Shown here: piece after piece, positions 1 through 64,000 of the stretch
How the letters are laid out: each line of letters begins with the position of its first letter
How positions within the stretch are numbered: the first letter of the stretch is position 1
Assembly: GCA_017302255.1 (NCBI GenBank)
Contig: JAFLDV010000022.1
Location: forward strand, 1 to 64,000
Direction of reading: 5' to 3'
DNA length: 64,000 bases
From: Gammaproteobacteria bacterium
GTDB lineage: Bacteria; Pseudomonadota; Gammaproteobacteria; Enterobacterales; Alteromonadaceae
Notes under the pieces: generated by a model
Databases searched by the model: none
The model's input: only the letters and a program-made list of their open reading frames with translations
Told to the model about the DNA's origin: nothing
Made by a program: the position numbers and the translations under genes

Positions 1-225
1 ATGAACAAGCATGTTGCTGAATGGCTGCGACAACACCAGTTTAGCGATTTGACGCTGTATCGCTCTCCAAGCTCTTTTGGGAATGTCGGCCTCACTATTG
101 CCATGCACAACAAATGGCAGAAATTACTGCCACAGTTAAACGCATTCCTAAAGGAACAGCGCGAGAACGGCAATATAGAACGCAAACTCGCCGCAGAAAT
201 TAAAATAAAAAGCCCGGCTAAATAA
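1..225 (+). CDS. C-terminal fragment of a probable periplasmic solute-binding protein (partial)
   Basis: The frame is open from the first base, so the gene probably begins outside the window and the Met at position 1 is likely internal. The 74 visible residues resemble the end of family 3 extracellular solute-binding proteins: a short strand containing LTLYRSP and VGLTIAM, then the helix WQKLLPQLNAFLKEQRENG, which matches the closing helix where such proteins read 'lpalnaal..m..dG'. Such proteins bind amino acids or other small solutes in the periplasm. The ligand cannot be told from this fragment. The stop codon lies inside the stem of a terminator hairpin. The family call rests on a short match and is moderate at best. 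Confidence 0.45.
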   Translation: MNKHVAEWLRQHQFSDLTLYRSPSSFGNVGLTIAMHNKWQKLLPQLNAFLKEQRENGNIERKLAAEIKIKSPAK

Positions 226-236
226 CCGGGCTTTTT
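207..236. terminator. Bidirectional rho-independent terminator
   Basis: AAAAGCCCGG (208-217) pairs with CCGGGCTTTT (226-235) around an 8-nt loop. A-runs and T-runs on the two sides let it work in both directions, ending the plus-strand gene and the convergent chemoreceptor gene. Confidence 0.85.
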
Positions 237-249
237 ACATTGTGGGGAT

Positions 250-2286
250 TCAAATCTTAAACTGCCCTACTACTTGGTTTAGCTCTGTTGCCGAACTATC
301 CAGCTGGCGAGCCTCGCCATAGAGCTCTTCAGCATGAGATGCGGTATTGTCCACCAACTGAGTAATTGAGTGCAGACTGCGGTTGATATCATCAGCGACT
401 ATCGTTTGTTGCTCGGTCGCCACTGCGATTTGCGTGCTTTGCTGTTGCACAACCACAATAGCGTCACTGATGCCGCGAAGCGCTTGTTGCATACTTTGCG
501 CGCGACCTGCACTCACTTCCGTTTGACTGCGACCACGCTGCATGACTTCTTCAGCATTTTTGGCAATTTGCTGTAATTTCTCCACCATGCGACGAATATC
601 ATCTGTGCTTTCACGGGTACGCCCCGCAAGCGAACGCACTTCATCTGCAACAACGGCAAAACCACGACCTTGTTCGCCAGCACGCGCAGCTTCAATCGCG
701 GCATTTAGCGCTAATAGATTGGTTTGTTCGGCAATGCCTTTGATCACGTCAACAACTGTACCGATGCTTTCAGATTCTTTGGCAAGCCCCATAACTACAT
801 CCACCGCTTCAACCATACTTCGGTCCAATAAATTCATATCATTTACCGCTTGCTCTGAAAGCAAGAACCCCTGCTGTCCGCGACGCTGCGCATCATCGGC
901 CGCTCCGCTAGTCTCTTTAGCATTGCGGCTAATTTCTTGAACGGTAACTGACATTTCAGTCACCGCGGCAGACACTGAATCTATCTGGGCTTTTTCATGC
1001 TGAATTTCTTGATTGGTCAGAGTCACCACTTGGTTTAGATGGTGGCTAGAGCTTTGCACTTGGATTGCCTGCTGACGTGTATTCTCAAGGGACTTTCTTA
1101 ACTTACTGATAAAGGTATTAAAGTGTTTCGCTAAGGCACCAACTTCATCGTTTTGATCAATATTGATGGTCTTAGTAAGGTCACCTTCACCGCTGGCGAT
1201 ATCCTTCATCGCGTGGGTTAAATCAATCAATGGCCGAGTGATTAAGGTAGAGCTGATTAAAATTGATAGTACCACCACAATTAAGATGATTACGGTTAAC
1301 GCACTTGCCCAACCGATAGCGCTTTGGATCGGGCCATCAATTAACTCGGCCGGAACCAAAATACCGACTAACCATTGCATCTCAGGGAAATCACGCTGAA
1401 TCGGTTCAAATGCTGCGTAATACGCTTTCCCACGAAAGGTGATTGGCATAAATCCAGATTGGCTGCGGCGAGCAGCTTCAGCAATCGCGCCAAAACCCTC
1501 TGTGTCGGCAAATTTCTGCGAAAACTCTTCAAGCTTATCGTTGGCTTTAATCTCTACGCCAGATTTATTGGAAAAGTGGACCACTTGCCCCAAACTATCG
1601 AGTAAAAAAGGAATGCCCTGCCCTTCATAAGTAATGGCGTCGACTTTATCCCCGACTTTGTTGATATGCAGATCTAAACCACCAACCCCTAACAATTTAC
1701 CGTCAGGCGCATACACTGTACTTTCAACGACGGCCGAAACAATGCCGGTAGTAAAGTCTGCCGATGGCGAACCAACAAAAAATTTATCGTGTTTGACGCT
1801 TTCCAGATACCAAGGACGTTGGGTGGCAAAATAGCCTTTATCGACTTTACCGGCATCTGGACCTTCGATGTCCACGCCAGTACGAGAGTCTTCACGGAAA
1901 TATTCAGCACTTCGATCTAACGCGAAAAACGCCGACAGAATATTCTTATCCTGACCACTAATTGTTTTAAAGGTATTGTTGATATGTTCATACCCAGCAA
2001 GACCATTTAATTCTGTTCCGCGGCCAGGATAGTTTTTAAACCACTCTTGAAACTGTGGGTTGTGCAAAAAGGTTTTTGCCACCTGCGCATATTCGGCAAA
2101 AAATTGGCCAACGCTGACCGCCTCTTTGCGCATTAAACTATTCACTTGCGCTTGCACCTGCGCTTCAGTCTGATTGGCAATGTGATTCACGCCAATAATC
2201 GCGGCCAAGCCCAACAGCAATGCTGTAGAACCACCAACCGTCAGCAAAATCTTTTGTTTTATCGAAGTTATTTTTTTATACAGCAT
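250..2286 (-). CDS. Methyl-accepting chemotaxis protein with dCache sensor domain
   Basis: Membrane chemoreceptor of about 678 residues that passes periplasmic ligand signals to CheA/CheW. In order: a membrane segment at about 14-34, a large periplasmic region to about 325 of dCache type, a second membrane segment at about 325-350, a HAMP linker containing [16 protein letters not shown], and a cytoplasmic signalling domain with the invariant tip [19 protein letters not shown]. The start chosen is the ATG at 2286, which has GGGGG a few bases upstream. An in-frame ATG nine codons earlier (2313) has no ribosome-binding site. The gene stands alone with no che genes nearby. The ligand is unknown. 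The family call is firm. Confidence 0.93.
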
Positions 2287-2313
2287 AGGACCCCCGAAAA
2301 TTATCTCAAACAT

Positions 2314-2786
2314 AAAATCACAACGATTTAAATAAATCCAGCGGCTTAACCTTTAGCTTTTTTGCATTTAACGACAGATTGTTAATAGCGAAAACCAACT
2401 ATCGCACCAAAAAAAGGCAATGCGATGCCAAATGCAGTTCAATGAACAAGGATAAAAGATGAAAATTCAGAAAGTGTGGAAATCATGCACAAGGATGATG
2501 CAAAAGTGAAATTAATTTAAATTCTTTGCCAACCGTGGAATTATTTTTAATTTCATTCTGTTTGCCCAAATTATAAGCGGCTATGGGATTATATGAGCGA
2601 AAGAAGTACAGCTAACTAAAGCCATCAGGGATCAGACCGGTTGCGAAGCGTATTCATTTGGGGCGGACGCTCGGGTCGCAGACACGAAAAATTTAAAATT
2701 TAAATTGAGCAAGCTGCTGTGTTAAAGCCAATAGCATTTATCTGAAGGATGGTGGTGTTGAAAATAATTAGCAGGCGCTGAAATGC
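2314..2786. other. Gene-free spacer upstream of the chemoreceptor
   Basis: About 470 bp with no convincing open frame, RNA gene or repeat seen on either strand. It is AT-rich, especially near 2500-2580 and 2690-2705. It presumably carries the chemoreceptor promoter, but no clear -35/-10 pair was found. Confidence 0.4.
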
Positions 2787-2810
2787 AAAAAACCTGCTAA
2801 GTGCAGGTTT
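2787..2810 (-). terminator. Rho-independent terminator after the tRNA pair
   Basis: On the minus strand AAACCTGC and GCAGGTTT form a stem around a short loop, followed by a run of six T. It lies just downstream of the 3' end of tRNA-Arg and would end the tRNA-Ser/tRNA-Arg transcript. Confidence 0.8.
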
Positions 2811-2812
2811 AA

Positions 2813-2889
2813 TGGCGGACGCAGGAGGATTCGAACCTCCGACCGCTCGGTTCGTAGCCGAGTACTCTATCCAGCTGAGCTATGCGTCC
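2813..2889 (-). tRNA. tRNA-Arg (anticodon ACG)
   Basis: 77-nt cloverleaf on the minus strand. The acceptor stem is GGACGCA/TGCGTCC, the anticodon stem CTCGG/CCGAG holds the loop CTACGAA (anticodon ACG), the T arm is GGAGG-TTCGAAT-CCTCC, and the CCA end is encoded at 2813-2815. In bacteria the ACG anticodon is normally edited to ICG and reads CGU, CGC and CGA. It lies 19 bp after tRNA-Ser and is probably co-transcribed with it. Confidence 0.96.
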
Positions 2890-2908
2890 ATCTAAATCTA
2901 AAAACAAC

Positions 2909-2998
2909 TGGCGGAGGGAGAGGGATTCGAACCCTCGATAGAGTTTCCCCTATACACCCTTAGCAGGGGTGCGCCTTCAGCCACTCGGCCATCTCTCC
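2909..2998 (-). tRNA. tRNA-Ser (anticodon GCT)
   Basis: 90-nt class II tRNA on the minus strand with a long variable arm, encoded CCA (2909-2911), anticodon loop CTGCTAA (GCT, reading AGC/AGU) and T arm GAGGG-TTCGAAT-CCCTC. The acceptor strands read GGAGAGA and TCCCTCC, which leaves an A-C mismatch at the fifth pair. The rest of the fold is regular. The gene order csrA / tRNA-Ser / tRNA-Arg is common in gammaproteobacteria. Confidence 0.95.
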
Positions 2999-3017
2999 GC
3001 GCTACGTTGCGGTGCGT

Positions 3018-3045
3018 ATATTAATGTCTCAGGAAAATAAGTCAA
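3018..3045 (-). promoter_or_regulatory. Promoter of the tRNA-Ser/tRNA-Arg unit
   Basis: Minus strand: TTGACT (3040-3045), a 16-bp spacer and TAATAT (3018-3023), followed by a GC-rich stretch before the tRNA 5' end. Such a discriminator is typical of stable-RNA promoters under stringent control. The call is from sequence only. Confidence 0.6.
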
Positions 3046-3166
3046 ACATTTTTTCGAGCTGGAACGTGCGTTTGCCGACCTTTTAAACAATTTGCGCAAT
3101 ATTTAGCACAACCGAGCATTAATCATACAACAAACAAGTGAAACAACTACTTAGCGTAATGACCGC

Positions 3167-3370
3167 TTATTGGTCGTCATCTTGACCATAATGGTCAGAA
3201 GTGCCTTTTTCTGCTTGGATGCGCATGTAAATTTCTTCACGGTGCACAGAAACTTCTTTTGGGGCATTTACACCAATTCGAACTTGATTTCCTTTGACGC
3301 CTAAAACAGTCACAGTGACTTCGTCACCGATCATTAAAGTCTCACCAACACGACGGGTTAAAATAAGCAT
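3167..3370 (-). CDS. csrA: Carbon storage regulator CsrA
   Basis: Small RNA-binding homodimer that controls translation and stability of mRNAs carrying GGA motifs, affecting carbon flux, motility and biofilm. The 67-residue product begins [16 protein letters not shown], the family's invariant first strand, and continues with [23 protein letters not shown] good Shine-Dalgarno (AGGAG) precedes the ATG. It follows lysC by 112 bp on the same strand and is followed by the tRNA pair, a conserved neighbourhood. The C-terminal tail is slightly extended and acidic (DHYGQDDDQ). Confidence 0.98.
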
Positions 3371-3482
3371 TCGTTTGCTCCTATCCTTTGTTTCCAGCTA
3401 ATAATACGACGCTCAGCCTTAATACCATCGCGTCCTTCATTCTAATCATAACTCAGCATTCAAATTAATGAAATTCCAGCGC
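3371..3482 (-). promoter_or_regulatory. csrA leader with several GGA motifs
   Basis: The 112-nt lysC-csrA gap, read on the minus strand, contains GGA in AAGGACG, CTGGAAA, AAGGATA and the Shine-Dalgarno TAGGAGC. Known csrA genes are repressed by their own product through such sites over the ribosome-binding site, so autoregulation is likely. A 19-codon open frame (3381-3440) ends with TAG inside the Shine-Dalgarno region, but it has no clear ribosome site of its own. Confidence 0.45.
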
Positions 3483-4694
3483 TTAATTTTCCACAGAGAC
3501 TAAAGTCTGATGCAAACGAGCGGCAACACTTTCCATTAATTCTGGCGGCATCAGCACTGAAAAACGAGTTTCCGCCTGAGTGACCAACCAAATTTGAATA
3601 TTCATTTGCTCTAGCACGGTGAAAATGCGCGCGACCAATTCTGGTTGCGATTTAATTCCCGAGCCAATCACAGAGAGTTTAGCAAGGTTCTGCTGACTAC
3701 GTTCCAAATTCAACAGGTTATTTTTTGCTAAATCTTTTAATTCTTCAGCAACTTGCGGCCAATCAGCGTCTGCAACAGTCCAGGACAACTGCAATTGATT
3801 AGGCCAAGTGCCTTGTTGTTGCACCATATCCGCTTCTACATTCAATCGCGCTAAGCTTTGCATCAGCAGAGTTAACGAATTGGCTGTTAAATTTGAACAT
3901 TGCACAAAGGTCACACCGCTTTGACAAGCAATGCCGGAAATAATGGGCATCTGCATCGGAATATCCTCATAAACCATCAAAGTGCCGGCGTCAGGGCGAA
4001 ACGTTGATAATACCCGCAGTGGCACTTTAAAACGTCCTGCGTATTCAACCGAACGCGAATGCAATACTTTTGCCCCAAGGCTAGCCAGTTCAAGCATGTC
4101 GTTAAACGGAATGTAAGGTAATCGACGCGCTCCAGAGCATATACGAGGGTCAATACTATAAACGCCGTCAACATCGGTAAATATTTGGCATTCGTCGGCA
4201 TTGATGGCAGCCGCTATGGCTACCGCCGAGGTGTCTGAACCGCCGCGACCTAAGGTTGTCACATTGCCTTCGACATCGCGCCCCTGAAAGCCGGCAGCAA
4301 CAACGATGTGCCCCTGCTCTAGCTCTGCAGCTAATCTTGCTTTATCCACTGATAATATTCGTGCCTTGCCGAACTTATTATCGGTATTCACGCTAATTTG
4401 GTCAGCAAGTAACGACACTGCCGGATAACCCCGTTTAATCAGTGCCATGGCTAATAAAGCAATAGTTACCTGCTCGCCTGTCGCGGCTAACACGTCTAAT
4501 TCGCGGCTGGAGGCCCTTGGGTCGATTTGCTGAGCAAGCCCCAGCAATCGGTTTGTTTCACCGGCCATAGCCGATACAACGGCAACAACCTTATGCCCTG
4601 CTTGCACTGAACGGACTATCAATTCAGCAACAGCTTCAATGCGGTCAGTAGACCCCACTGAAGTGCCGCCAAATTTTTGCACCAATAACGCCAC
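3483..4694 (-). CDS. lysC: Aspartate kinase (monofunctional, ACT-regulated)
   Basis: Phosphorylates aspartate in the first step toward lysine, threonine, methionine and diaminopimelate. The 403 residues start with LVQKFGGTSVGS, the aspartokinase signature. The nucleotide-binding part includes TTLGRGGSDTSAVAIAAAI and TDVDGVYSIDPR. The C-terminal part (about 265-403) carries two ACT-type segments, including LSVIGSGIKSQPELVARIF, that bind feedback effectors. It starts with GTG 3 nt after the alaS stop, which suggests translational coupling, and there is no room for a lysine riboswitch. It is shorter than the bifunctional ThrA and MetL enzymes. Confidence 0.95.
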   Translation of the reverse strand: MALLVQKFGGTSVGSTDRIEAVAELIVRSVQAGHKVVAVVSAMAGETNRLLGLAQQIDPRASSRELDVLAATGEQVTIALLAMALIKRGYPAVSLLADQISVNTDNKFGKARILSVDKARLAAELEQGHIVVAAGFQGRDVEGNVTTLGRGGSDTSAVAIAAAINADECQIFTDVDGVYSIDPRICSGARRLPYIPFNDMLELASLGAKVLHSRSVEYAGRFKVPLRVLSTFRPDAGTLMVYEDIPMQMPIISGIACQSGVTFVQCSNLTANSLTLLMQSLARLNVEADMVQQQGTWPNQLQLSWTVADADWPQVAEELKDLAKNNLLNLERSQQNLAKLSVIGSGIKSQPELVARIFTVLEQMNIQIWLVTQAETRFSVLMPPELMESVAARLHQTLVSVEN

Positions 4695-4697
4695 TGT

Positions 4698-7322
4698 TTA
4701 CAACTTCGCCGCTAAATAATCGTGGGCAGCCGCCAACACGTCAGGCAAAGCTGCAACTTGCGTACCGCCAGCCTGAGCTAGATCAGGTTTACCGCCACCT
4801 TTACCTCCGACTTGTTCTGCTGCCCAACTAATTAATTGGCCAGCATGCACTTTATCGGTTAGGTCTTTAGTGACGCCAGCAATCAGACTCACTTTATCAT
4901 CCGCTGCGGTTGCCAACAGAATAACACCAGAACCGATTTTCACTTTCAGCTCATCAACCATGGTACGGAACGCTTTGGCATCGGCACCCGGTAAATCGGC
5001 GATCAACACTTTGATGTTGTTGATAGTGATAGCTTTGTCTAACAGCGAAGCACCCGCAGCACTTGCCACTTTGGCTTTCAGTTGTTCCAGTTCTTTTTCC
5101 AGCGCCTTGCTGCGATCTAAACTTTGCACCACGCGCTCAGCAATCGACATCACATCGCCTTTGAGCAAACTAGCCACTTGTTGGGCTTGTTGTTCAAGTT
5201 TGTGTAAATAGGCCAGTGCACCAACGCCGGTAACACCTTCAATCCGGCGCACACCTGCTGCGATACCACTTTCAACAACGATTTTAAACAGACCGATGTC
5301 ACCAGTTCTTGCTACGTGCGTACCACCACAAAGTTCAGTAGAGAAATCGCCCATCGCCAGCACACGAACATCGTCATCGTACTTTTCACCAAACAACGCC
5401 ATAGCGCCGGCAGCTTTTGCCGCTTCTAAATTCATTAGGCGTGTGGTGACTTCGTGGTTAGCTTGGATTTGTGCGTTGACCAACTGTTCAATTTGACGAA
5501 TTTCATCAGCTTTTACCGCTTCGAAATGCGCGAAGTCAAAACGTAAACGCTCAGGACCCACTAACGAGCCTTTTTGCACGACGTGCTCACCCAACACTTG
5601 GCGTAACGCCGAATGCAATAAGTGCGTTGCTGAATGGTTCTTACGCACGGCATCACGTCGTTGTACATCGATGATGGCCTCAACCTTGTCACCAATTGCC
5701 AATGTGCCAGCAAGAATACCTTTGTGAGCAAAAGCTTTACCGATTTTCACGGTGTCCGTGACTGTGAACACAGCACCAGATGACAACTTCAATTCACCGG
5801 TATCACCAACTTGACCACCCGACTCTGCATAGAATGCAGTGTTGTCGAGCACCACTAATGCGGTTTGACCGTCGATAATTGATTCAGTTTTCTCACCGTC
5901 GCGAATGATTTCAACCACAGTCGCAGTCACTGCATTTGCGGCATAACCTTTAAACTCAGTCACTTCAGCAGAAGTAACAGTTTGGTTGTAATCTTGACCG
6001 AAGCCTGAAGCTGCTTGTGCGCGTTTACGCTGAGCTTCCATCGCAGCTTCAAAGCCTGCTTGGTCCACAGTGAAGCCGCGCTCGCGAGCCACATCACTTG
6101 TTAAATCAACTGGGAAACCATAGGTGTCGTAGAGTTTAAATACCACATCGCCTGGAATTTCCTTAGCATCGCCAAGTGCTGCCAGCGCATCTTGCAGTAG
6201 CAACAGGCCACGCTCTAAAGTTTTGCCAAATTGCTCTTCTTCCATCCGCAGAACTTTTTCAATCACGGCTTGTTTTTCAACAAGTTCTGGATAGGCTTCG
6301 CCCATTTGATTTGCAAGTTCTGCGACTAATTGGCTGAAAAACACGCCTTTAGCACCTAATTGGTTACCATGGCGCACGGCACGGCGAATGATCCGGCGAA
6401 GTACATAACCACGACCTTCGTTGGATGGCATCACACCATCCGCCACTAAGAATGAGCATGACCGAATATGGTCAGCGATAACGCGCAGGGATTTGTTGTC
6501 TAAATCCGCAGTGCCAGTAATGGCTGCAGCAGCCTTGATTAAACCTTGGAAGGTGTCAATTTCGTAATTGCTATGCACATTTTGTAAAATTGCCGCAATA
6601 CGCTCAAGACCCATGCCGGTATCAACGCTAGGTTTTGGTAACGGCTCCATGCGACCATCAGCATGACGGTTAAACTGCATGAATACGTTGTTCCAGATCT
6701 CAATAAAACGATCGCCATCTTCTTCAGGTGAACCCGGTGGGCCGCCCCAAATATGATCGCCGTGATCATAGAAAATTTCAGTACATGGACCGCAAGGACC
6801 AGTGTCGCCCATTGCCCAGAAGTTATCTGACGCAAATGGTGCACCCTTGTTATCGCCAATGCGAATAGCGCGCTCTACAGGCACACCAATGCGTTTGGTC
6901 CAAATATCAAAAGCTTCGTCATCAGTGGCGTAAACGGTGATCCAAAGCTTTTCTTTTGGCAGTTTCACCACTTCGGTTAAAAACTCCCAAGCATAAGTAA
7001 TCGCATCTTCTTTGAAATAATCGCCGAAACTGAAGTTACCTAGCATTTCAAAGAAAGTGTGGTGACGCGCGGTGTAGCCAACGTTTTCTAAATCGTTATG
7101 TTTACCACCAGCACGCACACAACGCTGCGCCGTAACTGCGCGGTTGTAGCTGCGTTTGTCTTGTCCAAGGAACACGTCTTTAAATTGCACCATACCGGCG
7201 TTGGTAAACAATAACGTCGGATCGTTACCTGGAATAAGAGAGCTACTAGCGACTATTTGATGGCCTTTACTGGCGAAAAAGTCCAGAAATGCACGGCGCA
7301 ATTGCGCGGAGGTCATATACAT
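4698..7322 (-). CDS. alaS: Alanyl-tRNA synthetase
   Basis: Charges tRNA-Ala and edits mischarged Ser/Gly. 874 residues, the normal length. In order: the class II catalytic core ([18 protein letters not shown] near the start, the [12 protein letters not shown] motif), the tRNA-recognition region, the editing domain with zinc ligands HSATH and ELCGGTH, and a C-terminal oligomerisation/C-Ala domain ending [12 protein letters not shown]. Two in-frame ATGs (7322, 7316) are possible. 7322 is nearer the AGGA upstream. It sits between recX (12 bp upstream) and lysC (3 bp downstream). Confidence 0.98.
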
Positions 7323-7334
7323 GATGGTTTGATC

Positions 7335-7796
7335 CTAACTGTCTTGATGTTGTAATGCTTCTCGAATGTGCTCACTACTAAACCCACGTCTTTGCAGAAA
7401 AGCCATTCGCTTTTGTTTGTCATGGTAATCGCCCATAGGCTTATCACCGAATTTCTTTTGATATTGGGTCAATGCGCTGGCGAACCAATCGAAACTGTCG
7501 TCTTGCAGCGCTTCACGGATCAAATCTGCCGCCAATCCATGTTGACGTGCAGCTTGGCTTATCCAAGCTGGCCCATACCCTTTATTGGCTTTTGCCCGCA
7601 CCAGCATCTGGCAAAACCGCCACTCACTTTGGTAATTCTCTTGTTGGCACCAGAATATCACTGCCTGCACTTGCGAAAGCTCTCCGCCTTTGTGCAGTAA
7701 TTTATCTTGCAGCTCACGGACACTGTGATCGCGCCGACTTAAATACTCGATAGCACTGGCTTTGAGCTCAGCATCGGTCGGCGCTTCTGATGTCAA
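7335..7796 (-). CDS. recX: Regulatory protein RecX
   Basis: Inhibits RecA filament growth and ATPase in recombination and SOS control. About 153 residues with the RecX three-helix repeats: AIEYLSRRDHSVRELQDKLL, the CQQENYQSEWRFCQMLVRAKA segment (shown here in part), GPAWISQAARQHGL, and the ending KRMAFLQRRGFSSEHIREAL. There is no early ATG. The TTG at 7796 has GAGG six bases upstream, overlapping the stop of the preceding gene. A TTG four codons earlier (7808) lacks a ribosome site. recA, the usual upstream partner, is not adjacent. Confidence 0.9.
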   Translation of the reverse strand: MTSEAPTDAELKASAIEYLSRRDHSVRELQDKLLHKGGELSQVQAVIFWCQQENYQSEWRFCQMLVRAKANKGYGPAWISQAARQHGLAADLIREALQDDSFDWFASALTQYQKKFGDKPMGDYHDKQKRMAFLQRRGFSSEHIREALQHQDS

Positions 7797-7797
7797 C

Positions 7798-8556
7798 TTA
7801 AACCTCAAACACTTCGGTTGGTGGTTCTTTTGAAATCACCAACGCAAAAAATTCACTAAACGACAAGAAAAAGGCAATGCTAAATACCGGCATTGTCACT
7901 AATAAAACCAACAATAAAATAACCGGAGTAAGTGCCGGCACAATGGCGCCGAAAAGCGATGCAACAATCACTAAGCCAAAAACGATGCTGACGGTTAATA
8001 AACCAAAAACCGTCAAAGGCAATACATTCCGCCAGCACGCATTAACACTCGCCTGTATCACCGGGAACAATCTGTTCTCGCGTAGAAAATAAATAATTGG
8101 TACTGCATAAGCAAATAACATGGCGCTCAGCATTTGGGTCATCACAACTAGAAGCACATTAGCTAAATCTAGCTGCCCTGTTTTCAAACTCTCCGTCATA
8201 TCACTTAACAAGTACATGGTAGGTAACGTACACAATAACTGTGCTGCGGCCATTTGAATCATAGGCGCGCGCAGCTCGACAATCTGAAATGGCTTAAACA
8301 ACATATCAAACTGTACTGGTTTTTTTTGTTGAGCAGACACAATAATGGAATAAAACCCGGCCTGTAGAAAAGGCAGGACAAAAGCAACCGCGAGTCCAAC
8401 AATTGGCAAAACACTGATCAAAATCATCGCAAGCAAAATAAACGCGTTAACGCCAACAAAAAATGCCGGATTGGTCTTAAACAACAGCCAGGCTTGTTTT
8501 AACCATTCAGCAGCAGATGTCACCGGTGCCTTTCTTACAATCAATTGTAATTTCAA
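7798..8556 (-). CDS. BPSS1780-like multi-pass membrane protein of unknown function
   Basis: 252-residue integral membrane protein. The N-terminus APVTSAAEWLKQAWLLFKTN and the repeated long hydrophobic stretches (about 30-75, 120-165, 175-240) match the BPSS1780/YciC-like family, whose function is not established. It starts with TTG in a TTGA overlap with the stop of the upstream cupin gene, with GGAG 8 nt before, so its translation is probably coupled. Its own stop overlaps the recX start region. The hydrophobic topology is visible; the family name is from memory and moderately sure. Confidence 0.7.
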   Translation of the reverse strand: MKLQLIVRKAPVTSAAEWLKQAWLLFKTNPAFFVGVNAFILLAMILISVLPIVGLAVAFVLPFLQAGFYSIIVSAQQKKPVQFDMLFKPFQIVELRAPMIQMAAAQLLCTLPTMYLLSDMTESLKTGQLDLANVLLVVMTQMLSAMLFAYAVPIIYFLRENRLFPVIQASVNACWRNVLPLTVFGLLTVSIVFGLVIVASLFGAIVPALTPVILLLVLLVTMPVFSIAFFLSFSEFFALVISKEPPTEVFEV

Positions 8557-9062
8557 CTATCTAACTCCAGAGCAGTGTGCTCGATTTCAAAGCGTTCGCC
8601 AACTTGAGCGTGTTGTAGCCATTGCTGATAATCTTTGGCCCAAGCACTTTGTTCTGCTGGTGCAAAATCAGCAAAACAACGCGGCGCAGCCGGATCAAAA
8701 GGCCCAGCTTTAATTTCCAAAAAAACAGCGCCATCGCCATGTGCAACTAACGTATGCCATACGCCCGGCGTTAGTTCAGCGCCGACTTGCTGTAGGCCTG
8801 CGCCTAAGCGTTGTCGAGAAACGATCGTACCAGACGCATCAAACTGTAATAAATCTAAACTGCCCTGCAATACCAGAAATAATTCAAACTGGCCAACATT
8901 AGGATGCTGATGCGGCACCACGTAACTTTGCCCCAGCATTGCAATTAACACTCGCTGCACTGGTTCGCTGAATGACTGATGCAAATTCAGAAAAGCCCTA
9001 AGTCTTGGCGAGCTAGCAGCTTGGCGCAATAAGCTCTGCATTAGTGTCTGGTTAATTTGCAT
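8553..9062 (-). CDS. wbuC: WbuC family cupin-fold metalloprotein
   Basis: 169-residue small cupin. Metal-ligand motifs are VVPHQHPNVGQFELFLVLQG and, later, PGVWHTLVAH. Its C-terminus CFADFAPAEQSAWAKDYQQW is typical of the WbuC group, some of which sit in O-antigen loci. The reaction is unknown. Here it heads a run of overlapping minus-strand genes leading into recX and alaS, with no polysaccharide genes nearby. The ribosome site before the ATG is weak. Confidence 0.8.
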   Translation of the reverse strand: MQINQTLMQSLLRQAASSPRLRAFLNLHQSFSEPVQRVLIAMLGQSYVVPHQHPNVGQFELFLVLQGSLDLLQFDASGTIVSRQRLGAGLQQVGAELTPGVWHTLVAHGDGAVFLEIKAGPFDPAAPRCFADFAPAEQSAWAKDYQQWLQHAQVGERFEIEHTALELDS

Positions 9063-9223
9063 CTTTCATCGCCAATCAGACTAAATTCAACTGCCTAATC
9101 ATACTGCAAAAACTCACAGAGCCGTTAATTTTAATGCATTCCGACAGCGGCTAACTAGCGAATAAATACCGAGATTAGCCAGCAAGAAAGCGAAATTAAT
9201 CAGCAACCTTAAACTTTGGCCGA

Positions 9224-9249
9224 AAAAAAAGCGCCAGTAGGCGCTTTTT
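9224..9249. terminator. Rho-independent terminator after the S46 peptidase gene
   Basis: GCGCC (9231-9235) pairs with GGCGC (9240-9244), extended by A/T pairs. On the minus strand it ends in eight T. It lies 14 bp beyond the peptidase stop codon. Confidence 0.85.
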
Positions 9250-9263
9250 CATCGACATGAAGC

Positions 9264-11423
9264 TTAGCGAATAACGGTCATCTCTTTAACCAGATTGGTC
9301 GCGCCATCAACTTTTTCCATTTGCCATAACATATAGCGGCTATCCAAATGGATTGAACGATTTAATTTCACGTCATAATCAACATCGCCAAGCAAGCCTT
9401 CGACCACACCGTCAAACAGCAAACCGACTAATTCCGCTTGACCATTTAAGGTCGGTGAACCGGAATTACCGCCTGTGGTATCGACGTTACTTAAGAAGTT
9501 CACCGGCAAAGTATTGAGTTGCGGATGCAGATATCCGGCAAAGTCGGCCTTAGCAATGGCTTCTTGTTGCACCAATGGTGCATCAAATGGCTCTTCTTTG
9601 GTGATTTTGGCTTTCAGACCACCAATGGTGGTAAACGGCGTATTGTAGACACCATCCCGAGGTTGGTAGCCCTGCACTGTGCCGTATGTCACACGTAAAG
9701 TGCTGTTGGCATCGGCGTAGACTGGTTTACTGAGTGATTTGTTGTATTGGATGATGGCATCCATTACTTTTGGCAACACTTGCGATAAATAACCCAGCTG
9801 TTCTTTTTCTTCATCTTCCAACTTCATATCATCGGCAAACATGGTCACCGCGAACTGAATGGCTGGATCTTGGCTATTTTTGAAATCATCTGGTGTTTTG
9901 CCCAGCCAAGCTAAGCGTTCAATTTCATCTGATAAGGTCGATGCTTTATAGATTGATTCTAGTTTTGCGCGAACTGCCGCTTCGTCAAAGGTTTCACCTA
10001 AACCAAAATATTGATCAAAGGTCGCAATATGCTGTTGTGCAGGTAACGCGTGATATTTTTGCAAGAAATGCAGTGCTAGCTCCAAATCTACTGCCGGGTC
10101 ATAACTACGGCTCATGCGTTTTAATGCAGATTTTTGTCGATCTTCATCACGCACTTGGAAGCCACGCTCACGCTCTTCATCAGGTTTTTGTTGCTCGACT
10201 GACAACCGATATAAACGACGAGCGGTGCGGAACAATTGCACATTGGCAAAATAGCTCAGAACCATTTCCCTATCTTGCTGAGCAATGTCAGTTTTGATGA
10301 TTAGTTCCATCTCTTTAAAAACTGGCTGGTATTTCACTTTGCGCGCAGGATCTGCCTTGATCCAACGTTGTAACTCAGCGTAAAACTCGTCTTTGCGCTG
10401 CTGCAAATTGCCTTGTTGGTAACCGGCAATCATGCCATCGAAATTTTTAGCGTAGTTAGCAAGACCTGCCAAATTTGATTCATATTTCATCCGACTATCG
10501 CTACCTGCCGGTGCATGTTTTTCAATCAAGGCGATAGTTTGTTCGCGATAGGCTTTTTCTTGTGGCAGGCGCTGATTAAATTTGTTACGAACATCTTCAG
10601 CTAAATCATAACGACTTGTCCGGCCTGGATAGCCTAAAACCATAACGAAGTCGTTTTCCTGCACACCTTTGGCCGATACTTTTAAGAATGATGGCGGCAC
10701 AAACGGCACGTTTTCGGCGCTAAAATCCGCAGGTTTGCCATCTTTACCAACATAAGCTCGGAAAAACGAATAATCGCCAGTGTGGCGTGGCCACATCCAG
10801 TTATCGATATCACCGCCAAAATTACCGACAGACAGTGCTGGTGCGTGAACTAAGCGCACATCGCGGATCTCCATCTGTTTCATCAGGTAATATTCAAGAC
10901 CACCATGGAAGCTATAAACTTCACAACGATAGCCAGGGGTCGCTTCACATTCGGCAACGATTTGCTTGCGGACCTGTTCAATTTCGTCAAAACGCGCTTT
11001 ACCGCGCAGCTGCGGGGTTAATTCTTGCTGGATTTGGCGGGTGACATTGCTAACATTTTCAGTCAGCCACATTTTACTACCAGGTGCCGCAGGTAATTCT
11101 TGTTCCAAGGTCTTGGCTAAAAAGCCATTTTTCAGAATATTATTTTCCGGTGTGGAGTTGTGCGCGATGCTATTAAAAGCACAATGGTGATTGGTGACGG
11201 CTAAGCCCGAAGCCGATACAAATGACGCGGTACACCCACCTAAACTAATCACCGCGTTCATTGGAAATGCCGTTAAATTCGCGATGCTTGACGCTTCGAT
11301 GGCAAGACCTTTACTTTTTAACACGGCTTCTAACTCTGGCAGTTGATGCGGTTGCCACATCCCCTCATCGGCGACACCGGCAAAGCTTACCAACATACTT
11401 AATGCAATAATTTTTAATTTCAT
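9264..11423 (-). CDS. Periplasmic S46 family dipeptidyl-peptidase
   Basis: Serine exopeptidase that removes dipeptides from peptides in the periplasm. 719 residues from the ATG at 11423, which has AAGGA upstream and opens a signal peptide (MKLKIIALSMLVSFAGVADEG). An upstream in-frame start would add 38 non-signal residues. Family signatures: catalytic His in VTNHHCAF (about 79-80), the Asp region DIDNWMWPRHTGDYSF, and the serine in DTTGGNSGSPTLNG (about 654). Eleven residues after the GSP the sequence reads LLFDG. A Gly here is found in DPP7-type enzymes (aliphatic P1) whereas Arg marks Asp/Glu-specific DPP11, so DPP7-like specificity is inferred. Monocistronic. Confidence 0.92.
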   Translation of the reverse strand: MKLKIIALSMLVSFAGVADEGMWQPHQLPELEAVLKSKGLAIEASSIANLTAFPMNAVISLGGCTASFVSASGLAVTNHHCAFNSIAHNSTPENNILKNGFLAKTLEQELPAAPGSKMWLTENVSNVTRQIQQELTPQLRGKARFDEIEQVRKQIVAECEATPGYRCEVYSFHGGLEYYLMKQMEIRDVRLVHAPALSVGNFGGDIDNWMWPRHTGDYSFFRAYVGKDGKPADFSAENVPFVPPSFLKVSAKGVQENDFVMVLGYPGRTSRYDLAEDVRNKFNQRLPQEKAYREQTIALIEKHAPAGSDSRMKYESNLAGLANYAKNFDGMIAGYQQGNLQQRKDEFYAELQRWIKADPARKVKYQPVFKEMELIIKTDIAQQDREMVLSYFANVQLFRTARRLYRLSVEQQKPDEERERGFQVRDEDRQKSALKRMSRSYDPAVDLELALHFLQKYHALPAQQHIATFDQYFGLGETFDEAAVRAKLESIYKASTLSDEIERLAWLGKTPDDFKNSQDPAIQFAVTMFADDMKLEDEEKEQLGYLSQVLPKVMDAIIQYNKSLSKPVYADANSTLRVTYGTVQGYQPRDGVYNTPFTTIGGLKAKITKEEPFDAPLVQQEAIAKADFAGYLHPQLNTLPVNFLSNVDTTGGNSGSPTLNGQAELVGLLFDGVVEGLLGDVDYDVKLNRSIHLDSRYMLWQMEKVDGATNLVKEMTVIR

Positions 11424-11615
11424 CGGAAGATCCTTCCCAACACTGACTGAAAACGCACGCCCAGTTGCAACTGGCTGCTTGAAGATAGTGGCATTGTGCG
11501 ACAAATTACATGAAAAAACAGTCCCTTTGATCAACAAAAAATGCAGTTAACTTGAAAAACTGTGATCTATCCCCCAAATTAGCTCGAGTTGCCCGTATTA
11601 AGAGGATATTTTTGG

Positions 11616-12107
11616 ATGGAAAAGGCATTAGAAAAAATGATGTATGCCAGTCGTTGGATCATGGCTCCGGTTTATTTGGGCTTGAGTTTAGTGTTGATTG
11701 CACTTGGCATTAAGTTTTTCGTTGAAATAATTCATATTTTGCCACAGCTGTTTTCCATTAAAGAAGCTGATTTGATTTTGACCATTTTATCACTGGTTGA
11801 TTTAACCCTTGTCGGTGGCTTGGTCATCATGGTGATGTTTTCCGGTTATGAAAACTTTGTTAGTCAGTTAGATGTCGACGACTCCAATGAAAAATTAGGC
11901 TGGCTTGGCAAAGTCGACTCAAATAGCCTGAAAAATAAAGTCGCAGCTTCAATCGTTGCCATTTCATCTATTCACTTATTGAAAGTGTTTATGGATACGC
12001 CGAACATTCCTAACGATAAAATAATGTGGTATTTACTTATTCATATCACTTTTGTCATTTCAGCCTTTATCATGGGTTATTTAGATAAATTGACCAAAGA
12101 CAAGTGA
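11616..12107 (+). CDS. YqhA family (UPF0114) inner-membrane protein
   Basis: 163-residue protein with three to four hydrophobic segments. The N-terminus [20 protein letters not shown] and the motifs [24 protein letters not shown] and [10 protein letters not shown] are characteristic of the UPF0114/YqhA family, whose function is unknown. The ATG at 11616 has AGAGGA nine bases upstream. A TTG nine codons earlier lacks this. It is divergent from the S46 peptidase gene and about 95 bp ahead of the hybrid kinase on the same strand. Confidence 0.88.
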
Positions 12108-12201
12108 CAACCCCTTGCAATGATTGACCTCTAGCTGGTTGTCAGGTAGTTTTAGTTAATAATTAACCAATTCTCTGTAATTCCCGCAAAGAGGTTTCAG
12201 C

Positions 12202-15200
12202 GTGCAAGGATCCGCGGCTGGTGGTCGGCTATTGAGTCAGTTGATAAGATCAGCTTGCTTGTGCTTACTTATTTGTTTGTTCTCATGGCACCCTTCTGCG
12301 CAAGCGGTAGAGCATGGTCTACCGCTACTCAAAAACTTTAAACCCAAAGATTACAACGCTGGCACGCAAAACTGGGCTTTGCTTCAAGATAAAAATGGCT
12401 TGATTTACGCCGGTAATAACGTGGGCGTGCTTGAATTTGATGGTGTGCATTGGCGTGTATTTGCCACAACCAATCAGTCGGTCGTTCGATCTTTAGCACT
12501 TGGTGATGACAACCGGATTTATGTTGGGGCGAAAGGCGATTTGGGCTTTATCGACAAATCCCCTGCCAGCGGCCCAGTTTTTGTTTCATGGGCCGACCGT
12601 ATCCCTGCCGCCTACCGAAATTTCCAAGACATCCGGCAAACCTTTGTCACTGAAGACGGCGTATTATTTATCGCTCGTGCCTACATCTTTTTAATCAATG
12701 ACCGAGAGGTTCGCACTTGGTCGACCGACTCCGCATTCTTAAAAGCATTCCAAGTCAATGGCCGAATTCTGGTGAAAGAACAACACACTGGCTTGTTGGA
12801 ACTCAGCAATAATGAATTAAAGCTAGTGCCAGGGACTGAACCGCTTGCCGATAAAAGTATCTTCATCGCCGAACAATGGGAACCAGACAGTCTATTGCTC
12901 GGGAGTCGCGAAGCAGGTTTTTTCTTACTGAGTGCAGAAAAAATGACTGCTTGGGAATTACCAGCAGCAGCCCAATTAAACCAAGCCTTGATATATAGCA
13001 GCGTGCTATTGAGCGATGGCACCTTAGCCATTGGCACAGTGCGTGATGGCGTATTTTTGCTGAATAAATCAGGCCAAATTCAAGGTCATTTCAACAAAAC
13101 CTCTGGCATGCTCGACGACAACATTCGCGCCATGATGGAGGATCAGCAACACGGATTGTGGGTTGCCCTTGATCACGGTTTGGCCCGTGTTGAAGCCTCA
13201 TCGACTATTTCAATTTTTAACCACGTTATGGGGTTAAAAGGCAACGTGCTCTCGTTATATCGTCATTTGGGAACCTTGTATGTAGGGACTAGTTTAGGGA
13301 TCTTCGCGCTTGAAGCGAATGGTGCAGCCCCTGCATTTTTCCGTCAATTCCCGCAATTTAATAACCAAACATGGGATTTCATCAGTGTTGGCGAGAGAAT
13401 GTTAATTGCCAACAATAAAGGGGTTTTTCAATACCAAAACCAACAGATGGAACTAGTCCACGCAACTGAAGTGCCAGCAAAAGTGTTGCTGCGTTCGCAA
13501 CAGGATCCAAGTCTGGTTTGGGTTGGGTTGCAAATGGGTCTAACCCGGATCAAATTTGATGGTAAAACTTGGCAGCCACAAGCGGAAATCCGTGGGATCC
13601 AAGGCAATGTGAATAGCATCTTGGAAGATGCCGATGGCTCGCTGTGGTTGGGAACTTTAGCTAATGGGGTATACCATCTCACCTTCCGTCATGCCAACGA
13701 TATAGAGCCGATGGTTGAGCATTTTGGTGAAGCTCAGGGGTTACCAAGCGAAAACCGTAACTCGGTACATTTACTCAATAATAAGTTGGTACTCGCGACT
13801 GTCCGCGGCTTATATCATTTTAATCAAGGGTTACAGCGCTTCGAACCAGATCCAATTTTTAGCGCAGTGTTTCCTGAAGAGCCATGGATCCGCGCACCAA
13901 GCATCGACAGTCAAGGTCGTATTTGGATGCTGAACTGGGATAACCAAACTGGTGCTCGCCAAGCAGGAGCCGCAGAACCTTCAGCTGCAAATAAAACCGA
14001 TTATCGCTGGACGAGTGCTCCACTTTATCCGTTAGCAGATACACCGCTTGATGAAATTTTGGTCGAAAATGATGACATCGTTTGGTTCGGTGGTGCGGAG
14101 GGGATTTTTCGCTTTGACCCAACTAAGGTTTTACAGCAAGAACACGCTAATCCGCCATTGATCAGAAAAGTCAGCTCACGAGACAAACAGCTCCATTACA
14201 ATGGTGGTGCTTTATCACTGTTGCAGCTGGCATTTAGTCAAAACTCACTGCGTATCGAATATACGGTGCCACGTTATGGTCACCTAGATACTAACCAATT
14301 CCAAGCGCAGCTGGTCGGTTATGATGCAGATTGGTCGGATTGGCATAATGAGACTTATCAAGACTATACCAACCTAGAGCCTGGTCAGTATCAGTTCCTA
14401 TTACGCTACAAAAATGCTTATGGCCACGTCAGTGAAGCAATCCCGCTTCATCTCATCATTGCCGCCCCTTGGTATAAACAATGGTGGGCTTACACCCTAT
14501 ATGTACTGCTGGCTTTGTTGTTGATCCGACAGCTCATTAAGTTACGTCTGCGGCCAGTATTAAAGGAAAATAGTAAGCTAGAAGAACTGGTGCTAGAGCG
14601 CACCCGCCATCTCGAAGATACCATGCAAATGCTTGAGCAGGCGAAAACGCGGGCGGAAGCAGCAGCTATCGCTAAAAGTGAATTCTTAGCCAATATGAGC
14701 CATGAGATCCGCACGCCAATGAACGCGATCATTGGTTTCGCCCAGTTGGCACAAAATAGCGAAGTGTTCTCAGAGCAGCAGCTGTACTTAAGTAAAATCA
14801 GCTCTTCAAGCCGGATTTTGCTCAGTATCCTCAATGATATTTTGGACTTTTCTAAAGTTGAAGCTGGCAAGCTTGAACTCGAACAAGTGCGCTTCCGTTT
14901 AAGTGATACTCTGCAGCAAACCAAAGATTTGTTTATCGAGCAAGCACGGCAAAAACGCTTAGAGCTGCAATTTAGTGTTGACCCGAAAGTGCCGAGCTGG
15001 TTAATTGGCGACCCGCTGCGTTTAAGTCAGGTTTTGATCAACCTGCTAAGTAACGCGCTTAAATTTACTAATAGTGGCGGCGTTACCCTCACTGTTGATT
15101 TATCTGCGGCTTCCGCTACTAGTACTGGCCATCCAGAACTGTGGCTACAGTTCTCGGTCAAAGATACTGGCATCGGCTTGTCTCAAGAACAGTGCGACAA

Positions 15201-15810
15201 CCTATTCCAAGCATTTAGCCAAGCTGACAGCTCTACCAGCAGGAAATACGGTGGCACCGGTCTTGGTTTAAGCATTGCACAGCGTTTAGTGGTGCTGATG
15301 GGCGGTCAGATCCATGTCAGTAGTACGGTTAATGTTGGCAGTACCTTTAGTTTTAAAATTCGCTGTTATCAGGCGGAGGCGCCAACTGTGGCACAGACCA
15401 CATCGCCCTCGCCGACCAACCATCCAGAGCTTAAACCGGTCGAGAAAATCCGGGGTAAAATCTTAGTGGTCGAAGATAACGGTTACAATCAAACCTTGGC
15501 GCGAATCATCCTACAACATGCTGGATTTACTGTGGATATTGCGGCTGATGGCGAACAAGCATTGGCAATGGTTGCAGAACAGAATTATCAGTTAATTCTG
15601 ATGGATGTGCATATGCCTAAACTCGATGGTTATGAAGCAACTCGGGCGATCCGTGGTAACCCAGATACGGTGCAAATGCCGATCATTGCGTTGACAGCGC
15701 ATGTTACCGCCGATTTCCATCAAGAATGTTTAGCCAGTGGTATGAATGATTTCATTACCAAACCGTTCGATGCCAAAGTATTGATTAGTAAAGTCTTTGA
15801 ATGGGTTTAA
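12202..15810 (+). CDS. Reg_prop/Y_Y_Y hybrid sensor histidine kinase with receiver domain
   Basis: Large one-protein signalling device, 1202 residues. Visible order: signal/anchor (about 14-35, CLCLLICLFSWHPSAQA), two-component propeller repeats (about 45-650, with motifs such as DGSLWLGTLANGVYHL), a Y_Y_Y domain (about 690-755, ending YTNLEPGQYQFLLRYKN), one membrane helix (about 765-785), HisKA with MSHEIRTPMNAIIGFA (His about 834), HATPase (NLLSNALKFT, DTGIGL, GTGLGLS), then a receiver with LILMDVHMPKLDG (Asp about 1135) and Lys in ITKPFD. No DNA-binding domain follows, unlike Bacteroides HTCS proteins, so it must pass phosphate onward. GTG start with AGAGG upstream. Reg_prop sensors often bind sugars; the pectin locus begins 2 kb away, but a link is inference. 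Confidence 0.92.
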   Translation: MQGSAAGGRLLSQLIRSACLCLLICLFSWHPSAQAVEHGLPLLKNFKPKDYNAGTQNWALLQDKNGLIYAGNNVGVLEFDGVHWRVFATTNQSVVRSLALGDDNRIYVGAKGDLGFIDKSPASGPVFVSWADRIPAAYRNFQDIRQTFVTEDGVLFIARAYIFLINDREVRTWSTDSAFLKAFQVNGRILVKEQHTGLLELSNNELKLVPGTEPLADKSIFIAEQWEPDSLLLGSREAGFFLLSAEKMTAWELPAAAQLNQALIYSSVLLSDGTLAIGTVRDGVFLLNKSGQIQGHFNKTSGMLDDNIRAMMEDQQHGLWVALDHGLARVEASSTISIFNHVMGLKGNVLSLYRHLGTLYVGTSLGIFALEANGAAPAFFRQFPQFNNQTWDFISVGERMLIANNKGVFQYQNQQMELVHATEVPAKVLLRSQQDPSLVWVGLQMGLTRIKFDGKTWQPQAEIRGIQGNVNSILEDADGSLWLGTLANGVYHLTFRHANDIEPMVEHFGEAQGLPSENRNSVHLLNNKLVLATVRGLYHFNQGLQRFEPDPIFSAVFPEEPWIRAPSIDSQGRIWMLNWDNQTGARQAGAAEPSAANKTDYRWTSAPLYPLADTPLDEILVENDDIVWFGGAEGIFRFDPTKVLQQEHANPPLIRKVSSRDKQLHYNGGALSLLQLAFSQNSLRIEYTVPRYGHLDTNQFQAQLVGYDADWSDWHNETYQDYTNLEPGQYQFLLRYKNAYGHVSEAIPLHLIIAAPWYKQWWAYTLYVLLALLLIRQLIKLRLRPVLKENSKLEELVLERTRHLEDTMQMLEQAKTRAEAAAIAKSEFLANMSHEIRTPMNAIIGFAQLAQNSEVFSEQQLYLSKISSSSRILLSILNDILDFSKVEAGKLELEQVRFRLSDTLQQTKDLFIEQARQKRLELQFSVDPKVPSWLIGDPLRLSQVLINLLSNALKFTNSGGVTLTVDLSAASATSTGHPELWLQFSVKDTGIGLSQEQCDNLFQAFSQADSSTSRKYGGTGLGLSIAQRLVVLMGGQIHVSSTVNVGSTFSFKIRCYQAEAPTVAQTTSPSPTNHPELKPVEKIRGKILVVEDNGYNQTLARIILQHAGFTVDIAADGEQALAMVAEQNYQLILMDVHMPKLDGYEATRAIRGNPDTVQMPIIALTAHVTADFHQECLASGMNDFITKPFDAKVLISKVFEWV

Positions 15811-15848
15811 GCGAAGGCTCAACTGGCAAGGGCACAACATTTAAACTA

Positions 15849-15878
15849 GGTTGGCGCTTAATTGTCCTAGCGCCAACC
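15849..15878. repeat. Perfect 10-bp inverted repeat between convergent genes
   Basis: GGTTGGCGCT and AGCGCCAACC around a 10-nt loop, between the kinase and DUF445 stop codons. No T-run follows on either side, so it is a stable hairpin and possibly a weak terminator. Confidence 0.6.
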
Positions 15879-15912
15879 AGTCTGTTCGGCAAAAGCGTGT
15901 GATGTACCAAGC

Positions 15913-16632
15913 TTAGCCAATTTGCGCTTCGATTAGCACCGACACTAAACCAATCAATGCACCAAATACACCGCCCCACACCACTAACCAACCCAAGTGT
16001 TCGGCAATCAAGCGCTGCATTAATTCTTTAACTAACTGCGGGGTTAACTCGGCGAGCCGAGCTTCCACTAGGCTTGAGATTTGCTCCTGGATTTTTTGCT
16101 GCTGTTCTGCCGAATTTAATTGTTTACGCAGTTGCTCTTGGACCTCTGGACCTTCGGCTAAAGTGACTAAAGCCGATGACAAATTATCAATAAATGGTTG
16201 TTTTAACGGTAATAACATCTGGGCGCCGCCAAACATAGCCAGCATGCCACCCAGTGATGATTTTTGCACTGTATCTAACAGGGCATCAAAAGCTGGAGAC
16301 AAATCGATGCTAGCAATTACCGGTTTTAAATCGATAAGTGCTTCAGTACTTTTTGCATCAGTGGGTAGTAATCGCTTTAGATGCTGTTCGCTGAAAAACT
16401 GTTCCATGACCAATTGATGCAGCGCGAGTTTTAACGCTTCAAATCGCGCCGGGATAACGCCAGAGCCGTATAACAACGGCACTTTTTCAAACAACATATG
16501 GATGGCTAACCAGTTGGTAATAGCACCGGAAAAAGCAAATAACCCCATCATCCATAACCAATTTTGTTGAAAGAACCAGCCGACAGCCATCGCCAACAAC
16601 GACACTACATTTGTGATTGCACTTTTATTCAT
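15913..16632 (-). CDS. DUF445 family membrane protein
   Basis: 239 residues. Hydrophobic segments at about 5-45 and at the C-terminus (LGWLVVWGGVFGALIGLVSVLIEAQIG, here only in part diagnostic) flank a soluble helical middle rich in Gln/Glu with coiled-coil character (QLNSAEQQQKIQEQ). The ITNWLAIHMLFEKVPLLYGS stretch is typical of DUF445/YheB-like proteins, whose function is unknown. The ATG has GGAG five bases upstream. Single gene, convergent with the hybrid kinase. Confidence 0.85.
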   Translation of the reverse strand: MNKSAITNVVSLLAMAVGWFFQQNWLWMMGLFAFSGAITNWLAIHMLFEKVPLLYGSGVIPARFEALKLALHQLVMEQFFSEQHLKRLLPTDAKSTEALIDLKPVIASIDLSPAFDALLDTVQKSSLGGMLAMFGGAQMLLPLKQPFIDNLSSALVTLAEGPEVQEQLRKQLNSAEQQQKIQEQISSLVEARLAELTPQLVKELMQRLIAEHLGWLVVWGGVFGALIGLVSVLIEAQIG

Positions 16633-16839
16633 GAGGACTCCATATCATCTGCGCCTGCGGAAATTGGCGGTTTAAAAACTGGCGGCGATTTTAATCAGCA
16701 GCGGCGCAGGAATGCAACGCCAAGACTTATCGACACTAACAAATCGCGACTCGCTAAGCCATCTTAATCGCTTTGCCGATTTTACCGATTTGGCAAATTC
16801 GGGTATGATGCGCGCCTTTTCTGCCTCGGGACTTTGCCA

Positions 16840-17598
16840 ATGTCTACATCTGCGTTGTACACCGATTTGTCGCATTACTACGATTTAATGTGCCAAGACA
16901 TTGATTATAAAACGCAAACTCTTGGAGTAAGTCGGCTGCAGCAGTTTTTTGGCAATGGCGGTCAACGGCATCTCGATTTAGCCTGTGGCACGGGCCCACA
17001 CATCGCGCATTTTCTTACTGAGGGTTACCACTGTCATGGACTGGATTTAAACCAGCCGATGCTAGATTTGGCGAAACTACGTTGTCCAGCAGCTGAATTC
17101 TCCAAACAAAATATTTGCGATTTCTCCCTTGAGCAACCCGTTGATCTTATTACCTGTTTTCTATATTCACTGCATTACTGCGGAACCATCGCAAATTTGA
17201 CCAGTTGTATCATGCATGTCTATCAGGCGCTGGCAGATGGTGGCGTGTTTTGTTTTAACTCGGTTGATAAAACTTTCATCGATAACGGCTTATTAGTTCG
17301 ACATCAAACAATATACGAAGGCAGTTTATTTACCTTTGAATCCGGTTGGTTTTACCCAGGCGCTGGCGAGCAGCAGAAGCTGCGTTTACATATCGAGAAA
17401 AGCTGCAACGAAAATGCCGAAGCTTGGCATGATGAGCACCCGATGGTGGCGGTTAGTTTTACCGAACTGCAGGAACTACTGGCCCCGTATTTCGAAGTGC
17501 ACTTGCTTGAGCATGACTATGAAAAAATTGTGCCTTTGTCTGCCAATACAGGTAACGCACTGGTGGTTTGCATCAAACGTGATGCAGTCCAGAACTGA
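16840..17598 (+). CDS. Class I SAM-dependent methyltransferase
   Basis: 252 residues with the Rossmann motif HLDLACGTGPHIAHFL (about 45-60), motif II GLDLNQPMLDLAKLRC and motif IV DLITCFLYSLHYC. The C-terminal half has the pattern of the YqeM/BC-type group that carries a lid insertion after the Rossmann core. The substrate is not evident. The start is the ATG at 16840; a TTG two codons upstream is possible but neither has a strong ribosome site. It stands alone, followed by a strong terminator. Confidence 0.85.
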   Translation: MSTSALYTDLSHYYDLMCQDIDYKTQTLGVSRLQQFFGNGGQRHLDLACGTGPHIAHFLTEGYHCHGLDLNQPMLDLAKLRCPAAEFSKQNICDFSLEQPVDLITCFLYSLHYCGTIANLTSCIMHVYQALADGGVFCFNSVDKTFIDNGLLVRHQTIYEGSLFTFESGWFYPGAGEQQKLRLHIEKSCNENAEAWHDEHPMVAVSFTELQELLAPYFEVHLLEHDYEKIVPLSANTGNALVVCIKRDAVQN

Positions 17599-17631
17599 CT
17601 TCACCGAACTGATGTCACTGGGGCAAAGCGC

Positions 17632-17672
17632 AAAAAAATCCGCGTATCCTTCAAAGAACCGCGGATTTTTTT
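17632..17672. terminator. Bidirectional terminator between methyltransferase and gapN-type gene
   Basis: ATCCGCG (17638-17644) pairs with CGCGGAT (17660-17666), flanked by seven A on the left and eight T on the right, so it can end transcription from both sides, including the whole uronate run on the minus strand. Confidence 0.9.
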
Positions 17673-17696
17673 TAGCCGTTGCAACACAGGTATCGC

Positions 17697-19340
17697 TTAA
17701 AACAAAAAGTCGGTCGCCAAGAAAGTGGAATGGCGCTCTTTGATCATAGATTTCACCAAATCAATTTGCTGGGCGTTATGTTTGGCGGCAACCAGAGTCG
17801 GAATTGAAAACTGCAAAAGCGCATCTTCGACCGACAAAGTGCCTTCAGCCGAGTCTTTGCGGCCGGTAAACGGGAAACTATCCGGACTGCGCTGACATTG
17901 ACTATTGATATTGATGCGCCCGACTTGGTTAGCAAAAATATCAACCAAAGGCCCAATTGCCGCACTATCTTGGCCAAAAATACTCAGTTGCTGGCCAAAA
18001 TCGCTGTGAATAACATAATCAATCACCTCATCGATGCTGTCATAGGGCACAACAGGCACTAACGGACCGAATTGCTCTTCATGATAAAGCCGCATACTGG
18101 CATTAACCGGATATAACAATGCCGGCCGATACAAAGAGCCGATAAATTCACCGCCATGTGGGTTTTGCACGCTAGCGCCATGTACCAGCGCGTCTTGCAA
18201 TAAAGCATCCAAATGTTGAGTTTTATTCGGCTCAGGCAATGGCGTAATGTCTGCGCCTTGTTGCCAAGGCATGGCCACTTTTAACTGATTAATCCGTTCA
18301 ACACAAAGCTGATTAAAAGCATCAGCTTGGGCACGGGGCACCCAAATGATTTTAAGCGCGGTACAGCGCTGGCCATTAAAGGCCAAGGCGCCAGCAATCA
18401 CTTCTTTGGCTGTTGCTGCTAAATCCGCACAAGGCAACACAATGGCAGGGTTTTTCGCATCGAGGCCAAGCACGGCGCGCAGCCGATGCGGCTTTGGATG
18501 CAAACGTTTTAAATCGCTAGCGCCTTTGTTGGTGCCGATAAATGCAAACACATCGATTTTGCCGGAAGCCATCAACGCGCCAACAGTTTCGCGGCCGCGC
18601 CCATAAATCACATTGATAACTCCTGCAGGAAAACAGTCACGAAATGCGGCGAGCAGCGGCTCAATCAACAGCACACCGTACTTGGCAGGCTTAAAAATGA
18701 CGGTGTTACCCATGATTAGTGCCGGAATTAAGGTGGTGAAGGTTTCATTAAGTGGATAATTATATGGCCCCATACACAAGGCAACACCAACGGGTACGCG
18801 CCGGATCTTGCCCATCACGCCTTGCTCAATCACAAAATGGCTAGCTGCTCTATCTTGCTGCTTAAGTGCATGAATGGTGTCGCGAATGTAATCACAGGTG
18901 CGGTCAAATTCTTTAGCGGCATCTTGGGCATTTTTGCCAATTTCCCACATCAATAGCTGCACAACCTTGTCGCGCTGCTTAAGCATGGCGCTTAAGAACT
19001 GCTCAACATGATTAACCCGGTCAATCACCGACAAACAAGGCCACAAGCCGCGGCCTAAATCATATGCAGCAACCGCAGCATCCAGCGCAGTTAACGCGGC
19101 TGTTGCATCCAATAGCGGCGTCGCACCTAAGGTGATGGTTGAAAGCGTCGAACTATGCTCGTCGCGCAATTGCACTGGGCTTTCTACTGGCGCTAGCTCG
19201 CCTTGCCATTCTTTAAGCTCCCCCGCCACCAAATAATGACGCTGATTGATCGGCGCAGGTAATGGGAATTCACTAGCAATTTGCTGCGATGTCGGGAAAC
19301 ACAATGCTAAACCTTCTTGCACTAGCGCAGAATTGCTCAT
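17697..19340 (-). CDS. gapN: Aldehyde dehydrogenase, probable NADP-dependent (non-phosphorylating) glyceraldehyde-3-phosphate dehydrogenase
   Basis: Likely oxidises the glyceraldehyde 3-phosphate released by KDPG aldolase straight to 3-phosphoglycerate, yielding NADPH. 547 residues, longer than typical ALDHs. The cofactor/substrate region PVGVALCMGPYNYPLNETFT and the nucleophile FNGQRCTALK (Cys about 326) are present. The general-base Glu expected in an ELGGK stretch 34 residues before the Cys is Gly (292) in LGLDAKNP, with Asp at 294. It overlaps kdgK by ATGA, which places it as the last step of this operon. Substrate assignment rests on family resemblance plus context; the altered base is a real caveat. 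Confidence 0.72.
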   Translation of the reverse strand: MSNSALVQEGLALCFPTSQQIASEFPLPAPINQRHYLVAGELKEWQGELAPVESPVQLRDEHSSTLSTITLGATPLLDATAALTALDAAVAAYDLGRGLWPCLSVIDRVNHVEQFLSAMLKQRDKVVQLLMWEIGKNAQDAAKEFDRTCDYIRDTIHALKQQDRAASHFVIEQGVMGKIRRVPVGVALCMGPYNYPLNETFTTLIPALIMGNTVIFKPAKYGVLLIEPLLAAFRDCFPAGVINVIYGRGRETVGALMASGKIDVFAFIGTNKGASDLKRLHPKPHRLRAVLGLDAKNPAIVLPCADLAATAKEVIAGALAFNGQRCTALKIIWVPRAQADAFNQLCVERINQLKVAMPWQQGADITPLPEPNKTQHLDALLQDALVHGASVQNPHGGEFIGSLYRPALLYPVNASMRLYHEEQFGPLVPVVPYDSIDEVIDYVIHSDFGQQLSIFGQDSAAIGPLVDIFANQVGRININSQCQRSPDSFPFTGRKDSAEGTLSVEDALLQFSIPTLVAAKHNAQQIDLVKSMIKERHSTFLATDFLF

Positions 19341-20302
19341 AGTGTTGCCCCTGCAAAATCTAAAGGATGGTCTTGGCTAAACAAGGCAAAATTATCACGA
19401 CTGACAATAGCGCCTGTGTGTTGCACGACGAACCCTGCCAGCGCCGCAGCATACTCAGCAGACTTCACCGCATTGGCGCCTTGCAATCTTGCCGCTAAGT
19501 AACCGCCATTAAAGGAATCGCCTGCTGCCGTGGTATCTACCACCTTTTTCACTTGCACAGCCGAGATGGCTTGGCTTTGTCCGTCGGCGTAAAGCAATAC
19601 TCCCTCTTTGCCGTTCTTAACTAAGATTTCCGGTACACCCAAGGCTTTCAGTTGGGCGAGCACATCTTCGGCGTGATTCGCTTCAAATAACACCTTGTGA
19701 TCATCAAGCCCTGGTAGCGCAATGTCGGCAAGCTGATAGGCTTTAATAAATGCTTCGCGACATTGCGCGATATCATTGCCATTGTTTTGCCAAAGCGCTG
19801 GCCGATAATTTGGATCGAAAATGAGTTTAATGCCGGCTGCTTTTAGCTTCGCAAGCAAGACAAACAACTGTTCGCGATCCGCTGCGGACAAAATAGCCAA
19901 GCTAATGCCCGAGAAATAGAACCACTGACTAGTTAATAACTCCGCTTGCTTTTGCTGGGCCGCAAATAATTGCATCACTTGTTTTGCCGCAGAACTATCG
20001 CGCCAATAGACAAAACTGCGCTCGCCAAAACAGTCGGTGTTAATCATATAAAGACCTGGCCGGGCAGTTTTATTTCGAAGTAATAACGAGGTGCCAATCT
20101 TCTCGGCATCGACCGCGGCGACCAGTTGGTCACTGACTAGATCGGTACCGACCGCAGAGAAAAATTGTACGTCTAAATTTGGCGCTGCCCGTTTCAGATA
20201 AACGGCAGTGTTATAGACATCTCCAGCAAAGTTTTGGTGGTAGACATTTTCTACCAGCTGAAAAAACTCAACCATGCACTCGCCAAGTAATACAATTTTC
20301 AT
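19337..20302 (-). CDS. kdgK: 2-dehydro-3-deoxygluconokinase (PfkB family)
   Basis: Phosphorylates 2-keto-3-deoxygluconate to KDPG with ATP in the cytosol. About 321 residues with the PfkB fold: N-terminal GECMVEFFQL, IFDPNYRPALW, and the ATP/anion-hole signature VVDTTAAGDSFNGGYLAARL with the catalytic Asp. The chosen start is the ATG at 20302, with AAGGA seven bases upstream; a GTG directly before it is in frame. The stop overlaps the next gene by 4 nt. It lies 82 bp after eda, the enzyme that uses its product. Confidence 0.92.
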   Translation of the reverse strand: MKIVLLGECMVEFFQLVENVYHQNFAGDVYNTAVYLKRAAPNLDVQFFSAVGTDLVSDQLVAAVDAEKIGTSLLLRNKTARPGLYMINTDCFGERSFVYWRDSSAAKQVMQLFAAQQKQAELLTSQWFYFSGISLAILSAADREQLFVLLAKLKAAGIKLIFDPNYRPALWQNNGNDIAQCREAFIKAYQLADIALPGLDDHKVLFEANHAEDVLAQLKALGVPEILVKNGKEGVLLYADGQSQAISAVQVKKVVDTTAAGDSFNGGYLAARLQGANAVKSAEYAAALAGFVVQHTGAIVSRDNFALFSQDHPLDFAGATL

Positions 20303-20384
20303 CACGCATTCCTTTTGTCGAACTAATGTCGTTTTTCTTAAACTTGCTGTGTTTATGCCTGCTTTTTATGCCTGCATTTTTTAA

Positions 20385-21035
20385 TTAGGCTTGCTTTCGC
20401 AGGGGCTCAACCGCAGCCAAGGCCAGTGATTGCTCCACCAGACCAGTAATGGCCTGATAATCGCCAGCTCGCACTAAATCAGCAGGCGTGAGCCAACTGC
20501 CACCAACCACAAACACATTCGGCAATTGCAAAAACTCCTGCAAATTGTGCAGACCAATGCCACCTGTCGGACAGAACTTCACTTGCCGGAAAATCGATGA
20601 CAACGCATTTAACATGGCACTGCCGCCACTCAAATGCGCGGGGAAAAACTTCAATTCGGTTAAGCCCATTTCCAGCGCCATCGCAATTTCCGACGCAGTA
20701 GAAACGCCCGGAGCCAGCGGTAAACCGGTACCAATCATCGCGCTTAATAGTGCTGGAGTACTGGCTGGACTCACTAAAAACTGCGCGCCAGCATTTTTGG
20801 CATTCACGGCATCTGCACCAGACAAAATAGTCCCAGCGCCAACTTTTAATTGCGGCAGCGCCTGACGGATTTTCGAAATAGACTCCAAAGCTGTTGGTGT
20901 TCTTAGCACCACCTCAACCGCGCTAACACCACCTTGATACATGGCTTGTGCAATAGCCACCGCGACCGCTGGCTGCTCGGTTTGAATGATCGGCAGTAAC
21001 GGACTGCCGCCTAACAATGACACTAACGACTTCAT
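20385..21035 (-). CDS. eda: KDPG aldolase (2-dehydro-3-deoxyphosphogluconate aldolase)
   Basis: Class I aldolase that splits KDPG into pyruvate and glyceraldehyde 3-phosphate, the final Entner-Doudoroff step. 216 residues, family length. The base Glu lies in AVEVVLRT and the Schiff-base Lys in ELKFFPAHLSGG; the phosphate-binding CPTGGIGLHNL follows. The ATG overlaps the stop of the upstream reductase by 4 nt, with GGAG seven bases upstream. Its presence in the uronate run suggests a dedicated copy beside any housekeeping ED enzyme. Confidence 0.95.
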   Translation of the reverse strand: MKSLVSLLGGSPLLPIIQTEQPAVAVAIAQAMYQGGVSAVEVVLRTPTALESISKIRQALPQLKVGAGTILSGADAVNAKNAGAQFLVSPASTPALLSAMIGTGLPLAPGVSTASEIAMALEMGLTELKFFPAHLSGGSAMLNALSSIFRQVKFCPTGGIGLHNLQEFLQLPNVFVVGGSWLTPADLVRAGDYQAITGLVEQSLALAAVEPLRKQA

Positions 21036-22600
21036 TTCAGTTCTCCAGAAGCTATGTGCGCGGACGCGTTTTTAGTAATGTCGGCGAGCAACTGTGCCGC
21101 TGCGTCCGGGGTTTTACCGGTAATGGCTGCCGCCGCAATGGGTGCTAGCTTTTGATACATGTCAGTTAAATCAGCTTTAAACTGTGCGGAATTACGTAAC
21201 TTATCCGAAAAAATTGGACAATCCGCTAACCATAAATCCACGTCCGCGGCCCGCCCCTGACAAGCCTCTGCAATCGGCAATAAACTAGCTGCTAATGGGT
21301 CAACCAAACTGATGCTCGGTTGTTGACTGGCGCGAAGCCGTAAAAAATGCAGCCAGCTCGCAATCGCTAAGGCTAAAAGTTTGATTGAACGGCCGGCCGC
21401 CAAATTGTCACTAATAATGGGCAAGATCCGCATCGGCAATTTTTGCGAGCCATCCCATGCAATTTGCGCTAACAAATGCCGGACAGAAGGATTCTGAAAA
21501 CGACGGAAAATATCAGCACTATATTGCTCGGCATTGAGCTCTGCTGGCGGAATAAATGACGGTAAAATTTCAGCGCTAGTCATCAAGCGCACCAGTGCCT
21601 GCAGCTCTACATGACTGACCGCATCTTCTACCGTTTCCAGTCCAAGCAACACGCCAAGATAGGCCAAAGTGGAATGTGGCGCGTTTAGTAAGCGCAGTTT
21701 GGCTTTTTCAAAAGCGCCAACATCACTGGTATAAATTACCCCTGCTTGTTCCCAAGCCGGTCGTGGCGATGGCAATACATCCTCAATTACCCACTGGCAG
21801 AACTGTTCGCGTTTGATTGGCCAAGCATCGCTATAACCAAGTTCTTGCGCCACAAGTTCTCGTAGGGCATCGTCGGTAGCTGGGGTAATACTATCAACCA
21901 TGGTGCTTGGACTAATTAGTTGCTGAGACAACCAATTTGCTAGCGCTGGCTCTAATTGCTCGGCGAACTGCAATAATGCCGCTTTAAGCTTTTTGCCATT
22001 ATCGGTCAAGTTATCACAGCTAATCACCACAAATGGCGGCACGTTTGCATCAAATCGCAGCTTTAACGCTTTAACTAACCAACCGATTGCTGATTTGGGT
22101 GTCGCTGCTCTGTGCTTTAAATCATGTTGAATATCGGGATGTTGCAGATCGAGGCCGCCAGCAGGCGTTAGGCAATAACCTTTTTCCGTGATGGTCATAG
22201 TGACAAAACTGGTGCTGGCGGCTGTTAAACGGGCCAGCACTTGCTCGGCTTGTGTCGTTGCAACCAGCACTTCGGCTATCGAACCTATTAACGAAAATTC
22301 GGTGTGCTGCTCCATCACCGCCAAAGTGTACAAACCATTTTGTGGTTCCAGCGCCTCAGCAACATCGGGAGTGCGCAACGACACGGCACAGATCCGCCAA
22401 TTGCCGCCCGCTTGTTGCATGGCTCTATGGGTATACCACGCTTGATGGCCGCGGAAAAAAGCACCAGGTCCTAAATGCACAATACCGATGCCAGGCTGCT
22501 GTGTTTGCGCTGGCGATTGCAAATAGCGCGGAAGACCAAAATCAGGCTTATTCGCAATAGCCAAACTAGCTGCGGTCTGAAGGCTAAGCCGAGGCATCAT
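21032..22600 (-). CDS. Mannitol dehydrogenase family hexuronate reductase (fructuronate/tagaturonate reductase)
   Basis: 522 residues of the long-chain polyol dehydrogenase family. The N-terminal Rossmann part contains GIVHLGPGAFFRGHQAWYTH and SLRTPDVAEAL; the catalytic domain has VDSITPAT and the signature KLRLLNAPHSTLAYLG with the active-site Lys. The sequence style is that of UxuB (fructuronate to mannonate) rather than E. coli UxaB. It sits between UxaC and Eda and shares the operon with altronate dehydratase; no mannonate dehydratase (UxuA) is seen. Context therefore argues for tagaturonate to altronate reduction, whereas sequence style argues for fructuronate. The symbol is left blank for that reason. 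Confidence 0.85.
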   Translation of the reverse strand: MMPRLSLQTAASLAIANKPDFGLPRYLQSPAQTQQPGIGIVHLGPGAFFRGHQAWYTHRAMQQAGGNWRICAVSLRTPDVAEALEPQNGLYTLAVMEQHTEFSLIGSIAEVLVATTQAEQVLARLTAASTSFVTMTITEKGYCLTPAGGLDLQHPDIQHDLKHRAATPKSAIGWLVKALKLRFDANVPPFVVISCDNLTDNGKKLKAALLQFAEQLEPALANWLSQQLISPSTMVDSITPATDDALRELVAQELGYSDAWPIKREQFCQWVIEDVLPSPRPAWEQAGVIYTSDVGAFEKAKLRLLNAPHSTLAYLGVLLGLETVEDAVSHVELQALVRLMTSAEILPSFIPPAELNAEQYSADIFRRFQNPSVRHLLAQIAWDGSQKLPMRILPIISDNLAAGRSIKLLALAIASWLHFLRLRASQQPSISLVDPLAASLLPIAEACQGRAADVDLWLADCPIFSDKLRNSAQFKADLTDMYQKLAPIAAAAITGKTPDAAAQLLADITKNASAHIASGELK

Positions 22601-24018
22601 AACCGCTCCAATTGATAAGCTTTTTTCACTAAGCCGTAAGTGAGTTCATAAGCCAATTCGGCAGCTTCTGCTTCACCTAATCGATGCTCGGCAACTAAAC
22701 CCGCCAAAAACCGACAATCAATACGGCGTGCTACGTCATGGCGCGCCGGAATGGACAAAAAGGCGCGGGTATCATCGTTAAAGCCAACTGTATTATAAAA
22801 GCCTGCTGTTTCAGTGACTTGATGTCTAAAGCGCAGCATGCCTTCTGGACTGTCGTGGAACCACCACGCAGGTCCAAGTTTTAGTGCTGGATAATGCCCT
22901 GCCAGTGGCGCAAGTTCACGGGCGTAGGTCGTTTCATCCAAGGTAAATAAAATGATAGTGAGCGCCGCTTCATTGCCGTATTTTTCCAATAACGGTTTTA
23001 AGTTACTGACAAACTCGGTTGGACTTGGAATATCGGCGCCTTTATCAGGACCAAATTTTTGGAAAATCTGCGAGTTATGATTGCGATGCGCACCTGGGTG
23101 AATTTGCATGGTCATGCCATCGACCAAACTCATGCCTGCCATTTCCGTTAGCATTTGTGCGCGGAACAATTCGGTTTCTTGCGAGTTGGCATTACCTGCC
23201 AGGCACTTTTGATACAGAGCGGCCGCTTCGGTCGCTGACAGATCTGCGGTTTTAGCCGTAGGATGACCATGATCCGTCGCTGTCGCGCCATGCTCACGAA
23301 ATACTTGTCGACGAATTCTCAGCGCTTGTAAGTAACCTTGATAGTTAGTGGTATCTTCGCCGGTAATTTCTGCCAGTTTGGCGATATTGTCGGCAAAATC
23401 AGCGCGGTCAGCATCAACTACGTCATCCGGCCTAAAAGTGGTTACCACACGTTTTTCATAGCCAGAGCCTTTAAGTGCCGCATGATACTTCAGATCATTT
23501 AATGCACCTTCAGTGGTGGCGATAAACTCGATATTGAATTTATCTAATAATGCACGTGGTCGAAAAGCATCAGTATTTAGTTGGCGGTTGATTTCATCGT
23601 AATAAAAATCAGCGCTGGCTGCGGTTAAGGTTTGGCGTAAGCCAAAGACATCATGAAATACCGAATCAAGCCAAATACGCGATGGCGTGCCACGAAACAA
23701 ATGATAATGATTAGCGAAAATATGAAAAATTTTGCGATAGTCGCTCTCTACTGCGACGCCATCTTTACGCCGGATCCCTAAAGACTCTAACGAGATCCCT
23801 TGGCTGTATAACATGCGAAACACGTAGTGATCTGGCAATAACAACAACCGCGTGGCATTTTCAAAAGATTCATCTTTGGCGAACCAGCGAGGATCAGTAT
23901 GACCATGAGGACTGACGATCGGCAAATGAGCAATTTGTTGATACAAACGTCTAGCGATATCCCGAACTACCGGATCTGCCGGAAACAAACGGTCTGGGTG
24001 TAAGGTTAATTCTGTCAT
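22597..24018 (-). CDS. uxaC: Uronate isomerase
   Basis: Converts galacturonate to tagaturonate (and glucuronate to fructuronate) in the cytosol. 473 residues, standard length. The N-terminal metal-binding motif HLPIVSPHGHTDPRWFA and the later KLGPAWWFHDSPEGMLRFR and GFNDDTRAFLSIPARHDVAR are characteristic. The ATG has AAGGAG upstream. It overlaps the downstream reductase by ATGA and follows altronate dehydratase by 81 bp, in the operon order uxaA-uxaC-reductase-eda-kdgK-gapN. Confidence 0.97.
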   Translation of the reverse strand: MTELTLHPDRLFPADPVVRDIARRLYQQIAHLPIVSPHGHTDPRWFAKDESFENATRLLLLPDHYVFRMLYSQGISLESLGIRRKDGVAVESDYRKIFHIFANHYHLFRGTPSRIWLDSVFHDVFGLRQTLTAASADFYYDEINRQLNTDAFRPRALLDKFNIEFIATTEGALNDLKYHAALKGSGYEKRVVTTFRPDDVVDADRADFADNIAKLAEITGEDTTNYQGYLQALRIRRQVFREHGATATDHGHPTAKTADLSATEAAALYQKCLAGNANSQETELFRAQMLTEMAGMSLVDGMTMQIHPGAHRNHNSQIFQKFGPDKGADIPSPTEFVSNLKPLLEKYGNEAALTIILFTLDETTYARELAPLAGHYPALKLGPAWWFHDSPEGMLRFRHQVTETAGFYNTVGFNDDTRAFLSIPARHDVARRIDCRFLAGLVAEHRLGEAEAAELAYELTYGLVKKAYQLERL

Positions 24019-24099
24019 CAGGGCTCCTTGGCCGAAAGACGGCGCTCTGCTTGAATACTTGGCGGCTAGCTGTATTGATAAAGGCTGACCAGCACGTTG

Positions 24100-25665
24100 T
24101 TAAAGGGTGACGCCATTTTTCCAAATCGCGATTTCTTTGTTATCACTGCGCTCGTTGCACGTCTTAGTGCCAGAGGCGACGGCAATCAAATAGCGGAAAA
24201 AATCAAATGCGAACTGCTCGGCTGACACGCCGGGTTGCAACATGGCGCCAGCATCAAAATCAATCCACTGGGGTTTATGCAAGGCCAGCCTTGAATTCGA
24301 AGATATTTTTACTGTCGGTACCGGAAAACCCAGCGGTGTGCCGCGTCCGGTGGTAAATAAAATTAGCGTTGCGCCAGCCGCGGTTAGCGCAGTTGACGAC
24401 ACCGCGTCATTGCCGGGACCTTGCAATAGCGTAAGACCTGGTACTTTGGCGACTTCACCGTAAGCAATCACCTGCTCGACAATGGCTGAACCGCCTTTTT
24501 GGATAGCACCTAGGGATTTTTCCTCAAGCGTGGTTAAACCGCCTGCTTTGTTACCCGGGCTTGGGTTTTCATAAACCGGTTGCTGATTGTCGATAAAATA
24601 CTGTTTAAATTCATTGACCAAATTGACCGTGTCTTGGAACACAGTTTCATTGCGTGCTCGTGCCATTAACACTTGCTCAGCGCCAAACATTTCCGGCGTT
24701 TCCGTCAGCACCACTTTGCCACCAGCTGCCGTGGCAAAGTCAGCCATCCGACCAACTAAAGCGTTCGCAGTTAAGCCGCTTAAACCATCGGAGCCGCCAC
24801 ATTTCATGCCCAGCACTAACTCAGAAATGGCACAAGCTTCGCGCTTATCGTTCGCCATCAATTGCAGCAATTCATCAACAGCTGCCAAACCTTCATCGAA
24901 CTCGTCACTGACTTGCTGAGCGTTAAAAGCGCGAACTCGAGAATGGTCGATGCCTTCACAAGCATCTAATAGCGCCGCTAATTGGTTGTTTTCACAACCA
25001 AGACCCAGAATTAACACCGCGCCAGCGTTGGGGTTTTGCGCAAGTCCCGCCAAAATGGTCCGGGTATGCTTTAAATCATCACCCAGCTGTGAACAGCCAA
25101 ATGGATGGGTATAAGCGAAGACACCATCGATATTGGCAAGGTTTTGTTGTTGCAAACGAGCATTGGCAGTTGCGGCAATACGCGTTGCAGCTCGATTGAC
25201 ACAGCCAACAGTATTTAAAATCCACAGCTCATTACGAGTACCGACTTTGCCGTTGGCCCGCCGATAACCCATAAAACTTTGCGGTAAATCCGCCGGAAAC
25301 GGCAAAGGCTGAGCAGCACAACCTTGGTATTGATATTCGGTTTTGCCGGATAACGCGGTTTGCACATTGTGCGAATGCAGATGATCGCCAGCCTTGACGG
25401 CTATGCTGGCAACACCAATGGCATAGCCGTATTTCACGACTTGCTCACCAATCGCTAATGGCGCTAACGCAATTTTATGACCGGCTGGAACCACAGAGTC
25501 CGTCACCACATGCTGCCAAGGTGCCGGTAATGTATAACCCATCGGTAATTCTTGTAATGCCACTACCACATTGTCGCGCGCATGGACCTGCCAGACTGCA
25601 ACTAAGGGCTTTGGCGACACCGGATCGGCAAGTGGCGCTGCACAACTGGGCTTGTTAAAGGTCAT
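24100..25665 (-). CDS. uxaA: Altronate dehydratase
   Basis: Dehydrates D-altronate to 2-keto-3-deoxygluconate. 521 residues with both halves of the family: an N-terminal SAF-type domain (about 30-115, ending AVKAGDHLHSHNVQTAL) and the large C-terminal dehydratase domain (FMGYRRANGKVGTRNELWIL, HPFGCSQLGDD, VLGMKCGGSDGLSGLTANA, FTTGRGTPLGFPVPTVKISS). The ATG has AGAGG seven bases upstream. It is the second gene of the GH28-led run, 42 bp after the polygalacturonase stop. Confidence 0.96.
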   Translation of the reverse strand: MTFNKPSCAAPLADPVSPKPLVAVWQVHARDNVVVALQELPMGYTLPAPWQHVVTDSVVPAGHKIALAPLAIGEQVVKYGYAIGVASIAVKAGDHLHSHNVQTALSGKTEYQYQGCAAQPLPFPADLPQSFMGYRRANGKVGTRNELWILNTVGCVNRAATRIAATANARLQQQNLANIDGVFAYTHPFGCSQLGDDLKHTRTILAGLAQNPNAGAVLILGLGCENNQLAALLDACEGIDHSRVRAFNAQQVSDEFDEGLAAVDELLQLMANDKREACAISELVLGMKCGGSDGLSGLTANALVGRMADFATAAGGKVVLTETPEMFGAEQVLMARARNETVFQDTVNLVNEFKQYFIDNQQPVYENPSPGNKAGGLTTLEEKSLGAIQKGGSAIVEQVIAYGEVAKVPGLTLLQGPGNDAVSSTALTAAGATLILFTTGRGTPLGFPVPTVKISSNSRLALHKPQWIDFDAGAMLQPGVSAEQFAFDFFRYLIAVASGTKTCNERSDNKEIAIWKNGVTL

Positions 25666-25707
25666 AATTTGCCTCTTAAATTAACTGGTTACTGGCAATA
25701 GCCTTAG

Positions 25708-27123
25708 CTAATTGCTTGGCTGCCAAGCGCTGCCATTTATCAGCACCTGCTTGCAGTCAAATTGCTCAACATGTTCAATCACGCCTAGGCTTTGGCTACG
25801 GATTTGCACTTGTTCAAGCGCCAAACCGACAATTGGTGCTCGAGCAAAACCCCGAAGTTCAAAGGCTCGCTCGGCCTTACTGACCCGGAAATTGCGCAGT
25901 TTAATGCCACGAACTTGTGGCAGAAATTGCCCGGCATCGCCTTCTTCGTAATAAAAATTAATCACCACGGCATCTTTCACTTGGCCGATGTCGATATCCC
26001 AAAGCGCGACATTTTCAATCAAGCCACCACGGACAGAATTGGTTTTAATACGCAGGCCTCGCTCAAGATCTGGGCTATTCATCACTAATCGCCGAGCATA
26101 AATATTGCGTGCACCACCAGAGATCTCACTGCCAATCACCACACCACCGTGCCCTGCCCGCATCACGCAGTCTTCGATAACCACGTTTTGAATTGGGGTT
26201 GCTAGGCGACGGCCATCGTTATTGCGACCGGATTTTAGGGCGATGCAATCGTCGCCTGTGTCAAATTGACAGCCACGAATAAGCACTCGCTCACAGGATT
26301 CCGGATCACAACCATCGGAATTCGGACCGTGACTAATGCAATTCACGCCTTCGATAACCACATCACGACATAACACCGGATTCATCAACCAAAACGGCGA
26401 GTTTTGTAAAGTCACACCGCTGATAAGCACACGGCTGCATTGATAAGTTTGAATTAATGACGGACGTAGACGGTTATCACGCAGCACACGCTCGCTGACC
26501 GGGGTGCCAGCTGCAACCCACTGTTGTAACTGGTCGCGCGAACGCTTTTGCGTATTTGCTGGATCGACCGGCCACGGAGTATGTTTCCACTCGCCTTTCC
26601 ACGGCCACCAATGTTGATTTGAACCACCGCCATCAATGATCCCTTCACCGGTGATGGCAATATTATCCGCGCCATAAGCGTAAATAAGTGGCTGGTAGCC
26701 CATCAATTCCATGCCTTCCCATCGCGTTTTCACCAAAGGCAAATAGCGTGTTGGATCTGGAATAAAAGCCAGCACGGCATTTTTCGCTAGGTGTAAGTTC
26801 ACGTTGGACTTGAGTGTCAAGGCACCCACTGCATAGCGCCCGGCCGGAATAACAACCTGACCACCACCGGAGGTATGACACAGGTCGATAAGACTTTGTA
26901 TCTCATGGGTAAAGTCCAGTAGCTCGGTACTGTTGCGCTCAGTTTTGAGGGCAAATTGACGCGCAGGAAAACTGGTCAGTTGTATACTGGCAATAATCGC
27001 ATCAGCTTGTTTCGCCAACTCATCATTTTGCGTGGATGGGTCCTGTTGGGCACAACGAGACAACACAGGCAAAGCAGCAAGTGCCAATGCTTGTTTTAAA
27101 TGCTGTCGTTTCGACCAATCCAT
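25708..27123 (-). CDS. Glycoside hydrolase family 28 polygalacturonase
   Basis: Hydrolyses alpha-1,4 bonds of (oligo)galacturonate. 471 residues with the right-handed beta-helix pattern. GH28 catalytic motifs: NSDGCDPESCE, FDTGDDCIALKSG, a G-H-G motif in RAGHGGVVIGSE, and RGLRIKTN. The N-terminus MDWSKRQHLKQALALAALPVLSRCAQQ is a charged plus hydrophobic leader ending in Cys, compatible with a lipoprotein, though Arg before the Cys is atypical of a lipobox. It heads the operon that breaks down galacturonate. The exo-acting type is suggested by periplasmic oligomer processing, but endo/exo mode cannot be read from sequence. Confidence 0.9.
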   Translation of the reverse strand: MDWSKRQHLKQALALAALPVLSRCAQQDPSTQNDELAKQADAIIASIQLTSFPARQFALKTERNSTELLDFTHEIQSLIDLCHTSGGGQVVIPAGRYAVGALTLKSNVNLHLAKNAVLAFIPDPTRYLPLVKTRWEGMELMGYQPLIYAYGADNIAITGEGIIDGGGSNQHWWPWKGEWKHTPWPVDPANTQKRSRDQLQQWVAAGTPVSERVLRDNRLRPSLIQTYQCSRVLISGVTLQNSPFWLMNPVLCRDVVIEGVNCISHGPNSDGCDPESCERVLIRGCQFDTGDDCIALKSGRNNDGRRLATPIQNVVIEDCVMRAGHGGVVIGSEISGGARNIYARRLVMNSPDLERGLRIKTNSVRGGLIENVALWDIDIGQVKDAVVINFYYEEGDAGQFLPQVRGIKLRNFRVSKAERAFELRGFARAPIVGLALEQVQIRSQSLGVIEHVEQFDCKQVLINGSAWQPSN

Positions 27124-27157
27124 ATTAAGACCTTGAACTTATTGCTACGTTTTAATA

Positions 27158-27186
27158 AGCATATACACCGCTGCCACCGGTGGCAA
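27158..27186 (-). promoter_or_regulatory. Promoter of the GH28-uxaA-uxaC-...-gapN run
   Basis: Minus strand: -35 TTGCCA (27181-27186), 17-bp spacer, -10 TATGCT (27158-27163), about 35 bp before the GH28 ATG. The perfect palindrome TGCCACCGGTGGCA covers most of the -35 and part of the spacer, as expected for a repressor site. Confidence 0.6.
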
Positions 27187-27219
27187 TAGTGTGACAAAAA
27201 TTTCTGCCACCGCGAGACA
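27172..27219. promoter_or_regulatory. Paired operator in front of the GH28 run
   Basis: Site 1, TGCCACCGGTGGCA (27172-27185), is a perfect 14-bp palindrome with a central CG, the hallmark of LacI-family operators. Site 2, TGCCACCGCGAGACA (27205-27219), keeps the left half-site. The starts are 33 bp apart. The same pair with the same spacing occurs at 36963-37010. The likely binder is the LacI-type regulator at 30362-31384 (inference). Confidence 0.7.
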
Positions 27220-27332
27220 TTTTGATTCCATATCTGAAATTATTGGCGCTGCCGCCGATGTGGTATTGGCTATATGACAGGACAAATCGACCAAGTAAAT
27301 ATGAATAAATCTGGAGTTTTGCGCATTTATCC

Positions 27333-30269
27333 TTAACTACAAACTTGGTCTCGACCTTGATTTTTGGCTTGGTACAGCAAACTGTCTACTCTAGAGAGCA
27401 TTTTTTCGTAGTGGGCATAACCGCTATTTACCGCTACACCAAAGCTAGCAGTCACTTTTAAACCGGGCGCGACGTCAGAGAAATCGGTTTGAGCTAAGCG
27501 GGTGCGCAATCGTTCGGCAATTTCGACGCCTTCCGCAAGATTAACTTCAGGAAGCAACAATACGAACTCCTCGCCCCCCCAACGTGCAGCTAAGTCAATG
27601 TCTCGGACCGTGCTTGCGAAAATGTCGGCAATTCGTTTGAGCACCAAATCGCCGGCTAAATGTGACCATTGATCATTAATACGTTTAAAATGATCAATAT
27701 CCAGCATCACTATACACAATGAATGATGCAGTCGATTAGCCCGATTAAACTCTTGCGCTAACCGCTCATCAAAAGCACGCCGATTGGCAAGGCCAGTTAG
27801 ACCATCTTGCCTTGCCTGTAGTGCAAAAGCAGCGGATTGCTGTTGCAGCTGCACCGCTAGCAAAGTTTTCTCTTCAACAACGAGGTGCAATTGCTCGGTT
27901 TGTTGCTGCAATACAGCTGTTTGTGCGGCAACTTGAGCCGCCAATTCCAGTTCTTTGTGACGGATCCGAATAATTCGCAGGTGATACCAGCCATAAAACA
28001 TTGCGATGGCTAAGAAACCACTGGCAATCAAAAACTCTAAACGCTGCCAAAAAAATGGCTCGATATTAAACGCCACTGTCGCAGGCGCTGACCATTCACC
28101 ATCGGGATAAGCTGCGCTTACTGAGAATCGATAATGACCAGGCACCAAATTGGTGTATTCCGCGTGGTGCGAAGTACCTCGGTCTACCCAATCTTGGTCA
28201 AAACCCTCTAATTTAGTCCGGTACATGATCCGTGACGGCATCAAGTAGCTCAAACCTGCAAATTCAAAACCGACCCGACGAGTCCCTGCCGCTAGTTTTG
28301 TACCTTGTTGTACTTCACCGTTGGCCATTAGACTTTGCACAACCACGCTTGGAGTGGTCACACTAAAAGCAGCCAGTCGAACTGGATCGACGGCAACGGC
28401 ACCTTGCGCAGTTGCGAACCACAAACTGCCATCTTTACGAGTAGTCGCAGCCGGGGACGAACCGCCATTGCACTGCGCACTTTGCATACCGTCGGGCTCA
28501 CCGAATAAATCAAACCGGCTGAGCTTTTCCGCTTGGCCGAGCAACACCGCCTGCACATCACGTTGGTCAATTCGTAAAATCCCGCGATTACTACTTAGCC
28601 AAAAATACTGATGATCTTGGCGTAACATACTAAAGACTTTATCAAAAGGGAGACCTTGTGCACGACCGAGCAAACTCATACCGCCGGCATGATGAAAAAT
28701 GATGCCACGATCAGTTGCGATCCAAAAATCTGAGGAATTGGGGACTTTCGTAAAATCAAAAATGTATTGCGCATTATCCAAGTCGGCCAACGACTGGAAC
28801 TGAATTTTACCTTCGGCGTATTTTGCCAAGCCCTTACCAGTACCAATCCAGATGGATCCATCTGCATGCTGCATAAGTGCCGAGACGAAGGAACTTGGTA
28901 AACCATCGGCAGTGGTGAAATTGGTGAGAGTCTCCCCTTGTAACCTTGTCACCCCCCCGGAAGAGCCAAACCAAGCATCTTGCTCGTTCACTGGCAAAAT
29001 CGCGCGAACTTCGTTGGATCCTAGTCCGTCTTTACGTTGATATTGAGCAATCAGTTGCCCTTGTCGAAAACGCATGACGCCAACTGTATAGGTGCCAACC
29101 CACAAATCGCCATTAGGCGCTTCCGCTAGACTAAGTACCGACGGCACTGGCTTGCCATCAGCTAGGCGAATTTGCTGGATGTCTTGTCCTACTTGCCGAT
29201 CAAGACCATTACTAGAGCCTATCCAAAGACTGCCGTCACTGTGTTCAAGCAAAGTGCGAACATAGTTATCTGATAACCCTTGGTCTATGGTCAGCGTGGT
29301 GAACGGCGTATCGCGAAGACGCATCAGGCCGCCATTGGTCCCGACCCAAAGACTGCCTTCTTTATCTTCAAATAATGCTAGTACTCTATTGTTTGGTAGC
29401 CCTTGCTCAACGGTCAGTTGTTCGAGCCCTAAAGTACTGAGTCGGAACAAACCGCTGCTGATGGTTCCTATCCAAAGCTGGTCTTGCCGATCACGCAGTA
29501 AAGATGTCACCCCAAGCTGGGCTAATTTTGGATGCACAAGCACAAACCGTTCTTGTTCAAGTCGATACAAACCTTGTTCAGTACCGACTAACAGGCGCTG
29601 CGCATTATCATAATCCAATACGTAAATCGTTCCGGCAGGAAGGCCCTGCTCGGCGCCAACTTTCTCGGTTTTGCCGTTGCGATGATGAAACAAACCCAGA
29701 TCCGTGCCGAACCAAACACCTCCCAATGGATCTGGCTGCAATCGATAAACAACAGCACTGGCTTGCGCTGACAGTGGCTCGAATTGCCCGGAAGCAGCTT
29801 GGATAAGCACACCAGCACCTTCGGTTGCTAACCACAGTTTTCCAGAGCTATCGCGAAATAGATCATTTATAAGACTGCCGACATGCGGCTGCGGAGACCA
29901 AATACCGGCGTTAACACTGCTAATACCACCGCGAGCGCCACCAATGACTAATGAGCCATCGCTTTCACGCCAGAAGGTTCGAACACCAGAATCAGTAAAA
30001 CCTGTTTGCTCGCCGCGGGCAAAAACTTGGAAAGTACGACCATCAAAACGAGCCGCGCCTTCCCATGTGGCCAGCCATAAATAGCCATCACCACTTTGGG
30101 CTATATCATTGATAGTGTTATGAGGAAGGCCTTCACGCGTGGTAAAACTTTCGCGAAAATAATCACGAAGTGGTGTCGATTCTTGCGCAATTAGCTGCAA
30201 TGAGCAAAGTAGCAACCACCCAATGCTAAAACCCTGCAGTAGTCTAATGATCAAGCGTCCATTTCGCAT
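27333..30269 (-). CDS. Reg_prop/Y_Y_Y diguanylate cyclase
   Basis: Membrane sensor predicted to make c-di-GMP in response to an outside signal. About 978 residues: signal/anchor (RLIIRLLQGFSIGWLLLC), two seven-bladed-type propeller arrays (about 35-670, many DGSLWIGT repeats), a Y_Y_Y domain (YTNLVPGHYRFSVSA), one membrane helix (about 745-765), a coiled-coil linker rich in Gln, and GGDEF with LAARWGGEEFVLLLPE. An RDID I-site five residues before GGEEF implies product inhibition. The ATG at 30269 opens the signal peptide and has GGAG ten bases upstream; an ATG at 30296 has no ribosome site. It lies inside the pectin locus between the LacI gene and the GH28 run. Confidence 0.92.
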   Translation of the reverse strand: MRNGRLIIRLLQGFSIGWLLLCSLQLIAQESTPLRDYFRESFTTREGLPHNTINDIAQSGDGYLWLATWEGAARFDGRTFQVFARGEQTGFTDSGVRTFWRESDGSLVIGGARGGISSVNAGIWSPQPHVGSLINDLFRDSSGKLWLATEGAGVLIQAASGQFEPLSAQASAVVYRLQPDPLGGVWFGTDLGLFHHRNGKTEKVGAEQGLPAGTIYVLDYDNAQRLLVGTEQGLYRLEQERFVLVHPKLAQLGVTSLLRDRQDQLWIGTISSGLFRLSTLGLEQLTVEQGLPNNRVLALFEDKEGSLWVGTNGGLMRLRDTPFTTLTIDQGLSDNYVRTLLEHSDGSLWIGSSNGLDRQVGQDIQQIRLADGKPVPSVLSLAEAPNGDLWVGTYTVGVMRFRQGQLIAQYQRKDGLGSNEVRAILPVNEQDAWFGSSGGVTRLQGETLTNFTTADGLPSSFVSALMQHADGSIWIGTGKGLAKYAEGKIQFQSLADLDNAQYIFDFTKVPNSSDFWIATDRGIIFHHAGGMSLLGRAQGLPFDKVFSMLRQDHQYFWLSSNRGILRIDQRDVQAVLLGQAEKLSRFDLFGEPDGMQSAQCNGGSSPAATTRKDGSLWFATAQGAVAVDPVRLAAFSVTTPSVVVQSLMANGEVQQGTKLAAGTRRVGFEFAGLSYLMPSRIMYRTKLEGFDQDWVDRGTSHHAEYTNLVPGHYRFSVSAAYPDGEWSAPATVAFNIEPFFWQRLEFLIASGFLAIAMFYGWYHLRIIRIRHKELELAAQVAAQTAVLQQQTEQLHLVVEEKTLLAVQLQQQSAAFALQARQDGLTGLANRRAFDERLAQEFNRANRLHHSLCIVMLDIDHFKRINDQWSHLAGDLVLKRIADIFASTVRDIDLAARWGGEEFVLLLPEVNLAEGVEIAERLRTRLAQTDFSDVAPGLKVTASFGVAVNSGYAHYEKMLSRVDSLLYQAKNQGRDQVCS

Positions 30270-30361
30270 TAGTCCCAAACTCCGCCCATCCGCCATTACT
30301 GAAGAATTGCATAAACAATCAAAAGTTTAGCCTAGCACGAGATACCGAATTATGGGACTTT

Positions 30362-31384
30362 TTATGGCAAAGTCGCGGTTGATTCCCGAACTACGAGCGT
30401 CGGTGCAACTTTAGCTGCTACATGACCAGCCGCACTCTGATTATTTTCAATATCCATAATAATTTTTGTTGCAGCCAGTTGCGCCATTTGCCGCACAGGA
30501 CGACGAATAGTGGTTAAAGCGGGGATCACGCGCGATGCCAGCAAGTTATCGTCAAAACCGGCAACCGACAGTTGTTTCGGGATACTTATTCCCAAATCGT
30601 GCGCAGCTTTCAGCACTCCAGCGGCCATTTGGTCGTTATTGGCAAAAATGGCTGTCGGTAGTGTCGCTTGTGTTAACAACTGTCGCGCGCACTCAATGCC
30701 AGTTTCGTAACTGTTATTGCCTTCAATAATCCGTTCCGGCTGCAAAGTAATGCCGTAGGCAGACAATCCTAACTTGAATCCTTCCATCCGCTCAGTGGAC
30801 GACTTATAGCGTTGTGGTCCACTAATAAATGCGATATCCACATGACCAAGTTGCGCAAAATATCTAGCCATTTCCGCTGCAGCGGCGCGGTCATCTGAGA
30901 CAACTGAATGGTGATTATCGTCTAACAATACCGAAGTTAAACGCACATAAGGACGACCGGCATCTTTTAAGGCGCTGGCAAGATGATCAAGCTCAGAAAC
31001 TGGTGGCAACACAATCACGCCATCTAACTTCGAGCGATTGATGAAATTAAAGCAGTCTTGTACCAAGTTTTCGCTGCGATAGCGGCATGGATGTACAACC
31101 AGTTCATAACCAAGTTGTGAACATACTTCCAACACCCCACGCTGCACATCATCCAGATACAGCGCATCAGGGTTATCGTAAATTAAGCCAAGCAAATAAG
31201 AACGGCTCGACGCCAGACCACGCGCTTGCGGATTGGGGGAGTAATTTAAATCTGCGATAATTTTTTCAACCCGCGCCCGCGTACTGTCACCGACACTTAA
31301 AGAGCCGTTGATCACGCGCGATACGGTGCGTTTAGATACGCCCGCTAAACGCGCAACGTCATTGATGGTTGAAGATTTCAGCAT
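30362..31384 (-). CDS. LacI family transcriptional regulator
   Basis: 340 residues. The N-terminal helix-turn-helix and hinge STINDVARLAGVSKRTVSRV is canonical, followed by the periplasmic-binding-protein-like sensor domain (YLLGLIYDNPDALYL, SDDRAAAAEMARYF, AIFANNDQMAAGVLKAA, SVAGFDDN). It probably represses pectin/uronate genes and releases DNA on binding a pathway sugar acid. It ends the kduD-kduI-dctPQM-iclR run, 49 bp after the IclR gene. It is the best candidate for the CG-centred palindromes at 27172 and 36963, although no direct evidence exists. The ribosome site is weak (GGAG 15 nt away). Confidence 0.9.
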   Translation of the reverse strand: MLKSSTINDVARLAGVSKRTVSRVINGSLSVGDSTRARVEKIIADLNYSPNPQARGLASSRSYLLGLIYDNPDALYLDDVQRGVLEVCSQLGYELVVHPCRYRSENLVQDCFNFINRSKLDGVIVLPPVSELDHLASALKDAGRPYVRLTSVLLDDNHHSVVSDDRAAAAEMARYFAQLGHVDIAFISGPQRYKSSTERMEGFKLGLSAYGITLQPERIIEGNNSYETGIECARQLLTQATLPTAIFANNDQMAAGVLKAAHDLGISIPKQLSVAGFDDNLLASRVIPALTTIRRPVRQMAQLAATKIIMDIENNQSAAGHVAAKVAPTLVVRESTATLP

Positions 31385-31433
31385 AATATTAATAAAAACT
31401 CCGAAAGCTAGTGGTGCTAGCCATTGGCTCTAA

Positions 31434-32204
31434 TTACTGAGCATTTACAAGTAATTCAGGGCGATAAGTCGATAATGCAACCGTCAGTGCTGCTTGTTTT
31501 ACTAGGGTCGCAACCTGCGCTGTTGCCACCAGCGGAAACAGCTCAATTGGACCAGTAACCCCTATCGCCGCAACTACAACGCCGCGCTCATCGCGCACTG
31601 GCGCCGCTAAACAACGGATGCCTTCACGATACTCTTGTTCGTCTGTGGCATAACCACGGGCTAGAATTCGTTGTAATTCTACCCTGAGCTGCGCTGGATC
31701 GGTAATGCTTTGTGCTGTATGTGATTCAAAGTGCTCAGCTATTTGACTTAGTTTGTCCAAATGCAGATTCGCCAAAAACAGTTTACCAGCGGCAGAGCAG
31801 TTGAGTGCAGCACAAAAACCCGGCCGCGCCGCAGTGCTGTATGGATTGGGGTTATCAATCACTTCACCGATTAACGCACCATTGGCCCTTGGTAATAATA
31901 ATTGTGCGCTCAACCCTGTATCAATGGCCAATTGCTTTAGTTGCGCCACGGCATGTCGATGCAGCGGATGCTGATTCACTAAATCCAACCCCAACTGATA
32001 AAGCGCTGGGCCAGTCACGTATTTCCGGCCTTGTTTACTTAAGATTTGCTGATGACACAAGGTCTGCAAAATACGAAACGCAGTGGTTCGAGGAATGGCC
32101 AACTGCTGCTCGATTTCCGAAAGTCCTAAGCCGTGCATTGAACGCGCAACCAATTCAAACATACGACAGGCGTTTGCCAGATTGGGGATTAAGTAACTAG
32201 TCAT
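31434..32204 (-). CDS. IclR family regulator, probable KdgR
   Basis: 256 residues: an N-terminal winged helix (LANACRMFELVARSMHGLGL, IPRTTAFRILQTL) and a C-terminal effector domain (GLSAQLLLPRANGALIGEV, RPGFCAALNCSAAGKLFLA, EEYREGI-type segment RGYATDEQEYREGIRCLAAP). In enterobacteria KdgR of this family senses KDG and represses pectin genes, and its location right behind dctM fits that. GGGAG lies six bases before the ATG, nearly fused to the dctM stop. Binding sites matching the enterobacterial KdgR consensus were looked for and not clearly found. Confidence 0.82.
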   Translation of the reverse strand: MTSYLIPNLANACRMFELVARSMHGLGLSEIEQQLAIPRTTAFRILQTLCHQQILSKQGRKYVTGPALYQLGLDLVNQHPLHRHAVAQLKQLAIDTGLSAQLLLPRANGALIGEVIDNPNPYSTAARPGFCAALNCSAAGKLFLANLHLDKLSQIAEHFESHTAQSITDPAQLRVELQRILARGYATDEQEYREGIRCLAAPVRDERGVVVAAIGVTGPIELFPLVATAQVATLVKQAALTVALSTYRPELLVNAQ

Positions 32205-32213
32205 AGCAACTCC

Positions 32214-33509
32214 CTATAAACCAAACACTTGAGGTAGCCATTCGCTGATTGCTGGAATATATGTCACCATCATCAGCACCACAAACATCGCAAAATACAT
32301 TGGCAATAACGGTTTTAACAGCTGCTCAAGTCGCACTTTGGCAATTGCACAGGCGACAAACAGCACACTACCCACTGGCGGTGATACCAGACCTATCGAC
32401 AGATTCAATACCATCATGATGCCAAAGTGCAGCGGCGACATGCCACAAGCGACCGCTACCGGCAAAAATATTGGGGTGAAAATCAGCACAGCTGGCGTCA
32501 TATCCATAAAGGCGCCAACTACCAGCAGAATCAAATTGATAATCAGTAAAATCAACAATGGATTGTCGCTTAGCGCTAATAATCCAGCACTGATGCTCTG
32601 CGGAATGTTTTCGTAAGATAATATCCACGACATCGCCGCTGAGGTCGCGATTAACGCTAGCACTATGGCGGTTGTCTCGGTGGATTTCAGCAAAATGTTG
32701 GCAAGTTCACTCACCTTAACTTCGCGATAAACTAACACCGCCAAAATAAACGAATAAACTACAGCAATAGCACCGGCTTCCGTCGCGGTAAAATAGCCGC
32801 TGATAATGCCGCCAATCACCACAAAAATCATCAGTAAACTGGGAATTGCCGCTCCAACTTTACGCAGCACCAGCGACAATGGCAGTCTGGCTGAAACCGG
32901 ATACCCTTTCAATTTTGCGTAGCCTGCGCAGACAATCATCAGCGCCACACCCAGTAAAATGCCGGGCAAATACCCTGCTACAAACAGCGCGGCAATCGAC
33001 ACGCCGCCGCTGGCAATAGCGTAAACAATCATAATGTTTGATGGCGGGATCAACATGCCAGTGGTCGCGGCGGCAGCAGTAACCGCTGCGCTATACGCTG
33101 GCTCATAGCCCTGCTTTTTCATCTCTGGCAACATAAAACTACCGATTGCCGAAGTCGCAGCGACCGCCGAGCCGGAAATTGCCCCAAATAACATACAAGA
33201 CATCACGTTAACTAGCGCCAAGCCGCCAGGCAAAGACCCCACTAAAGCCATCGCACATTCAATGAGCCGTTTCGCAATGCCACCACGGCCCATCAACAAT
33301 CCTGACAGGACAAAAAACGGGATGGCAAGCAAGGCAAAGCTATTTAAACCGCCAGCCATGCGCTGCGCTAAAGTAGTCAATGCGGGTAGCAAATCCATAC
33401 TCAGCAACATAGTTGCCAACGTCGCCAGTCCAATACAAAAGGAAATCGGCACGTTAAGTAGCAACAAACCAAAAAATACCAAAAGCAGCACTAATGCAGA
33501 CATTTCCAT
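32214..33509 (-). CDS. dctM: TRAP transporter large permease subunit (DctM)
   Basis: Ion-coupled membrane subunit of a tripartite periplasmic transporter. 431 residues, about twelve hydrophobic segments, with family motifs RMAGGLNSFALLAIPFFVLSG, GSLPGGLALVNVMSCMLFGAISGSAVAATSAIG (in part), MLIPPSNIMIVYAIASG and ATEAGAIAVVYSF. The ATG abuts the dctQ stop. With DctP and DctQ it probably imports galacturonate, unsaturated galacturonides or 5-keto-4-deoxyuronate from the periplasm; the substrate is inferred from context. Confidence 0.95.
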   Translation of the reverse strand: MEMSALVLLLVFFGLLLLNVPISFCIGLATLATMLLSMDLLPALTTLAQRMAGGLNSFALLAIPFFVLSGLLMGRGGIAKRLIECAMALVGSLPGGLALVNVMSCMLFGAISGSAVAATSAIGSFMLPEMKKQGYEPAYSAAVTAAAATTGMLIPPSNIMIVYAIASGGVSIAALFVAGYLPGILLGVALMIVCAGYAKLKGYPVSARLPLSLVLRKVGAAIPSLLMIFVVIGGIISGYFTATEAGAIAVVYSFILAVLVYREVKVSELANILLKSTETTAIVLALIATSAAMSWILSYENIPQSISAGLLALSDNPLLILLIINLILLVVGAFMDMTPAVLIFTPIFLPVAVACGMSPLHFGIMMVLNLSIGLVSPPVGSVLFVACAIAKVRLEQLLKPLLPMYFAMFVVLMMVTYIPAISEWLPQVFGL

Positions 33510-34007
33510 TTAAAACTCTCCAAGCGAAGGCAGCGCTTGCTCTGACCACAAGCTGCACAGCTGACAAATCCCGTAAAACGCAATCAACAAACCACTGAGT
33601 GGTAATGCCAAATAAATCCAACCAATACAAATACCTAGGCCTGCATTCATTTGCTTAAGCTCAAACGCCAGCATCACTAATTGCCCACCGCCGAAAGTCA
33701 TCGCCGCAAGCGCGAACAACACAACTGCCAGCGTTAATATTGCGGCCACCCGTTTTTGCCAAAGTGCTGAGAATTTGCGGGTCACAATATCCAACCCCAA
33801 ATGCTGGCCGGTCCGATAAGCAAAGGCGCTGCCAAACATGCCAATCCATAGCAATAAACAACGAGAAATTTCTTCGGTAATAGAACTTGGCGTCGTTAAC
33901 ACAAATCTTGAAAGCACTTGGAAACACACCACCAACACGATGGCAGCCATCAATGCCATCAATAAGCGTTTTAGCAGGCCATCAACGCCGACAATTAACT
34001 TATTCAC
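33510..34007 (-). CDS. dctQ: TRAP transporter small permease subunit (DctQ)
   Basis: 165 residues with four membrane helices and the family motifs SRFVLTTPSSITEEISRCLL, WIGMFGSAFAYRTGQHLGLD and IGWIYLALPLSGLLIAFYG. It starts with GTG, overlapping the dctP stop by 8 nt, with GGAGG six bases upstream. It bridges DctP and DctM in the inner membrane. Confidence 0.93.
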   Translation of the reverse strand: MNKLIVGVDGLLKRLLMALMAAIVLVVCFQVLSRFVLTTPSSITEEISRCLLLWIGMFGSAFAYRTGQHLGLDIVTRKFSALWQKRVAAILTLAVVLFALAAMTFGGGQLVMLAFELKQMNAGLGICIGWIYLALPLSGLLIAFYGICQLCSLWSEQALPSLGEF

Positions 34008-34995
34008 TGGCCACCTCCGGCGTTAACTGTTGAATTTTTTGCAGCAATTCACCAACTTCGCTCCCCGCCAACTGCTGATGTAATGGCTGCACGGCATCAA
34101 TAAACGGCTGTTTATCGGGAACTATGACTTCAACCCCACGTGCTTTTACTTGTGCCAGCGCGTCTAACGTCGCCGCTTGCCATAGTTGTTTTTGGTAAAC
34201 TACCGAATCGCGCATCGCTGATCTGACCCAGCCTTGCTGGATTGGGGTAAGGCTTTGCCAAATCTGTTCACTCATTAAAATCACATCAGGCACTGCGGTG
34301 TGCTCATCAAGCACGTAATATTTGCTGACCTCGTAGTGACGCGATAAATAGAAACTTGGCGGATTATTCTCAGCACCATCAACCACCCCTTGTTGTAAGG
34401 CGGTGTATAGCTCACCCCAATCTATTGGTGTCGCTGCTCCGCCTAAGGTTTGCACCATAGTGACGGCGGTTTGACTGTTGGGGACGCGAAATTTCAAACC
34501 AGCGAGATCTGCCGGAGTTTTGATTTGCTTTGCCGTGGTATAAAAACTACGGCTACCGGCATCGTAATAACCAAGCCCCCGCAAGCGAACCTGAGTTAAA
34601 TCGCTCAGTAGCTGCTGTCCTATGTCGCTATCAAGCACTTGCCATAAATGCGCACTATCGCGAAAAACATAAGGCACACTAAAAATTTTCATCCGCGGCG
34701 AAAAGCCTTCAAGTGGACTTGCCGACACCTTGGTCATTGCCAAACTGCCGATCTGTAGCAGCTCGATCAATTCACGCTCAGAACCCAATTGCCCGCCGCT
34801 GTAAATTCGCAATTGCATGCTGCCGTTAGAATAAACCGCTAAACGTTCGGCCATAAATACCATGGCTTTATGCACCGCATGCTGTTGGTCTAGGGTATGT
34901 CCCATTCGCAGCACGACCACTTCGTCCTGCGGTGTGCAATGGCTAACCGACAACATCAGTAGTATTGCCGCAAAAAATTTAATGCTTTTTTTCAT
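34000..34995 (-). CDS. dctP: TRAP transporter substrate-binding protein (DctP)
   Basis: Periplasmic substrate-binding subunit, about 331 residues from the ATG at 34995, which opens a signal sequence KKSIKFFAAILLMLSVSHC. The Cys after it suggests a lipoprotein, although His at -1 is unusual. Family motifs: LRMGHTLDQQHAVHKAMVFMAE, SGGQLGSERELIELLQ, the binding-site Arg region GLKFRVPNSQTAVTMVQTLGG, and GVVDGAENNPPSFY. The longer in-frame start at 35046 would add 17 residues with no signal character. Substrate probably a hexuronate or unsaturated uronide. Confidence 0.93.
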   Translation of the reverse strand: MKKSIKFFAAILLMLSVSHCTPQDEVVVLRMGHTLDQQHAVHKAMVFMAERLAVYSNGSMQLRIYSGGQLGSERELIELLQIGSLAMTKVSASPLEGFSPRMKIFSVPYVFRDSAHLWQVLDSDIGQQLLSDLTQVRLRGLGYYDAGSRSFYTTAKQIKTPADLAGLKFRVPNSQTAVTMVQTLGGAATPIDWGELYTALQQGVVDGAENNPPSFYLSRHYEVSKYYVLDEHTAVPDVILMSEQIWQSLTPIQQGWVRSAMRDSVVYQKQLWQAATLDALAQVKARGVEVIVPDKQPFIDAVQPLHQQLAGSEVGELLQKIQQLTPEVASE

Positions 34996-35046
34996 GTTCT
35001 TATTGCACCTTTTTTGACAAGCGCTCGGTTGGCACCGCAAACACAA

Positions 35047-35892
35047 CTAACGCAATGCGCTTGCTGGAAACCTGTCCATGTCGTTGTAATCCAAATTTTC
35101 ACCAGCCATACCCCAAATAAAGGCGTAATTACTGGTGCCACATCCGCTATGAATGGACCAAGGCGGTGACACTACCGCTTGGTGATTGCCGACCCAGATG
35201 TGACGAGTTTGCGAAGGCTCGCCCATGAAATGGCAAACTTGCTGCTCAGCAGCTAAATCAAAATAAAAGTAGGCTTCCATGCGGCGATCATGCTGGTGCG
35301 CGGGCATGGTATTCCAGACACTGCCGGGCTTTAGCTCGGTCAAACCCATTTGCAATTGACAGGTTTCGACCACGCCTTGAATCATCAACTGGTAAATATC
35401 GCGATGATTGCTGGTCTCTAACGCCCCCATATGCAGCACGTTACACTGCGCCATGGTGATATGTGTATGTGGATATGCGCGGTGCGCTGGAGTTGAATTT
35501 AGGTAAAACTTCGCCGGCTGTTCTGGGTTAACACTATGAAACCAAACAGCTTTAGCACCGCGACCAACATACAATGCTTCTTTGTTCGCCAACGGATAAG
35601 TCACATCGTCGACAACAACGACGCCATCAGCTCCAACGTTGATAATGCCAAGCTCGCGCCGTTCTAAAAAATATTCGGCCTTTAACGCATCCACCGTTGG
35701 TAAAAATAATGGCTGAGTAGTCGGCACAGCACTACCGACAATCAGTCGCTCGTAATGCGTGTAGTTCAGTACTAAACTGTCAGCTTGCATCAGGTTATCC
35801 AGCAAAAAATGTTGCCGTAGCTGCTCAGTATCGTAGCCACGCACATCATCAGGATGTGTAGCGTAGCGGTTGGTGAATACCAATTCTGTCAT
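35047..35892 (-). CDS. kduI: 5-dehydro-4-deoxy-D-glucuronate isomerase (KduI)
   Basis: Isomerises 5-keto-4-deoxyuronate, formed spontaneously from unsaturated uronates, to 2,5-diketo-3-deoxygluconate. 281 residues, normal length. Zinc-ligand region: HTHITMAQCNVLHMG and MPAHQHDRRMEAYFYFDL; the C-terminus SPPWSIHSGCGTSNYAFIWG MAGEN is characteristic. Strong AGGGGAAG ribosome site. It follows kduD by 54 bp, the next enzyme on the path to KDG. Its presence means the cell handles lyase-type unsaturated products although no pectate lyase lies in this window. Confidence 0.97.
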   Translation of the reverse strand: MTELVFTNRYATHPDDVRGYDTEQLRQHFLLDNLMQADSLVLNYTHYERLIVGSAVPTTQPLFLPTVDALKAEYFLERRELGIINVGADGVVVVDDVTYPLANKEALYVGRGAKAVWFHSVNPEQPAKFYLNSTPAHRAYPHTHITMAQCNVLHMGALETSNHRDIYQLMIQGVVETCQLQMGLTELKPGSVWNTMPAHQHDRRMEAYFYFDLAAEQQVCHFMGEPSQTRHIWVGNHQAVVSPPWSIHSGCGTSNYAFIWGMAGENLDYNDMDRFPASALR

Positions 35893-35946
35893 TCTAACTT
35901 CCCCTAAAACTTATTGTTCAATAGACACTTGCTGTCACCACTTGCC

Positions 35947-36720
35947 TTAACGAGCAAGCCAGCCGCCATCAACTGCTAAAATATGGCCATTCACGTAGTT
36001 GCTAGCTGATGACGCGAGAAAAACCACAGCTCCCGCTAGATCTTCGGGTTCTCCCCAACGCCCAGCCGGTAACCGCGCTAAAATTTGGCCGTTGCGCACC
36101 GGGTCGGCCTGTAATGCAGCTGTGTTATCAGTTTTGAAGTAACCTGGCGCTATCGCATTGATATTTAATCCGTATTGCGCCCACTCATTGGCTAATGCTT
36201 TGGTGAGTCCGGCAATTGCATGTTTACTCGCAGTGTAAGCCGGCACCGTGATGCCCCCGCTAAATGACAACATCGATGCAATATTGATAATTTTGCCAAA
36301 GCCACGCTCTATCATTGATTTCGCCAGCAATTGCGAGAGCAAAAACGCCGAATCAACATTGACTGCAAAATTCTGCTGCCATTGTTCTTGAGGAAATTCC
36401 AGCGCAGGTGAACGAAAGATAGTGCCACCGCAATTGACCAAAATATCTATGGTCTTCGCGGCAGCTAAAGCCTTAGTTGCCAACTGACGCACCGCATCAG
36501 GATTTGATAAATCAGCGGCGAACGCTTCAGCTTGGCCGCCAGCATCCAAAATTTGTTTGACCGTTTCATCAGCACCACCAGCACTTGAACTGGCGCACAG
36601 CACCCGAGCACCCGCGGCGGACAATGCCACAGCGATCGCCTGGCCCAGACCTCGGCTAGCGCCAGTCACTAAAGCTGTTTTTCCACTGAGATTAAACAAT
36701 TGCGATATCGCTGCTTGCAT
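35947..36720 (-). CDS. kduD: 2-dehydro-3-deoxy-D-gluconate 5-dehydrogenase (KduD), SDR family
   Basis: NAD(P)-dependent reduction of 2,5-diketo-3-deoxygluconate to KDG. 257 residues: cofactor motif ALVTGASRGLGQAIA, NNAG-equivalent VNCGGTIFRSP, catalytic Ser in NIASMLSFSGG, YTASKHAIAGLTKALA with Tyr and Lys, and a C-terminal VNGHILAVDGGWLAR typical of KduD. The ATG at 36720 has GGAG eight bases before it; an ATG six codons earlier is less well placed. It is the first gene of the minus-strand run and is divergent from the TonB receptor. Confidence 0.93.
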   Translation of the reverse strand: MQAAISQLFNLSGKTALVTGASRGLGQAIAVALSAAGARVLCASSSAGGADETVKQILDAGGQAEAFAADLSNPDAVRQLATKALAAAKTIDILVNCGGTIFRSPALEFPQEQWQQNFAVNVDSAFLLSQLLAKSMIERGFGKIINIASMLSFSGGITVPAYTASKHAIAGLTKALANEWAQYGLNINAIAPGYFKTDNTAALQADPVRNGQILARLPAGRWGEPEDLAGAVVFLASSASNYVNGHILAVDGGWLAR

Positions 36721-36779
36721 GCACCACACTCCATTCATTCTTTGGCAACGTCAGAGTCTAGAGCACTGTCGCCACTTTC

Positions 36780-36793
36780 TTGGCATTTGCCAA
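36780..36793. promoter_or_regulatory. Dyad TTGGCA-TT-TGCCAA upstream of kduD
   Basis: A 14-bp palindrome with 6-bp arms, 60 bp before the kduD ATG and probably in its 5' leader or promoter. It differs from the CG-centred operators, so a second regulator, perhaps the IclR protein, could bind here. Chance cannot be excluded. Confidence 0.4.
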
Positions 36794-36962
36794 ACCGTTT
36801 GCTTCAAATATGGAACAAATTCATCATCACATTCAAAACAAAATTAGATTAAAATCCTTTAAAAACATACAGATGACATTTAAACTCGAAAATTATTTTG
36901 CCACGAAACTGGTTTTTTTTTGCTCTGGGTTTGACAGAGAGATTTCGTTGGTGTTAGCTTTT

Positions 36963-37010
36963 TGCCATCGGTGGCACAAAATTGCAAGCATTTTTTGCCA
37001 CCGGTAGACA
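36963..37010. promoter_or_regulatory. Paired operator between kduD and the TonB receptor
   Basis: Site 1, TGCCATCGGTGGCA (36963-36976), is a palindrome with one mismatch and a central CG. Site 2, TGCCACCGGTAGACA (36996-37010), starts 33 bp later and matches the second site at 27205 at 13 of 15 positions. A TTGCCA resembling a -35 box overlaps site 2 on the plus strand. The position can control both divergent units. Confidence 0.7.
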
Positions 37011-37137
37011 AAAATAAAAATACAGCGTTTGAAGTAACAGCGCCAAAATCAACAGGGAGATGCCTATCGCGTCTCCGATAATAAAACATCAGGGCATGTA
37101 CTCTGGTGATCACCGAAATCGTGACGAGGTAGGTAAG

Positions 37138-39921
37138 ATGAAAACAGAATTCCGGCGGCACCCGCTCGCCATCGCCATCGCAGTAGCTGCAGGCTTATGC
37201 GCAATGCCACAAGCAGTTGCCGAGCAACAAGCGCCGGCAGCTGAGGCTTCTGCAGCCAAAGAAAAGGACATCGAAGTCATTCAAGTCACAGGGAGTTTTC
37301 GCGATAGTCTGTCAAACGCCCTTAACGTCAAACGACAATCGGATAGCGCGTTAGATGCGATCATGGCCGAAGACATCGCTGACTTCCCGGATCTGAACCT
37401 TGCCGAATCACTGCAACGCATCCCTGGTGTCGCGATCAGTCGAGCCGCAGGTGAAGGTCGCCAAATTTCCGTTCGTGGCCTTGGCCCTGAGTTCACTCGG
37501 GTTCGCATTAATGGCATGGAAGCAATCTCAACAAGCGGCGGTACCGACCAGATCGGTGGCGCCAACCGCGGTCGCGGCTTCGATTTTAATACTTTCTCTT
37601 CCGATTTATTTAGCTCATTGACGGTGCGTAAAACTGCCAGCGCCGATGTTGAAGAAGGCTCTTTGGGCGCCACTGTCGATCTGCGTGCAGCACGTCCATT
37701 TGACTACGAAGGGTTTACCTTTGCTGCGTCAGGTCAGCTTGGCTATAACGATTTATCCGAGAAAAACGATCCTAAGGCTTCGTTTTTAGTTAGCGACAAA
37801 TTCCTCAATAACACGCTCGGCGCACTTTTTTCTGCGTCATTTTCTGAACGTAGTTTAAAAGATCAGGGTGCAAGTACTGTACGCTGGGCCAATGTCAACG
37901 ACTTTGGTCGCTACCGTGGTAATAGCACTGCAACTGAGTTAAACGAGATTAATGCCGCATTCCGTCCACGTTTGCCTCGTTACGATTCCTATACCCACGA
38001 TATGCAGCGTTTAGGCTTAAGTTCAGCCCTGCAATATCGACCAAATGCCAATACCTCGGTAGATTTGGACGTGTTGTATGCCAATACCGACGCCACCCGT
38101 AATGAAATTTTCATGCAAGGGATCTTAAACTCTGGCGCAAACCGGCCAACTACCGCCACAGCAGCGACCGGTAACACTGGCGCGATGAATGTACTCGATT
38201 ATTTTATCGACGATACCAACACTATGACTTACGGTAGTTTCGAAAATGCCACAATCCGCGCCGAAAACCGTTTCGACGAACTCGGCACCGATTTTACTCA
38301 GGTCAACTTAAGTGCCTCTCATCAATTAACCGACACTTTGAAAATTGAAGGGATGGTCGGCTCTGCCGTGTCGAAGTTTGATAACCCAGTGCAAACCACC
38401 CTAGTTATGGAAAAAACTGGCGCGGCTTTTAGCTACGACTATCGTGGTGCCTATCGGCAAAACCCACTACTCACCTTTGGTGACAGTGTCTATAACCCTG
38501 CAGGCTGGACCTCAAACTCAGTGCGTTTACGCCCTTTAGGCGCTGAAAACACTTTTGACAGTGCCGAACTGAACTTAAGTTGGGCTTTGAATGATGTCGT
38601 CACCATTAAATCAGGCTTGCATCAAAAGACCTTCAAATTCGAAACTTTTGAAGCGCGTCGGCAAACCGAAAACGGCGCTGGCATTGTCTACACCCCAGAT
38701 TTAATCTCGACTTATAACTCTGGCTTAGGCGCAAATCCAAACTGGTTAATTCCAAATTTTGCAGCAATTGATGCCAAATATGGCCTTTACAGCAACACCG
38801 GTGTATTTACCGTCAGTAGCGACTTCCGCCGAGCAGACAACTACTCAGCCGACGAAAGAACCCTCGGTGCTTATGTAATGGCGAGTTTTAACACTGATGT
38901 TGCCGACAAACCGTTCTGGGGTAACGCTGGGGTTCGCCAGTTGACGACCGACCAAAGCTCAACCGCTTGGGCAACTGTTGGCACGACACCAACCCAAATT
39001 ACTGCGGAGCACGACTACAACGAATTACTACCATCGCTCAATTTGAATTACGAGCCGTTCGAGGATGTGATTGTGCGCTTTGGTTATGCTGAAGTGATGG
39101 CACGCGCAGGTTTGGCTTCAATTCGCCCTGACGTGTCAGTATCAGTATCAGGGGGTAGCCGCTCAGTGTCTGGCGGTAACCCGCAACTTGAGCCGACCAA
39201 AGCCAAAACTTACGACTTAGGTCTTGAGTTCTACTTTAGCGACGAAGCCATGTTAGGTTTGGCGTTGTACCGTAAAGAAATCAACAGTCATGTGCAAAGC
39301 TTACGTGAAACCAAAGCCTTCACTGAAACTGGTTTACCGATCCAAGCCGCGATCGACGCTTGTACCGCAGGTCCTGGTTACAACGATAGCTGTAATGAAA
39401 ATGTCGACTGGTCAGTGACGACTCCATTAAATGGTCCTGGTGGTTCATTAAATGGTTATGAAATCAGTTATCAAATGCCGTTTACCTTTTTACCGGAATT
39501 CTGGAATCGCTTTGGTTTTACTGGAAACTTTACCCACGTAAAAGCGCAAATGGATTACATCAACGTCGCTGGCGTTGTGCAGGCCACCCGCGATTTACAA
39601 GGTCTATCGCGTAACACGCTTGCTGCGACTTTGTATTACGAGCACGAGAAATTAAATGCGCGGATAAGCTTAGCTAACCGTGATAAATACCTCACAACTG
39701 CCGTTGGCCGCGATAATAATGATATGGAAGGCACCAATGCCACCAGCAACATTGATGCGTCTGTAAGCTACAGTATTAATGAGCAGTGGAAAGTGAGCTT
39801 TGAAGGTCTGAACTTGACCAATGAAGTTGATGATCAATGGGTTGATAGCGCAGGGGATCGCCTAGCTTACTACCATGAAACCGGTCGTCAGTATTATCTT
39901 GGTGTGCAATACAAATACTAA
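37138..39921 (+). CDS. TonB-dependent outer-membrane receptor (pectin oligosaccharide type)
   Basis: 927-residue outer-membrane transporter. Signal peptide about 1-29 (HPLAIAIAVAAGLCAMPQAVA), a TonB-box-like IEVIQVTG, a plug domain (DFPDLNLAESLQRIPGVAIS, QISVRGLGPEFTRVRINGM, ADVEEGSLGATVDLRAARPF) and a beta-barrel ending YYLGVQYKY, with the expected terminal aromatic. The plug style is that of the large Xanthomonas/Caulobacter-type carbohydrate receptors. The ATG at 37138 has GAGG/AGG upstream. It leads the run encoding GH105, CE8 and CE12, which points to uptake of oligogalacturonides or rhamnogalacturonan fragments (inference). Confidence 0.93.
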   Translation: MKTEFRRHPLAIAIAVAAGLCAMPQAVAEQQAPAAEASAAKEKDIEVIQVTGSFRDSLSNALNVKRQSDSALDAIMAEDIADFPDLNLAESLQRIPGVAISRAAGEGRQISVRGLGPEFTRVRINGMEAISTSGGTDQIGGANRGRGFDFNTFSSDLFSSLTVRKTASADVEEGSLGATVDLRAARPFDYEGFTFAASGQLGYNDLSEKNDPKASFLVSDKFLNNTLGALFSASFSERSLKDQGASTVRWANVNDFGRYRGNSTATELNEINAAFRPRLPRYDSYTHDMQRLGLSSALQYRPNANTSVDLDVLYANTDATRNEIFMQGILNSGANRPTTATAATGNTGAMNVLDYFIDDTNTMTYGSFENATIRAENRFDELGTDFTQVNLSASHQLTDTLKIEGMVGSAVSKFDNPVQTTLVMEKTGAAFSYDYRGAYRQNPLLTFGDSVYNPAGWTSNSVRLRPLGAENTFDSAELNLSWALNDVVTIKSGLHQKTFKFETFEARRQTENGAGIVYTPDLISTYNSGLGANPNWLIPNFAAIDAKYGLYSNTGVFTVSSDFRRADNYSADERTLGAYVMASFNTDVADKPFWGNAGVRQLTTDQSSTAWATVGTTPTQITAEHDYNELLPSLNLNYEPFEDVIVRFGYAEVMARAGLASIRPDVSVSVSGGSRSVSGGNPQLEPTKAKTYDLGLEFYFSDEAMLGLALYRKEINSHVQSLRETKAFTETGLPIQAAIDACTAGPGYNDSCNENVDWSVTTPLNGPGGSLNGYEISYQMPFTFLPEFWNRFGFTGNFTHVKAQMDYINVAGVVQATRDLQGLSRNTLAATLYYEHEKLNARISLANRDKYLTTAVGRDNNDMEGTNATSNIDASVSYSINEQWKVSFEGLNLTNEVDDQWVDSAGDRLAYYHETGRQYYLGVQYKY

Positions 39922-39934
39922 CTCGTCCTGTACC

Positions 39935-39957
39935 AGCCCAGTCACTTTGACTGGGCT
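39935..39957 (+). terminator. Perfect hairpin between receptor and GH105 genes (attenuator-like)
   Basis: AGCCCAGTCA and TGACTGGGCT with a 3-nt loop, 11 bp after the receptor stop, followed by GCCTGGTTTT. The T-run is short, so partial termination or 3'-end protection of the receptor mRNA is more likely than a full stop. Confidence 0.5.
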
Positions 39958-40027
39958 GCCTGGTTTTAGCCGCAGGCAACCCCGCTCGCGGCTCTTTTTC
40001 TGGTCATTCCAAGCTTTGGGGGAATTT

Positions 40028-42556
40028 GTGAATTCATCTGCGTTACATTTATCGGCAGGCAAGTTATCGACAACGAGAGCCTTGCTCAAACGACTGTTAG
40101 TGCTCGCAATTTCCACTACTGGCGTCGCCTGTGGACCGGTCACTCCGGAAAATGCTAGTACCACCGCAATCACCTCTGCAGACATTGCTCAATCGGAAAA
40201 AGCGGACCCAGCACTTATTGCTGATGTAGCAGTGCAAAACCCTTCCGATTTTGCGCGCGAGCAGGAACAAATTGCAATTTTACTCAGTGACTTAGCCGTC
40301 GATGCCAACAGCAAAACGCTAAGTGCTTGGCAAGGCAATACTGAACTCCCATCACAGCTTATCGACCGTAACGAAGATGGTGTGGTCGACCAAATCGTCG
40401 TTAGCTTAAATTTGCCAAGTGCCGCCAATGTGCAGTTTTCGCTGAAAGCTGTGGCCTCGACTTTAGCGACCCCCAAACTCACTCAAGCCGAGATCTCGCA
40501 CAAAGTCGGCGGTGAGTGGCAGGGAAAACACTATGTTGGTGGTACCTTTCAAAACGTACAAAGTTTAACGCCGCCAGCCCAATATACCGACCATAGTGAA
40601 TTTATCCGTTATGAAGGACCGGGAATTGAAAGCGATAAAGTCGCATATCGGATTTATCTCGATTGGCGTAACGGCTTCGATATTTTTGGCAATCAAACCG
40701 GTCAGCCGGTATTGCAACAAGTTGGCCTTGATGGGTATGAGTCTTACCACCATCTCGCGCCTTGGGGCATGGATTTATTGAAAGTTGGGCCATCTCTTGG
40801 CGCCGGTGGCTTTGGCTATTGGCAAACGCCTGAAGGCGCCGTGCAAGGCGTGGCAAAAGTGGCTCAGCACAGAGTGCAAATCACCAATAATGGGCCTTTG
40901 TACTCTGCATTAAACATCAAATATCAGGGCTGGCAAATTGCCGGCAAGACCTTGGATGTGACGGCAAGATTATCTATGCAAGCGGGCAGTCGGTTGTTAC
41001 ACAATCGTCTCGAGCTCTCGGCGCCACTGGATAATCTAGCTATCGGTCTGGTCAAGCATGACAATACCGAGTTAATGACCGGCACTTTAGAAAGCAGCGG
41101 CCATCAATATACTTATTTGGCCAGCTACGGTGCGCAAAGTCTCAATAATGACCAACTAGGCATGGCGCTGTTTTTCAAACGCGGCAAAGTAAAAACCATC
41201 ACCGCCGATAGCAACAGCCACGTGGTGGTATTGGATGCAGCCGGTGAGCAGGTGGATTATTACCTCGCAGCCGCTTGGCAAGGTGAACCCAACGGCATCA
41301 AAGACAGCAATAGTTTTAAAGCATGGTTAGCGCAGCAAGTAGAACGGCTTACGCTGACGCCGCGAGTGCGTCTAAAGCCAGTACATAGCCAAAATCTCAG
41401 CAAGCAACCGCTGACCAAAGCTAGTGCCCTCGCCTGGTCGGTGGCCATGGCTCGCTCTGAACTGCCACGCCAAGCCAGCCAATATTATTGGGGCGGCTGG
41501 GATCACGAACGAGCACGCCCGACCAGCTTTGAGTACACCACAGGGCTATTAATCCAATCCTACATGGCATTACAGCAAGTCGCACCGGACCCAGCTTTCT
41601 TACAAGTGATTGATAAAATGAGCGATAGTTTTGTGACCGCCGATGGAAGTATTCATAGCTATGAGTTAAGTAAATACAACATCGATAGTATCAACAGCGG
41701 CAACGTACTCTTACGCCAATTTGAACAAAGCAAAGCGGAAAAGTACCAAAAGGCCGCGGCCTTATTGCGCCAGCAACTAGCAACCCACCCAAAAACTAGC
41801 AATGGTGCTTACTGGCATAAACAAATTTATCCGTCACAACTTTGGCTTGATGGCGTCTACATGGCGATGCCATTTTTAGCGCATTACAGCGCGTTGTTTG
41901 AGCAAGGCGCAAGTTGGCCGCAAGTGGTTCATGAGTTTCAGGTCGCGCGTGAGCAACTGCGTGATCCCGCTACCGGGCTTTACTTTCATGCCTGGGATGA
42001 GAGCAAACAAATGAACTGGGCGGATCCTAAAACCGGGCGCTCCAGCTTCTTTTGGAGTCGCGGCATTGGCTGGCTCGGTATGGCGCTGGTGGATGTGCTC
42101 GACCGCATTCCGGCTGAGCGCTCCGACTTACGCCAACCGTTAATTGAGATGGTCAATGAATTAGCGGCAAGCCTTGTGATCTATCAAGATGCAGAAAGTG
42201 GCGTATGGTTTCAAATTTCCGACAAACCAACAGCGACCGGCAATTATCGCGAAGCCAGTGGTAGCAGTATGTTTGTGTACTTTTTAGCCAAGGCTTTAAA
42301 CAAAAACTATATTCCTGCCGAAATGTATCGGGATGCGACGTTAAGAGCCTATCAAGGGTTACTTAATGAATTTGTGCTGGTGGAAGCCGATGGTACCGTC
42401 AATTTGGTCAATATGGTACAAGTCGCTGGCCTTGGCGCTGGTCGTGATGGCAGTTATCGTTATTACATGAGCGAACCGCTTTATCGCAACGATAGCAAAG
42501 GTACTGCGCCATTTATTTTGGCGTGTATCGAAGTGAGTGCCCTGCTTGCTAAATAG
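40028..42556 (+). CDS. DUF4861 domain - GH105 unsaturated rhamnogalacturonyl hydrolase fusion, probable lipoprotein
   Basis: 842 residues in two parts. The N-terminal half (about 65-440) resembles DUF4861, including YRIYLDWRNGFDIFGNQT and HHLAPWGMDLLKVGPSLGAG. The C-terminal half (about 470-842) is a GH88/GH105 (YteR-like) hydrolase with QLWLDGVYMAMPFLAHY containing the catalytic Asp (about 608), FFWSRGIGWLGMALVDVL and the final GTAPFILACIEVS. It should release unsaturated galacturonate from lyase products. The GTG at 40028 has GGGGG upstream and opens a leader ending GVACGPV, suggesting a lipoprotein. Its own end overlaps the pectinesterase frame. DUF4861 naming is from memory. Confidence 0.82.
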   Translation: MNSSALHLSAGKLSTTRALLKRLLVLAISTTGVACGPVTPENASTTAITSADIAQSEKADPALIADVAVQNPSDFAREQEQIAILLSDLAVDANSKTLSAWQGNTELPSQLIDRNEDGVVDQIVVSLNLPSAANVQFSLKAVASTLATPKLTQAEISHKVGGEWQGKHYVGGTFQNVQSLTPPAQYTDHSEFIRYEGPGIESDKVAYRIYLDWRNGFDIFGNQTGQPVLQQVGLDGYESYHHLAPWGMDLLKVGPSLGAGGFGYWQTPEGAVQGVAKVAQHRVQITNNGPLYSALNIKYQGWQIAGKTLDVTARLSMQAGSRLLHNRLELSAPLDNLAIGLVKHDNTELMTGTLESSGHQYTYLASYGAQSLNNDQLGMALFFKRGKVKTITADSNSHVVVLDAAGEQVDYYLAAAWQGEPNGIKDSNSFKAWLAQQVERLTLTPRVRLKPVHSQNLSKQPLTKASALAWSVAMARSELPRQASQYYWGGWDHERARPTSFEYTTGLLIQSYMALQQVAPDPAFLQVIDKMSDSFVTADGSIHSYELSKYNIDSINSGNVLLRQFEQSKAEKYQKAAALLRQQLATHPKTSNGAYWHKQIYPSQLWLDGVYMAMPFLAHYSALFEQGASWPQVVHEFQVAREQLRDPATGLYFHAWDESKQMNWADPKTGRSSFFWSRGIGWLGMALVDVLDRIPAERSDLRQPLIEMVNELAASLVIYQDAESGVWFQISDKPTATGNYREASGSSMFVYFLAKALNKNYIPAEMYRDATLRAYQGLLNEFVLVEADGTVNLVNMVQVAGLGAGRDGSYRYYMSEPLYRNDSKGTAPFILACIEVSALLAK

Positions 42557-43754
42557 CAGCAAACAGAGCCACTTAGCCGCTCGAACATGCCAATGCGCAT
42601 TTAGTCAGAGCTGGTGGCGAACAGGCCTTCATCGAACACTGCTAACAATGCTGGCTATTGCGCTAGCCAGCATTGCGCCTGCAAGCTCTGCAGTGCAAAC
42701 CAGCACTGCGGAGCAAACCAGCATTGCATCGCAATCCAGTCAGGTGCCCTTTTCTATTAAACATCGGCGTCATGTCCGTGTAGCGTCGACAGAGTCCATT
42801 CAAACAGTGCTCGATAGCCTGCCAAACGATGATAACTGGGCCCTAATCACGCTTGGACCGGGAGTGTTCCAGCAGCAGTTATTTATTCGCCGTGGCAAAA
42901 CCATTTTAAGCGGTAGCGGTAAAGAGCAAACGGTGCTGCGCTTTGGCATTTTGCGCGAGCATTTTCTAAAGTCCAAGCAAGCCGATAAATCTGAGACTAA
43001 CAGTGCAGCCCTGCCCCGAGGCGATGCGCTTGAACAAGATTGGGGGGCAGCCGTTGTTAACATTGCCGCCTCCGATATTGTTTTGCTGGATATGACTGTA
43101 CAAAACAGCTATGCCATGGAGCATCCAACAGATCCCAAACGCTTTGACCATCAATTTGCGATCCGCGGTTTTCAAAGCGCGACCCGAATTCTCACCGACC
43201 ACGTCAACTTCGTCACTAACGGTGCCGATACCGTCAGTTTATGGAACAAAACCAATGGCATGTATTATCACGCCAATGGCCGTTTTAGCGGTCGCGTCGA
43301 TTTAATGTGCCCGCGAGGCACTGCATATATCACCCACAGTGAATTCGTAACTCTGCAGGCGGTTGCCACTCTTTGGCACGATGGCGAGCGTTCACCCACT
43401 CACAAAATTGTCGTCAGCCATTCTCATTTTTTAGGGGTGAACGGCTTTGAACTTGGCAGACATCACTATGATGGCCAGTTCTATCTGCTGCACAATCGTT
43501 TTAGCCATGCGATGAGCGACACGCCGATTTATCGGCGCACTTATCCAAAGGAGCATTGGCGTGACCAGCCCAATCGTTACGGAGCCCGTTATTATTTTTT
43601 CGGTAATCATGTGGATAGCGGCAAACAGTACCCGTGGCTTCGTGACAACATTGATGCGGAACATGCGCACAATATCACCGCCGATTGGACCTTTCAGGGG
43701 GCTTGGCAACCCGAGCTGTTATTAGATCAGATCCGCCAATCATTTCCTCTATGA
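42537..43754 (+). CDS. Pectinesterase-like protein (CE8 family, divergent)
   Basis: Probable removal of methyl esters from pectin. 405 residues with a beta-helix pattern and pectinesterase-like steps: FRFDHQFAIRGF region, FVTNGADTVSLWN (where the family has QDT), and GRFSGRVDLMCPRGTAYI, whose Asp (about 255) corresponds to the nucleophile of the usual GxVDFIFG. The canonical FIFG and LGRPW are not conserved. The GTG start overlaps the preceding gene by 20 bp; the first ATG (42648) would begin at MLAIALASIAPASSA. Neither has a clean ribosome site, so the start is unsure. Between GH105 and CE12 genes. Confidence 0.72.
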   Translation: MPCLLNSSKQSHLAARTCQCAFSQSWWRTGLHRTLLTMLAIALASIAPASSAVQTSTAEQTSIASQSSQVPFSIKHRRHVRVASTESIQTVLDSLPNDDNWALITLGPGVFQQQLFIRRGKTILSGSGKEQTVLRFGILREHFLKSKQADKSETNSAALPRGDALEQDWGAAVVNIAASDIVLLDMTVQNSYAMEHPTDPKRFDHQFAIRGFQSATRILTDHVNFVTNGADTVSLWNKTNGMYYHANGRFSGRVDLMCPRGTAYITHSEFVTLQAVATLWHDGERSPTHKIVVSHSHFLGVNGFELGRHHYDGQFYLLHNRFSHAMSDTPIYRRTYPKEHWRDQPNRYGARYYFFGNHVDSGKQYPWLRDNIDAEHAHNITADWTFQGAWQPELLLDQIRQSFPL

Positions 43755-43768
43755 CCGATGGAGTTCTC

Positions 43769-44587
43769 ATGCGCACCACGTTAACCGCTGTTTTTGGTAT
43801 ATTCTTGTCAACGTTTTTCACTGTTGGAGCCACCATGCCCATTGACTCTTTAGGGCCGCCGAAAGGCACCACGACTGCCCGAGCAAGCACAGAAATTGCG
43901 TTGCCACGCTTGCACTTAGCAGGTGACTCCACGATGTCGGATAAAGTCGCACTCGCTTATCCCGAACGTGGATGGGGCCAGTTGTTACCAGTATTTATGT
44001 CGCAGCAATTACACATCGTCAATCACGCGGCAAATGGCCGCAGCACTTTGCGTTTTGCCAATGAAGGACGTTGGCAGTTATTGCTGAGCGAGCTGCAAGC
44101 CGGTGATTATGTGCTGCTGCAATTTGGCCACAATGATCAGAAGATTACTGATCCTGAAAGATACGCGGCCGCAGATTCGACTTACCAAGCCTATTTAAGT
44201 CGCTTCATTGCGGAAGCTCAAGCAAAAGGGGCATTCCCATTGCTGGCGACCCCTATCTGTCGACGCGATTTTACTGAAACAGGCCAATTGCGTGATGGGC
44301 TCGCCGAGTACGCCGAAGCCACTCGCACAGTGGCGAAAAAACTCAAGGTGCCATTGTTCGACTTACATCAGCTAAGCTGTGACGATTTAACAAACTTTGG
44401 TCCAACTGCATCTCAAGCCTATTTTATCCAAATCCCAGCGGGGATTTATCAGCAATTTCCAGATGGCAAAACCGATAATACCCACTTAAATGTCGTGGGT
44501 GCCAGTTGGATTGCGCAGCTGTTCGTTCGAGAATTAAAACGCCAGCAGCATCCACTGGCGTCTTTTGTTTGGCGGGAACTAATCTAA
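43769..44587 (+). CDS. Rhamnogalacturonan acetylesterase (CE12/SGNH hydrolase)
   Basis: Removes acetyl groups from rhamnogalacturonan/pectin. About 272 residues with the SGNH blocks: LHLAGDSTMSD (Ser about 54), NHAANGRSTLRF (Gly), LLQFGHNDQK (Asn), and DNTHLNVVGASW with the Asp-His pair near the end. The ATG at 43769 has GGAG five bases before it and opens a signal peptide RTTLTAVFGIFLSTFFTVGA. Another ATG at 43751 overlaps the preceding stop. It is the last gene of the TonB-receptor run. Confidence 0.9.
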   Translation: MRTTLTAVFGIFLSTFFTVGATMPIDSLGPPKGTTTARASTEIALPRLHLAGDSTMSDKVALAYPERGWGQLLPVFMSQQLHIVNHAANGRSTLRFANEGRWQLLLSELQAGDYVLLQFGHNDQKITDPERYAAADSTYQAYLSRFIAEAQAKGAFPLLATPICRRDFTETGQLRDGLAEYAEATRTVAKKLKVPLFDLHQLSCDDLTNFGPTASQAYFIQIPAGIYQQFPDGKTDNTHLNVVGASWIAQLFVRELKRQQHPLASFVWRELI

Positions 44588-44625
44588 AGGTAACAATGCC
44601 AAAAACAGGCAATCTTCTTTGTAAC

Positions 44626-45741
44626 TTACTGAATAGCAGGCAATATTTGCTGGTAAACCAAGCCCATAATATTGCCTTCTTGTAAGTTAACATTGGTGGG
44701 CTGCGGGTTTGCTAAGGTAATTACCGTAAAGTCTAAGGCTGGGATCGTCAGAGCAAATTGCCCGCCCCACCCCCACGCCAACTGAGCTGGATTACCAGGA
44801 TTGCCAGACTGCGCTAACCACCAACCATAGCCATAGCCGTTGACCGCTAAACCACCAAGTTCACGGGTCGGGTTTTGACTAACGGTTTTCGCCAGATCCT
44901 GCCAACCTGCGGGTAAGACCCGTTTATTTTGCCAAATACCATCTTGTTGCCACAACACGGCTAACTTGGCGAAATCGCGGGCAGTAAGCTCCAACCCTGC
45001 GCCGCCATTATTAAAACCATCACCGAGCACTTCCCATTTGTAACCACTAATGCCAAGCGGGGAAAACAGTACTTGCTGCGCGTATTGCGAGGTCGACATG
45101 CCTGTGGCCTTGGTCAAAATCACTGACAATAAATGCATACCACCTGAGCTGTAATTAAACCGACTGCCTGGTGTATTCAACATCCCTTGCTGCAACACAT
45201 AACGTGCTGGATCTGGTGCTGTAGCAAAAGCGTTATAGCCGGCAGAAGTCGATTCATTCCAACTGATCCCTGAACTCATTGTCATCAAATGCGCAATGGT
45301 TATTCCGCCTTTGTTACTAAGTAAATTTGCGTAATCTTTAGATAGAAAATCAGTAATAGGTTGATTAACCGAGCTAATTTTACCTTGTGATATCGCAATG
45401 CCAATTAAATTGGCCATCACGGTTTTAGTCGCAGATCGCAGCTGAAACAGTGTCGAACTATTGCGATTACCATAGTAGGTTTCAGCAACCAATTGCCCGC
45501 GACGCATCACCAGCATTGAATATAAGCCGTTTACGCTCGCACCAGCATTGTACGCAGCAATAATTTTATTTTGATCAATGGCTTCCGCCGATGGTGTGCT
45601 TACCGGCCAATTACCACCGGCCGTCGGCTGCCAAGTGACGACTTGGCTTGGTGGATTTGAGCCACTACCGCTCTCGATAGTACCACCGCCGCCACAGCCC
45701 CAAAGCACTACAGCGAGCAATACGCTAAATCTTCCTTTCAT
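44626..45741 (-). CDS. Serine hydrolase of the class C beta-lactamase/AmpH family, lipoprotein
   Basis: About 371 residues. N-terminal lipoprotein signal KGRFSVLLAVVLWGC followed by a Gly/Ser linker. The catalytic SxxK is in LRSATKTVMANL, the second motif is RFNYSSGGMHLLS (Tyr), and GWGGQFALTIPALDFTVITL fills the third-motif position. Members include esterases, DD-peptidases and beta-lactamases; the substrate is not evident. The ATG at 45741 has GGAG eight bases upstream. Convergent with the CE12 gene, and probably not part of the pectin locus. Confidence 0.87.
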   Translation of the reverse strand: MKGRFSVLLAVVLWGCGGGGTIESGSGSNPPSQVVTWQPTAGGNWPVSTPSAEAIDQNKIIAAYNAGASVNGLYSMLVMRRGQLVAETYYGNRNSSTLFQLRSATKTVMANLIGIAISQGKISSVNQPITDFLSKDYANLLSNKGGITIAHLMTMSSGISWNESTSAGYNAFATAPDPARYVLQQGMLNTPGSRFNYSSGGMHLLSVILTKATGMSTSQYAQQVLFSPLGISGYKWEVLGDGFNNGGAGLELTARDFAKLAVLWQQDGIWQNKRVLPAGWQDLAKTVSQNPTRELGGLAVNGYGYGWWLAQSGNPGNPAQLAWGWGGQFALTIPALDFTVITLANPQPTNVNLQEGNIMGLVYQQILPAIQ

Positions 45742-45849
45742 TGTCAAATCTCCGTCGGGACTGCACGACCCAAAGACAGTGTGATTACTGACCATGACGC
45801 CAGCTATTTTTCGGCCTATTAATTTACTCTGACAAATTCACGAAAGCTA

Positions 45850-47286
45850 TTAATTCGCCCAACATAAATGCTTCAATTGTAAATATTCTTCAATGCCATA
45901 ACTGGAGCCTTCACGACCAAAGCCCGAGGATTTGATCCCGCCAAACGGGATATGTGCCTGTGAAATCGCCGACCCATTAATCCCGAGCATACCGACCTGC
46001 AACTGCTCAGAAAAATGCCAAATACGCTGAGTATCTTTAGTAAACAAGTAAGCAGCAAGTCCACTTTGACTATCATTCGCAAGCTGTAGCGCTTCTTCTG
46101 CGGTCGAAAACAACTGAATTGTTGCGACTGGACCAAAAATTTCTTGTTGGCTGATGCGCATTGCTGAAGTGACATTTTCCAGCAGAGTTGGTGGATAAAA
46201 ATAACCGAGCTCCAGAGCAAGTTCAGCTTGATAACTAAGGCTTGCCCCGGCAGCAACAGCGTCATTGACTAATTGACTCACTTTAGCGACTGCCGCTGCA
46301 TTGATAAGCGGACCAATTTGCACAGAAGGAGTAACCCCAGGCCCTGTCACCAAGTGAAGTATGGCTTTTTGCAACAGTGCAGAAAATTCCGCTGCAATAC
46401 TTTCTTCGACCAAAATGCGATTAACGCACACACAAGTTTGGCCGGCATTGCGAAACTTCGACGCCATCACCGCTTGCACCGCCACGGCTAAATCTGCATC
46501 TGCAAACACTATAGCTGGCGCGTTGCCGCCTAGTTCCAACGAGAGACGTTTGACAGTATCGGCGCATTGTCGCATCAATAACTTACCTACGGCGGTCGAA
46601 CCCGTGAACGTTACTTTGGCAATTTGGGGATGCCGAGTAAGCGCCTGACCGACCGTGGCAGCATCGCTGCTGGTAATCACATTCAACACACCTTTGGGAA
46701 TTCCCGCTTGGTCCGCGAGATACGCCAGTGCCAGCGCAGTGAGCGGCGTAAGTTCAGATGGTTTAAGTACCACAGCGCAACCTGCCGCAAAAGCTGGTGC
46801 AAGTTTTCTGGTTACCATTGCCGCAGGAAAATTCCACGGAGTTATCGCCGCAACTACGCCTACAGGTTGTTTTAAATTAAGTAATCTTTGGCCTTTGACC
46901 GAGGTTGCTAGGACATCACCAGTCACCCGCAGCGCTTCTGCGGCGAACCATTCGATAAATGACGCGGCATAACGAATTTCCGCTTGCGCTTCTTGCAAGG
47001 GTTTTCCAGCTTCAGCAGTTAAAATTTGTGCAAGATCGGTTAAGTTCGCCAACACTAGCTGATGCCAGCGCAATAGAAATGCCGCCCGCTCAGACGCGGT
47101 GCTATTGGCAAATTCACGTTGTGCGGCAACCGCAGCTGAAATGGCGGCATCGACGTCCGCTTCAGCGACTTGGGCAATTACTTGTTCAGTTGCCGGGTTG
47201 ATCACGGAGAAACGGCTATCAGCACTTTGCCATTGCCCGGCAATAAAACTATCGGTTCGCAATAATTCGGGGTTGGCTAATTGCAT
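45850..47286 (-). CDS. gabD: NAD(P)-dependent succinate-semialdehyde-type aldehyde dehydrogenase
   Basis: 478 residues, family length. Motifs: NPATEQVIAQVAEAD, AAITPWNFPAAMVTRKLAPA, general base Glu in LSLELGGNAPAIVF, nucleophile FRNAGQTCVCVNR, and GREGSSYGIEEYLQLKHLC at the end. Best fits the GabD group that oxidises succinate semialdehyde to succinate, but sugar-derived semialdehydes (such as ketoglutarate semialdehyde) are possible. The ATG at 47286 has GAGGA six bases before. It is downstream of grpE with a terminator between them. No gabT is adjacent. Confidence 0.8.
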   Translation of the reverse strand: MQLANPELLRTDSFIAGQWQSADSRFSVINPATEQVIAQVAEADVDAAISAAVAAQREFANSTASERAAFLLRWHQLVLANLTDLAQILTAEAGKPLQEAQAEIRYAASFIEWFAAEALRVTGDVLATSVKGQRLLNLKQPVGVVAAITPWNFPAAMVTRKLAPAFAAGCAVVLKPSELTPLTALALAYLADQAGIPKGVLNVITSSDAATVGQALTRHPQIAKVTFTGSTAVGKLLMRQCADTVKRLSLELGGNAPAIVFADADLAVAVQAVMASKFRNAGQTCVCVNRILVEESIAAEFSALLQKAILHLVTGPGVTPSVQIGPLINAAAVAKVSQLVNDAVAAGASLSYQAELALELGYFYPPTLLENVTSAMRISQQEIFGPVATIQLFSTAEEALQLANDSQSGLAAYLFTKDTQRIWHFSEQLQVGMLGINGSAISQAHIPFGGIKSSGFGREGSSYGIEEYLQLKHLCWAN

Positions 47287-47386
47287 AGAAATCCTCAAGC
47301 AAAAACAAGTCAAGCGCAGTCATTTCAGCATGACGTGCCTTGCCAAACCCGGCAAGACATGCGGCAACAATATCCGGGGGATATTC

Positions 47387-47418
47387 AAAAAAAAAAGCCA
47401 GACTAGCGTCTGGCTTTT
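47387..47418. terminator. Terminator after hrcA-grpE
   Basis: AAAAGCCAGAC (47393-47403) pairs with GTCTGGCTTTT (47408-47418). On the minus strand it is followed by ten T. It ends the hrcA-grpE transcript 18 bp past the grpE stop. Confidence 0.9.
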
Positions 47419-47435
47419 CTTCCGTGACTAAAATC

Positions 47436-48008
47436 TTAGTCTGGCTTTTTCGAAACACCAACCATGGCAGGACGTAACAGTCGGCCATTCAATGCATAAC
47501 CTTTTTGCATAACGAACATCACGGTATTTGGCGCGAGTTCTGGATGTGGTTGCATAGAAATTGCTTGGTGGAAATCTGGATTAAATGGCTGACCTTGTGG
47601 ATCTAATTGCTCAACACCATATTTCGCAACGGTATCCAGCAGGCCTTTTAATGTTAAATCAACGCCTTCAGCTAGAGCTTTTACTGCGTCGTTTTCACGA
47701 TCAATAAAGCCGACCGAACGTTCAAGGTTGTCGATCACTGCTAATAAATCTGAAGAAAATTTCTCTAAAGCAAATTTATGCGCCTTTTCGACATCTTGGG
47801 CAGCACGGCGTTTACTGTTTTCGGCATCAGCACGAACCCGTAACGCTAAATCTTGCTGTTCAGAAGCATGAGCTTTTGCCGCTGCTAATTCTGCTTCTAA
47901 TCGAGCAATAATTGTTTGCTCATCAGACAGTTGCACTGTTTCATCAGCTGCTGACGTTGCTTCTGCTACTGGCTCTTGGCCGTTTTGTACCTTTTCTTGT
48001 TCGCTCAT
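47436..48008 (-). CDS. grpE: Nucleotide exchange factor GrpE
   Basis: Cochaperone that exchanges ADP for ATP on DnaK. 190 residues: a long N-terminal coiled coil (about 35-95, [20 protein letters not shown]), then the four-helix bundle and beta domain with [37 protein letters not shown] and HQAISMQP. The ATG at 48008 follows a GTG that is also in frame; GGAG lies upstream. It follows hrcA by 30 bp. dnaK and dnaJ are not in the window. Confidence 0.97.
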
Positions 48009-48038
48009 CACTTTCTTACTCCAAACTAAGTGCAGCTA

Positions 48039-49061
48039 TTATGGGGATTGTCGCGGCTGATTCAAGTGCTTTGACAATTGTTGTCCACAAGCTTCCACCA
48101 ACGGGATTAAATGCGCGTAGTTCATACGCCGAGGTCCCAGCAATGCAAGGAACCGATGCGGATATGCTTGATAGCGCACGGCAATAACGCTGACGTTATG
48201 TAATTCGACGATCCCAGACTCACGGCCCAAGATCAATTTTGTGTTTTCATCCTGCGTCACTGGCGCCAGCAACTGCATCAAACAAGATGGATATTCCAGC
48301 AATTGAATGACTTGCTGTAACGCTGGATCTTTTTGACTTTCAGCAGCTTGCAACAAATGGTGTTGACCGAATACTAAAGGTTTATTTTGTTGCAGCTCAT
48401 CCAAACTCAACTGCGCCATCACATCATGCAATAACTGCGAGGTCGCGCCAGTTTCTGATTTTAACATCAAGGCCAGCCGGCTAATACCGTCAAGCCATTG
48501 CTGACCACATAAGGCGGCGTTTAGTAAACATAAGGCTCGGCTCAAGGTCGAAGCATCAACTGCAACAGCAAGCACTCGATGCAAGATATCGCCTTCTTCA
48601 TCAATCACGACTAACAACAGTCGATCACTGCCAAGACGTACTAAGTCGGTCTGCCGGATCACCCGACCAGCAGCTTTTGGCGGACTTAATAAACTAACCA
48701 GACCGGTTAAGTTGGCGAGCAACTGCCCTGCTCTTTGACACAACACCGAAGGCGGCAACTGCGGCACTAAGTTGTCATTGATTTCACTTTGCCAACGCGC
48801 AGGAATAGGCTCAAGCTGCAGCATTTTATCGATAAAAAAACGAATACCTTGTGTGGTTGGGATCCGTCCAGCAGAGGTATGTGGTGACTTAATCAGCCCC
48901 ATTTGTTCCAGTTGCACCATGGTATTGCGCACTGTCGCCGAACTCACTTGCAAGCACCCTAACTCCGAAATAAATTTCGAAGACACTGGCGCGCCGTCGG
49001 CTAAGTACTGCTCTACAATGATTTTTAAAATGACATCGGAACGGCTTAATGCTGTGGTCAT
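48039..49061 (-). CDS. hrcA: Heat-inducible transcription repressor HrcA
   Basis: 340 residues from the ATG at 49061, with GAGG eight bases before. The N-terminal winged helix contains [20 protein letters not shown] and [33 protein letters not shown] and the C-terminal GAF-like part ([36 protein letters not shown]) match HrcA. In most bacteria it binds CIRCE to repress chaperone genes. No CIRCE element was seen in front of it here, only a sigma-32-like promoter, so its targets are probably elsewhere (groESL is typical). Confidence 0.95.
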
Positions 49062-49089
49062 GCCACTACCTCTTGTTATGCACTTGCCT

Positions 49090-49119
49090 ATAGTGGGGTC
49101 TTTACTAAAAAAATCAACC
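49090..49119 (-). promoter_or_regulatory. Sigma-32-like heat-shock promoter of hrcA-grpE
   Basis: Minus strand: GGTTGATT (49112-49119), a 13-bp gap and CCCCACTAT (49090-49098). The -10 is close to the sigma-32 consensus CCCCATNT and the -35 keeps TTGA of CTTGAAA. It lies 29 bp before the hrcA ATG. Confidence 0.6.
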
Positions 49120-49217
49120 ACCCAGTTATTTTAATGCGAACTCTGTTCGGTAGAACGCTGGTACTCAATGCATTCACTTTGTATACTCATCAACACCTTA
49201 TCTCTGGATCCGCAGTT

Positions 49218-50099
49218 ATGACGCCCAGTTTTCGGACCATTGGTCTTATTGGCAAACCAAATCATCAAGGGGCAAACCATACCCTGGTGAGCTTGTACCA
49301 TTTCCTCAAAAAATATCCTGTCGAAATTCTTGTTGAAGAACGAGTTGCCGGTTCGCTTGGGGTTGAAGGAGTTCAAGCGGTTGATTTAGTTGATTTAGGT
49401 AAAAACTGTGACTTAGCAATTGTGGTCGGCGGCGATGGGAACATGCTTGGTGCAGCGAGAGTTTTGGCGCGATTTGGCGTTGCAGTGCTTGGTGTAAACC
49501 GCGGCAATCTTGGCTTTCTTACCGATTTATCTCCTGAAAGTTTTCAAATACCTTTGGCTGAAGTCTTAACCGGAAACTTCGTACCTGAGCAACGCAACTT
49601 GCTCGAAATTGAAGTGCTGCGCAACAACCAAATCAAAAGCAGTAACAGTGCCGTCAACGAAGCTGTGCTGCACGCCGATAAAGTCGCCCATATGATTGAA
49701 TTTGAAGCCTATATCAATGGCGAATTTGTCTATAGCCAAAGATCGGACGGCTTAATTGTCAGTACCCCTACAGGTTCTACAGCGTATTCACTTTCTGGCG
49801 GTGGTCCAATCTTGACGCCAGAACTTGATGCAATGTGTTTGGTGCCGATGTTTCCACATACCTTAAGTTCGCGGCCATTAGTGGTTTCTGGCAATAGTGA
49901 GATCCGCTTGAAAGTTGCCCCAAGCAACGATGCGCATTTACAAATTAGCTGTGACAGTCATGTAATTTTAGCGGTGATGCCTGGCGATGATATTGTGATT
50001 AGGAAACATCCTAAACCGTTAAAGCTGGTACATTCGCCGGGATACAGTTATTACCATGTACTGCGTAACAAATTAGGATGGGGCTCAAAACTCTATTAG
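49218..50099 (+). CDS. nadK: NAD(+) kinase
   Basis: Makes NADP from NAD and ATP. 293 residues from the ATG at 49218, the standard length; the earlier in-frame ATG at 49134 would add 28 untypical residues. Family motifs: [32 protein letters not shown] with [30 protein letters not shown] and [16 protein letters not shown]. It is divergent from hrcA and lies upstream of recN, an order common in gammaproteobacteria. Confidence 0.97.
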
Positions 50100-50104
50100 T
50101 TTCA

Positions 50105-50129
50105 GTGGAGTAGCTGATATCTACTCCAC
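50105..50129 (+). terminator. Hairpin after nadK (weak terminator)
   Basis: GTGGAGTAG and CTACTCCAC around a 7-nt loop, 5 bp after the nadK stop. No T-run follows, so it may be a rho-dependent or mRNA-stabilising end. Confidence 0.5.
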
Positions 50130-50194
50130 CGTTATCACAATCACCCTGCAACATTCGAATATTTTTTTCTCAGGCATCTTGCTAGTTTTAGAAT

Positions 50195-50214
50195 CACTGT
50201 ATAAATTAACAGTT
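50195..50214 (+). promoter_or_regulatory. LexA (SOS) box of recN
   Basis: CACTGTATAAATTAACAGTT: exact CTGT-N8-ACAG with AT-rich centre. It overlaps a TATAAA -10 box (50200-50205), 26 bp before the recN ATG, so recN should be repressed by LexA and induced by DNA damage. Confidence 0.9.
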
Positions 50215-50239
50215 ATTCATCAGCGACCAAGGAGCCATC

Positions 50240-51907
50240 ATGCTCACTCATCTTCATATCAGTAATTTTGCAATTGTCCGCGCCTTAGAGATTGAATGGC
50301 TACCGGGTATGACCACCATTACTGGCGAAACCGGTGCAGGTAAATCGATATCCTTGGACGCTCTGTCATTATGCTTGGGTGAACGTGCAGATGGGATGGC
50401 TGTGCGGCCAGGTGCTGAAAAAGCAGACCTAGTCGCAACCTTTGATATCACCAACTTGGCGGCAGCTCAGCAGTGGTTGCACGATCAAGATTTGGCGATG
50501 GGTAATGAGTGTATTATTCGCCGAGTCATCGGTGCTGAAGGCCGATCTCGTGGTTACATCAACGGTGTGCAAGTACCTGCACAACAACTTAAAGCGATTG
50601 GCCAGCATTTGCTCAGTATTCACGGCCAACATGCTCACCAACAGCTTTTGAAGTCCGACTATCAACGCCAACTGCTTGATGCTTACGCAGCAGCGCCTGA
50701 GTTGCTGCTGCAAACCAAAACAAGTTGGAAAAATTGGCAAGCGCTTCGTCAAGAATATCAAAGTCTGCAGCAAAACCAGCAACAACGTGAAGCTCAAAGA
50801 CAATTGCTGGAATATCAGGTTGCAGAGCTTGACCAGTTCTCGCCAGCAGTTGATGAATACCCTGAGCTTGAAGCTGAACATCAACGTCTTAGCCATAGCT
50901 CAGGCCTTATTGCAAGCAGCCAACTCAGTTTACAACTACTGTACGAACAAGAGGATGGGAACGCATTTGGCTTATTACGTCAGGCTTGTTACGAAGTAAG
51001 TGAAAGCATGGCTCTAGATGCTAAGCTGCAGCCGATAGAGCAAATGCTGCAAGAAGCATTAGTACAGGTCGAAGAAGCTTCGAGAGAGCTTCGCCGTTAT
51101 GCCGAGCGCATCGAAGTTGACCCAGAGCGCTTAGCTGAGATCGACCAACGCTTAGGGCAATGGGTTGCATTAAGTCGTAAACACCAAGTGCCCTACGAGC
51201 AATTAGCCCTGCATCATCAGCATTTATCACTGCAGCTTGAACAATTGGCTGGCGATGATGAGCGCTTAGCAGAGCTTGAGTTAAATATTCAACAAGCGGC
51301 TCGCCAGTATAGCGAAGCGGCGGCGGAATTGAGCGCATGTAGGCAACAAGCTGCATTAGAACTTGGCCAGAAGATAGTCGCAAGCATGGCGGAACTGAGC
51401 ATGCACAATGCACGGTTTTTTATCGAGGTACACGCCCTACCGATGGACAAGGCAAATGCACTAGGCGCCGACCATGTTGAATTTATGGTCAGCACCAATC
51501 CAGGCCAACCACTGCAAGCAATGTATAAAGTTGCCTCGGGTGGTGAGTTGTCGCGTATAAGTCTGGCAGTTCAAGTGATTCTGGCTGATAAAGTAACCAC
51601 GCCTACGCTGATTTTCGACGAAGTTGATGTCGGCATTAGTGGACCAGTTGCCGCCGGCGTTGGCCGACTGTTACGTCAACTGGGGAGCACCACGCAACTT
51701 ATCTGCGTAACCCACTTACCGCAGGTTGCCAGCCAAGGTCATCAGCAAATGTTTGTCGAAAAGTATACAGATGGACAACACACTGAGACTCGTATGCGAG
51801 CTCTTGCAGATGATGAAAGAGTTCAAGAAATTGCGCGGCTTTTGGCGGGAGAAAACGTCAGCGCCCACGCAATTGCGAATGCTCGCGAACTTTTATGTAC
51901 ACCTTAG
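50240..51907 (+). CDS. recN: DNA repair protein RecN
   Basis: SMC-like ATPase in double-strand break repair. 555 residues: N-terminal ATP head with Walker A TITGETGAGKSISLDALSL, a long coiled-coil middle rich in Gln/Glu (about 155-370), and the C-terminal head with signature VASGGELSRISLAVQ and Walker B LIFDEVDVGISGPVAAGVG. AAGGAG precedes the ATG. A LexA box upstream shows SOS control. bamE follows 73 bp later. Confidence 0.97.
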   Translation: MLTHLHISNFAIVRALEIEWLPGMTTITGETGAGKSISLDALSLCLGERADGMAVRPGAEKADLVATFDITNLAAAQQWLHDQDLAMGNECIIRRVIGAEGRSRGYINGVQVPAQQLKAIGQHLLSIHGQHAHQQLLKSDYQRQLLDAYAAAPELLLQTKTSWKNWQALRQEYQSLQQNQQQREAQRQLLEYQVAELDQFSPAVDEYPELEAEHQRLSHSSGLIASSQLSLQLLYEQEDGNAFGLLRQACYEVSESMALDAKLQPIEQMLQEALVQVEEASRELRRYAERIEVDPERLAEIDQRLGQWVALSRKHQVPYEQLALHHQHLSLQLEQLAGDDERLAELELNIQQAARQYSEAAAELSACRQQAALELGQKIVASMAELSMHNARFFIEVHALPMDKANALGADHVEFMVSTNPGQPLQAMYKVASGGELSRISLAVQVILADKVTTPTLIFDEVDVGISGPVAAGVGRLLRQLGSTTQLICVTHLPQVASQGHQQMFVEKYTDGQHTETRMRALADDERVQEIARLLAGENVSAHAIANARELLCTP

Positions 51908-51980
51908 GTCTGACGAAGGGTTTAATCTTATCCTTCGCTTGCGGTATGATGCAGGCATTACCAGAACATTGAAGAGAATT

Positions 51981-52346
51981 ATGGCTGCTGTAACTTTTAA
52001 ATCACTGCGCAACTGGTGCATCGTAATTTGCTGCACTTTGTCAGTAACCGCTTGTTCTAATTGGATTTATCGCATAGACGTTCCACAAGGAAACTTCTTG
52101 GAACAGAAGGATATTGATAAACTTCGTATCAATATGACTAAAGAACAAGTTCAGTATGTGTTGGGAAATCCAGTCGCCGAAAATAGCTTTGACGACAATG
52201 TTTGGCATTATTTCTACTCATTAAAGGGTGGCCGCGGCGACAATTTCGAGAAAAAATTGGTCTTAGATTTCGCTGAAGGTAAATTAGTTAAAATGACAGG
52301 CGATTTCGAGACGCCGAAGAATTTTAACGTACCACTAGATCAATAA
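51981..52346 (+). CDS. bamE: Outer membrane assembly lipoprotein BamE
   Basis: Part of the BAM complex that inserts outer-membrane proteins. 121 residues from the ATG at 51981 with AAGAGA upstream. Signal ends in lipobox LSVTAC; the SmpA/OmlA domain includes DIDKLRINMTKEQVQYVLGN and DNVWHYFYSLKGG. The order recN-bamE, then rnfH and ratA on the opposite strand, is conserved in gammaproteobacteria. It ends with a strong terminator. Confidence 0.95.
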   Translation: MAAVTFKSLRNWCIVICCTLSVTACSNWIYRIDVPQGNFLEQKDIDKLRINMTKEQVQYVLGNPVAENSFDDNVWHYFYSLKGGRGDNFEKKLVLDFAEGKLVKMTGDFETPKNFNVPLDQ

Positions 52347-52403
52347 ACCTGATGAAAGCCAACTAGCCTTGGTTTAAGTGCAGGAGCTAGCGGGATACCA
52401 GAC

Positions 52404-52440
52404 AAAAAAAGGAGCGATTAAACCTAATCGCTCCTTTTTT
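52404..52440 (+). terminator. Rho-independent terminator after bamE
   Basis: GGAGCGATTA and TAATCGCTCC around a 4-nt AACC loop, extended by A/T pairs and ending in six T. Works for the plus strand and probably also for rnfH on the minus strand. Confidence 0.92.
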
Positions 52441-52633
52441 CATTCTAATGAATTGCGGCAGTTGTCGTTCTTGGCTATGGTCAGACAAAGCTGACCTAAG
52501 CAAGACTTCTATAGCAATAGCATTTCTTGTATCTGAGAAGCGCAAGTGAAACTACTGACAATCATTGCTACCACTAACTGCTGATGTTCGCCAATGTCCA
52601 TACCAAAGTTTGATTGAGATATATCAGTACGGC

Positions 52634-52990
52634 TTAGTCGGAAGATTTATCTGCTTCGTGCTTTTCATGTACACGACCGCCTGTCACTTTATCAGCTCGA
52701 CCTTCTTCTTTAGCTTTTTCTGCACGTTTTTTACGCATATCTTTTGGATCAGCAATGAGCGGGCGGTAGATTTCAACACGGTCACCTGCGACCAGCACAT
52801 CATCAAGTTTAGCGGTGCGACTCCAAATCCCAACTTTATTCACTGTAAGATCAATATCAGCATAAGTCAGTAAAATACCTGAACGCTCAATCGCTTGGCG
52901 GACTGTACTGCCAACCGCGATATTTACCGACAGCAGCGACTGCCGTTTTGGTAATGCATAAACCACTTCAACATTCATCTGTTCAGCCAT
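52634..52990 (-). CDS. rnfH: RnfH family ubiquitin-like protein
   Basis: 118 residues, beta-grasp fold with [45 protein letters not shown] and [23 protein letters not shown], the family signature; the tail is highly charged. Function unknown, sometimes called RatB. The ATG at 52990 has GGAG six bases upstream and overlaps the end of ratA by 8 nt, implying coupled translation. Confidence 0.93.
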
Positions 52991-53426
52991 GCTGAGCTCC
53001 ATAAACTTGTTTGGCGCGTTCGGTAAATGCTTGCACCATGACCCCAGTTAACTCGGTAAACACTTTACCAAAAGCAAATTCGACCAATTTACTTGAAAAT
53101 TCAAACTCTAACGACAAAATCACTTTGCACGCTTGCTCATTTAGCGGCTGAAAAGTCCAACCTCCACGCAAAAACCGAAATGGCCCATCGACTAATTGTA
53201 AGGCGACATGATCATGTGGTGTCAAAGTGTTGCGGGTGGTGAAATGTTGACGGATCCCGGCTTTACTCACTTCCAGTCGAGCTGTTTGCACATTCCCTTC
53301 AACGGAAAGCACTTGCGACGCGCTACAGCCAGGCAAAAACTGTGGGTAAGACGCTACGTCATTTACCAAGTCAAACATCTGTTTGCAACTATAAAAAACC
53401 AGCGCGCTACGTTCGATTTGTGGCAT
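52983..53426 (-). CDS. ratA: RatA-type START/COQ10 family protein
   Basis: 147 residues, SRPBCC (START) fold: [54 protein letters not shown] and [15 protein letters not shown]. Relatives are coenzyme Q-binding COQ10-like proteins; E. coli RatA was described as blocking ribosome subunit association, so the toxin label is not universal. The ATG at 53426 has GGGGAG five bases before it. Divergent from smpB. Confidence 0.93.
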
Positions 53427-53532
53427 ACTCACTCCCCTGAATCAGGACGGCGATTGTAGCAGATCCAGCCCCTGTCACAAGTTTCTAGTTAGAGCGCCTT
53501 GTTCGGCGCGAAAATGCCACCATTGAGTAAGC

Positions 53533-54015
53533 ATGAGTAAGAAAAACAATCAAAGCAATCAGGGCGGAACTATCGCCCTCAACCGCAAAGCTCGCCACGA
53601 GTATTTCCTTCAAGACCGCTTCGAAGGCGGTATGGCGCTGCAAGGTTGGGAAATTAAAAGTATTCGGCAAGGCAAAGCAAATATCGCTGACTCCTACGTC
53701 ATCATCAAAGATGGCGAGGCATATTTGTTTGGCGCAGTGATCCAACCGCTAAATAGCGCGTCGACTCACGTGATTTGTGATCCTGAGCGCTCGCGTAAGC
53801 TTTTGTTAAATAAGCGCGAAATTAACAAGTTGATCGGCGCAAAGGAACGCGACGGTTATACCATGGTAGCGACAGCCATGTACTGGAAAGGTCCTTGGGT
53901 CAAACTTGAATTTTATCTTGCCAAAGGTAAACGCGAGTTCGATAAACGGGATGATATAAAAGACCGCGATTGGTCACGCGAAAAAGAACGGATGATGAAA
54001 CATACCAAACGCTAA
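53533..54015 (+). CDS. smpB: SsrA-binding protein SmpB
   Basis: Carries tmRNA to stalled ribosomes. 160 residues with [50 protein letters not shown] and the basic tail [20 protein letters not shown] required for accommodation. It precedes the ssrA gene by 130 bp. The ribosome site is weak. Confidence 0.97.
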
Positions 54016-54079
54016 TCAAGCGAATTGGTTATTTGATCAGCAGTTAACCTTGTAACAGCCTGTCATCGTAAAGCATGTC

Positions 54080-54108
54080 TTGCTGGTCTGGTTAGCAAAG
54101 CGTACAAT
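54080..54108 (+). promoter_or_regulatory. ssrA promoter
   Basis: TTGCTG (54080-54085), 17-bp spacer, TACAAT (54103-54108). Transcription would begin near 54115 and give a short 5' leader with a GAAGCG-TT-CGCTTC hairpin removed by processing. Confidence 0.65.
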
Positions 54109-54145
54109 GATCTGGTTACTGAAGCGTTCGCTTCACGAAGAATTC

Positions 54146-54503
54146 GGGGCTGATACTGGATTCGACGGGATTCACGAACTCCTAAGTGCATGCCGAGGGG
54201 CGGTTGGCCTCGTAAAAAGCCGCAAAAAAGTAGTCGCAAACGACGAAACATACGCAATCGCTGCCTAATAAGCAGTAGATGCTCTTCCCCTCACGCATGC
54301 CTATAAGCTGAGACTCTGGAAGATCACCCCTAATAGGATCGCATGGCGGCTTCGTCCGGAGCCAAGATGCTAAAACCAATCGGACTCGCCCGACGATAGC
54401 CTGCCATTCGGCGCTCCAAGGGTTAACTAAATGAATGGATAAGCATGTAGTACTGAAGACGTAGGTTTTTCGGACGGGGGTTCAAATCCCCCCAGCTCCA
54501 CCA
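54146..54503 (+). ncRNA. ssrA: Transfer-messenger RNA (tmRNA)
   Basis: 358-nt one-piece tmRNA. The 5' end GGGGCTGATACTGGATTCGA and the 3' end TTCAAATCCCCCCAGCTCC plus ACCA form the alanine tRNA-like domain. The tag frame starts with the resume codon GCA (54236) and reads ANDETYAIAA before TAA TAA; with the alanine on tmRNA the tag is AANDETYAIAA. The 3' CCA end is the start of a perfect 23-bp terminator stem. It works with the upstream smpB gene to rescue stalled ribosomes. Confidence 0.97.
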
Positions 54504-54548
54504 ATAATGCAAAAGGCCACCTCCGGGTGGCCTTTTGCATTATTGGTG
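54499..54548 (+). terminator. Terminator of ssrA: 50-nt perfect inverted repeat
   Basis: 23-bp arms (54499-54521 and 54526-54548) with a TCCG loop. The left arm includes the tmRNA CCA end; the right arm, from GGTGGCC through TTTTGCATTATTGG, also recurs in each copy of the downstream tandem repeat. Confidence 0.88.
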
Positions 54549-55071
54549 AAGTTGGTGCGGACGAGAAGCAACGTGCGGGGTTCAGCCGGAGCTTGCGTAG
54601 CAAGCGGAGACAACGCCCGCAGGGCGGTAAATCCCCTACCACCTCCGGGTGGCCTTTTGCATTATTGGTGAAGTTGGTGCGGACGAGAAGCAACGTGTGG
54701 GGTTCAGCCGGAGCTTGCGTAGCAAGCGGAGACAACGCCCGCAGGGCGGTAAATCCCCTACCACCTCCGGGTGGCCTTTTGCATTGTTGGTGGAGCTGGT
54801 GCGGACGAGAAGCAAAGTGTGGGGTTCAGCCGGAGCTTGCGTAGCAAGCGGAGACAACGCCCGCAGGGCGGTAAATCCACCTCCGGGTGGCATTTTGCAT
54901 TATTGGCGAAGTTGGAGCGGACGAGAAGCAACGTGCGGGGTTCAGCCGGAGCTTGCGTAGCATGCGGAGACAACGCCCGCAGGGCGGTAAATCCACCTCC
55001 GGGTGGCCTTTTGCATTATTGGTGAAGTTGGTGCGGACGAGAAGCAACGTGCGGGATTCAGCCGGAGCTTG
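54517..55071 (+). repeat. Tandem array of five ~120-bp hairpin-rich repeats downstream of ssrA
   Basis: Units begin with CCACCTCCGGGTGG at 54517, 54639, 54761, 54877 and 54993. Spacings are 122, 122, 116 and 116 bp; the last unit is cut at about 79 bp, 8 bp before the stop of the next gene. Later units lack a 6-bp block before the next start. Each full unit holds three short hairpins: CCACC/GGTGG, GCTTGC-GTA-GCAAGC and CGCCC-GCA-GGGCG. Periods are not multiples of three and open frames shift between copies, so it is not coding. No copy was seen elsewhere in the window. Confidence 0.92.
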
Positions 55072-55078
55072 AACTCAC

Positions 55079-56116
55079 CTATCTGGCATTACTCATCTGT
55101 TTCAAGAACTCCAGCCTTTGTTGCTCTTCATCGGTTACCACTGGTGGGTCATCACTCAATTGGCCGATGGCAAAAGCTGGAACCAAAAACTCCGCGGCTT
55201 TACTAGCACCATAACGAGTTAAATCACCAGGTTTGGATGGGCGCTTTTCGACAACCAATGCTTTTAATACAAAGTCGCCACCATATTGTTGCAATACAGA
55301 TTTATACGCTTTCATATCAATAGTCTGTTTACCTTGGCTTAATTTTTTCTCTTGAACCAAGGCGGCTAGCGGCTGACCACCATCAGTAAATAACTGTGCT
55401 CGAACCCTGTAATCACCAGCCACTAACACATCGAGCTTAAGTGGAATAACCAGATCTGCCCCTTCGCCAAAACTATCATCAACTGCCAGCACCCAAGCTA
55501 CGGGTTGGCTGTATTCAATGCCAGTGCGAAGTGTTTGCTGCTCGCTGCGCGCTTGAAAATTTACTGCTAGTTCCAGCTGACCATCCCAATCTTTACCGGG
55601 TTTGATATCAATCAACCACCGGCCGTCTTGCGCTTGTATCGCTTGTTGCCACAAGTCTTCGCCAGTCCATTCATTACGTACTGACACTGACACTTCGGAC
55701 AAACTGATGCCGGTTACCACCAACTCAGCTTGAATAGATTCGGGGAAACTAAAGCGGTACTTGTTTGGAACAATAGCAACTGAGCCCCCGCCCTCTATTG
55801 GCACTTGTTGTGGCACAAATTCGGCTGTATTTAGATCCGAAGCAAGTAGCGGTTTAGAGTAACTAGGTGTTTCCAGCTCAGCGGCATAAGCTGACGCCAC
55901 TAACCCAAATTGTTCGGACAATTCAACTTGCTCTTGCTGCTTTTGCTCAACGACCGGTGCAGCAACTGGTTGCACCGGTGCTTTGGATGTTGGTGAGATA
56001 CGCTTGGGTGACGCTGCTTTTTCTATCTCAATAGGCGCCGAAGGCTCAGCTAGGAAGTACCAAGCCGAAAGCGCTGAGACCATCAAGAGCAGCGAAACCC
56101 AATGCACCCGCTTCAC
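55079..56116 (-). CDS. Anchored periplasmic protein of unknown function, partner of the lipase
   Basis: 345 residues. One N-terminal hydrophobic segment (HWVSLLLMVSALSAWYFLA) then a low-complexity Pro/Gln/Glu linker (about 30-70), then beta-rich regions (about 115-310) with Ig-like features, such as VAWVLAVDDSFGEGADLVIP and DYRVRAQLFTDGGQPLAALV. It resembles DUF4785-type proteins, a guess from memory. It is not the helical Lif lipase foldase. The GTG start directly follows the lipase stop, so the two are probably translated together and act together. Its own stop lies 8 bp from the ssrA-linked repeat array. Confidence 0.6.
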   Translation of the reverse strand: MKRVHWVSLLLMVSALSAWYFLAEPSAPIEIEKAASPKRISPTSKAPVQPVAAPVVEQKQQEQVELSEQFGLVASAYAAELETPSYSKPLLASDLNTAEFVPQQVPIEGGGSVAIVPNKYRFSFPESIQAELVVTGISLSEVSVSVRNEWTGEDLWQQAIQAQDGRWLIDIKPGKDWDGQLELAVNFQARSEQQTLRTGIEYSQPVAWVLAVDDSFGEGADLVIPLKLDVLVAGDYRVRAQLFTDGGQPLAALVQEKKLSQGKQTIDMKAYKSVLQQYGGDFVLKALVVEKRPSKPGDLTRYGASKAAEFLVPAFAIGQLSDDPPVVTDEEQQRLEFLKQMSNAR

Positions 56117-57172
56117 TTAATTTGCCGCCTTATATACTAAGTCAGACATGCTGCTGCTGTTTGAGCCAGACACCACACGGTAGGTTGAACTGAAAATCCA
56201 CCAACCACGTTTTTCATCATAAGTACTAAAACGAATTGCCTTGCTGTTCAGATAAGTCGCACTTGCATTGGCCGCCGTCACATCGCCTTTCACTTGATTG
56301 CTGATAGTGCCAGAGTGACTATAGGCTGCACTCATTAGCAATGGATAGTGATATGGCATTAAGCTGGAAACGCCAGTTTGGCTGGTGATTTTGCCATCGG
56401 TCGCAATAGTTTTGCTGCAACTATCAAAACTCGCTGCGCTTGCGGCACCACAACTTGAGTGTGGAGCAACTACGCCATCGTCATTACCCGGTAAGAATGG
56501 GCTTGTCGCGTTTAAATAATCAGATTTACTACCAATGTAGCGTAAGCGTGGCACACGGCTGCTTGGTGCTGCCGCTAATTGCCGAGCGCTATTTACTCGC
56601 AAGTCATTTAGTACCCCAACATTATTGGCATTTGGCATTTGGCCAAGCCATAACGATAGTGCCGCTTTCAAAGTTAAATCTATCAAGCCACCGCCAGTTG
56701 CAACGTTAACGGCTAAATCAGCTAGTTCAGAGCCACCACCTGCGCCAGAAAAGTCAAAGGTTGCGACGATATTCAATGGCGTCATTCCGGCATTTCGTAA
56801 CCACAATGACTGATTGTCGATGATATAACGAGTGACCAAGTCGCCCGTAGAATGGGTTACAAAGATACAGCCGTTTTTGCACAACTGACTTTGCGACATT
56901 TGTTGTAATTTAGGCCAAATGTAATCGGAAGAAATTTTACCAGCAATCCGCTCCTGCGAAGGCCAGTCAATCCGAACATCAGCTCGCGCAGCCCAATATT
57001 CGCTCCAATAGTTGGCGCCATTTTGAGTAACGGTAGAGCCCGTCGGTCTATCTGCTAAATTTTGTGGCTGGAAGCCGTGCACTAACACAACAGGGTAACC
57101 ACCCACCGCAGCGGCACTTTGCCAGGTCGCTGCGGCAGCTAATACTGCCAGAGTTTTTGTTAATTTATTCAT
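56117..57172 (-). CDS. Secreted alpha/beta-hydrolase lipase
   Basis: 351 residues from the ATG at 57172, with GAGG eight bases before and a signal peptide NKLTKTLAVLAAAATWQSAAA. The oxyanion region is YPVVLVHGFQ. The nucleophile elbow is CIFVTHSTGDLVTRYII, i.e. T-H-S-T-G rather than the usual G-H-S-x-G. A likely Asp/His pair lies in GNDDGVVAPHSSCG and the region around PYHYPLL, but the assignment is uncertain. The longer in-frame start (57310) would add 46 residues without a signal. The gene directly downstream is coupled to it. Confidence 0.8.
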   Translation of the reverse strand: MNKLTKTLAVLAAAATWQSAAAVGGYPVVLVHGFQPQNLADRPTGSTVTQNGANYWSEYWAARADVRIDWPSQERIAGKISSDYIWPKLQQMSQSQLCKNGCIFVTHSTGDLVTRYIIDNQSLWLRNAGMTPLNIVATFDFSGAGGGSELADLAVNVATGGGLIDLTLKAALSLWLGQMPNANNVGVLNDLRVNSARQLAAAPSSRVPRLRYIGSKSDYLNATSPFLPGNDDGVVAPHSSCGAASAASFDSCSKTIATDGKITSQTGVSSLMPYHYPLLMSAAYSHSGTISNQVKGDVTAANASATYLNSKAIRFSTYDEKRGWWIFSSTYRVVSGSNSSSMSDLVYKAAN

Positions 57173-57646
57173 CGCTTGCCCTCGTCTTGGTTTTTTATTT
57201 TTATGTTCCATCAGAGCTGGTAGCACATTCCTTCGCGAACCGACTGCTAAACCAAGATAGAGCATGGATAGCGCATGGCAACCTGCAACAAGCGGGACAA
57301 ATGTTAACAAACAAACCTATATAAACCACTCCTGTTTGAATATTTTTTAACCAATCGCTAGCGTTCACAGCAAAGCCCCAAGTTTTCTGCCACCTTTCTG
57401 CAACTTTGCACCAAAATTTCCGCACTAGTGTTTAAAGTCTTTACTCAAACTTTTTTCATCAAAGTGTAAAAAATATTTGATAGGCCACTCTAGGTCGCAC
57501 CAACCGCATGATTTAGCCATCTATATATCTTTATGATTTACTTAGATTTTATTTATGTTCGTACGCCAACGCACAGACAACTAGCAGAAATGGAGCTATG
57601 CTGGAAACAGTTATGTCATCGACAAGATTCGAAAAGGAGAAATTTT
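57173..57646. other. Intergenic region between lipase and dps genes
   Basis: About 470 bp of divergent promoter space, AT-rich at 57330-57560. No open frame or RNA gene was supported. It must hold the promoters for the lipase run (minus) and dps (plus); no clear OxyR-type site was recognised. A short frame starting at 57533 merely extends the dps frame upstream. Confidence 0.4.
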
Positions 57647-58141
57647 ATGGCGAAAAAACCAGCCGCAACCTTGGCTATGGATATTGGTATCGATGCTGAC
57701 GATCGTGAGAAAATCGTCAAAGGTCTATCAAAATTACTGGCTGACAGTTATACCCTCTACCTCATGACCCATAACTTCCACTGGAATGTGACCGGCCCGC
57801 AGTTTAACGGCCTTCACACTATGTTTATGGACCAATATACCGAGCAGTGGAATGCGCTGGATATTATTGCTGAGCGTATCCGCGCACTTGGATTTCCAGC
57901 ACCTGGCACTTACAAAGAGTTTTCAAAGCTAACGGCAATTAAAGAAGTTGAAGGGGTTCCCTCAGCCACTGAGATGTTGAAGCTCCTCGTAAATGCACAG
58001 GAAACAACTGCACGAACCGCTCGGGGCTTATTTCCAGTAGTCAGTGAAGCCAACGATCAACCCACAGCAGACGTGCTGACACAGCGGCTTAATGTCCATG
58101 AAAAAACCGCGTGGATGCTGCGTAGCATGCTCGCTGAATGA
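57647..58141 (+). CDS. dps: DNA protection during starvation protein Dps
   Basis: Ferritin-like dodecamer that oxidises and stores iron and shields DNA. 164 residues. The ferroxidase motifs are MTHNFHWNVTGPQFNGLH, MDQYTEQWNALDIIAERI and ALGFPAPGTYKEF. AGGAG lies seven bases before the ATG at 57647; a longer start at 57533 would add 38 residues of no family character. Ends with a hairpin terminator. Confidence 0.95.
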   Translation: MAKKPAATLAMDIGIDADDREKIVKGLSKLLADSYTLYLMTHNFHWNVTGPQFNGLHTMFMDQYTEQWNALDIIAERIRALGFPAPGTYKEFSKLTAIKEVEGVPSATEMLKLLVNAQETTARTARGLFPVVSEANDQPTADVLTQRLNVHEKTAWMLRSMLAE

Positions 58142-58147
58142 TCGCCC

Positions 58148-58177
58148 AAAATGGCTATTTGCAAGGATAGCCATTTT
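58148..58177 (+). terminator. Terminator after dps
   Basis: AAAATGGCTA (58148-58157) pairs with TAGCCATTTT (58168-58177) around a 10-nt loop, followed by TTTTACTG. Confidence 0.7.
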
Positions 58178-58326
58178 ACTGCTGGGCTTTTCAGCAGTTA
58201 GCGACTTTAGTTCCCACTTTATCGCAACGAAGGTTGACAGGAATCCCTTCAGCTCAGATGATATCCGCTCTTTTGGTTGCCCGTGCAACCCCATCATTTG
58301 CCTGCATTGATGCAAGGAGCTTTATT

Positions 58327-58803
58327 GTGCTGACCGGTCCTACTGGCTTTTTTGTTAAGGGTTTAGCCCTTGGTTTTGGTACCGCAGCGGTGCTCTTCTA
58401 TTTTGTTCATATGGAAACCATTAACGGCATGCAAACCGCTTGGCTGGCAAAACATGATGAACTAGCTCAACAAACCCTAGCCGTTACCGCAAAAGCCAAC
58501 CAACAGCAACAAATTGAAACTATTGATTTGCTGATGAAAAGCTACGCGATTTCCGATGGCAATGAAGATGTGGACATGCGTTCGGTACTTATCCAGTCCG
58601 GTCATATGAAACTACTGCAACAAGTACAACAGCAAACTAATATCGATGTCAGTGACCTTATTAGTGAAACCAAAGCCTTTAATTCAGCCCAGCTCTACGC
58701 AGCATTGTTACGAATGAAACAAGCGCAGGAAAAAATGTTAGCTCGCACTTTGCTCGACCAGAGACTAGAAGCTATTCCAGCTGAAACTCCCAAATCGAAC
58801 TAA
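58327..58803 (+). CDS. Small single-pass membrane protein of unknown function
   Basis: 158 residues from the GTG at 58327, which has AAGGAG seven bases upstream. Visible: one membrane helix near the N-terminus (GLALGFGTAAVLFYFVHM) and a helical, Gln/Lys-rich soluble part with coiled-coil character (TAKANQQQQIETIDLLMKSY, RMKQAQEKMLARTLLDQRL). The soluble part also has a stretch DEDVDMRSVLIQSGHMKLL-like segment. No family recognised. Its position between dps and a sensor kinase gives no clear role. Confidence 0.6.
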   Translation: MLTGPTGFFVKGLALGFGTAAVLFYFVHMETINGMQTAWLAKHDELAQQTLAVTAKANQQQQIETIDLLMKSYAISDGNEDVDMRSVLIQSGHMKLLQQVQQQTNIDVSDLISETKAFNSAQLYAALLRMKQAQEKMLARTLLDQRLEAIPAETPKSN

Positions 58804-58833
58804 CAGCGGCTGATTCATCCCCAAAAAAGATAC

Positions 58834-58893
58834 AAAACACAAAAAATGTGCTTTATTTCACTGATTTAACTGCGTGAACACATTTTTGTGTTT
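58834..58893. repeat. AT-rich inverted repeat upstream of the GAF/PAS kinase
   Basis: AAACACAAAAAATGTG (about 58835-58850) is matched by CACATTTTTGTGTTT (58879-58893), with one base missing in the right arm. It could fold in mRNA or bind a regulator; no T-run terminator is obvious. Confidence 0.45.
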
Positions 58894-58929
58894 ACACTTT
58901 TCCTATTGTTCCAGTTAGCACGCAACCTG

Positions 58930-61900
58930 ATGAAAGCGGATTTCCCCCACAACGAAATAGCTCGGCTTGACTTATTGCAACAACTTGCAATTTTAGACAC
59001 TTTGCCAGAGCAAAATTATGATGGATTAGCCGAGCTCGCCAAGTATATTGCCGACACCCCAATAGCTACAGTGACCCTGGTTGACAGAGATCGCCAATGG
59101 TTCAAAGCGAAAATTGATCTTGATATCGATGAAAGTCCACGCGACGTCGCTATTTGCGCGCATGCGATTTTAAATCCTCTAGAAATTACCTATTTACCTG
59201 ATACTTTGCTCGATAAACGAGTTGCCGATAGCCCACTAGTTACTGCCGAAAATGGTATCCGTTTTTATGTTGGTGTGCCTTTGCTGGTTAATGATCTCGC
59301 GGTTGGTACTTTATGTGTGATGGACCGACAGCCGAGGCAACTGACCGCTTCACAACTCGCAGCATTAAAGCGCCTTGCCGAGCAAACCGAAGCTTTATTG
59401 AGTTCACGTTTAGTTGCTTGGCGAAGCATTAAACAAAAAAATCAGTTAGCGTTTGAGAAACAACGCCTAGACGCCATCATCGTCGGCACGCAATTAGGCA
59501 TTTTTGAATGGGATTTGCAGTCAGATCAAACCATTTACAATAGCCATTTGTTTAATTTGCTAAGTCTTCCAGAAGATGAGCAGTACACTGCAGATTTTTG
59601 GCGACAACGTATTTATCCTGATGATTTTAATCAGGTAAATGACAAGTTATTCGCACACATTAATGGCCAAGCACCATTTTTCGATGTCAAATTGCGTATG
59701 CAACATAAAGATCGCCATTATTTATGGCTGCATATCGTCGGTAAGATCATGAGCTGGACCACTGACGGCAGACCGCAGTTAATGTACGGCACCTACCGCG
59801 ACATCAGCGTGGATAAAGCCAAAGAAGCCGAAATCCAAGATACCCGCTCGTGGTTACAGGCTGTCATCAATTCATCGACCGAAGCAGCGATGATTTCGAC
59901 CGGACCAGATGGCATTATTTCCCTATTTAACACTGGGGCCGAACGCATGCTCGGCTATCGAGCTGCGGAATTGATTGGCCGCTATAGCCCTGGAATTTTC
60001 CACGAACCGGTGGAAGTCAGCCGACGTGGCGCCCAGCTTTCCGCCGAGTATGAGCAAGATATTCAAGGCTTTGACGTCTTTGTGTATAAAGCTCGTCAAG
60101 GCTTGGGCGAAACTAGGCAGTGGACCTATGTCTGCAAAAATGGCGAGCGAAAGCAAGTGAGATTAAGCGTGTCGGCAGTACTCGATGGTCAAGGTGCAAT
60201 CACCGGTTATCTGGGGGTCGCCATTGATATTACGCAACTTGAGCAACTTCATCATGCGCTGCTGTTAAGCGAACAACGTCACCGCTCTATGCTAGAGAAT
60301 TTGCCTGGCGTGGTCTATCGCTGCATGAACGATGATAATTGGACCATGTTGTTTATTAGCGATGAAGTTGAAAAAATGACGGGCTACCCGGCGAAAAGTT
60401 TCATCCGCAATCGAGATATCAGTTTTGCACAAATAACGTTAAAAGAAGACTCTGAAATTGTCCGTCAAGCAGTCGAAGTTGATTTAGTGCATAACCGTCG
60501 CTTTAGTGTTGAGTATCGCATCAAACATTTAGACGGATCAGTTCGCTGGATCCAAGAGCTCGGCCGCGGCATTTTCGACAACGATGGCAGTTTACTCTAT
60601 ATCGACGGCTTTATTTGGGACATTACGGTACAAAAGCAAGTGCAACTTGCCCTGCGTACCGGCGAGCAAAAACTTAATTCGCTTTATCAGTTTGCACCTT
60701 TAGCGATTTTGTTAAGCCGCTTTAGCGATGGTCAAGCAATTAGTGCCAATCCGCATTTTTTCCACTTACGCAACCAAAGCGAAAGCACAGATATTCCAAC
60801 CCTACCAATCATGCTGCATCTGTCGCCAAAACAAATGCATGAACGCATCGAGCGCCTGAGAGGTTCAGGACGTTATGGTCCCGAAGAATTTGAATTGGCA
60901 CAACATAATGGCGAAAGAGTGCATGTGGTGCTAAGCGAAGTGTTGATTGCGACGGCTGAAGGTGAGCAGCAAGTTTGGTCGATCATTCAAGATATCACTG
61001 AACGAAAACGCATCGAGCAAATGAAAAACCAGTTCGTTTCCATGGTCAGTCATGAGTTGAGAACACCACTGACCTCAATCTCTGGAGCGCTAGGTTTAAT
61101 GAGCGGGGGCGTCCTTGGTGAAGTGCCACCGATGATGCAAAGTATGTTAGTCATCGCCAAGGAAAACAGTAATAAACTGACGCAACTCATCAATGATTTA
61201 TTGGATATAGATAAACTTGTAGCCGGTAAGATGCAGTTCGAAATGTCACGCCTTGCGGTCAAACCATTGTTGCAACAAGCAATCTTACACAATCAACCTT
61301 ATGCGGAAAAATACCAAACCCAGATTTTACTTGATGCACCAGTTGATGGGATGATCGACATAGATCCGATGCGTTTGCATCAAATCTTGGCGAATTTATT
61401 GTCAAATGCCGCCAAGTTTTCACCGCCATCCAGCGAAATTCATGTCGGCTTAGACATTAAAGATCAGCAGGTGCAAATCGCGGTGACCGACCAAGGTCCA
61501 GGTATCCCTGAAGCCTTCCTTACGCATATTTTTGAAAAATTCTCACAAGCAGATTCAGCCGATGCCCGAAGCAAAGGCGGTACCGGACTTGGTTTGGCGA
61601 TCGTCAAAGAGCTAACTAACCGGATGGGTGGAGACATTAGCTTTACCACCAGCGCCACCGGTACCAGCTTTACCTTAAATTTTGCGCTAAGAGGCGAAGC
61701 CGAAACTAATAAGCCTACAGTTTTAGTGGTCGAGGATGATGATCAGATAGCGCTGTTTATTCGCCAACATCTCGAAAGTGCTGGCTACCAAGTAATTTGC
61801 TGTGCCGATCTGGGCAGCGCTAGAAGAGCAATGACGCTGCAATCATTTGTTGCAGTCACGCTCGATCTACATTTGCCAGACGGCCATGCTTCAACCCTGT

Positions 61901-62073
61901 TCCATGAACTGCGGTCAAACCCACAGCATAAAGACATTCCGGTCTTAATTGCCACTATCGATGAAGAGGCAGATCCGCAGCTTTATGATGATTTTAAAGG
62001 GGTGAGTTGGCTTGCCAAGCCACTACTTGCCGAGCAGCTGGTCAGCACTTTGCAAAAGTTAACGCAACACTAA
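58930..62073 (+). CDS. GAF/multi-PAS hybrid sensor histidine kinase with receiver domain
   Basis: 1047 residues from the ATG at 58930, chosen because GAF proteins of this type begin NEIARLDLLQQLAILDTLPE; no strong ribosome site is visible. Order: GAF (about 12-150), three to four PAS modules (about 180-690, with PAC-type WTYVCKNGERKQVRLSVSAV), HisKA with MVSHELRTPLTSISGALGLM (His about 708), HATPase (LANLLSNAAKFS, DQGPGIP, GTGLGLAIV), and a receiver with VTLDLHLPDG (Asp about 979). No transmembrane segment, so a cytoplasmic sensor. Its stop overlaps the convergent gene by 4 nt. Confidence 0.92.
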   Translation: MKADFPHNEIARLDLLQQLAILDTLPEQNYDGLAELAKYIADTPIATVTLVDRDRQWFKAKIDLDIDESPRDVAICAHAILNPLEITYLPDTLLDKRVADSPLVTAENGIRFYVGVPLLVNDLAVGTLCVMDRQPRQLTASQLAALKRLAEQTEALLSSRLVAWRSIKQKNQLAFEKQRLDAIIVGTQLGIFEWDLQSDQTIYNSHLFNLLSLPEDEQYTADFWRQRIYPDDFNQVNDKLFAHINGQAPFFDVKLRMQHKDRHYLWLHIVGKIMSWTTDGRPQLMYGTYRDISVDKAKEAEIQDTRSWLQAVINSSTEAAMISTGPDGIISLFNTGAERMLGYRAAELIGRYSPGIFHEPVEVSRRGAQLSAEYEQDIQGFDVFVYKARQGLGETRQWTYVCKNGERKQVRLSVSAVLDGQGAITGYLGVAIDITQLEQLHHALLLSEQRHRSMLENLPGVVYRCMNDDNWTMLFISDEVEKMTGYPAKSFIRNRDISFAQITLKEDSEIVRQAVEVDLVHNRRFSVEYRIKHLDGSVRWIQELGRGIFDNDGSLLYIDGFIWDITVQKQVQLALRTGEQKLNSLYQFAPLAILLSRFSDGQAISANPHFFHLRNQSESTDIPTLPIMLHLSPKQMHERIERLRGSGRYGPEEFELAQHNGERVHVVLSEVLIATAEGEQQVWSIIQDITERKRIEQMKNQFVSMVSHELRTPLTSISGALGLMSGGVLGEVPPMMQSMLVIAKENSNKLTQLINDLLDIDKLVAGKMQFEMSRLAVKPLLQQAILHNQPYAEKYQTQILLDAPVDGMIDIDPMRLHQILANLLSNAAKFSPPSSEIHVGLDIKDQQVQIAVTDQGPGIPEAFLTHIFEKFSQADSADARSKGGTGLGLAIVKELTNRMGGDISFTTSATGTSFTLNFALRGEAETNKPTVLVVEDDDQIALFIRQHLESAGYQVICCADLGSARRAMTLQSFVAVTLDLHLPDGHASTLFHELRSNPQHKDIPVLIATIDEEADPQLYDDFKGVSWLAKPLLAEQLVSTLQKLTQH

Positions 62074-63713
62074 GTGGGGGTTGCTAGTAGTACTTGGTTT
62101 CGGCCCTGAGCTTTTGCCTGATATAGTGCTTGGTCAGCTTGCTCAATCGAATAATCCGGATGAGCAGTGTTGGTTCCCGTGGCAATACCAGCACTGAAGG
62201 TGCAATGGAACTCAGTACCTGCGACCACAAATGGCAGCCGATTGAATGACACTCGAATTTGCTCAATCACCTTAAATGCGTGTTGTAGTGGACATTCTGG
62301 TAACACAATCAAAAATTCTTCACCGCCGTAACGGCCGATCACATCAGTTTTGCGTAGCTGCTGGCGTAGTAAGTTCGCGAGCGCAATGATGACTTGATCA
62401 CCAACTAAGTGACCATAACTATCATTTACTTTCTTGAAGTGATCGAGATCTAGCATGACCACACTCACCTCTTGCTGATGGCGTTGCGAGCGCTCAAGTT
62501 CAACCGCCAGCCGCTCTTTGATATGCGCGTGTTGTAATAATCCAGTAAGACTATCTTTGGTCATGATTTCAGCAAGTTGCCGCGCCCGTTGTGCACGGGC
62601 GAATACCGCAACCACCAAAGCATGATCGCCAATCGGTTTGGTAATAAAATCATCTCCCGCTTTGATCAGAACGGCAAGTTGACGTTCACTGTCAGTTTCA
62701 GCGGAAAGGTAAATGATAGGCACACCAAGCCATTCATCCTGCAAGCGAATTAATTGCGCAAGCTCAGGACCACTGCAATCAGGCATATGCACATCTAAGA
62801 GAATCACATCGGGACGGAATTGTTGCAGGCCGACAAAAATATGCGCAGGTTCGGTCAAGATCTCGGCACGCAAGCCAGCGTTTTGCAACACCAAAGCGTA
62901 GTGTTTCGCTAGCAATACGTCATCGTCGACGATGAGAACGCGAAAGGCATCATGTTCGCGTAATGACAAAGTGCGCTGCAATCGAGCTTCTAATGCTGAG
63001 GCATTGATTGGCTTAACGAAAAATCCAGCGACACCGACACGAACTGCCTGCAAATAATGATGGAAGTCGTCGTGGCAACTAATCACAAACATCGGGATCT
63101 GTTGCAACTCAGGAGTCAGACGCTGAATAAAACTAAGCCCTGCATCTTCTGACTGCATCAATTCAATATCGACGATAAATGCATCTGGTGTTTTTAGTGC
63201 TAACGCATGTTGAATGGCTGCGACTTCTCGAAACCAATGAATATCATAGCCGTAAGAACCTAGTGTTTGGGCAATATGGTTGCCGGTAGCATCATCATCT
63301 TCTAACAAATAGATGAGTGCTTGACCTTTTACTTCACGCTCAACTCGAGCGGCTATGGCTGGCTGCAGCGACTCTGACAATTCAGTCACAGTGAGCTGCT
63401 CTAGAACCTCGGCAACCCGTTTGAATTCTATCGCTGGTGGTGGCTCTTGATTACCCAACCAAGCTTTGCAATCAAGTTCCAGTTGACGAGACATGAGCCC
63501 CAGTCTTGGCAAGCCAAAGGTGCCAGCGGAGCCGGCAAAGGTATGAAATTTTAAGGATAATTCAGAGACTCGCTCACGCCAGTTAGCTCTGTGGTCAACT
63601 GCCAGAGCCAACACTTGCTGCTGGATCTGCGGCAGCTCATGCTGTAAGCGCCGCAGATACTGCAGATTTAACTCTGCTAATTGTTCATCGAGCTTTTGCT
63701 GTAATTCTGTCAT
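62070..63713 (-). CDS. Hpt - double receiver - GGDEF diguanylate cyclase response regulator
   Basis: 547 residues. N-terminal Hpt-like helices with LKFHTFAGSAGTFGLPRL (phosphorylatable His), a first receiver (about 135-250, LIYLLEDDDATGNHI with FIVDIELMQ, Asp), a second receiver (about 260-375, VLIVDDDVLL, VILLDVHMPDCSG, ITKPIG), then GGDEF with VIGRYGGEEFLIVLPE. RKTD five residues before GGEEF forms an I-site. Predicted to make c-di-GMP under phosphorelay control. The ATG at 63713 lacks a strong ribosome site; a GTG at 63746 is in frame. Probable partner of the convergent hybrid kinase. Confidence 0.92.
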   Translation of the reverse strand: MTELQQKLDEQLAELNLQYLRRLQHELPQIQQQVLALAVDHRANWRERVSELSLKFHTFAGSAGTFGLPRLGLMSRQLELDCKAWLGNQEPPPAIEFKRVAEVLEQLTVTELSESLQPAIAARVEREVKGQALIYLLEDDDATGNHIAQTLGSYGYDIHWFREVAAIQHALALKTPDAFIVDIELMQSEDAGLSFIQRLTPELQQIPMFVISCHDDFHHYLQAVRVGVAGFFVKPINASALEARLQRTLSLREHDAFRVLIVDDDVLLAKHYALVLQNAGLRAEILTEPAHIFVGLQQFRPDVILLDVHMPDCSGPELAQLIRLQDEWLGVPIIYLSAETDSERQLAVLIKAGDDFITKPIGDHALVVAVFARAQRARQLAEIMTKDSLTGLLQHAHIKERLAVELERSQRHQQEVSVVMLDLDHFKKVNDSYGHLVGDQVIIALANLLRQQLRKTDVIGRYGGEEFLIVLPECPLQHAFKVIEQIRVSFNRLPFVVAGTEFHCTFSAGIATGTNTAHPDYSIEQADQALYQAKAQGRNQVLLATPT

Positions 63714-63789
63714 GCGGGCATGTTCGCTGTTGCAAGATAAAAACACTATAGCAAGGCATTACTGAATCAACCAGCCAAGAGTCGCGAGG

Positions 63790-64000
63790 TTAAGTCCGGA
63801 CCATTAAACCTTGCGATAAACTCTGCCGATACGCTAAATACGCCGGAATAGCAGCCAATAACAAGGCAAAGCCGAGCAAACAAGTTAGTAGCACTAAGGT
63901 GTGTTCGTGCCAAGGAACGACTGATATAACCAAGCCATATTTTGATGATAACCATGGCTTTAGCAAATACAACACAGCTGTAAGCTTCAGAAGCGCAAGA
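63790..64000 (-). CDS. C-terminal part of a probable FtsX-like ABC transporter permease (partial)
   Basis: The frame is open to the right edge, so the gene begins outside the window. The visible 69 residues hold two hydrophobic segments (TLVLLTCLLGFALLLAAIPAYLAYR in part) and end SLSQGLMVRT. FtsX/MacB/LolE-like permeases end in a helix followed by 'iPA.rAyr.sla.GL..R', which this matches. The transported substrate is unknown. The call rests on a short C-terminal match. Confidence 0.5.
   Translation of the reverse strand, partial: LALLKLTAVLYLLKPWLSSKYGLVISVVPWHEHTLVLLTCLLGFALLLAAIPAYLAYRQSLSQGLMVRT

Follow-up and report, generated by a model that had tools for sequence, protein, structure and literature searches.

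Conserved operator pairs with a fixed 33-bp spacing probably link a pectin-use gene cluster to its own LacI-family repressor

The pectin-use gene cluster analysed here carries two pairs of palindromic sites, which are kept in many related water bacteria, and a single sugar-sensing LacI-family repressor very probably controls the cluster through them. Judging from the sequence, we regard it as highly likely that both pairs are twin operators of the LacI-family repressor encoded in the cluster itself, and that they control its pectin genes.

Results

The initial annotation had described near-identical palindromes with a central CG at 27172 and 36963, each followed at a distance of exactly 33 bp by a weaker partner; these positions were verified (Table 1). 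It had also failed to find the pair elsewhere in the window, i.e. the whole stretch of 64,000 nucleotides that was analysed; exact matches to the strong site were indeed found at these two places only, and the genome-wide motif scan that had been asked for, covering 4.03 Mb, again confined exact strong sites to them. When up to two mismatches were allowed, the window contained 6 strand-matches at 3 places versus 0.95 expected, a count reached by none of 100 shuffles. One-mismatch matches occurred at two more places, 56392 in the window and C5:30454, each within an open reading frame; both were rejected as additional operators because of their location in coding sequence.

That the pairs arose by chance or belong to a dispersed repeat is hardly credible. 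Such an origin would agree with there being two copies only in this genome, and the loci compared share descent, but besides the shuffling result, backward-read control motifs gave zero matches in all 26 genomes searched, of 394 genomes sampled from the order, five had the exact pair, and the copies were located at the same genes throughout the relatives compared.

Table 1. Coordinates of the genes, predicted promoters and palindromic sites of the pectin-use cluster
Feature	Position	Strand	Description
Unit 1	17697-27123	-	GH28, altronate/galactarate dehydratase-like, uronate isomerase, reductase, eda, KDG kinase-like, aldehyde dehydrogenase
Predicted GH28 promoter	27158-27186	-	-35 TTGCCA (27186-27181), 17 nt, -10 TATGCT (27163-27158)
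Putative strong LacI-type operator, GH28 promoter	27172-27185		TGCCACCGGTGGCA; perfect 14-bp palindrome, central CG
Putative weak partner operator, GH28	27205-27219		TGCCACCGCGAGACA; 33 bp from strong site
Related palindrome upstream of GH28 pair, candidate IclR operator	27226-27239	+	TTCCATATCTGAAA
LacI-family repressor	30362-31384	-	340 aa; recognition helix KRTVSR; predicted binder
IclR-family regulator	31434-32204	-	256 aa
Unit 2	30362-36738	-	kduD, kduI, TRAP transporter, iclR, lacI
Second conserved palindrome, candidate IclR operator	36800-36817	-	TGTTCCATATTTGAAGCA on minus strand
Predicted TonB-receptor promoter	36931-36960	+	TTGACA (36931-36936), 18 nt, TAGCTT (36955-36960), TG before TAGCTT
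Putative strong LacI-type operator, between kduD and TonB receptor	36963-36976		TGCCATCGGTGGCA; even palindrome, central CG
Putative weak partner operator, kduD/TonB	36996-37010		TGCCACCGGTAGACA; 33 bp from strong site; perfect near half, with TAGACA as far half
Unit 3	37060-44587	+	TonB-dependent receptor, DUF4861+GH88 protein, unknown protein, GDSL esterase
TonB-dependent receptor ORF	from 37060	+	likely start ATG 37138

Comparison of orthologous intergenic regions, another check proposed at the outset, revealed that within the close group (Rheinheimera, Arsukibacterium, Alishewanella and Alkalimonas; counts refer to readable regions) the pairs are conserved and their spacing is invariant. 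The 33-bp pair was present in 35/35 kduD/TonB-receptor regions and in 33/33 GH28 promoters; these loci share descent, so that the counts do not represent independent events. The strong site between kduD and the TonB-receptor gene was invariant in all 35 regions, and that of GH28 was the same in all 33 promoters save for a single variable position, occupied by C or T. The kduD/TonB partner, TGCCACCG plus TAGACA, was likewise invariant (35/35); the GH28 partner varied in sequence, with its near half and its distance persisting, and was near-perfect in several species. A search permitting any gap from 0 to 30 found two pairs in each of 20 related genomes, every one with a gap of 19.

At 10.5 bp per turn, 33 bp corresponds to 3.14 turns, about 51 degrees past exact phase; thus, the proposal of three helical turns and a common DNA face is roughly, although not exactly, right. 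The view that the sequence between the two sites of a pair is not conserved applies when the two promoters are compared, as their spacers differ, but not to the kduD/TonB spacer itself, in which GCAAG (36984-36988) is invariant in 35/35 loci.

Among 45 more distant loci, a partner was found at 31-35 bp in 18 (at 31 bp in 14 of these) and at 40 bp in one, 25 had single sites only, and one (L165) had no site. Single sites are common among the more distant LacI orthologs, so that pairing is a feature of clades and not of the regulator as such, and the loci with one site or none indicate that twin sites are dispensable for regulation as such.

Both strong sites are even palindromes with a central CG, which is the rule for LacI-family operators given in PMC4052901. 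The protein encoded at 30362-31384 contains the LacI helix-turn-helix, the TVSR recognition helix and the hinge leucine, and the operator has a G at NT-6, in accordance with PMC2978694, where these protein features and the NT-6 rule are given. The K-R recognition residues occur in 80/80 LacI orthologs, and in one of the five LacI-family proteins with a readable helix in this genome (which has seven such proteins in total).

The LacI protein of the cluster had been named as the best candidate binder, and the distribution of the sites, which track lacI and not iclR, argues for this choice. Both pairs were found in 20/20 genomes with a LacI ortholog of at least 82% identity, and no pairs were present in 4/4 congeners without the ortholog. 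Within the family, the exact strong site was present in 25 of 26 genomes with the LacI gene versus 17 of 121 without it (Fisher p 5e-16, relatedness being ignored). In addition to those 17 genomes carrying the exact site without this LacI, G494 has the LacI gene and lacks the exact strong site, G121 has its sole exact site on a different contig from lacI, and G015, with a LacI ortholog at 63%, has single sites only. Binding of the pairs by the IclR protein of the cluster, whose gene adjoins lacI in the same run, is very improbable: three genomes with no iclR genome-wide at E<=1e-20 (G052, G401 and G410) keep both pairs, an iclR match was found in L123 and L142 only of the 45 distant loci, all but one of which have the strong site, and a different palindrome accompanies iclR.

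This second palindrome was found at 150-161 bp in 32/32 iclR-bearing kduD regions, its distance drifting within this range while the 33-bp spacing of the pair stayed fixed. Two of the three kduD regions without iclR, which maybe represent one lineage, had nothing under 3 mismatches, and the remaining one (L088) had a 1-mismatch match at 174 bp; three distant iclR loci gave loose matches in two cases and none in one. The palindrome at 36800-36817 may be an IclR operator. A similar palindrome, located upstream of the GH28 pair, was present in 11/11 loci with iclR in the Rheinheimera sensu stricto group and absent from the sister group.

The predicted -35 box of GH28 overlaps the strong operator, and this promoter is kept as TTGCYA-16 nt-TATTAT in most of the 33 promoters. 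Both boxes of the TonB-receptor promoter are invariant in 35/35, and the transcript start is predicted within the strong operator. Both predictions rest on conservation, because a simple scanner run missed the TonB-receptor promoter and gave a GH28 hit that was by itself not above chance (2 found versus 0.6 expected). No kduD promoter was located. Of the three units originally assumed to be controlled, the case is firm only for those behind the GH28 and TonB-receptor promoters; control of kduD is plausible but less certain, because the pair sits 225 bp upstream of the ORF start and the conserved palindrome that goes with iclR intervenes. A reading with one site per divergent promoter was rejected, as the neighbours of the GH28 pair run in the same direction.

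Discussion

The position and conservation of the strong palindromes suggest that a LacI dimer bound there would block transcription, covering the predicted -35 box and spacer at GH28 and occupying the predicted transcript start at the TonB receptor. A second dimer on the weak site, on approximately the same side of the helix, would steady the first one by dimer-dimer contact, which we infer from the invariant spacing. Release of LacI by a pectin breakdown product would then switch on uptake and catabolism together, and IclR would provide a separate input, probably via its own palindrome near kduD. The protein does not show the C-terminal helix beyond the core that goes with lac-type looping by a tetramer; its alignment to LacI stops at residue 335 of 340 in the query and 328 of 360 in the chain.

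A rather unlikely alternative is that the strong palindromes are LacI operators and the partner is no working dimer site, being either a remnant or a sequence retained for some other role, for example as a leader or promoter element. Such an explanation has difficulty with the identical 33-bp distance at two promoters that are unrelated, with the GH28 partner, whose near half and distance persist despite its variation, and with the partners at 31-34 bp in other clades, although it would account for the poor far half of the kduD/TonB partner (at least 3 mismatches in either register in 35/35), for the 25 of 45 distant loci that manage without a partner, and for the spacer carrying its own invariant GCAAG. 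The kduD/TonB partner is one-sided in 35/35: the half turned towards the strong operator is perfect, and the poor far half ends one base out of register. A tentative and somewhat doubtful idea is that the weakness of the partner serves a purpose, forming a polarised, tuned switch in which the second dimer would depend on the first.

For tandem operators of LacI-family regulators, PMC4052901 describes distances that peak at 13, 22 and 32 bp, and interprets the 22- and 32-bp peaks as cooperative dimers. Since tandem sites peaking at 32 bp are already published there, the present pairs add a case; as in that class, the two sites of a pair share an intergenic region and keep to a favoured distance. 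The pairs differ from it in that the spacing is 33 bp at both promoters of a single locus and that the kduD/TonB partner is weak and one-sided. According to the same paper, RafR of Enterobacteriales and ScrR of Burkholderiales have double operators at 21-22 bp, with double sites only in their regulogs. These are likewise paired sites of a LacI-family regulator at a local sugar operon, whereas here the sites are 33 bp apart and single sites occur in relatives. LacI-family regulation of uronate genes is shared with UxaR, UxuR and KdgR of Bacteroides (PMC4052901) and UxuR2 of Algoriphagus (PMC5507952), the latter also with a TRAP transporter; these regulators belong to another phylum and are likened by description.

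The regulator and operator of the present locus are not described in the sections of PMC4052901 considered here. Among the matches listed for open-licence PMC papers with the motif letters, the full 14-mer did not occur and no title concerned this system, and in the open-licence PMC literature on pectin or galacturonate and LacI, the related genera and paired operators, the operator appeared in no title or abstract opening.

Our comparisons would assign an operator to the LacI-family pectin-use regulator of Rheinheimera, Alishewanella, Alteromonas, Pseudoalteromonas and their relatives, and give a candidate operator for the IclR protein encoded beside lacI. If the tuned switch is real, the polarised pair together with the IclR palindrome would form a two-regulator gate on pectin uptake. 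Because some clades have one site and others two, spaced by 31, 32 or 33 bp, they offer a natural series for testing the influence of the spacing and of a weak partner on cooperative repression.

Results

The initial annotation had placed two near-identical palindromes, each with a degenerate partner, upstream of the gene runs of the pectin locus, and all four sites were present where it had put them (see table). Several of the gene names in the three runs are based on family matches under NCBI's cut-offs. Six strand-matches with at most two mismatches to the strong site, at three places, were found in the window against 0.95 expected, a number reached in none of 100 shuffles. The genome-wide motif scan which the annotation had proposed restricted exact strong sites to 27172 and 36963 in the whole genome (4.03 Mb, 99.89% complete); single-mismatch matches occur at two further places, window 56392 and C5:30454, both within ORFs. 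When the gap was allowed to range over 15-25, the exact pair was found in 5 of 394 genomes of the order, namely this genome, one congener, two members of another genus in the same family, and one member of another family.

Features of the pectin locus (window coordinates; promoters and operators are predicted)
Feature	Position	Strand	Description
Run 1	17697-27123	-	GH28, altronate/galactarate dehydratase-like, uronate isomerase, fructuronate/tagaturonate reductase-like, eda, KDG kinase-like, aldehyde dehydrogenase
Run 2	30362-36738	-	kduD, kduI, TRAP transporter, iclR, lacI
Run 3	37060-44587	+	TonB-dependent receptor, DUF4861+GH88 protein, unknown protein, GDSL esterase
lacI	30362-31384	-	predicted binder of the pairs
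iclR	31434-32204	-	regulator encoded beside LacI
Propeller/GGDEF protein	27333-30296		987 aa, two-component-propeller/Y_Y_Y/GGDEF, between lacI and GH28
GH28 strong site	27172-27185		14-bp palindrome
GH28 partner	27205-27219		weak site, gap 19
kduD/TonB strong site	36963-36976		14-bp palindrome
kduD/TonB partner	36996-37010		weak site, gap 19
GCAAG	36984-36988		in kduD/TonB pair spacer
ATCAACAGGGAG	37047-37059		TonB-receptor gene leader
Second palindrome	36800-36817		TTCCATATNTGAA-type, candidate IclR operator
Related palindrome	27226-27239		GH28-side copy
Predicted GH28 promoter			TTGCCA-17-TATGCT in window; -35 inside strong operator
Predicted TonB-receptor promoter			TTGACA, 18 nt, TG-extended TAGCTT; conserved; start inside strong operator

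A scan of named genomes gave 211 LacI relatives, and the best 80 of these 211 loci were compared. The close group consists of the window and 35 loci (L087-L121: Rheinheimera, Arsukibacterium, Alishewanella, Alkalimonas and MAGs); 35 kduD/TonB-receptor regions and 33 GH28 promoters were readable in it, the remainder being cut by contig ends. Comparison of these intergenic regions, also suggested by the annotation, revealed that the pair is kept: a partner, defined by at least 7 of 8 half-site letters, stands at exactly 33 bp in 35/35 kduD/TonB regions and 33/33 GH28 promoters, counts which, given the shared descent of the loci, show persistence and not independent events. When gaps of 0-30 were allowed in whole genomes, two pairs were found in each of 20 genomes, every gap being 19. 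At kduD/TonB the strong site, the weak-site TGCCACCG plus TAGACA, TTGACAG and TAGCTT were invariant in all 35 regions, and the flanks vary. The assertion that the sequence between paired sites is not conserved fails for GCAAG at kduD/TonB, which was invariant in 35/35 loci. The leader sequence ATCAACAGGGAG is largely kept across the 35 loci. Neither the R. texasensis group nor the Arsukibacterium/Alishewanella loci have the propeller/GGDEF protein between lacI and GH28.

Among the 45 other loci, 18 had one or more pairs spaced 31-35 bp (31 bp in 14 of these loci), further strong sites there being single; one had a pair at 40 bp, 25 had single sites only, and L165, a lacI locus without pectin genes, had neither pair nor strong site. 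In a genome of another family (G253), two perfect palindromes with a 32-bp spacing lie close to TonB-receptor-like genes (L083, 9001-9046); the LacI relative of this genome (56% identity) is encoded on a different contig. No pair was found in the whole genome of G015 (LacI 63%) with gaps of 0-30.

The two halves of the weak site differ at kduD/TonB, where the near half is perfect and the far half has at least three mismatches in either register (35/35). Of the 33 GH28 partners, 19 have a better near half than far half, 11 have equal halves and 3 have a worse near half, so this polarity is no rule there.

LacI had been named as the best candidate binder, and its distribution agrees with this. 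Among 22 same-genus genomes, 18 encode a LacI ortholog at 87-100% identity, and four (G330, G400, G403, G409) have paralogs near 40% only; with G254 and G339 (82-83%), the orthologs amount to 20 genomes, and both pairs occur in exactly these 20. In a survey of 147 family genomes, with LacI scored as present at E<=1e-105, the exact strong site was found in 25/26 genomes with LacI versus 17/121 without it (Fisher p 5e-16, relatedness ignored), the exception being G494, which has LacI and lacks the exact site. In G121 the sole exact site and lacI are on separate contigs. The motif read backward, used as a control, matched in three genomes of this survey. The alternative that the neighbouring IclR recognizes the pairs is contradicted by three genomes (G052, G401, G410) from which iclR is missing genome-wide (E<=1e-20) and which retain both pairs; moreover, in the 45 distant loci an iclR match was found in L123 and L142 only, and the strong site in 44. 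In G410 the LacI match (L038, 1501-2514) was reported with one in-frame TAA.

The recognition helix of LacI reads KRTVSR in 79 of the best 80 of 211 loci and KRTISR in one. Seven LacI-family genes are present in this genome and, of five readable helices, the cluster LacI alone has K-R. PMC2978694 ties TVSR proteins to G at NT-6, which the strong operator has, and specificity to the two preceding residues (K-R here).

A second palindrome (TTYCA-N4-TGRAA, mismatches counted) was picked post hoc, after inspection of the loci. On the kduD side, a TTGTTCCATATNTGAACAA-like palindrome with 0-2 mismatches occurs in 32/32 iclR-bearing regions at a distance from the strong site which drifts between 150 and 161 bp, unlike the constant 33 bp. 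In the three regions without iclR, the best matches had four (L089) and three (L090) mismatches, and one mismatch at 174 bp (L088). Upstream of the GH28 pair, a related palindrome (0-1 mismatch) was found in 11/11 iclR-bearing Rheinheimera sensu stricto loci and in 0/2 such loci without iclR; it is absent from the 20 iclR-bearing loci of the sister group, except for a one-mismatch match elsewhere (L109, -53). Exact GTTCCATATNTGRA is unique in the genome (36803-36816), and at two mismatches the motif showed no genome-wide enrichment (108 vs 141 backward). A matrix built from 17 loci gave the window copy a score of 23.5 of 28.1 and the copy on the GH28 side 9.9. Scores as high as 18.9 occurred within the 19 kb of loci lacking iclR, so loci with and without iclR are not separated by the matrix alone. 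Distant iclR loci gave loose matches (L142, 12.0; L080, 8.6 near kduD) or none (L123). As a lead, the palindrome near both pairs, which follows iclR in the Rheinheimera group, may be considered a candidate IclR operator.

Discussion

The position of the predicted GH28 promoter, whose form in most relatives is TTGCYA-16-TATTAT, suggests that a dimer on the strong operator would block RNA polymerase. The predicted TonB-receptor promoter received no call from the promoter scanner. With 225 bp separating the strong site from the start of the kduD ORF, control of this gene by LacI is no more than a possibility.

The initial annotation had read the spacing as about three helical turns, with two dimers on one DNA face. 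The number of turns is nearly right (3.14 at 10.5 bp per turn), and the second site would lie about 51 degrees past exact phase, an offset which DNA bending could absorb. The cluster repressor aligns over its length with PurR and CcpA; its alignment to LacI ends at LacI residue 328 of 360. The tetramer helix of LacI is C-terminal, past the end of the aligned part. Thus, there is no room in the cluster repressor for this helix, and contact between two dimers likely underlies the 33-bp rule.

We found no account of this operator in the open-licence PMC literature consulted. According to PMC4052901, tandem sites precede 1118 LacI-regulated operons; the distances between them peak at 13, 22 and 32 bp, and the two longer ones are interpreted there as cooperative dimers. 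The 33-bp pairs belong to this class; distinctive of the present system are a spacing held constant between two promoters in a single locus and, at kduD/TonB, a one-sided weak site.
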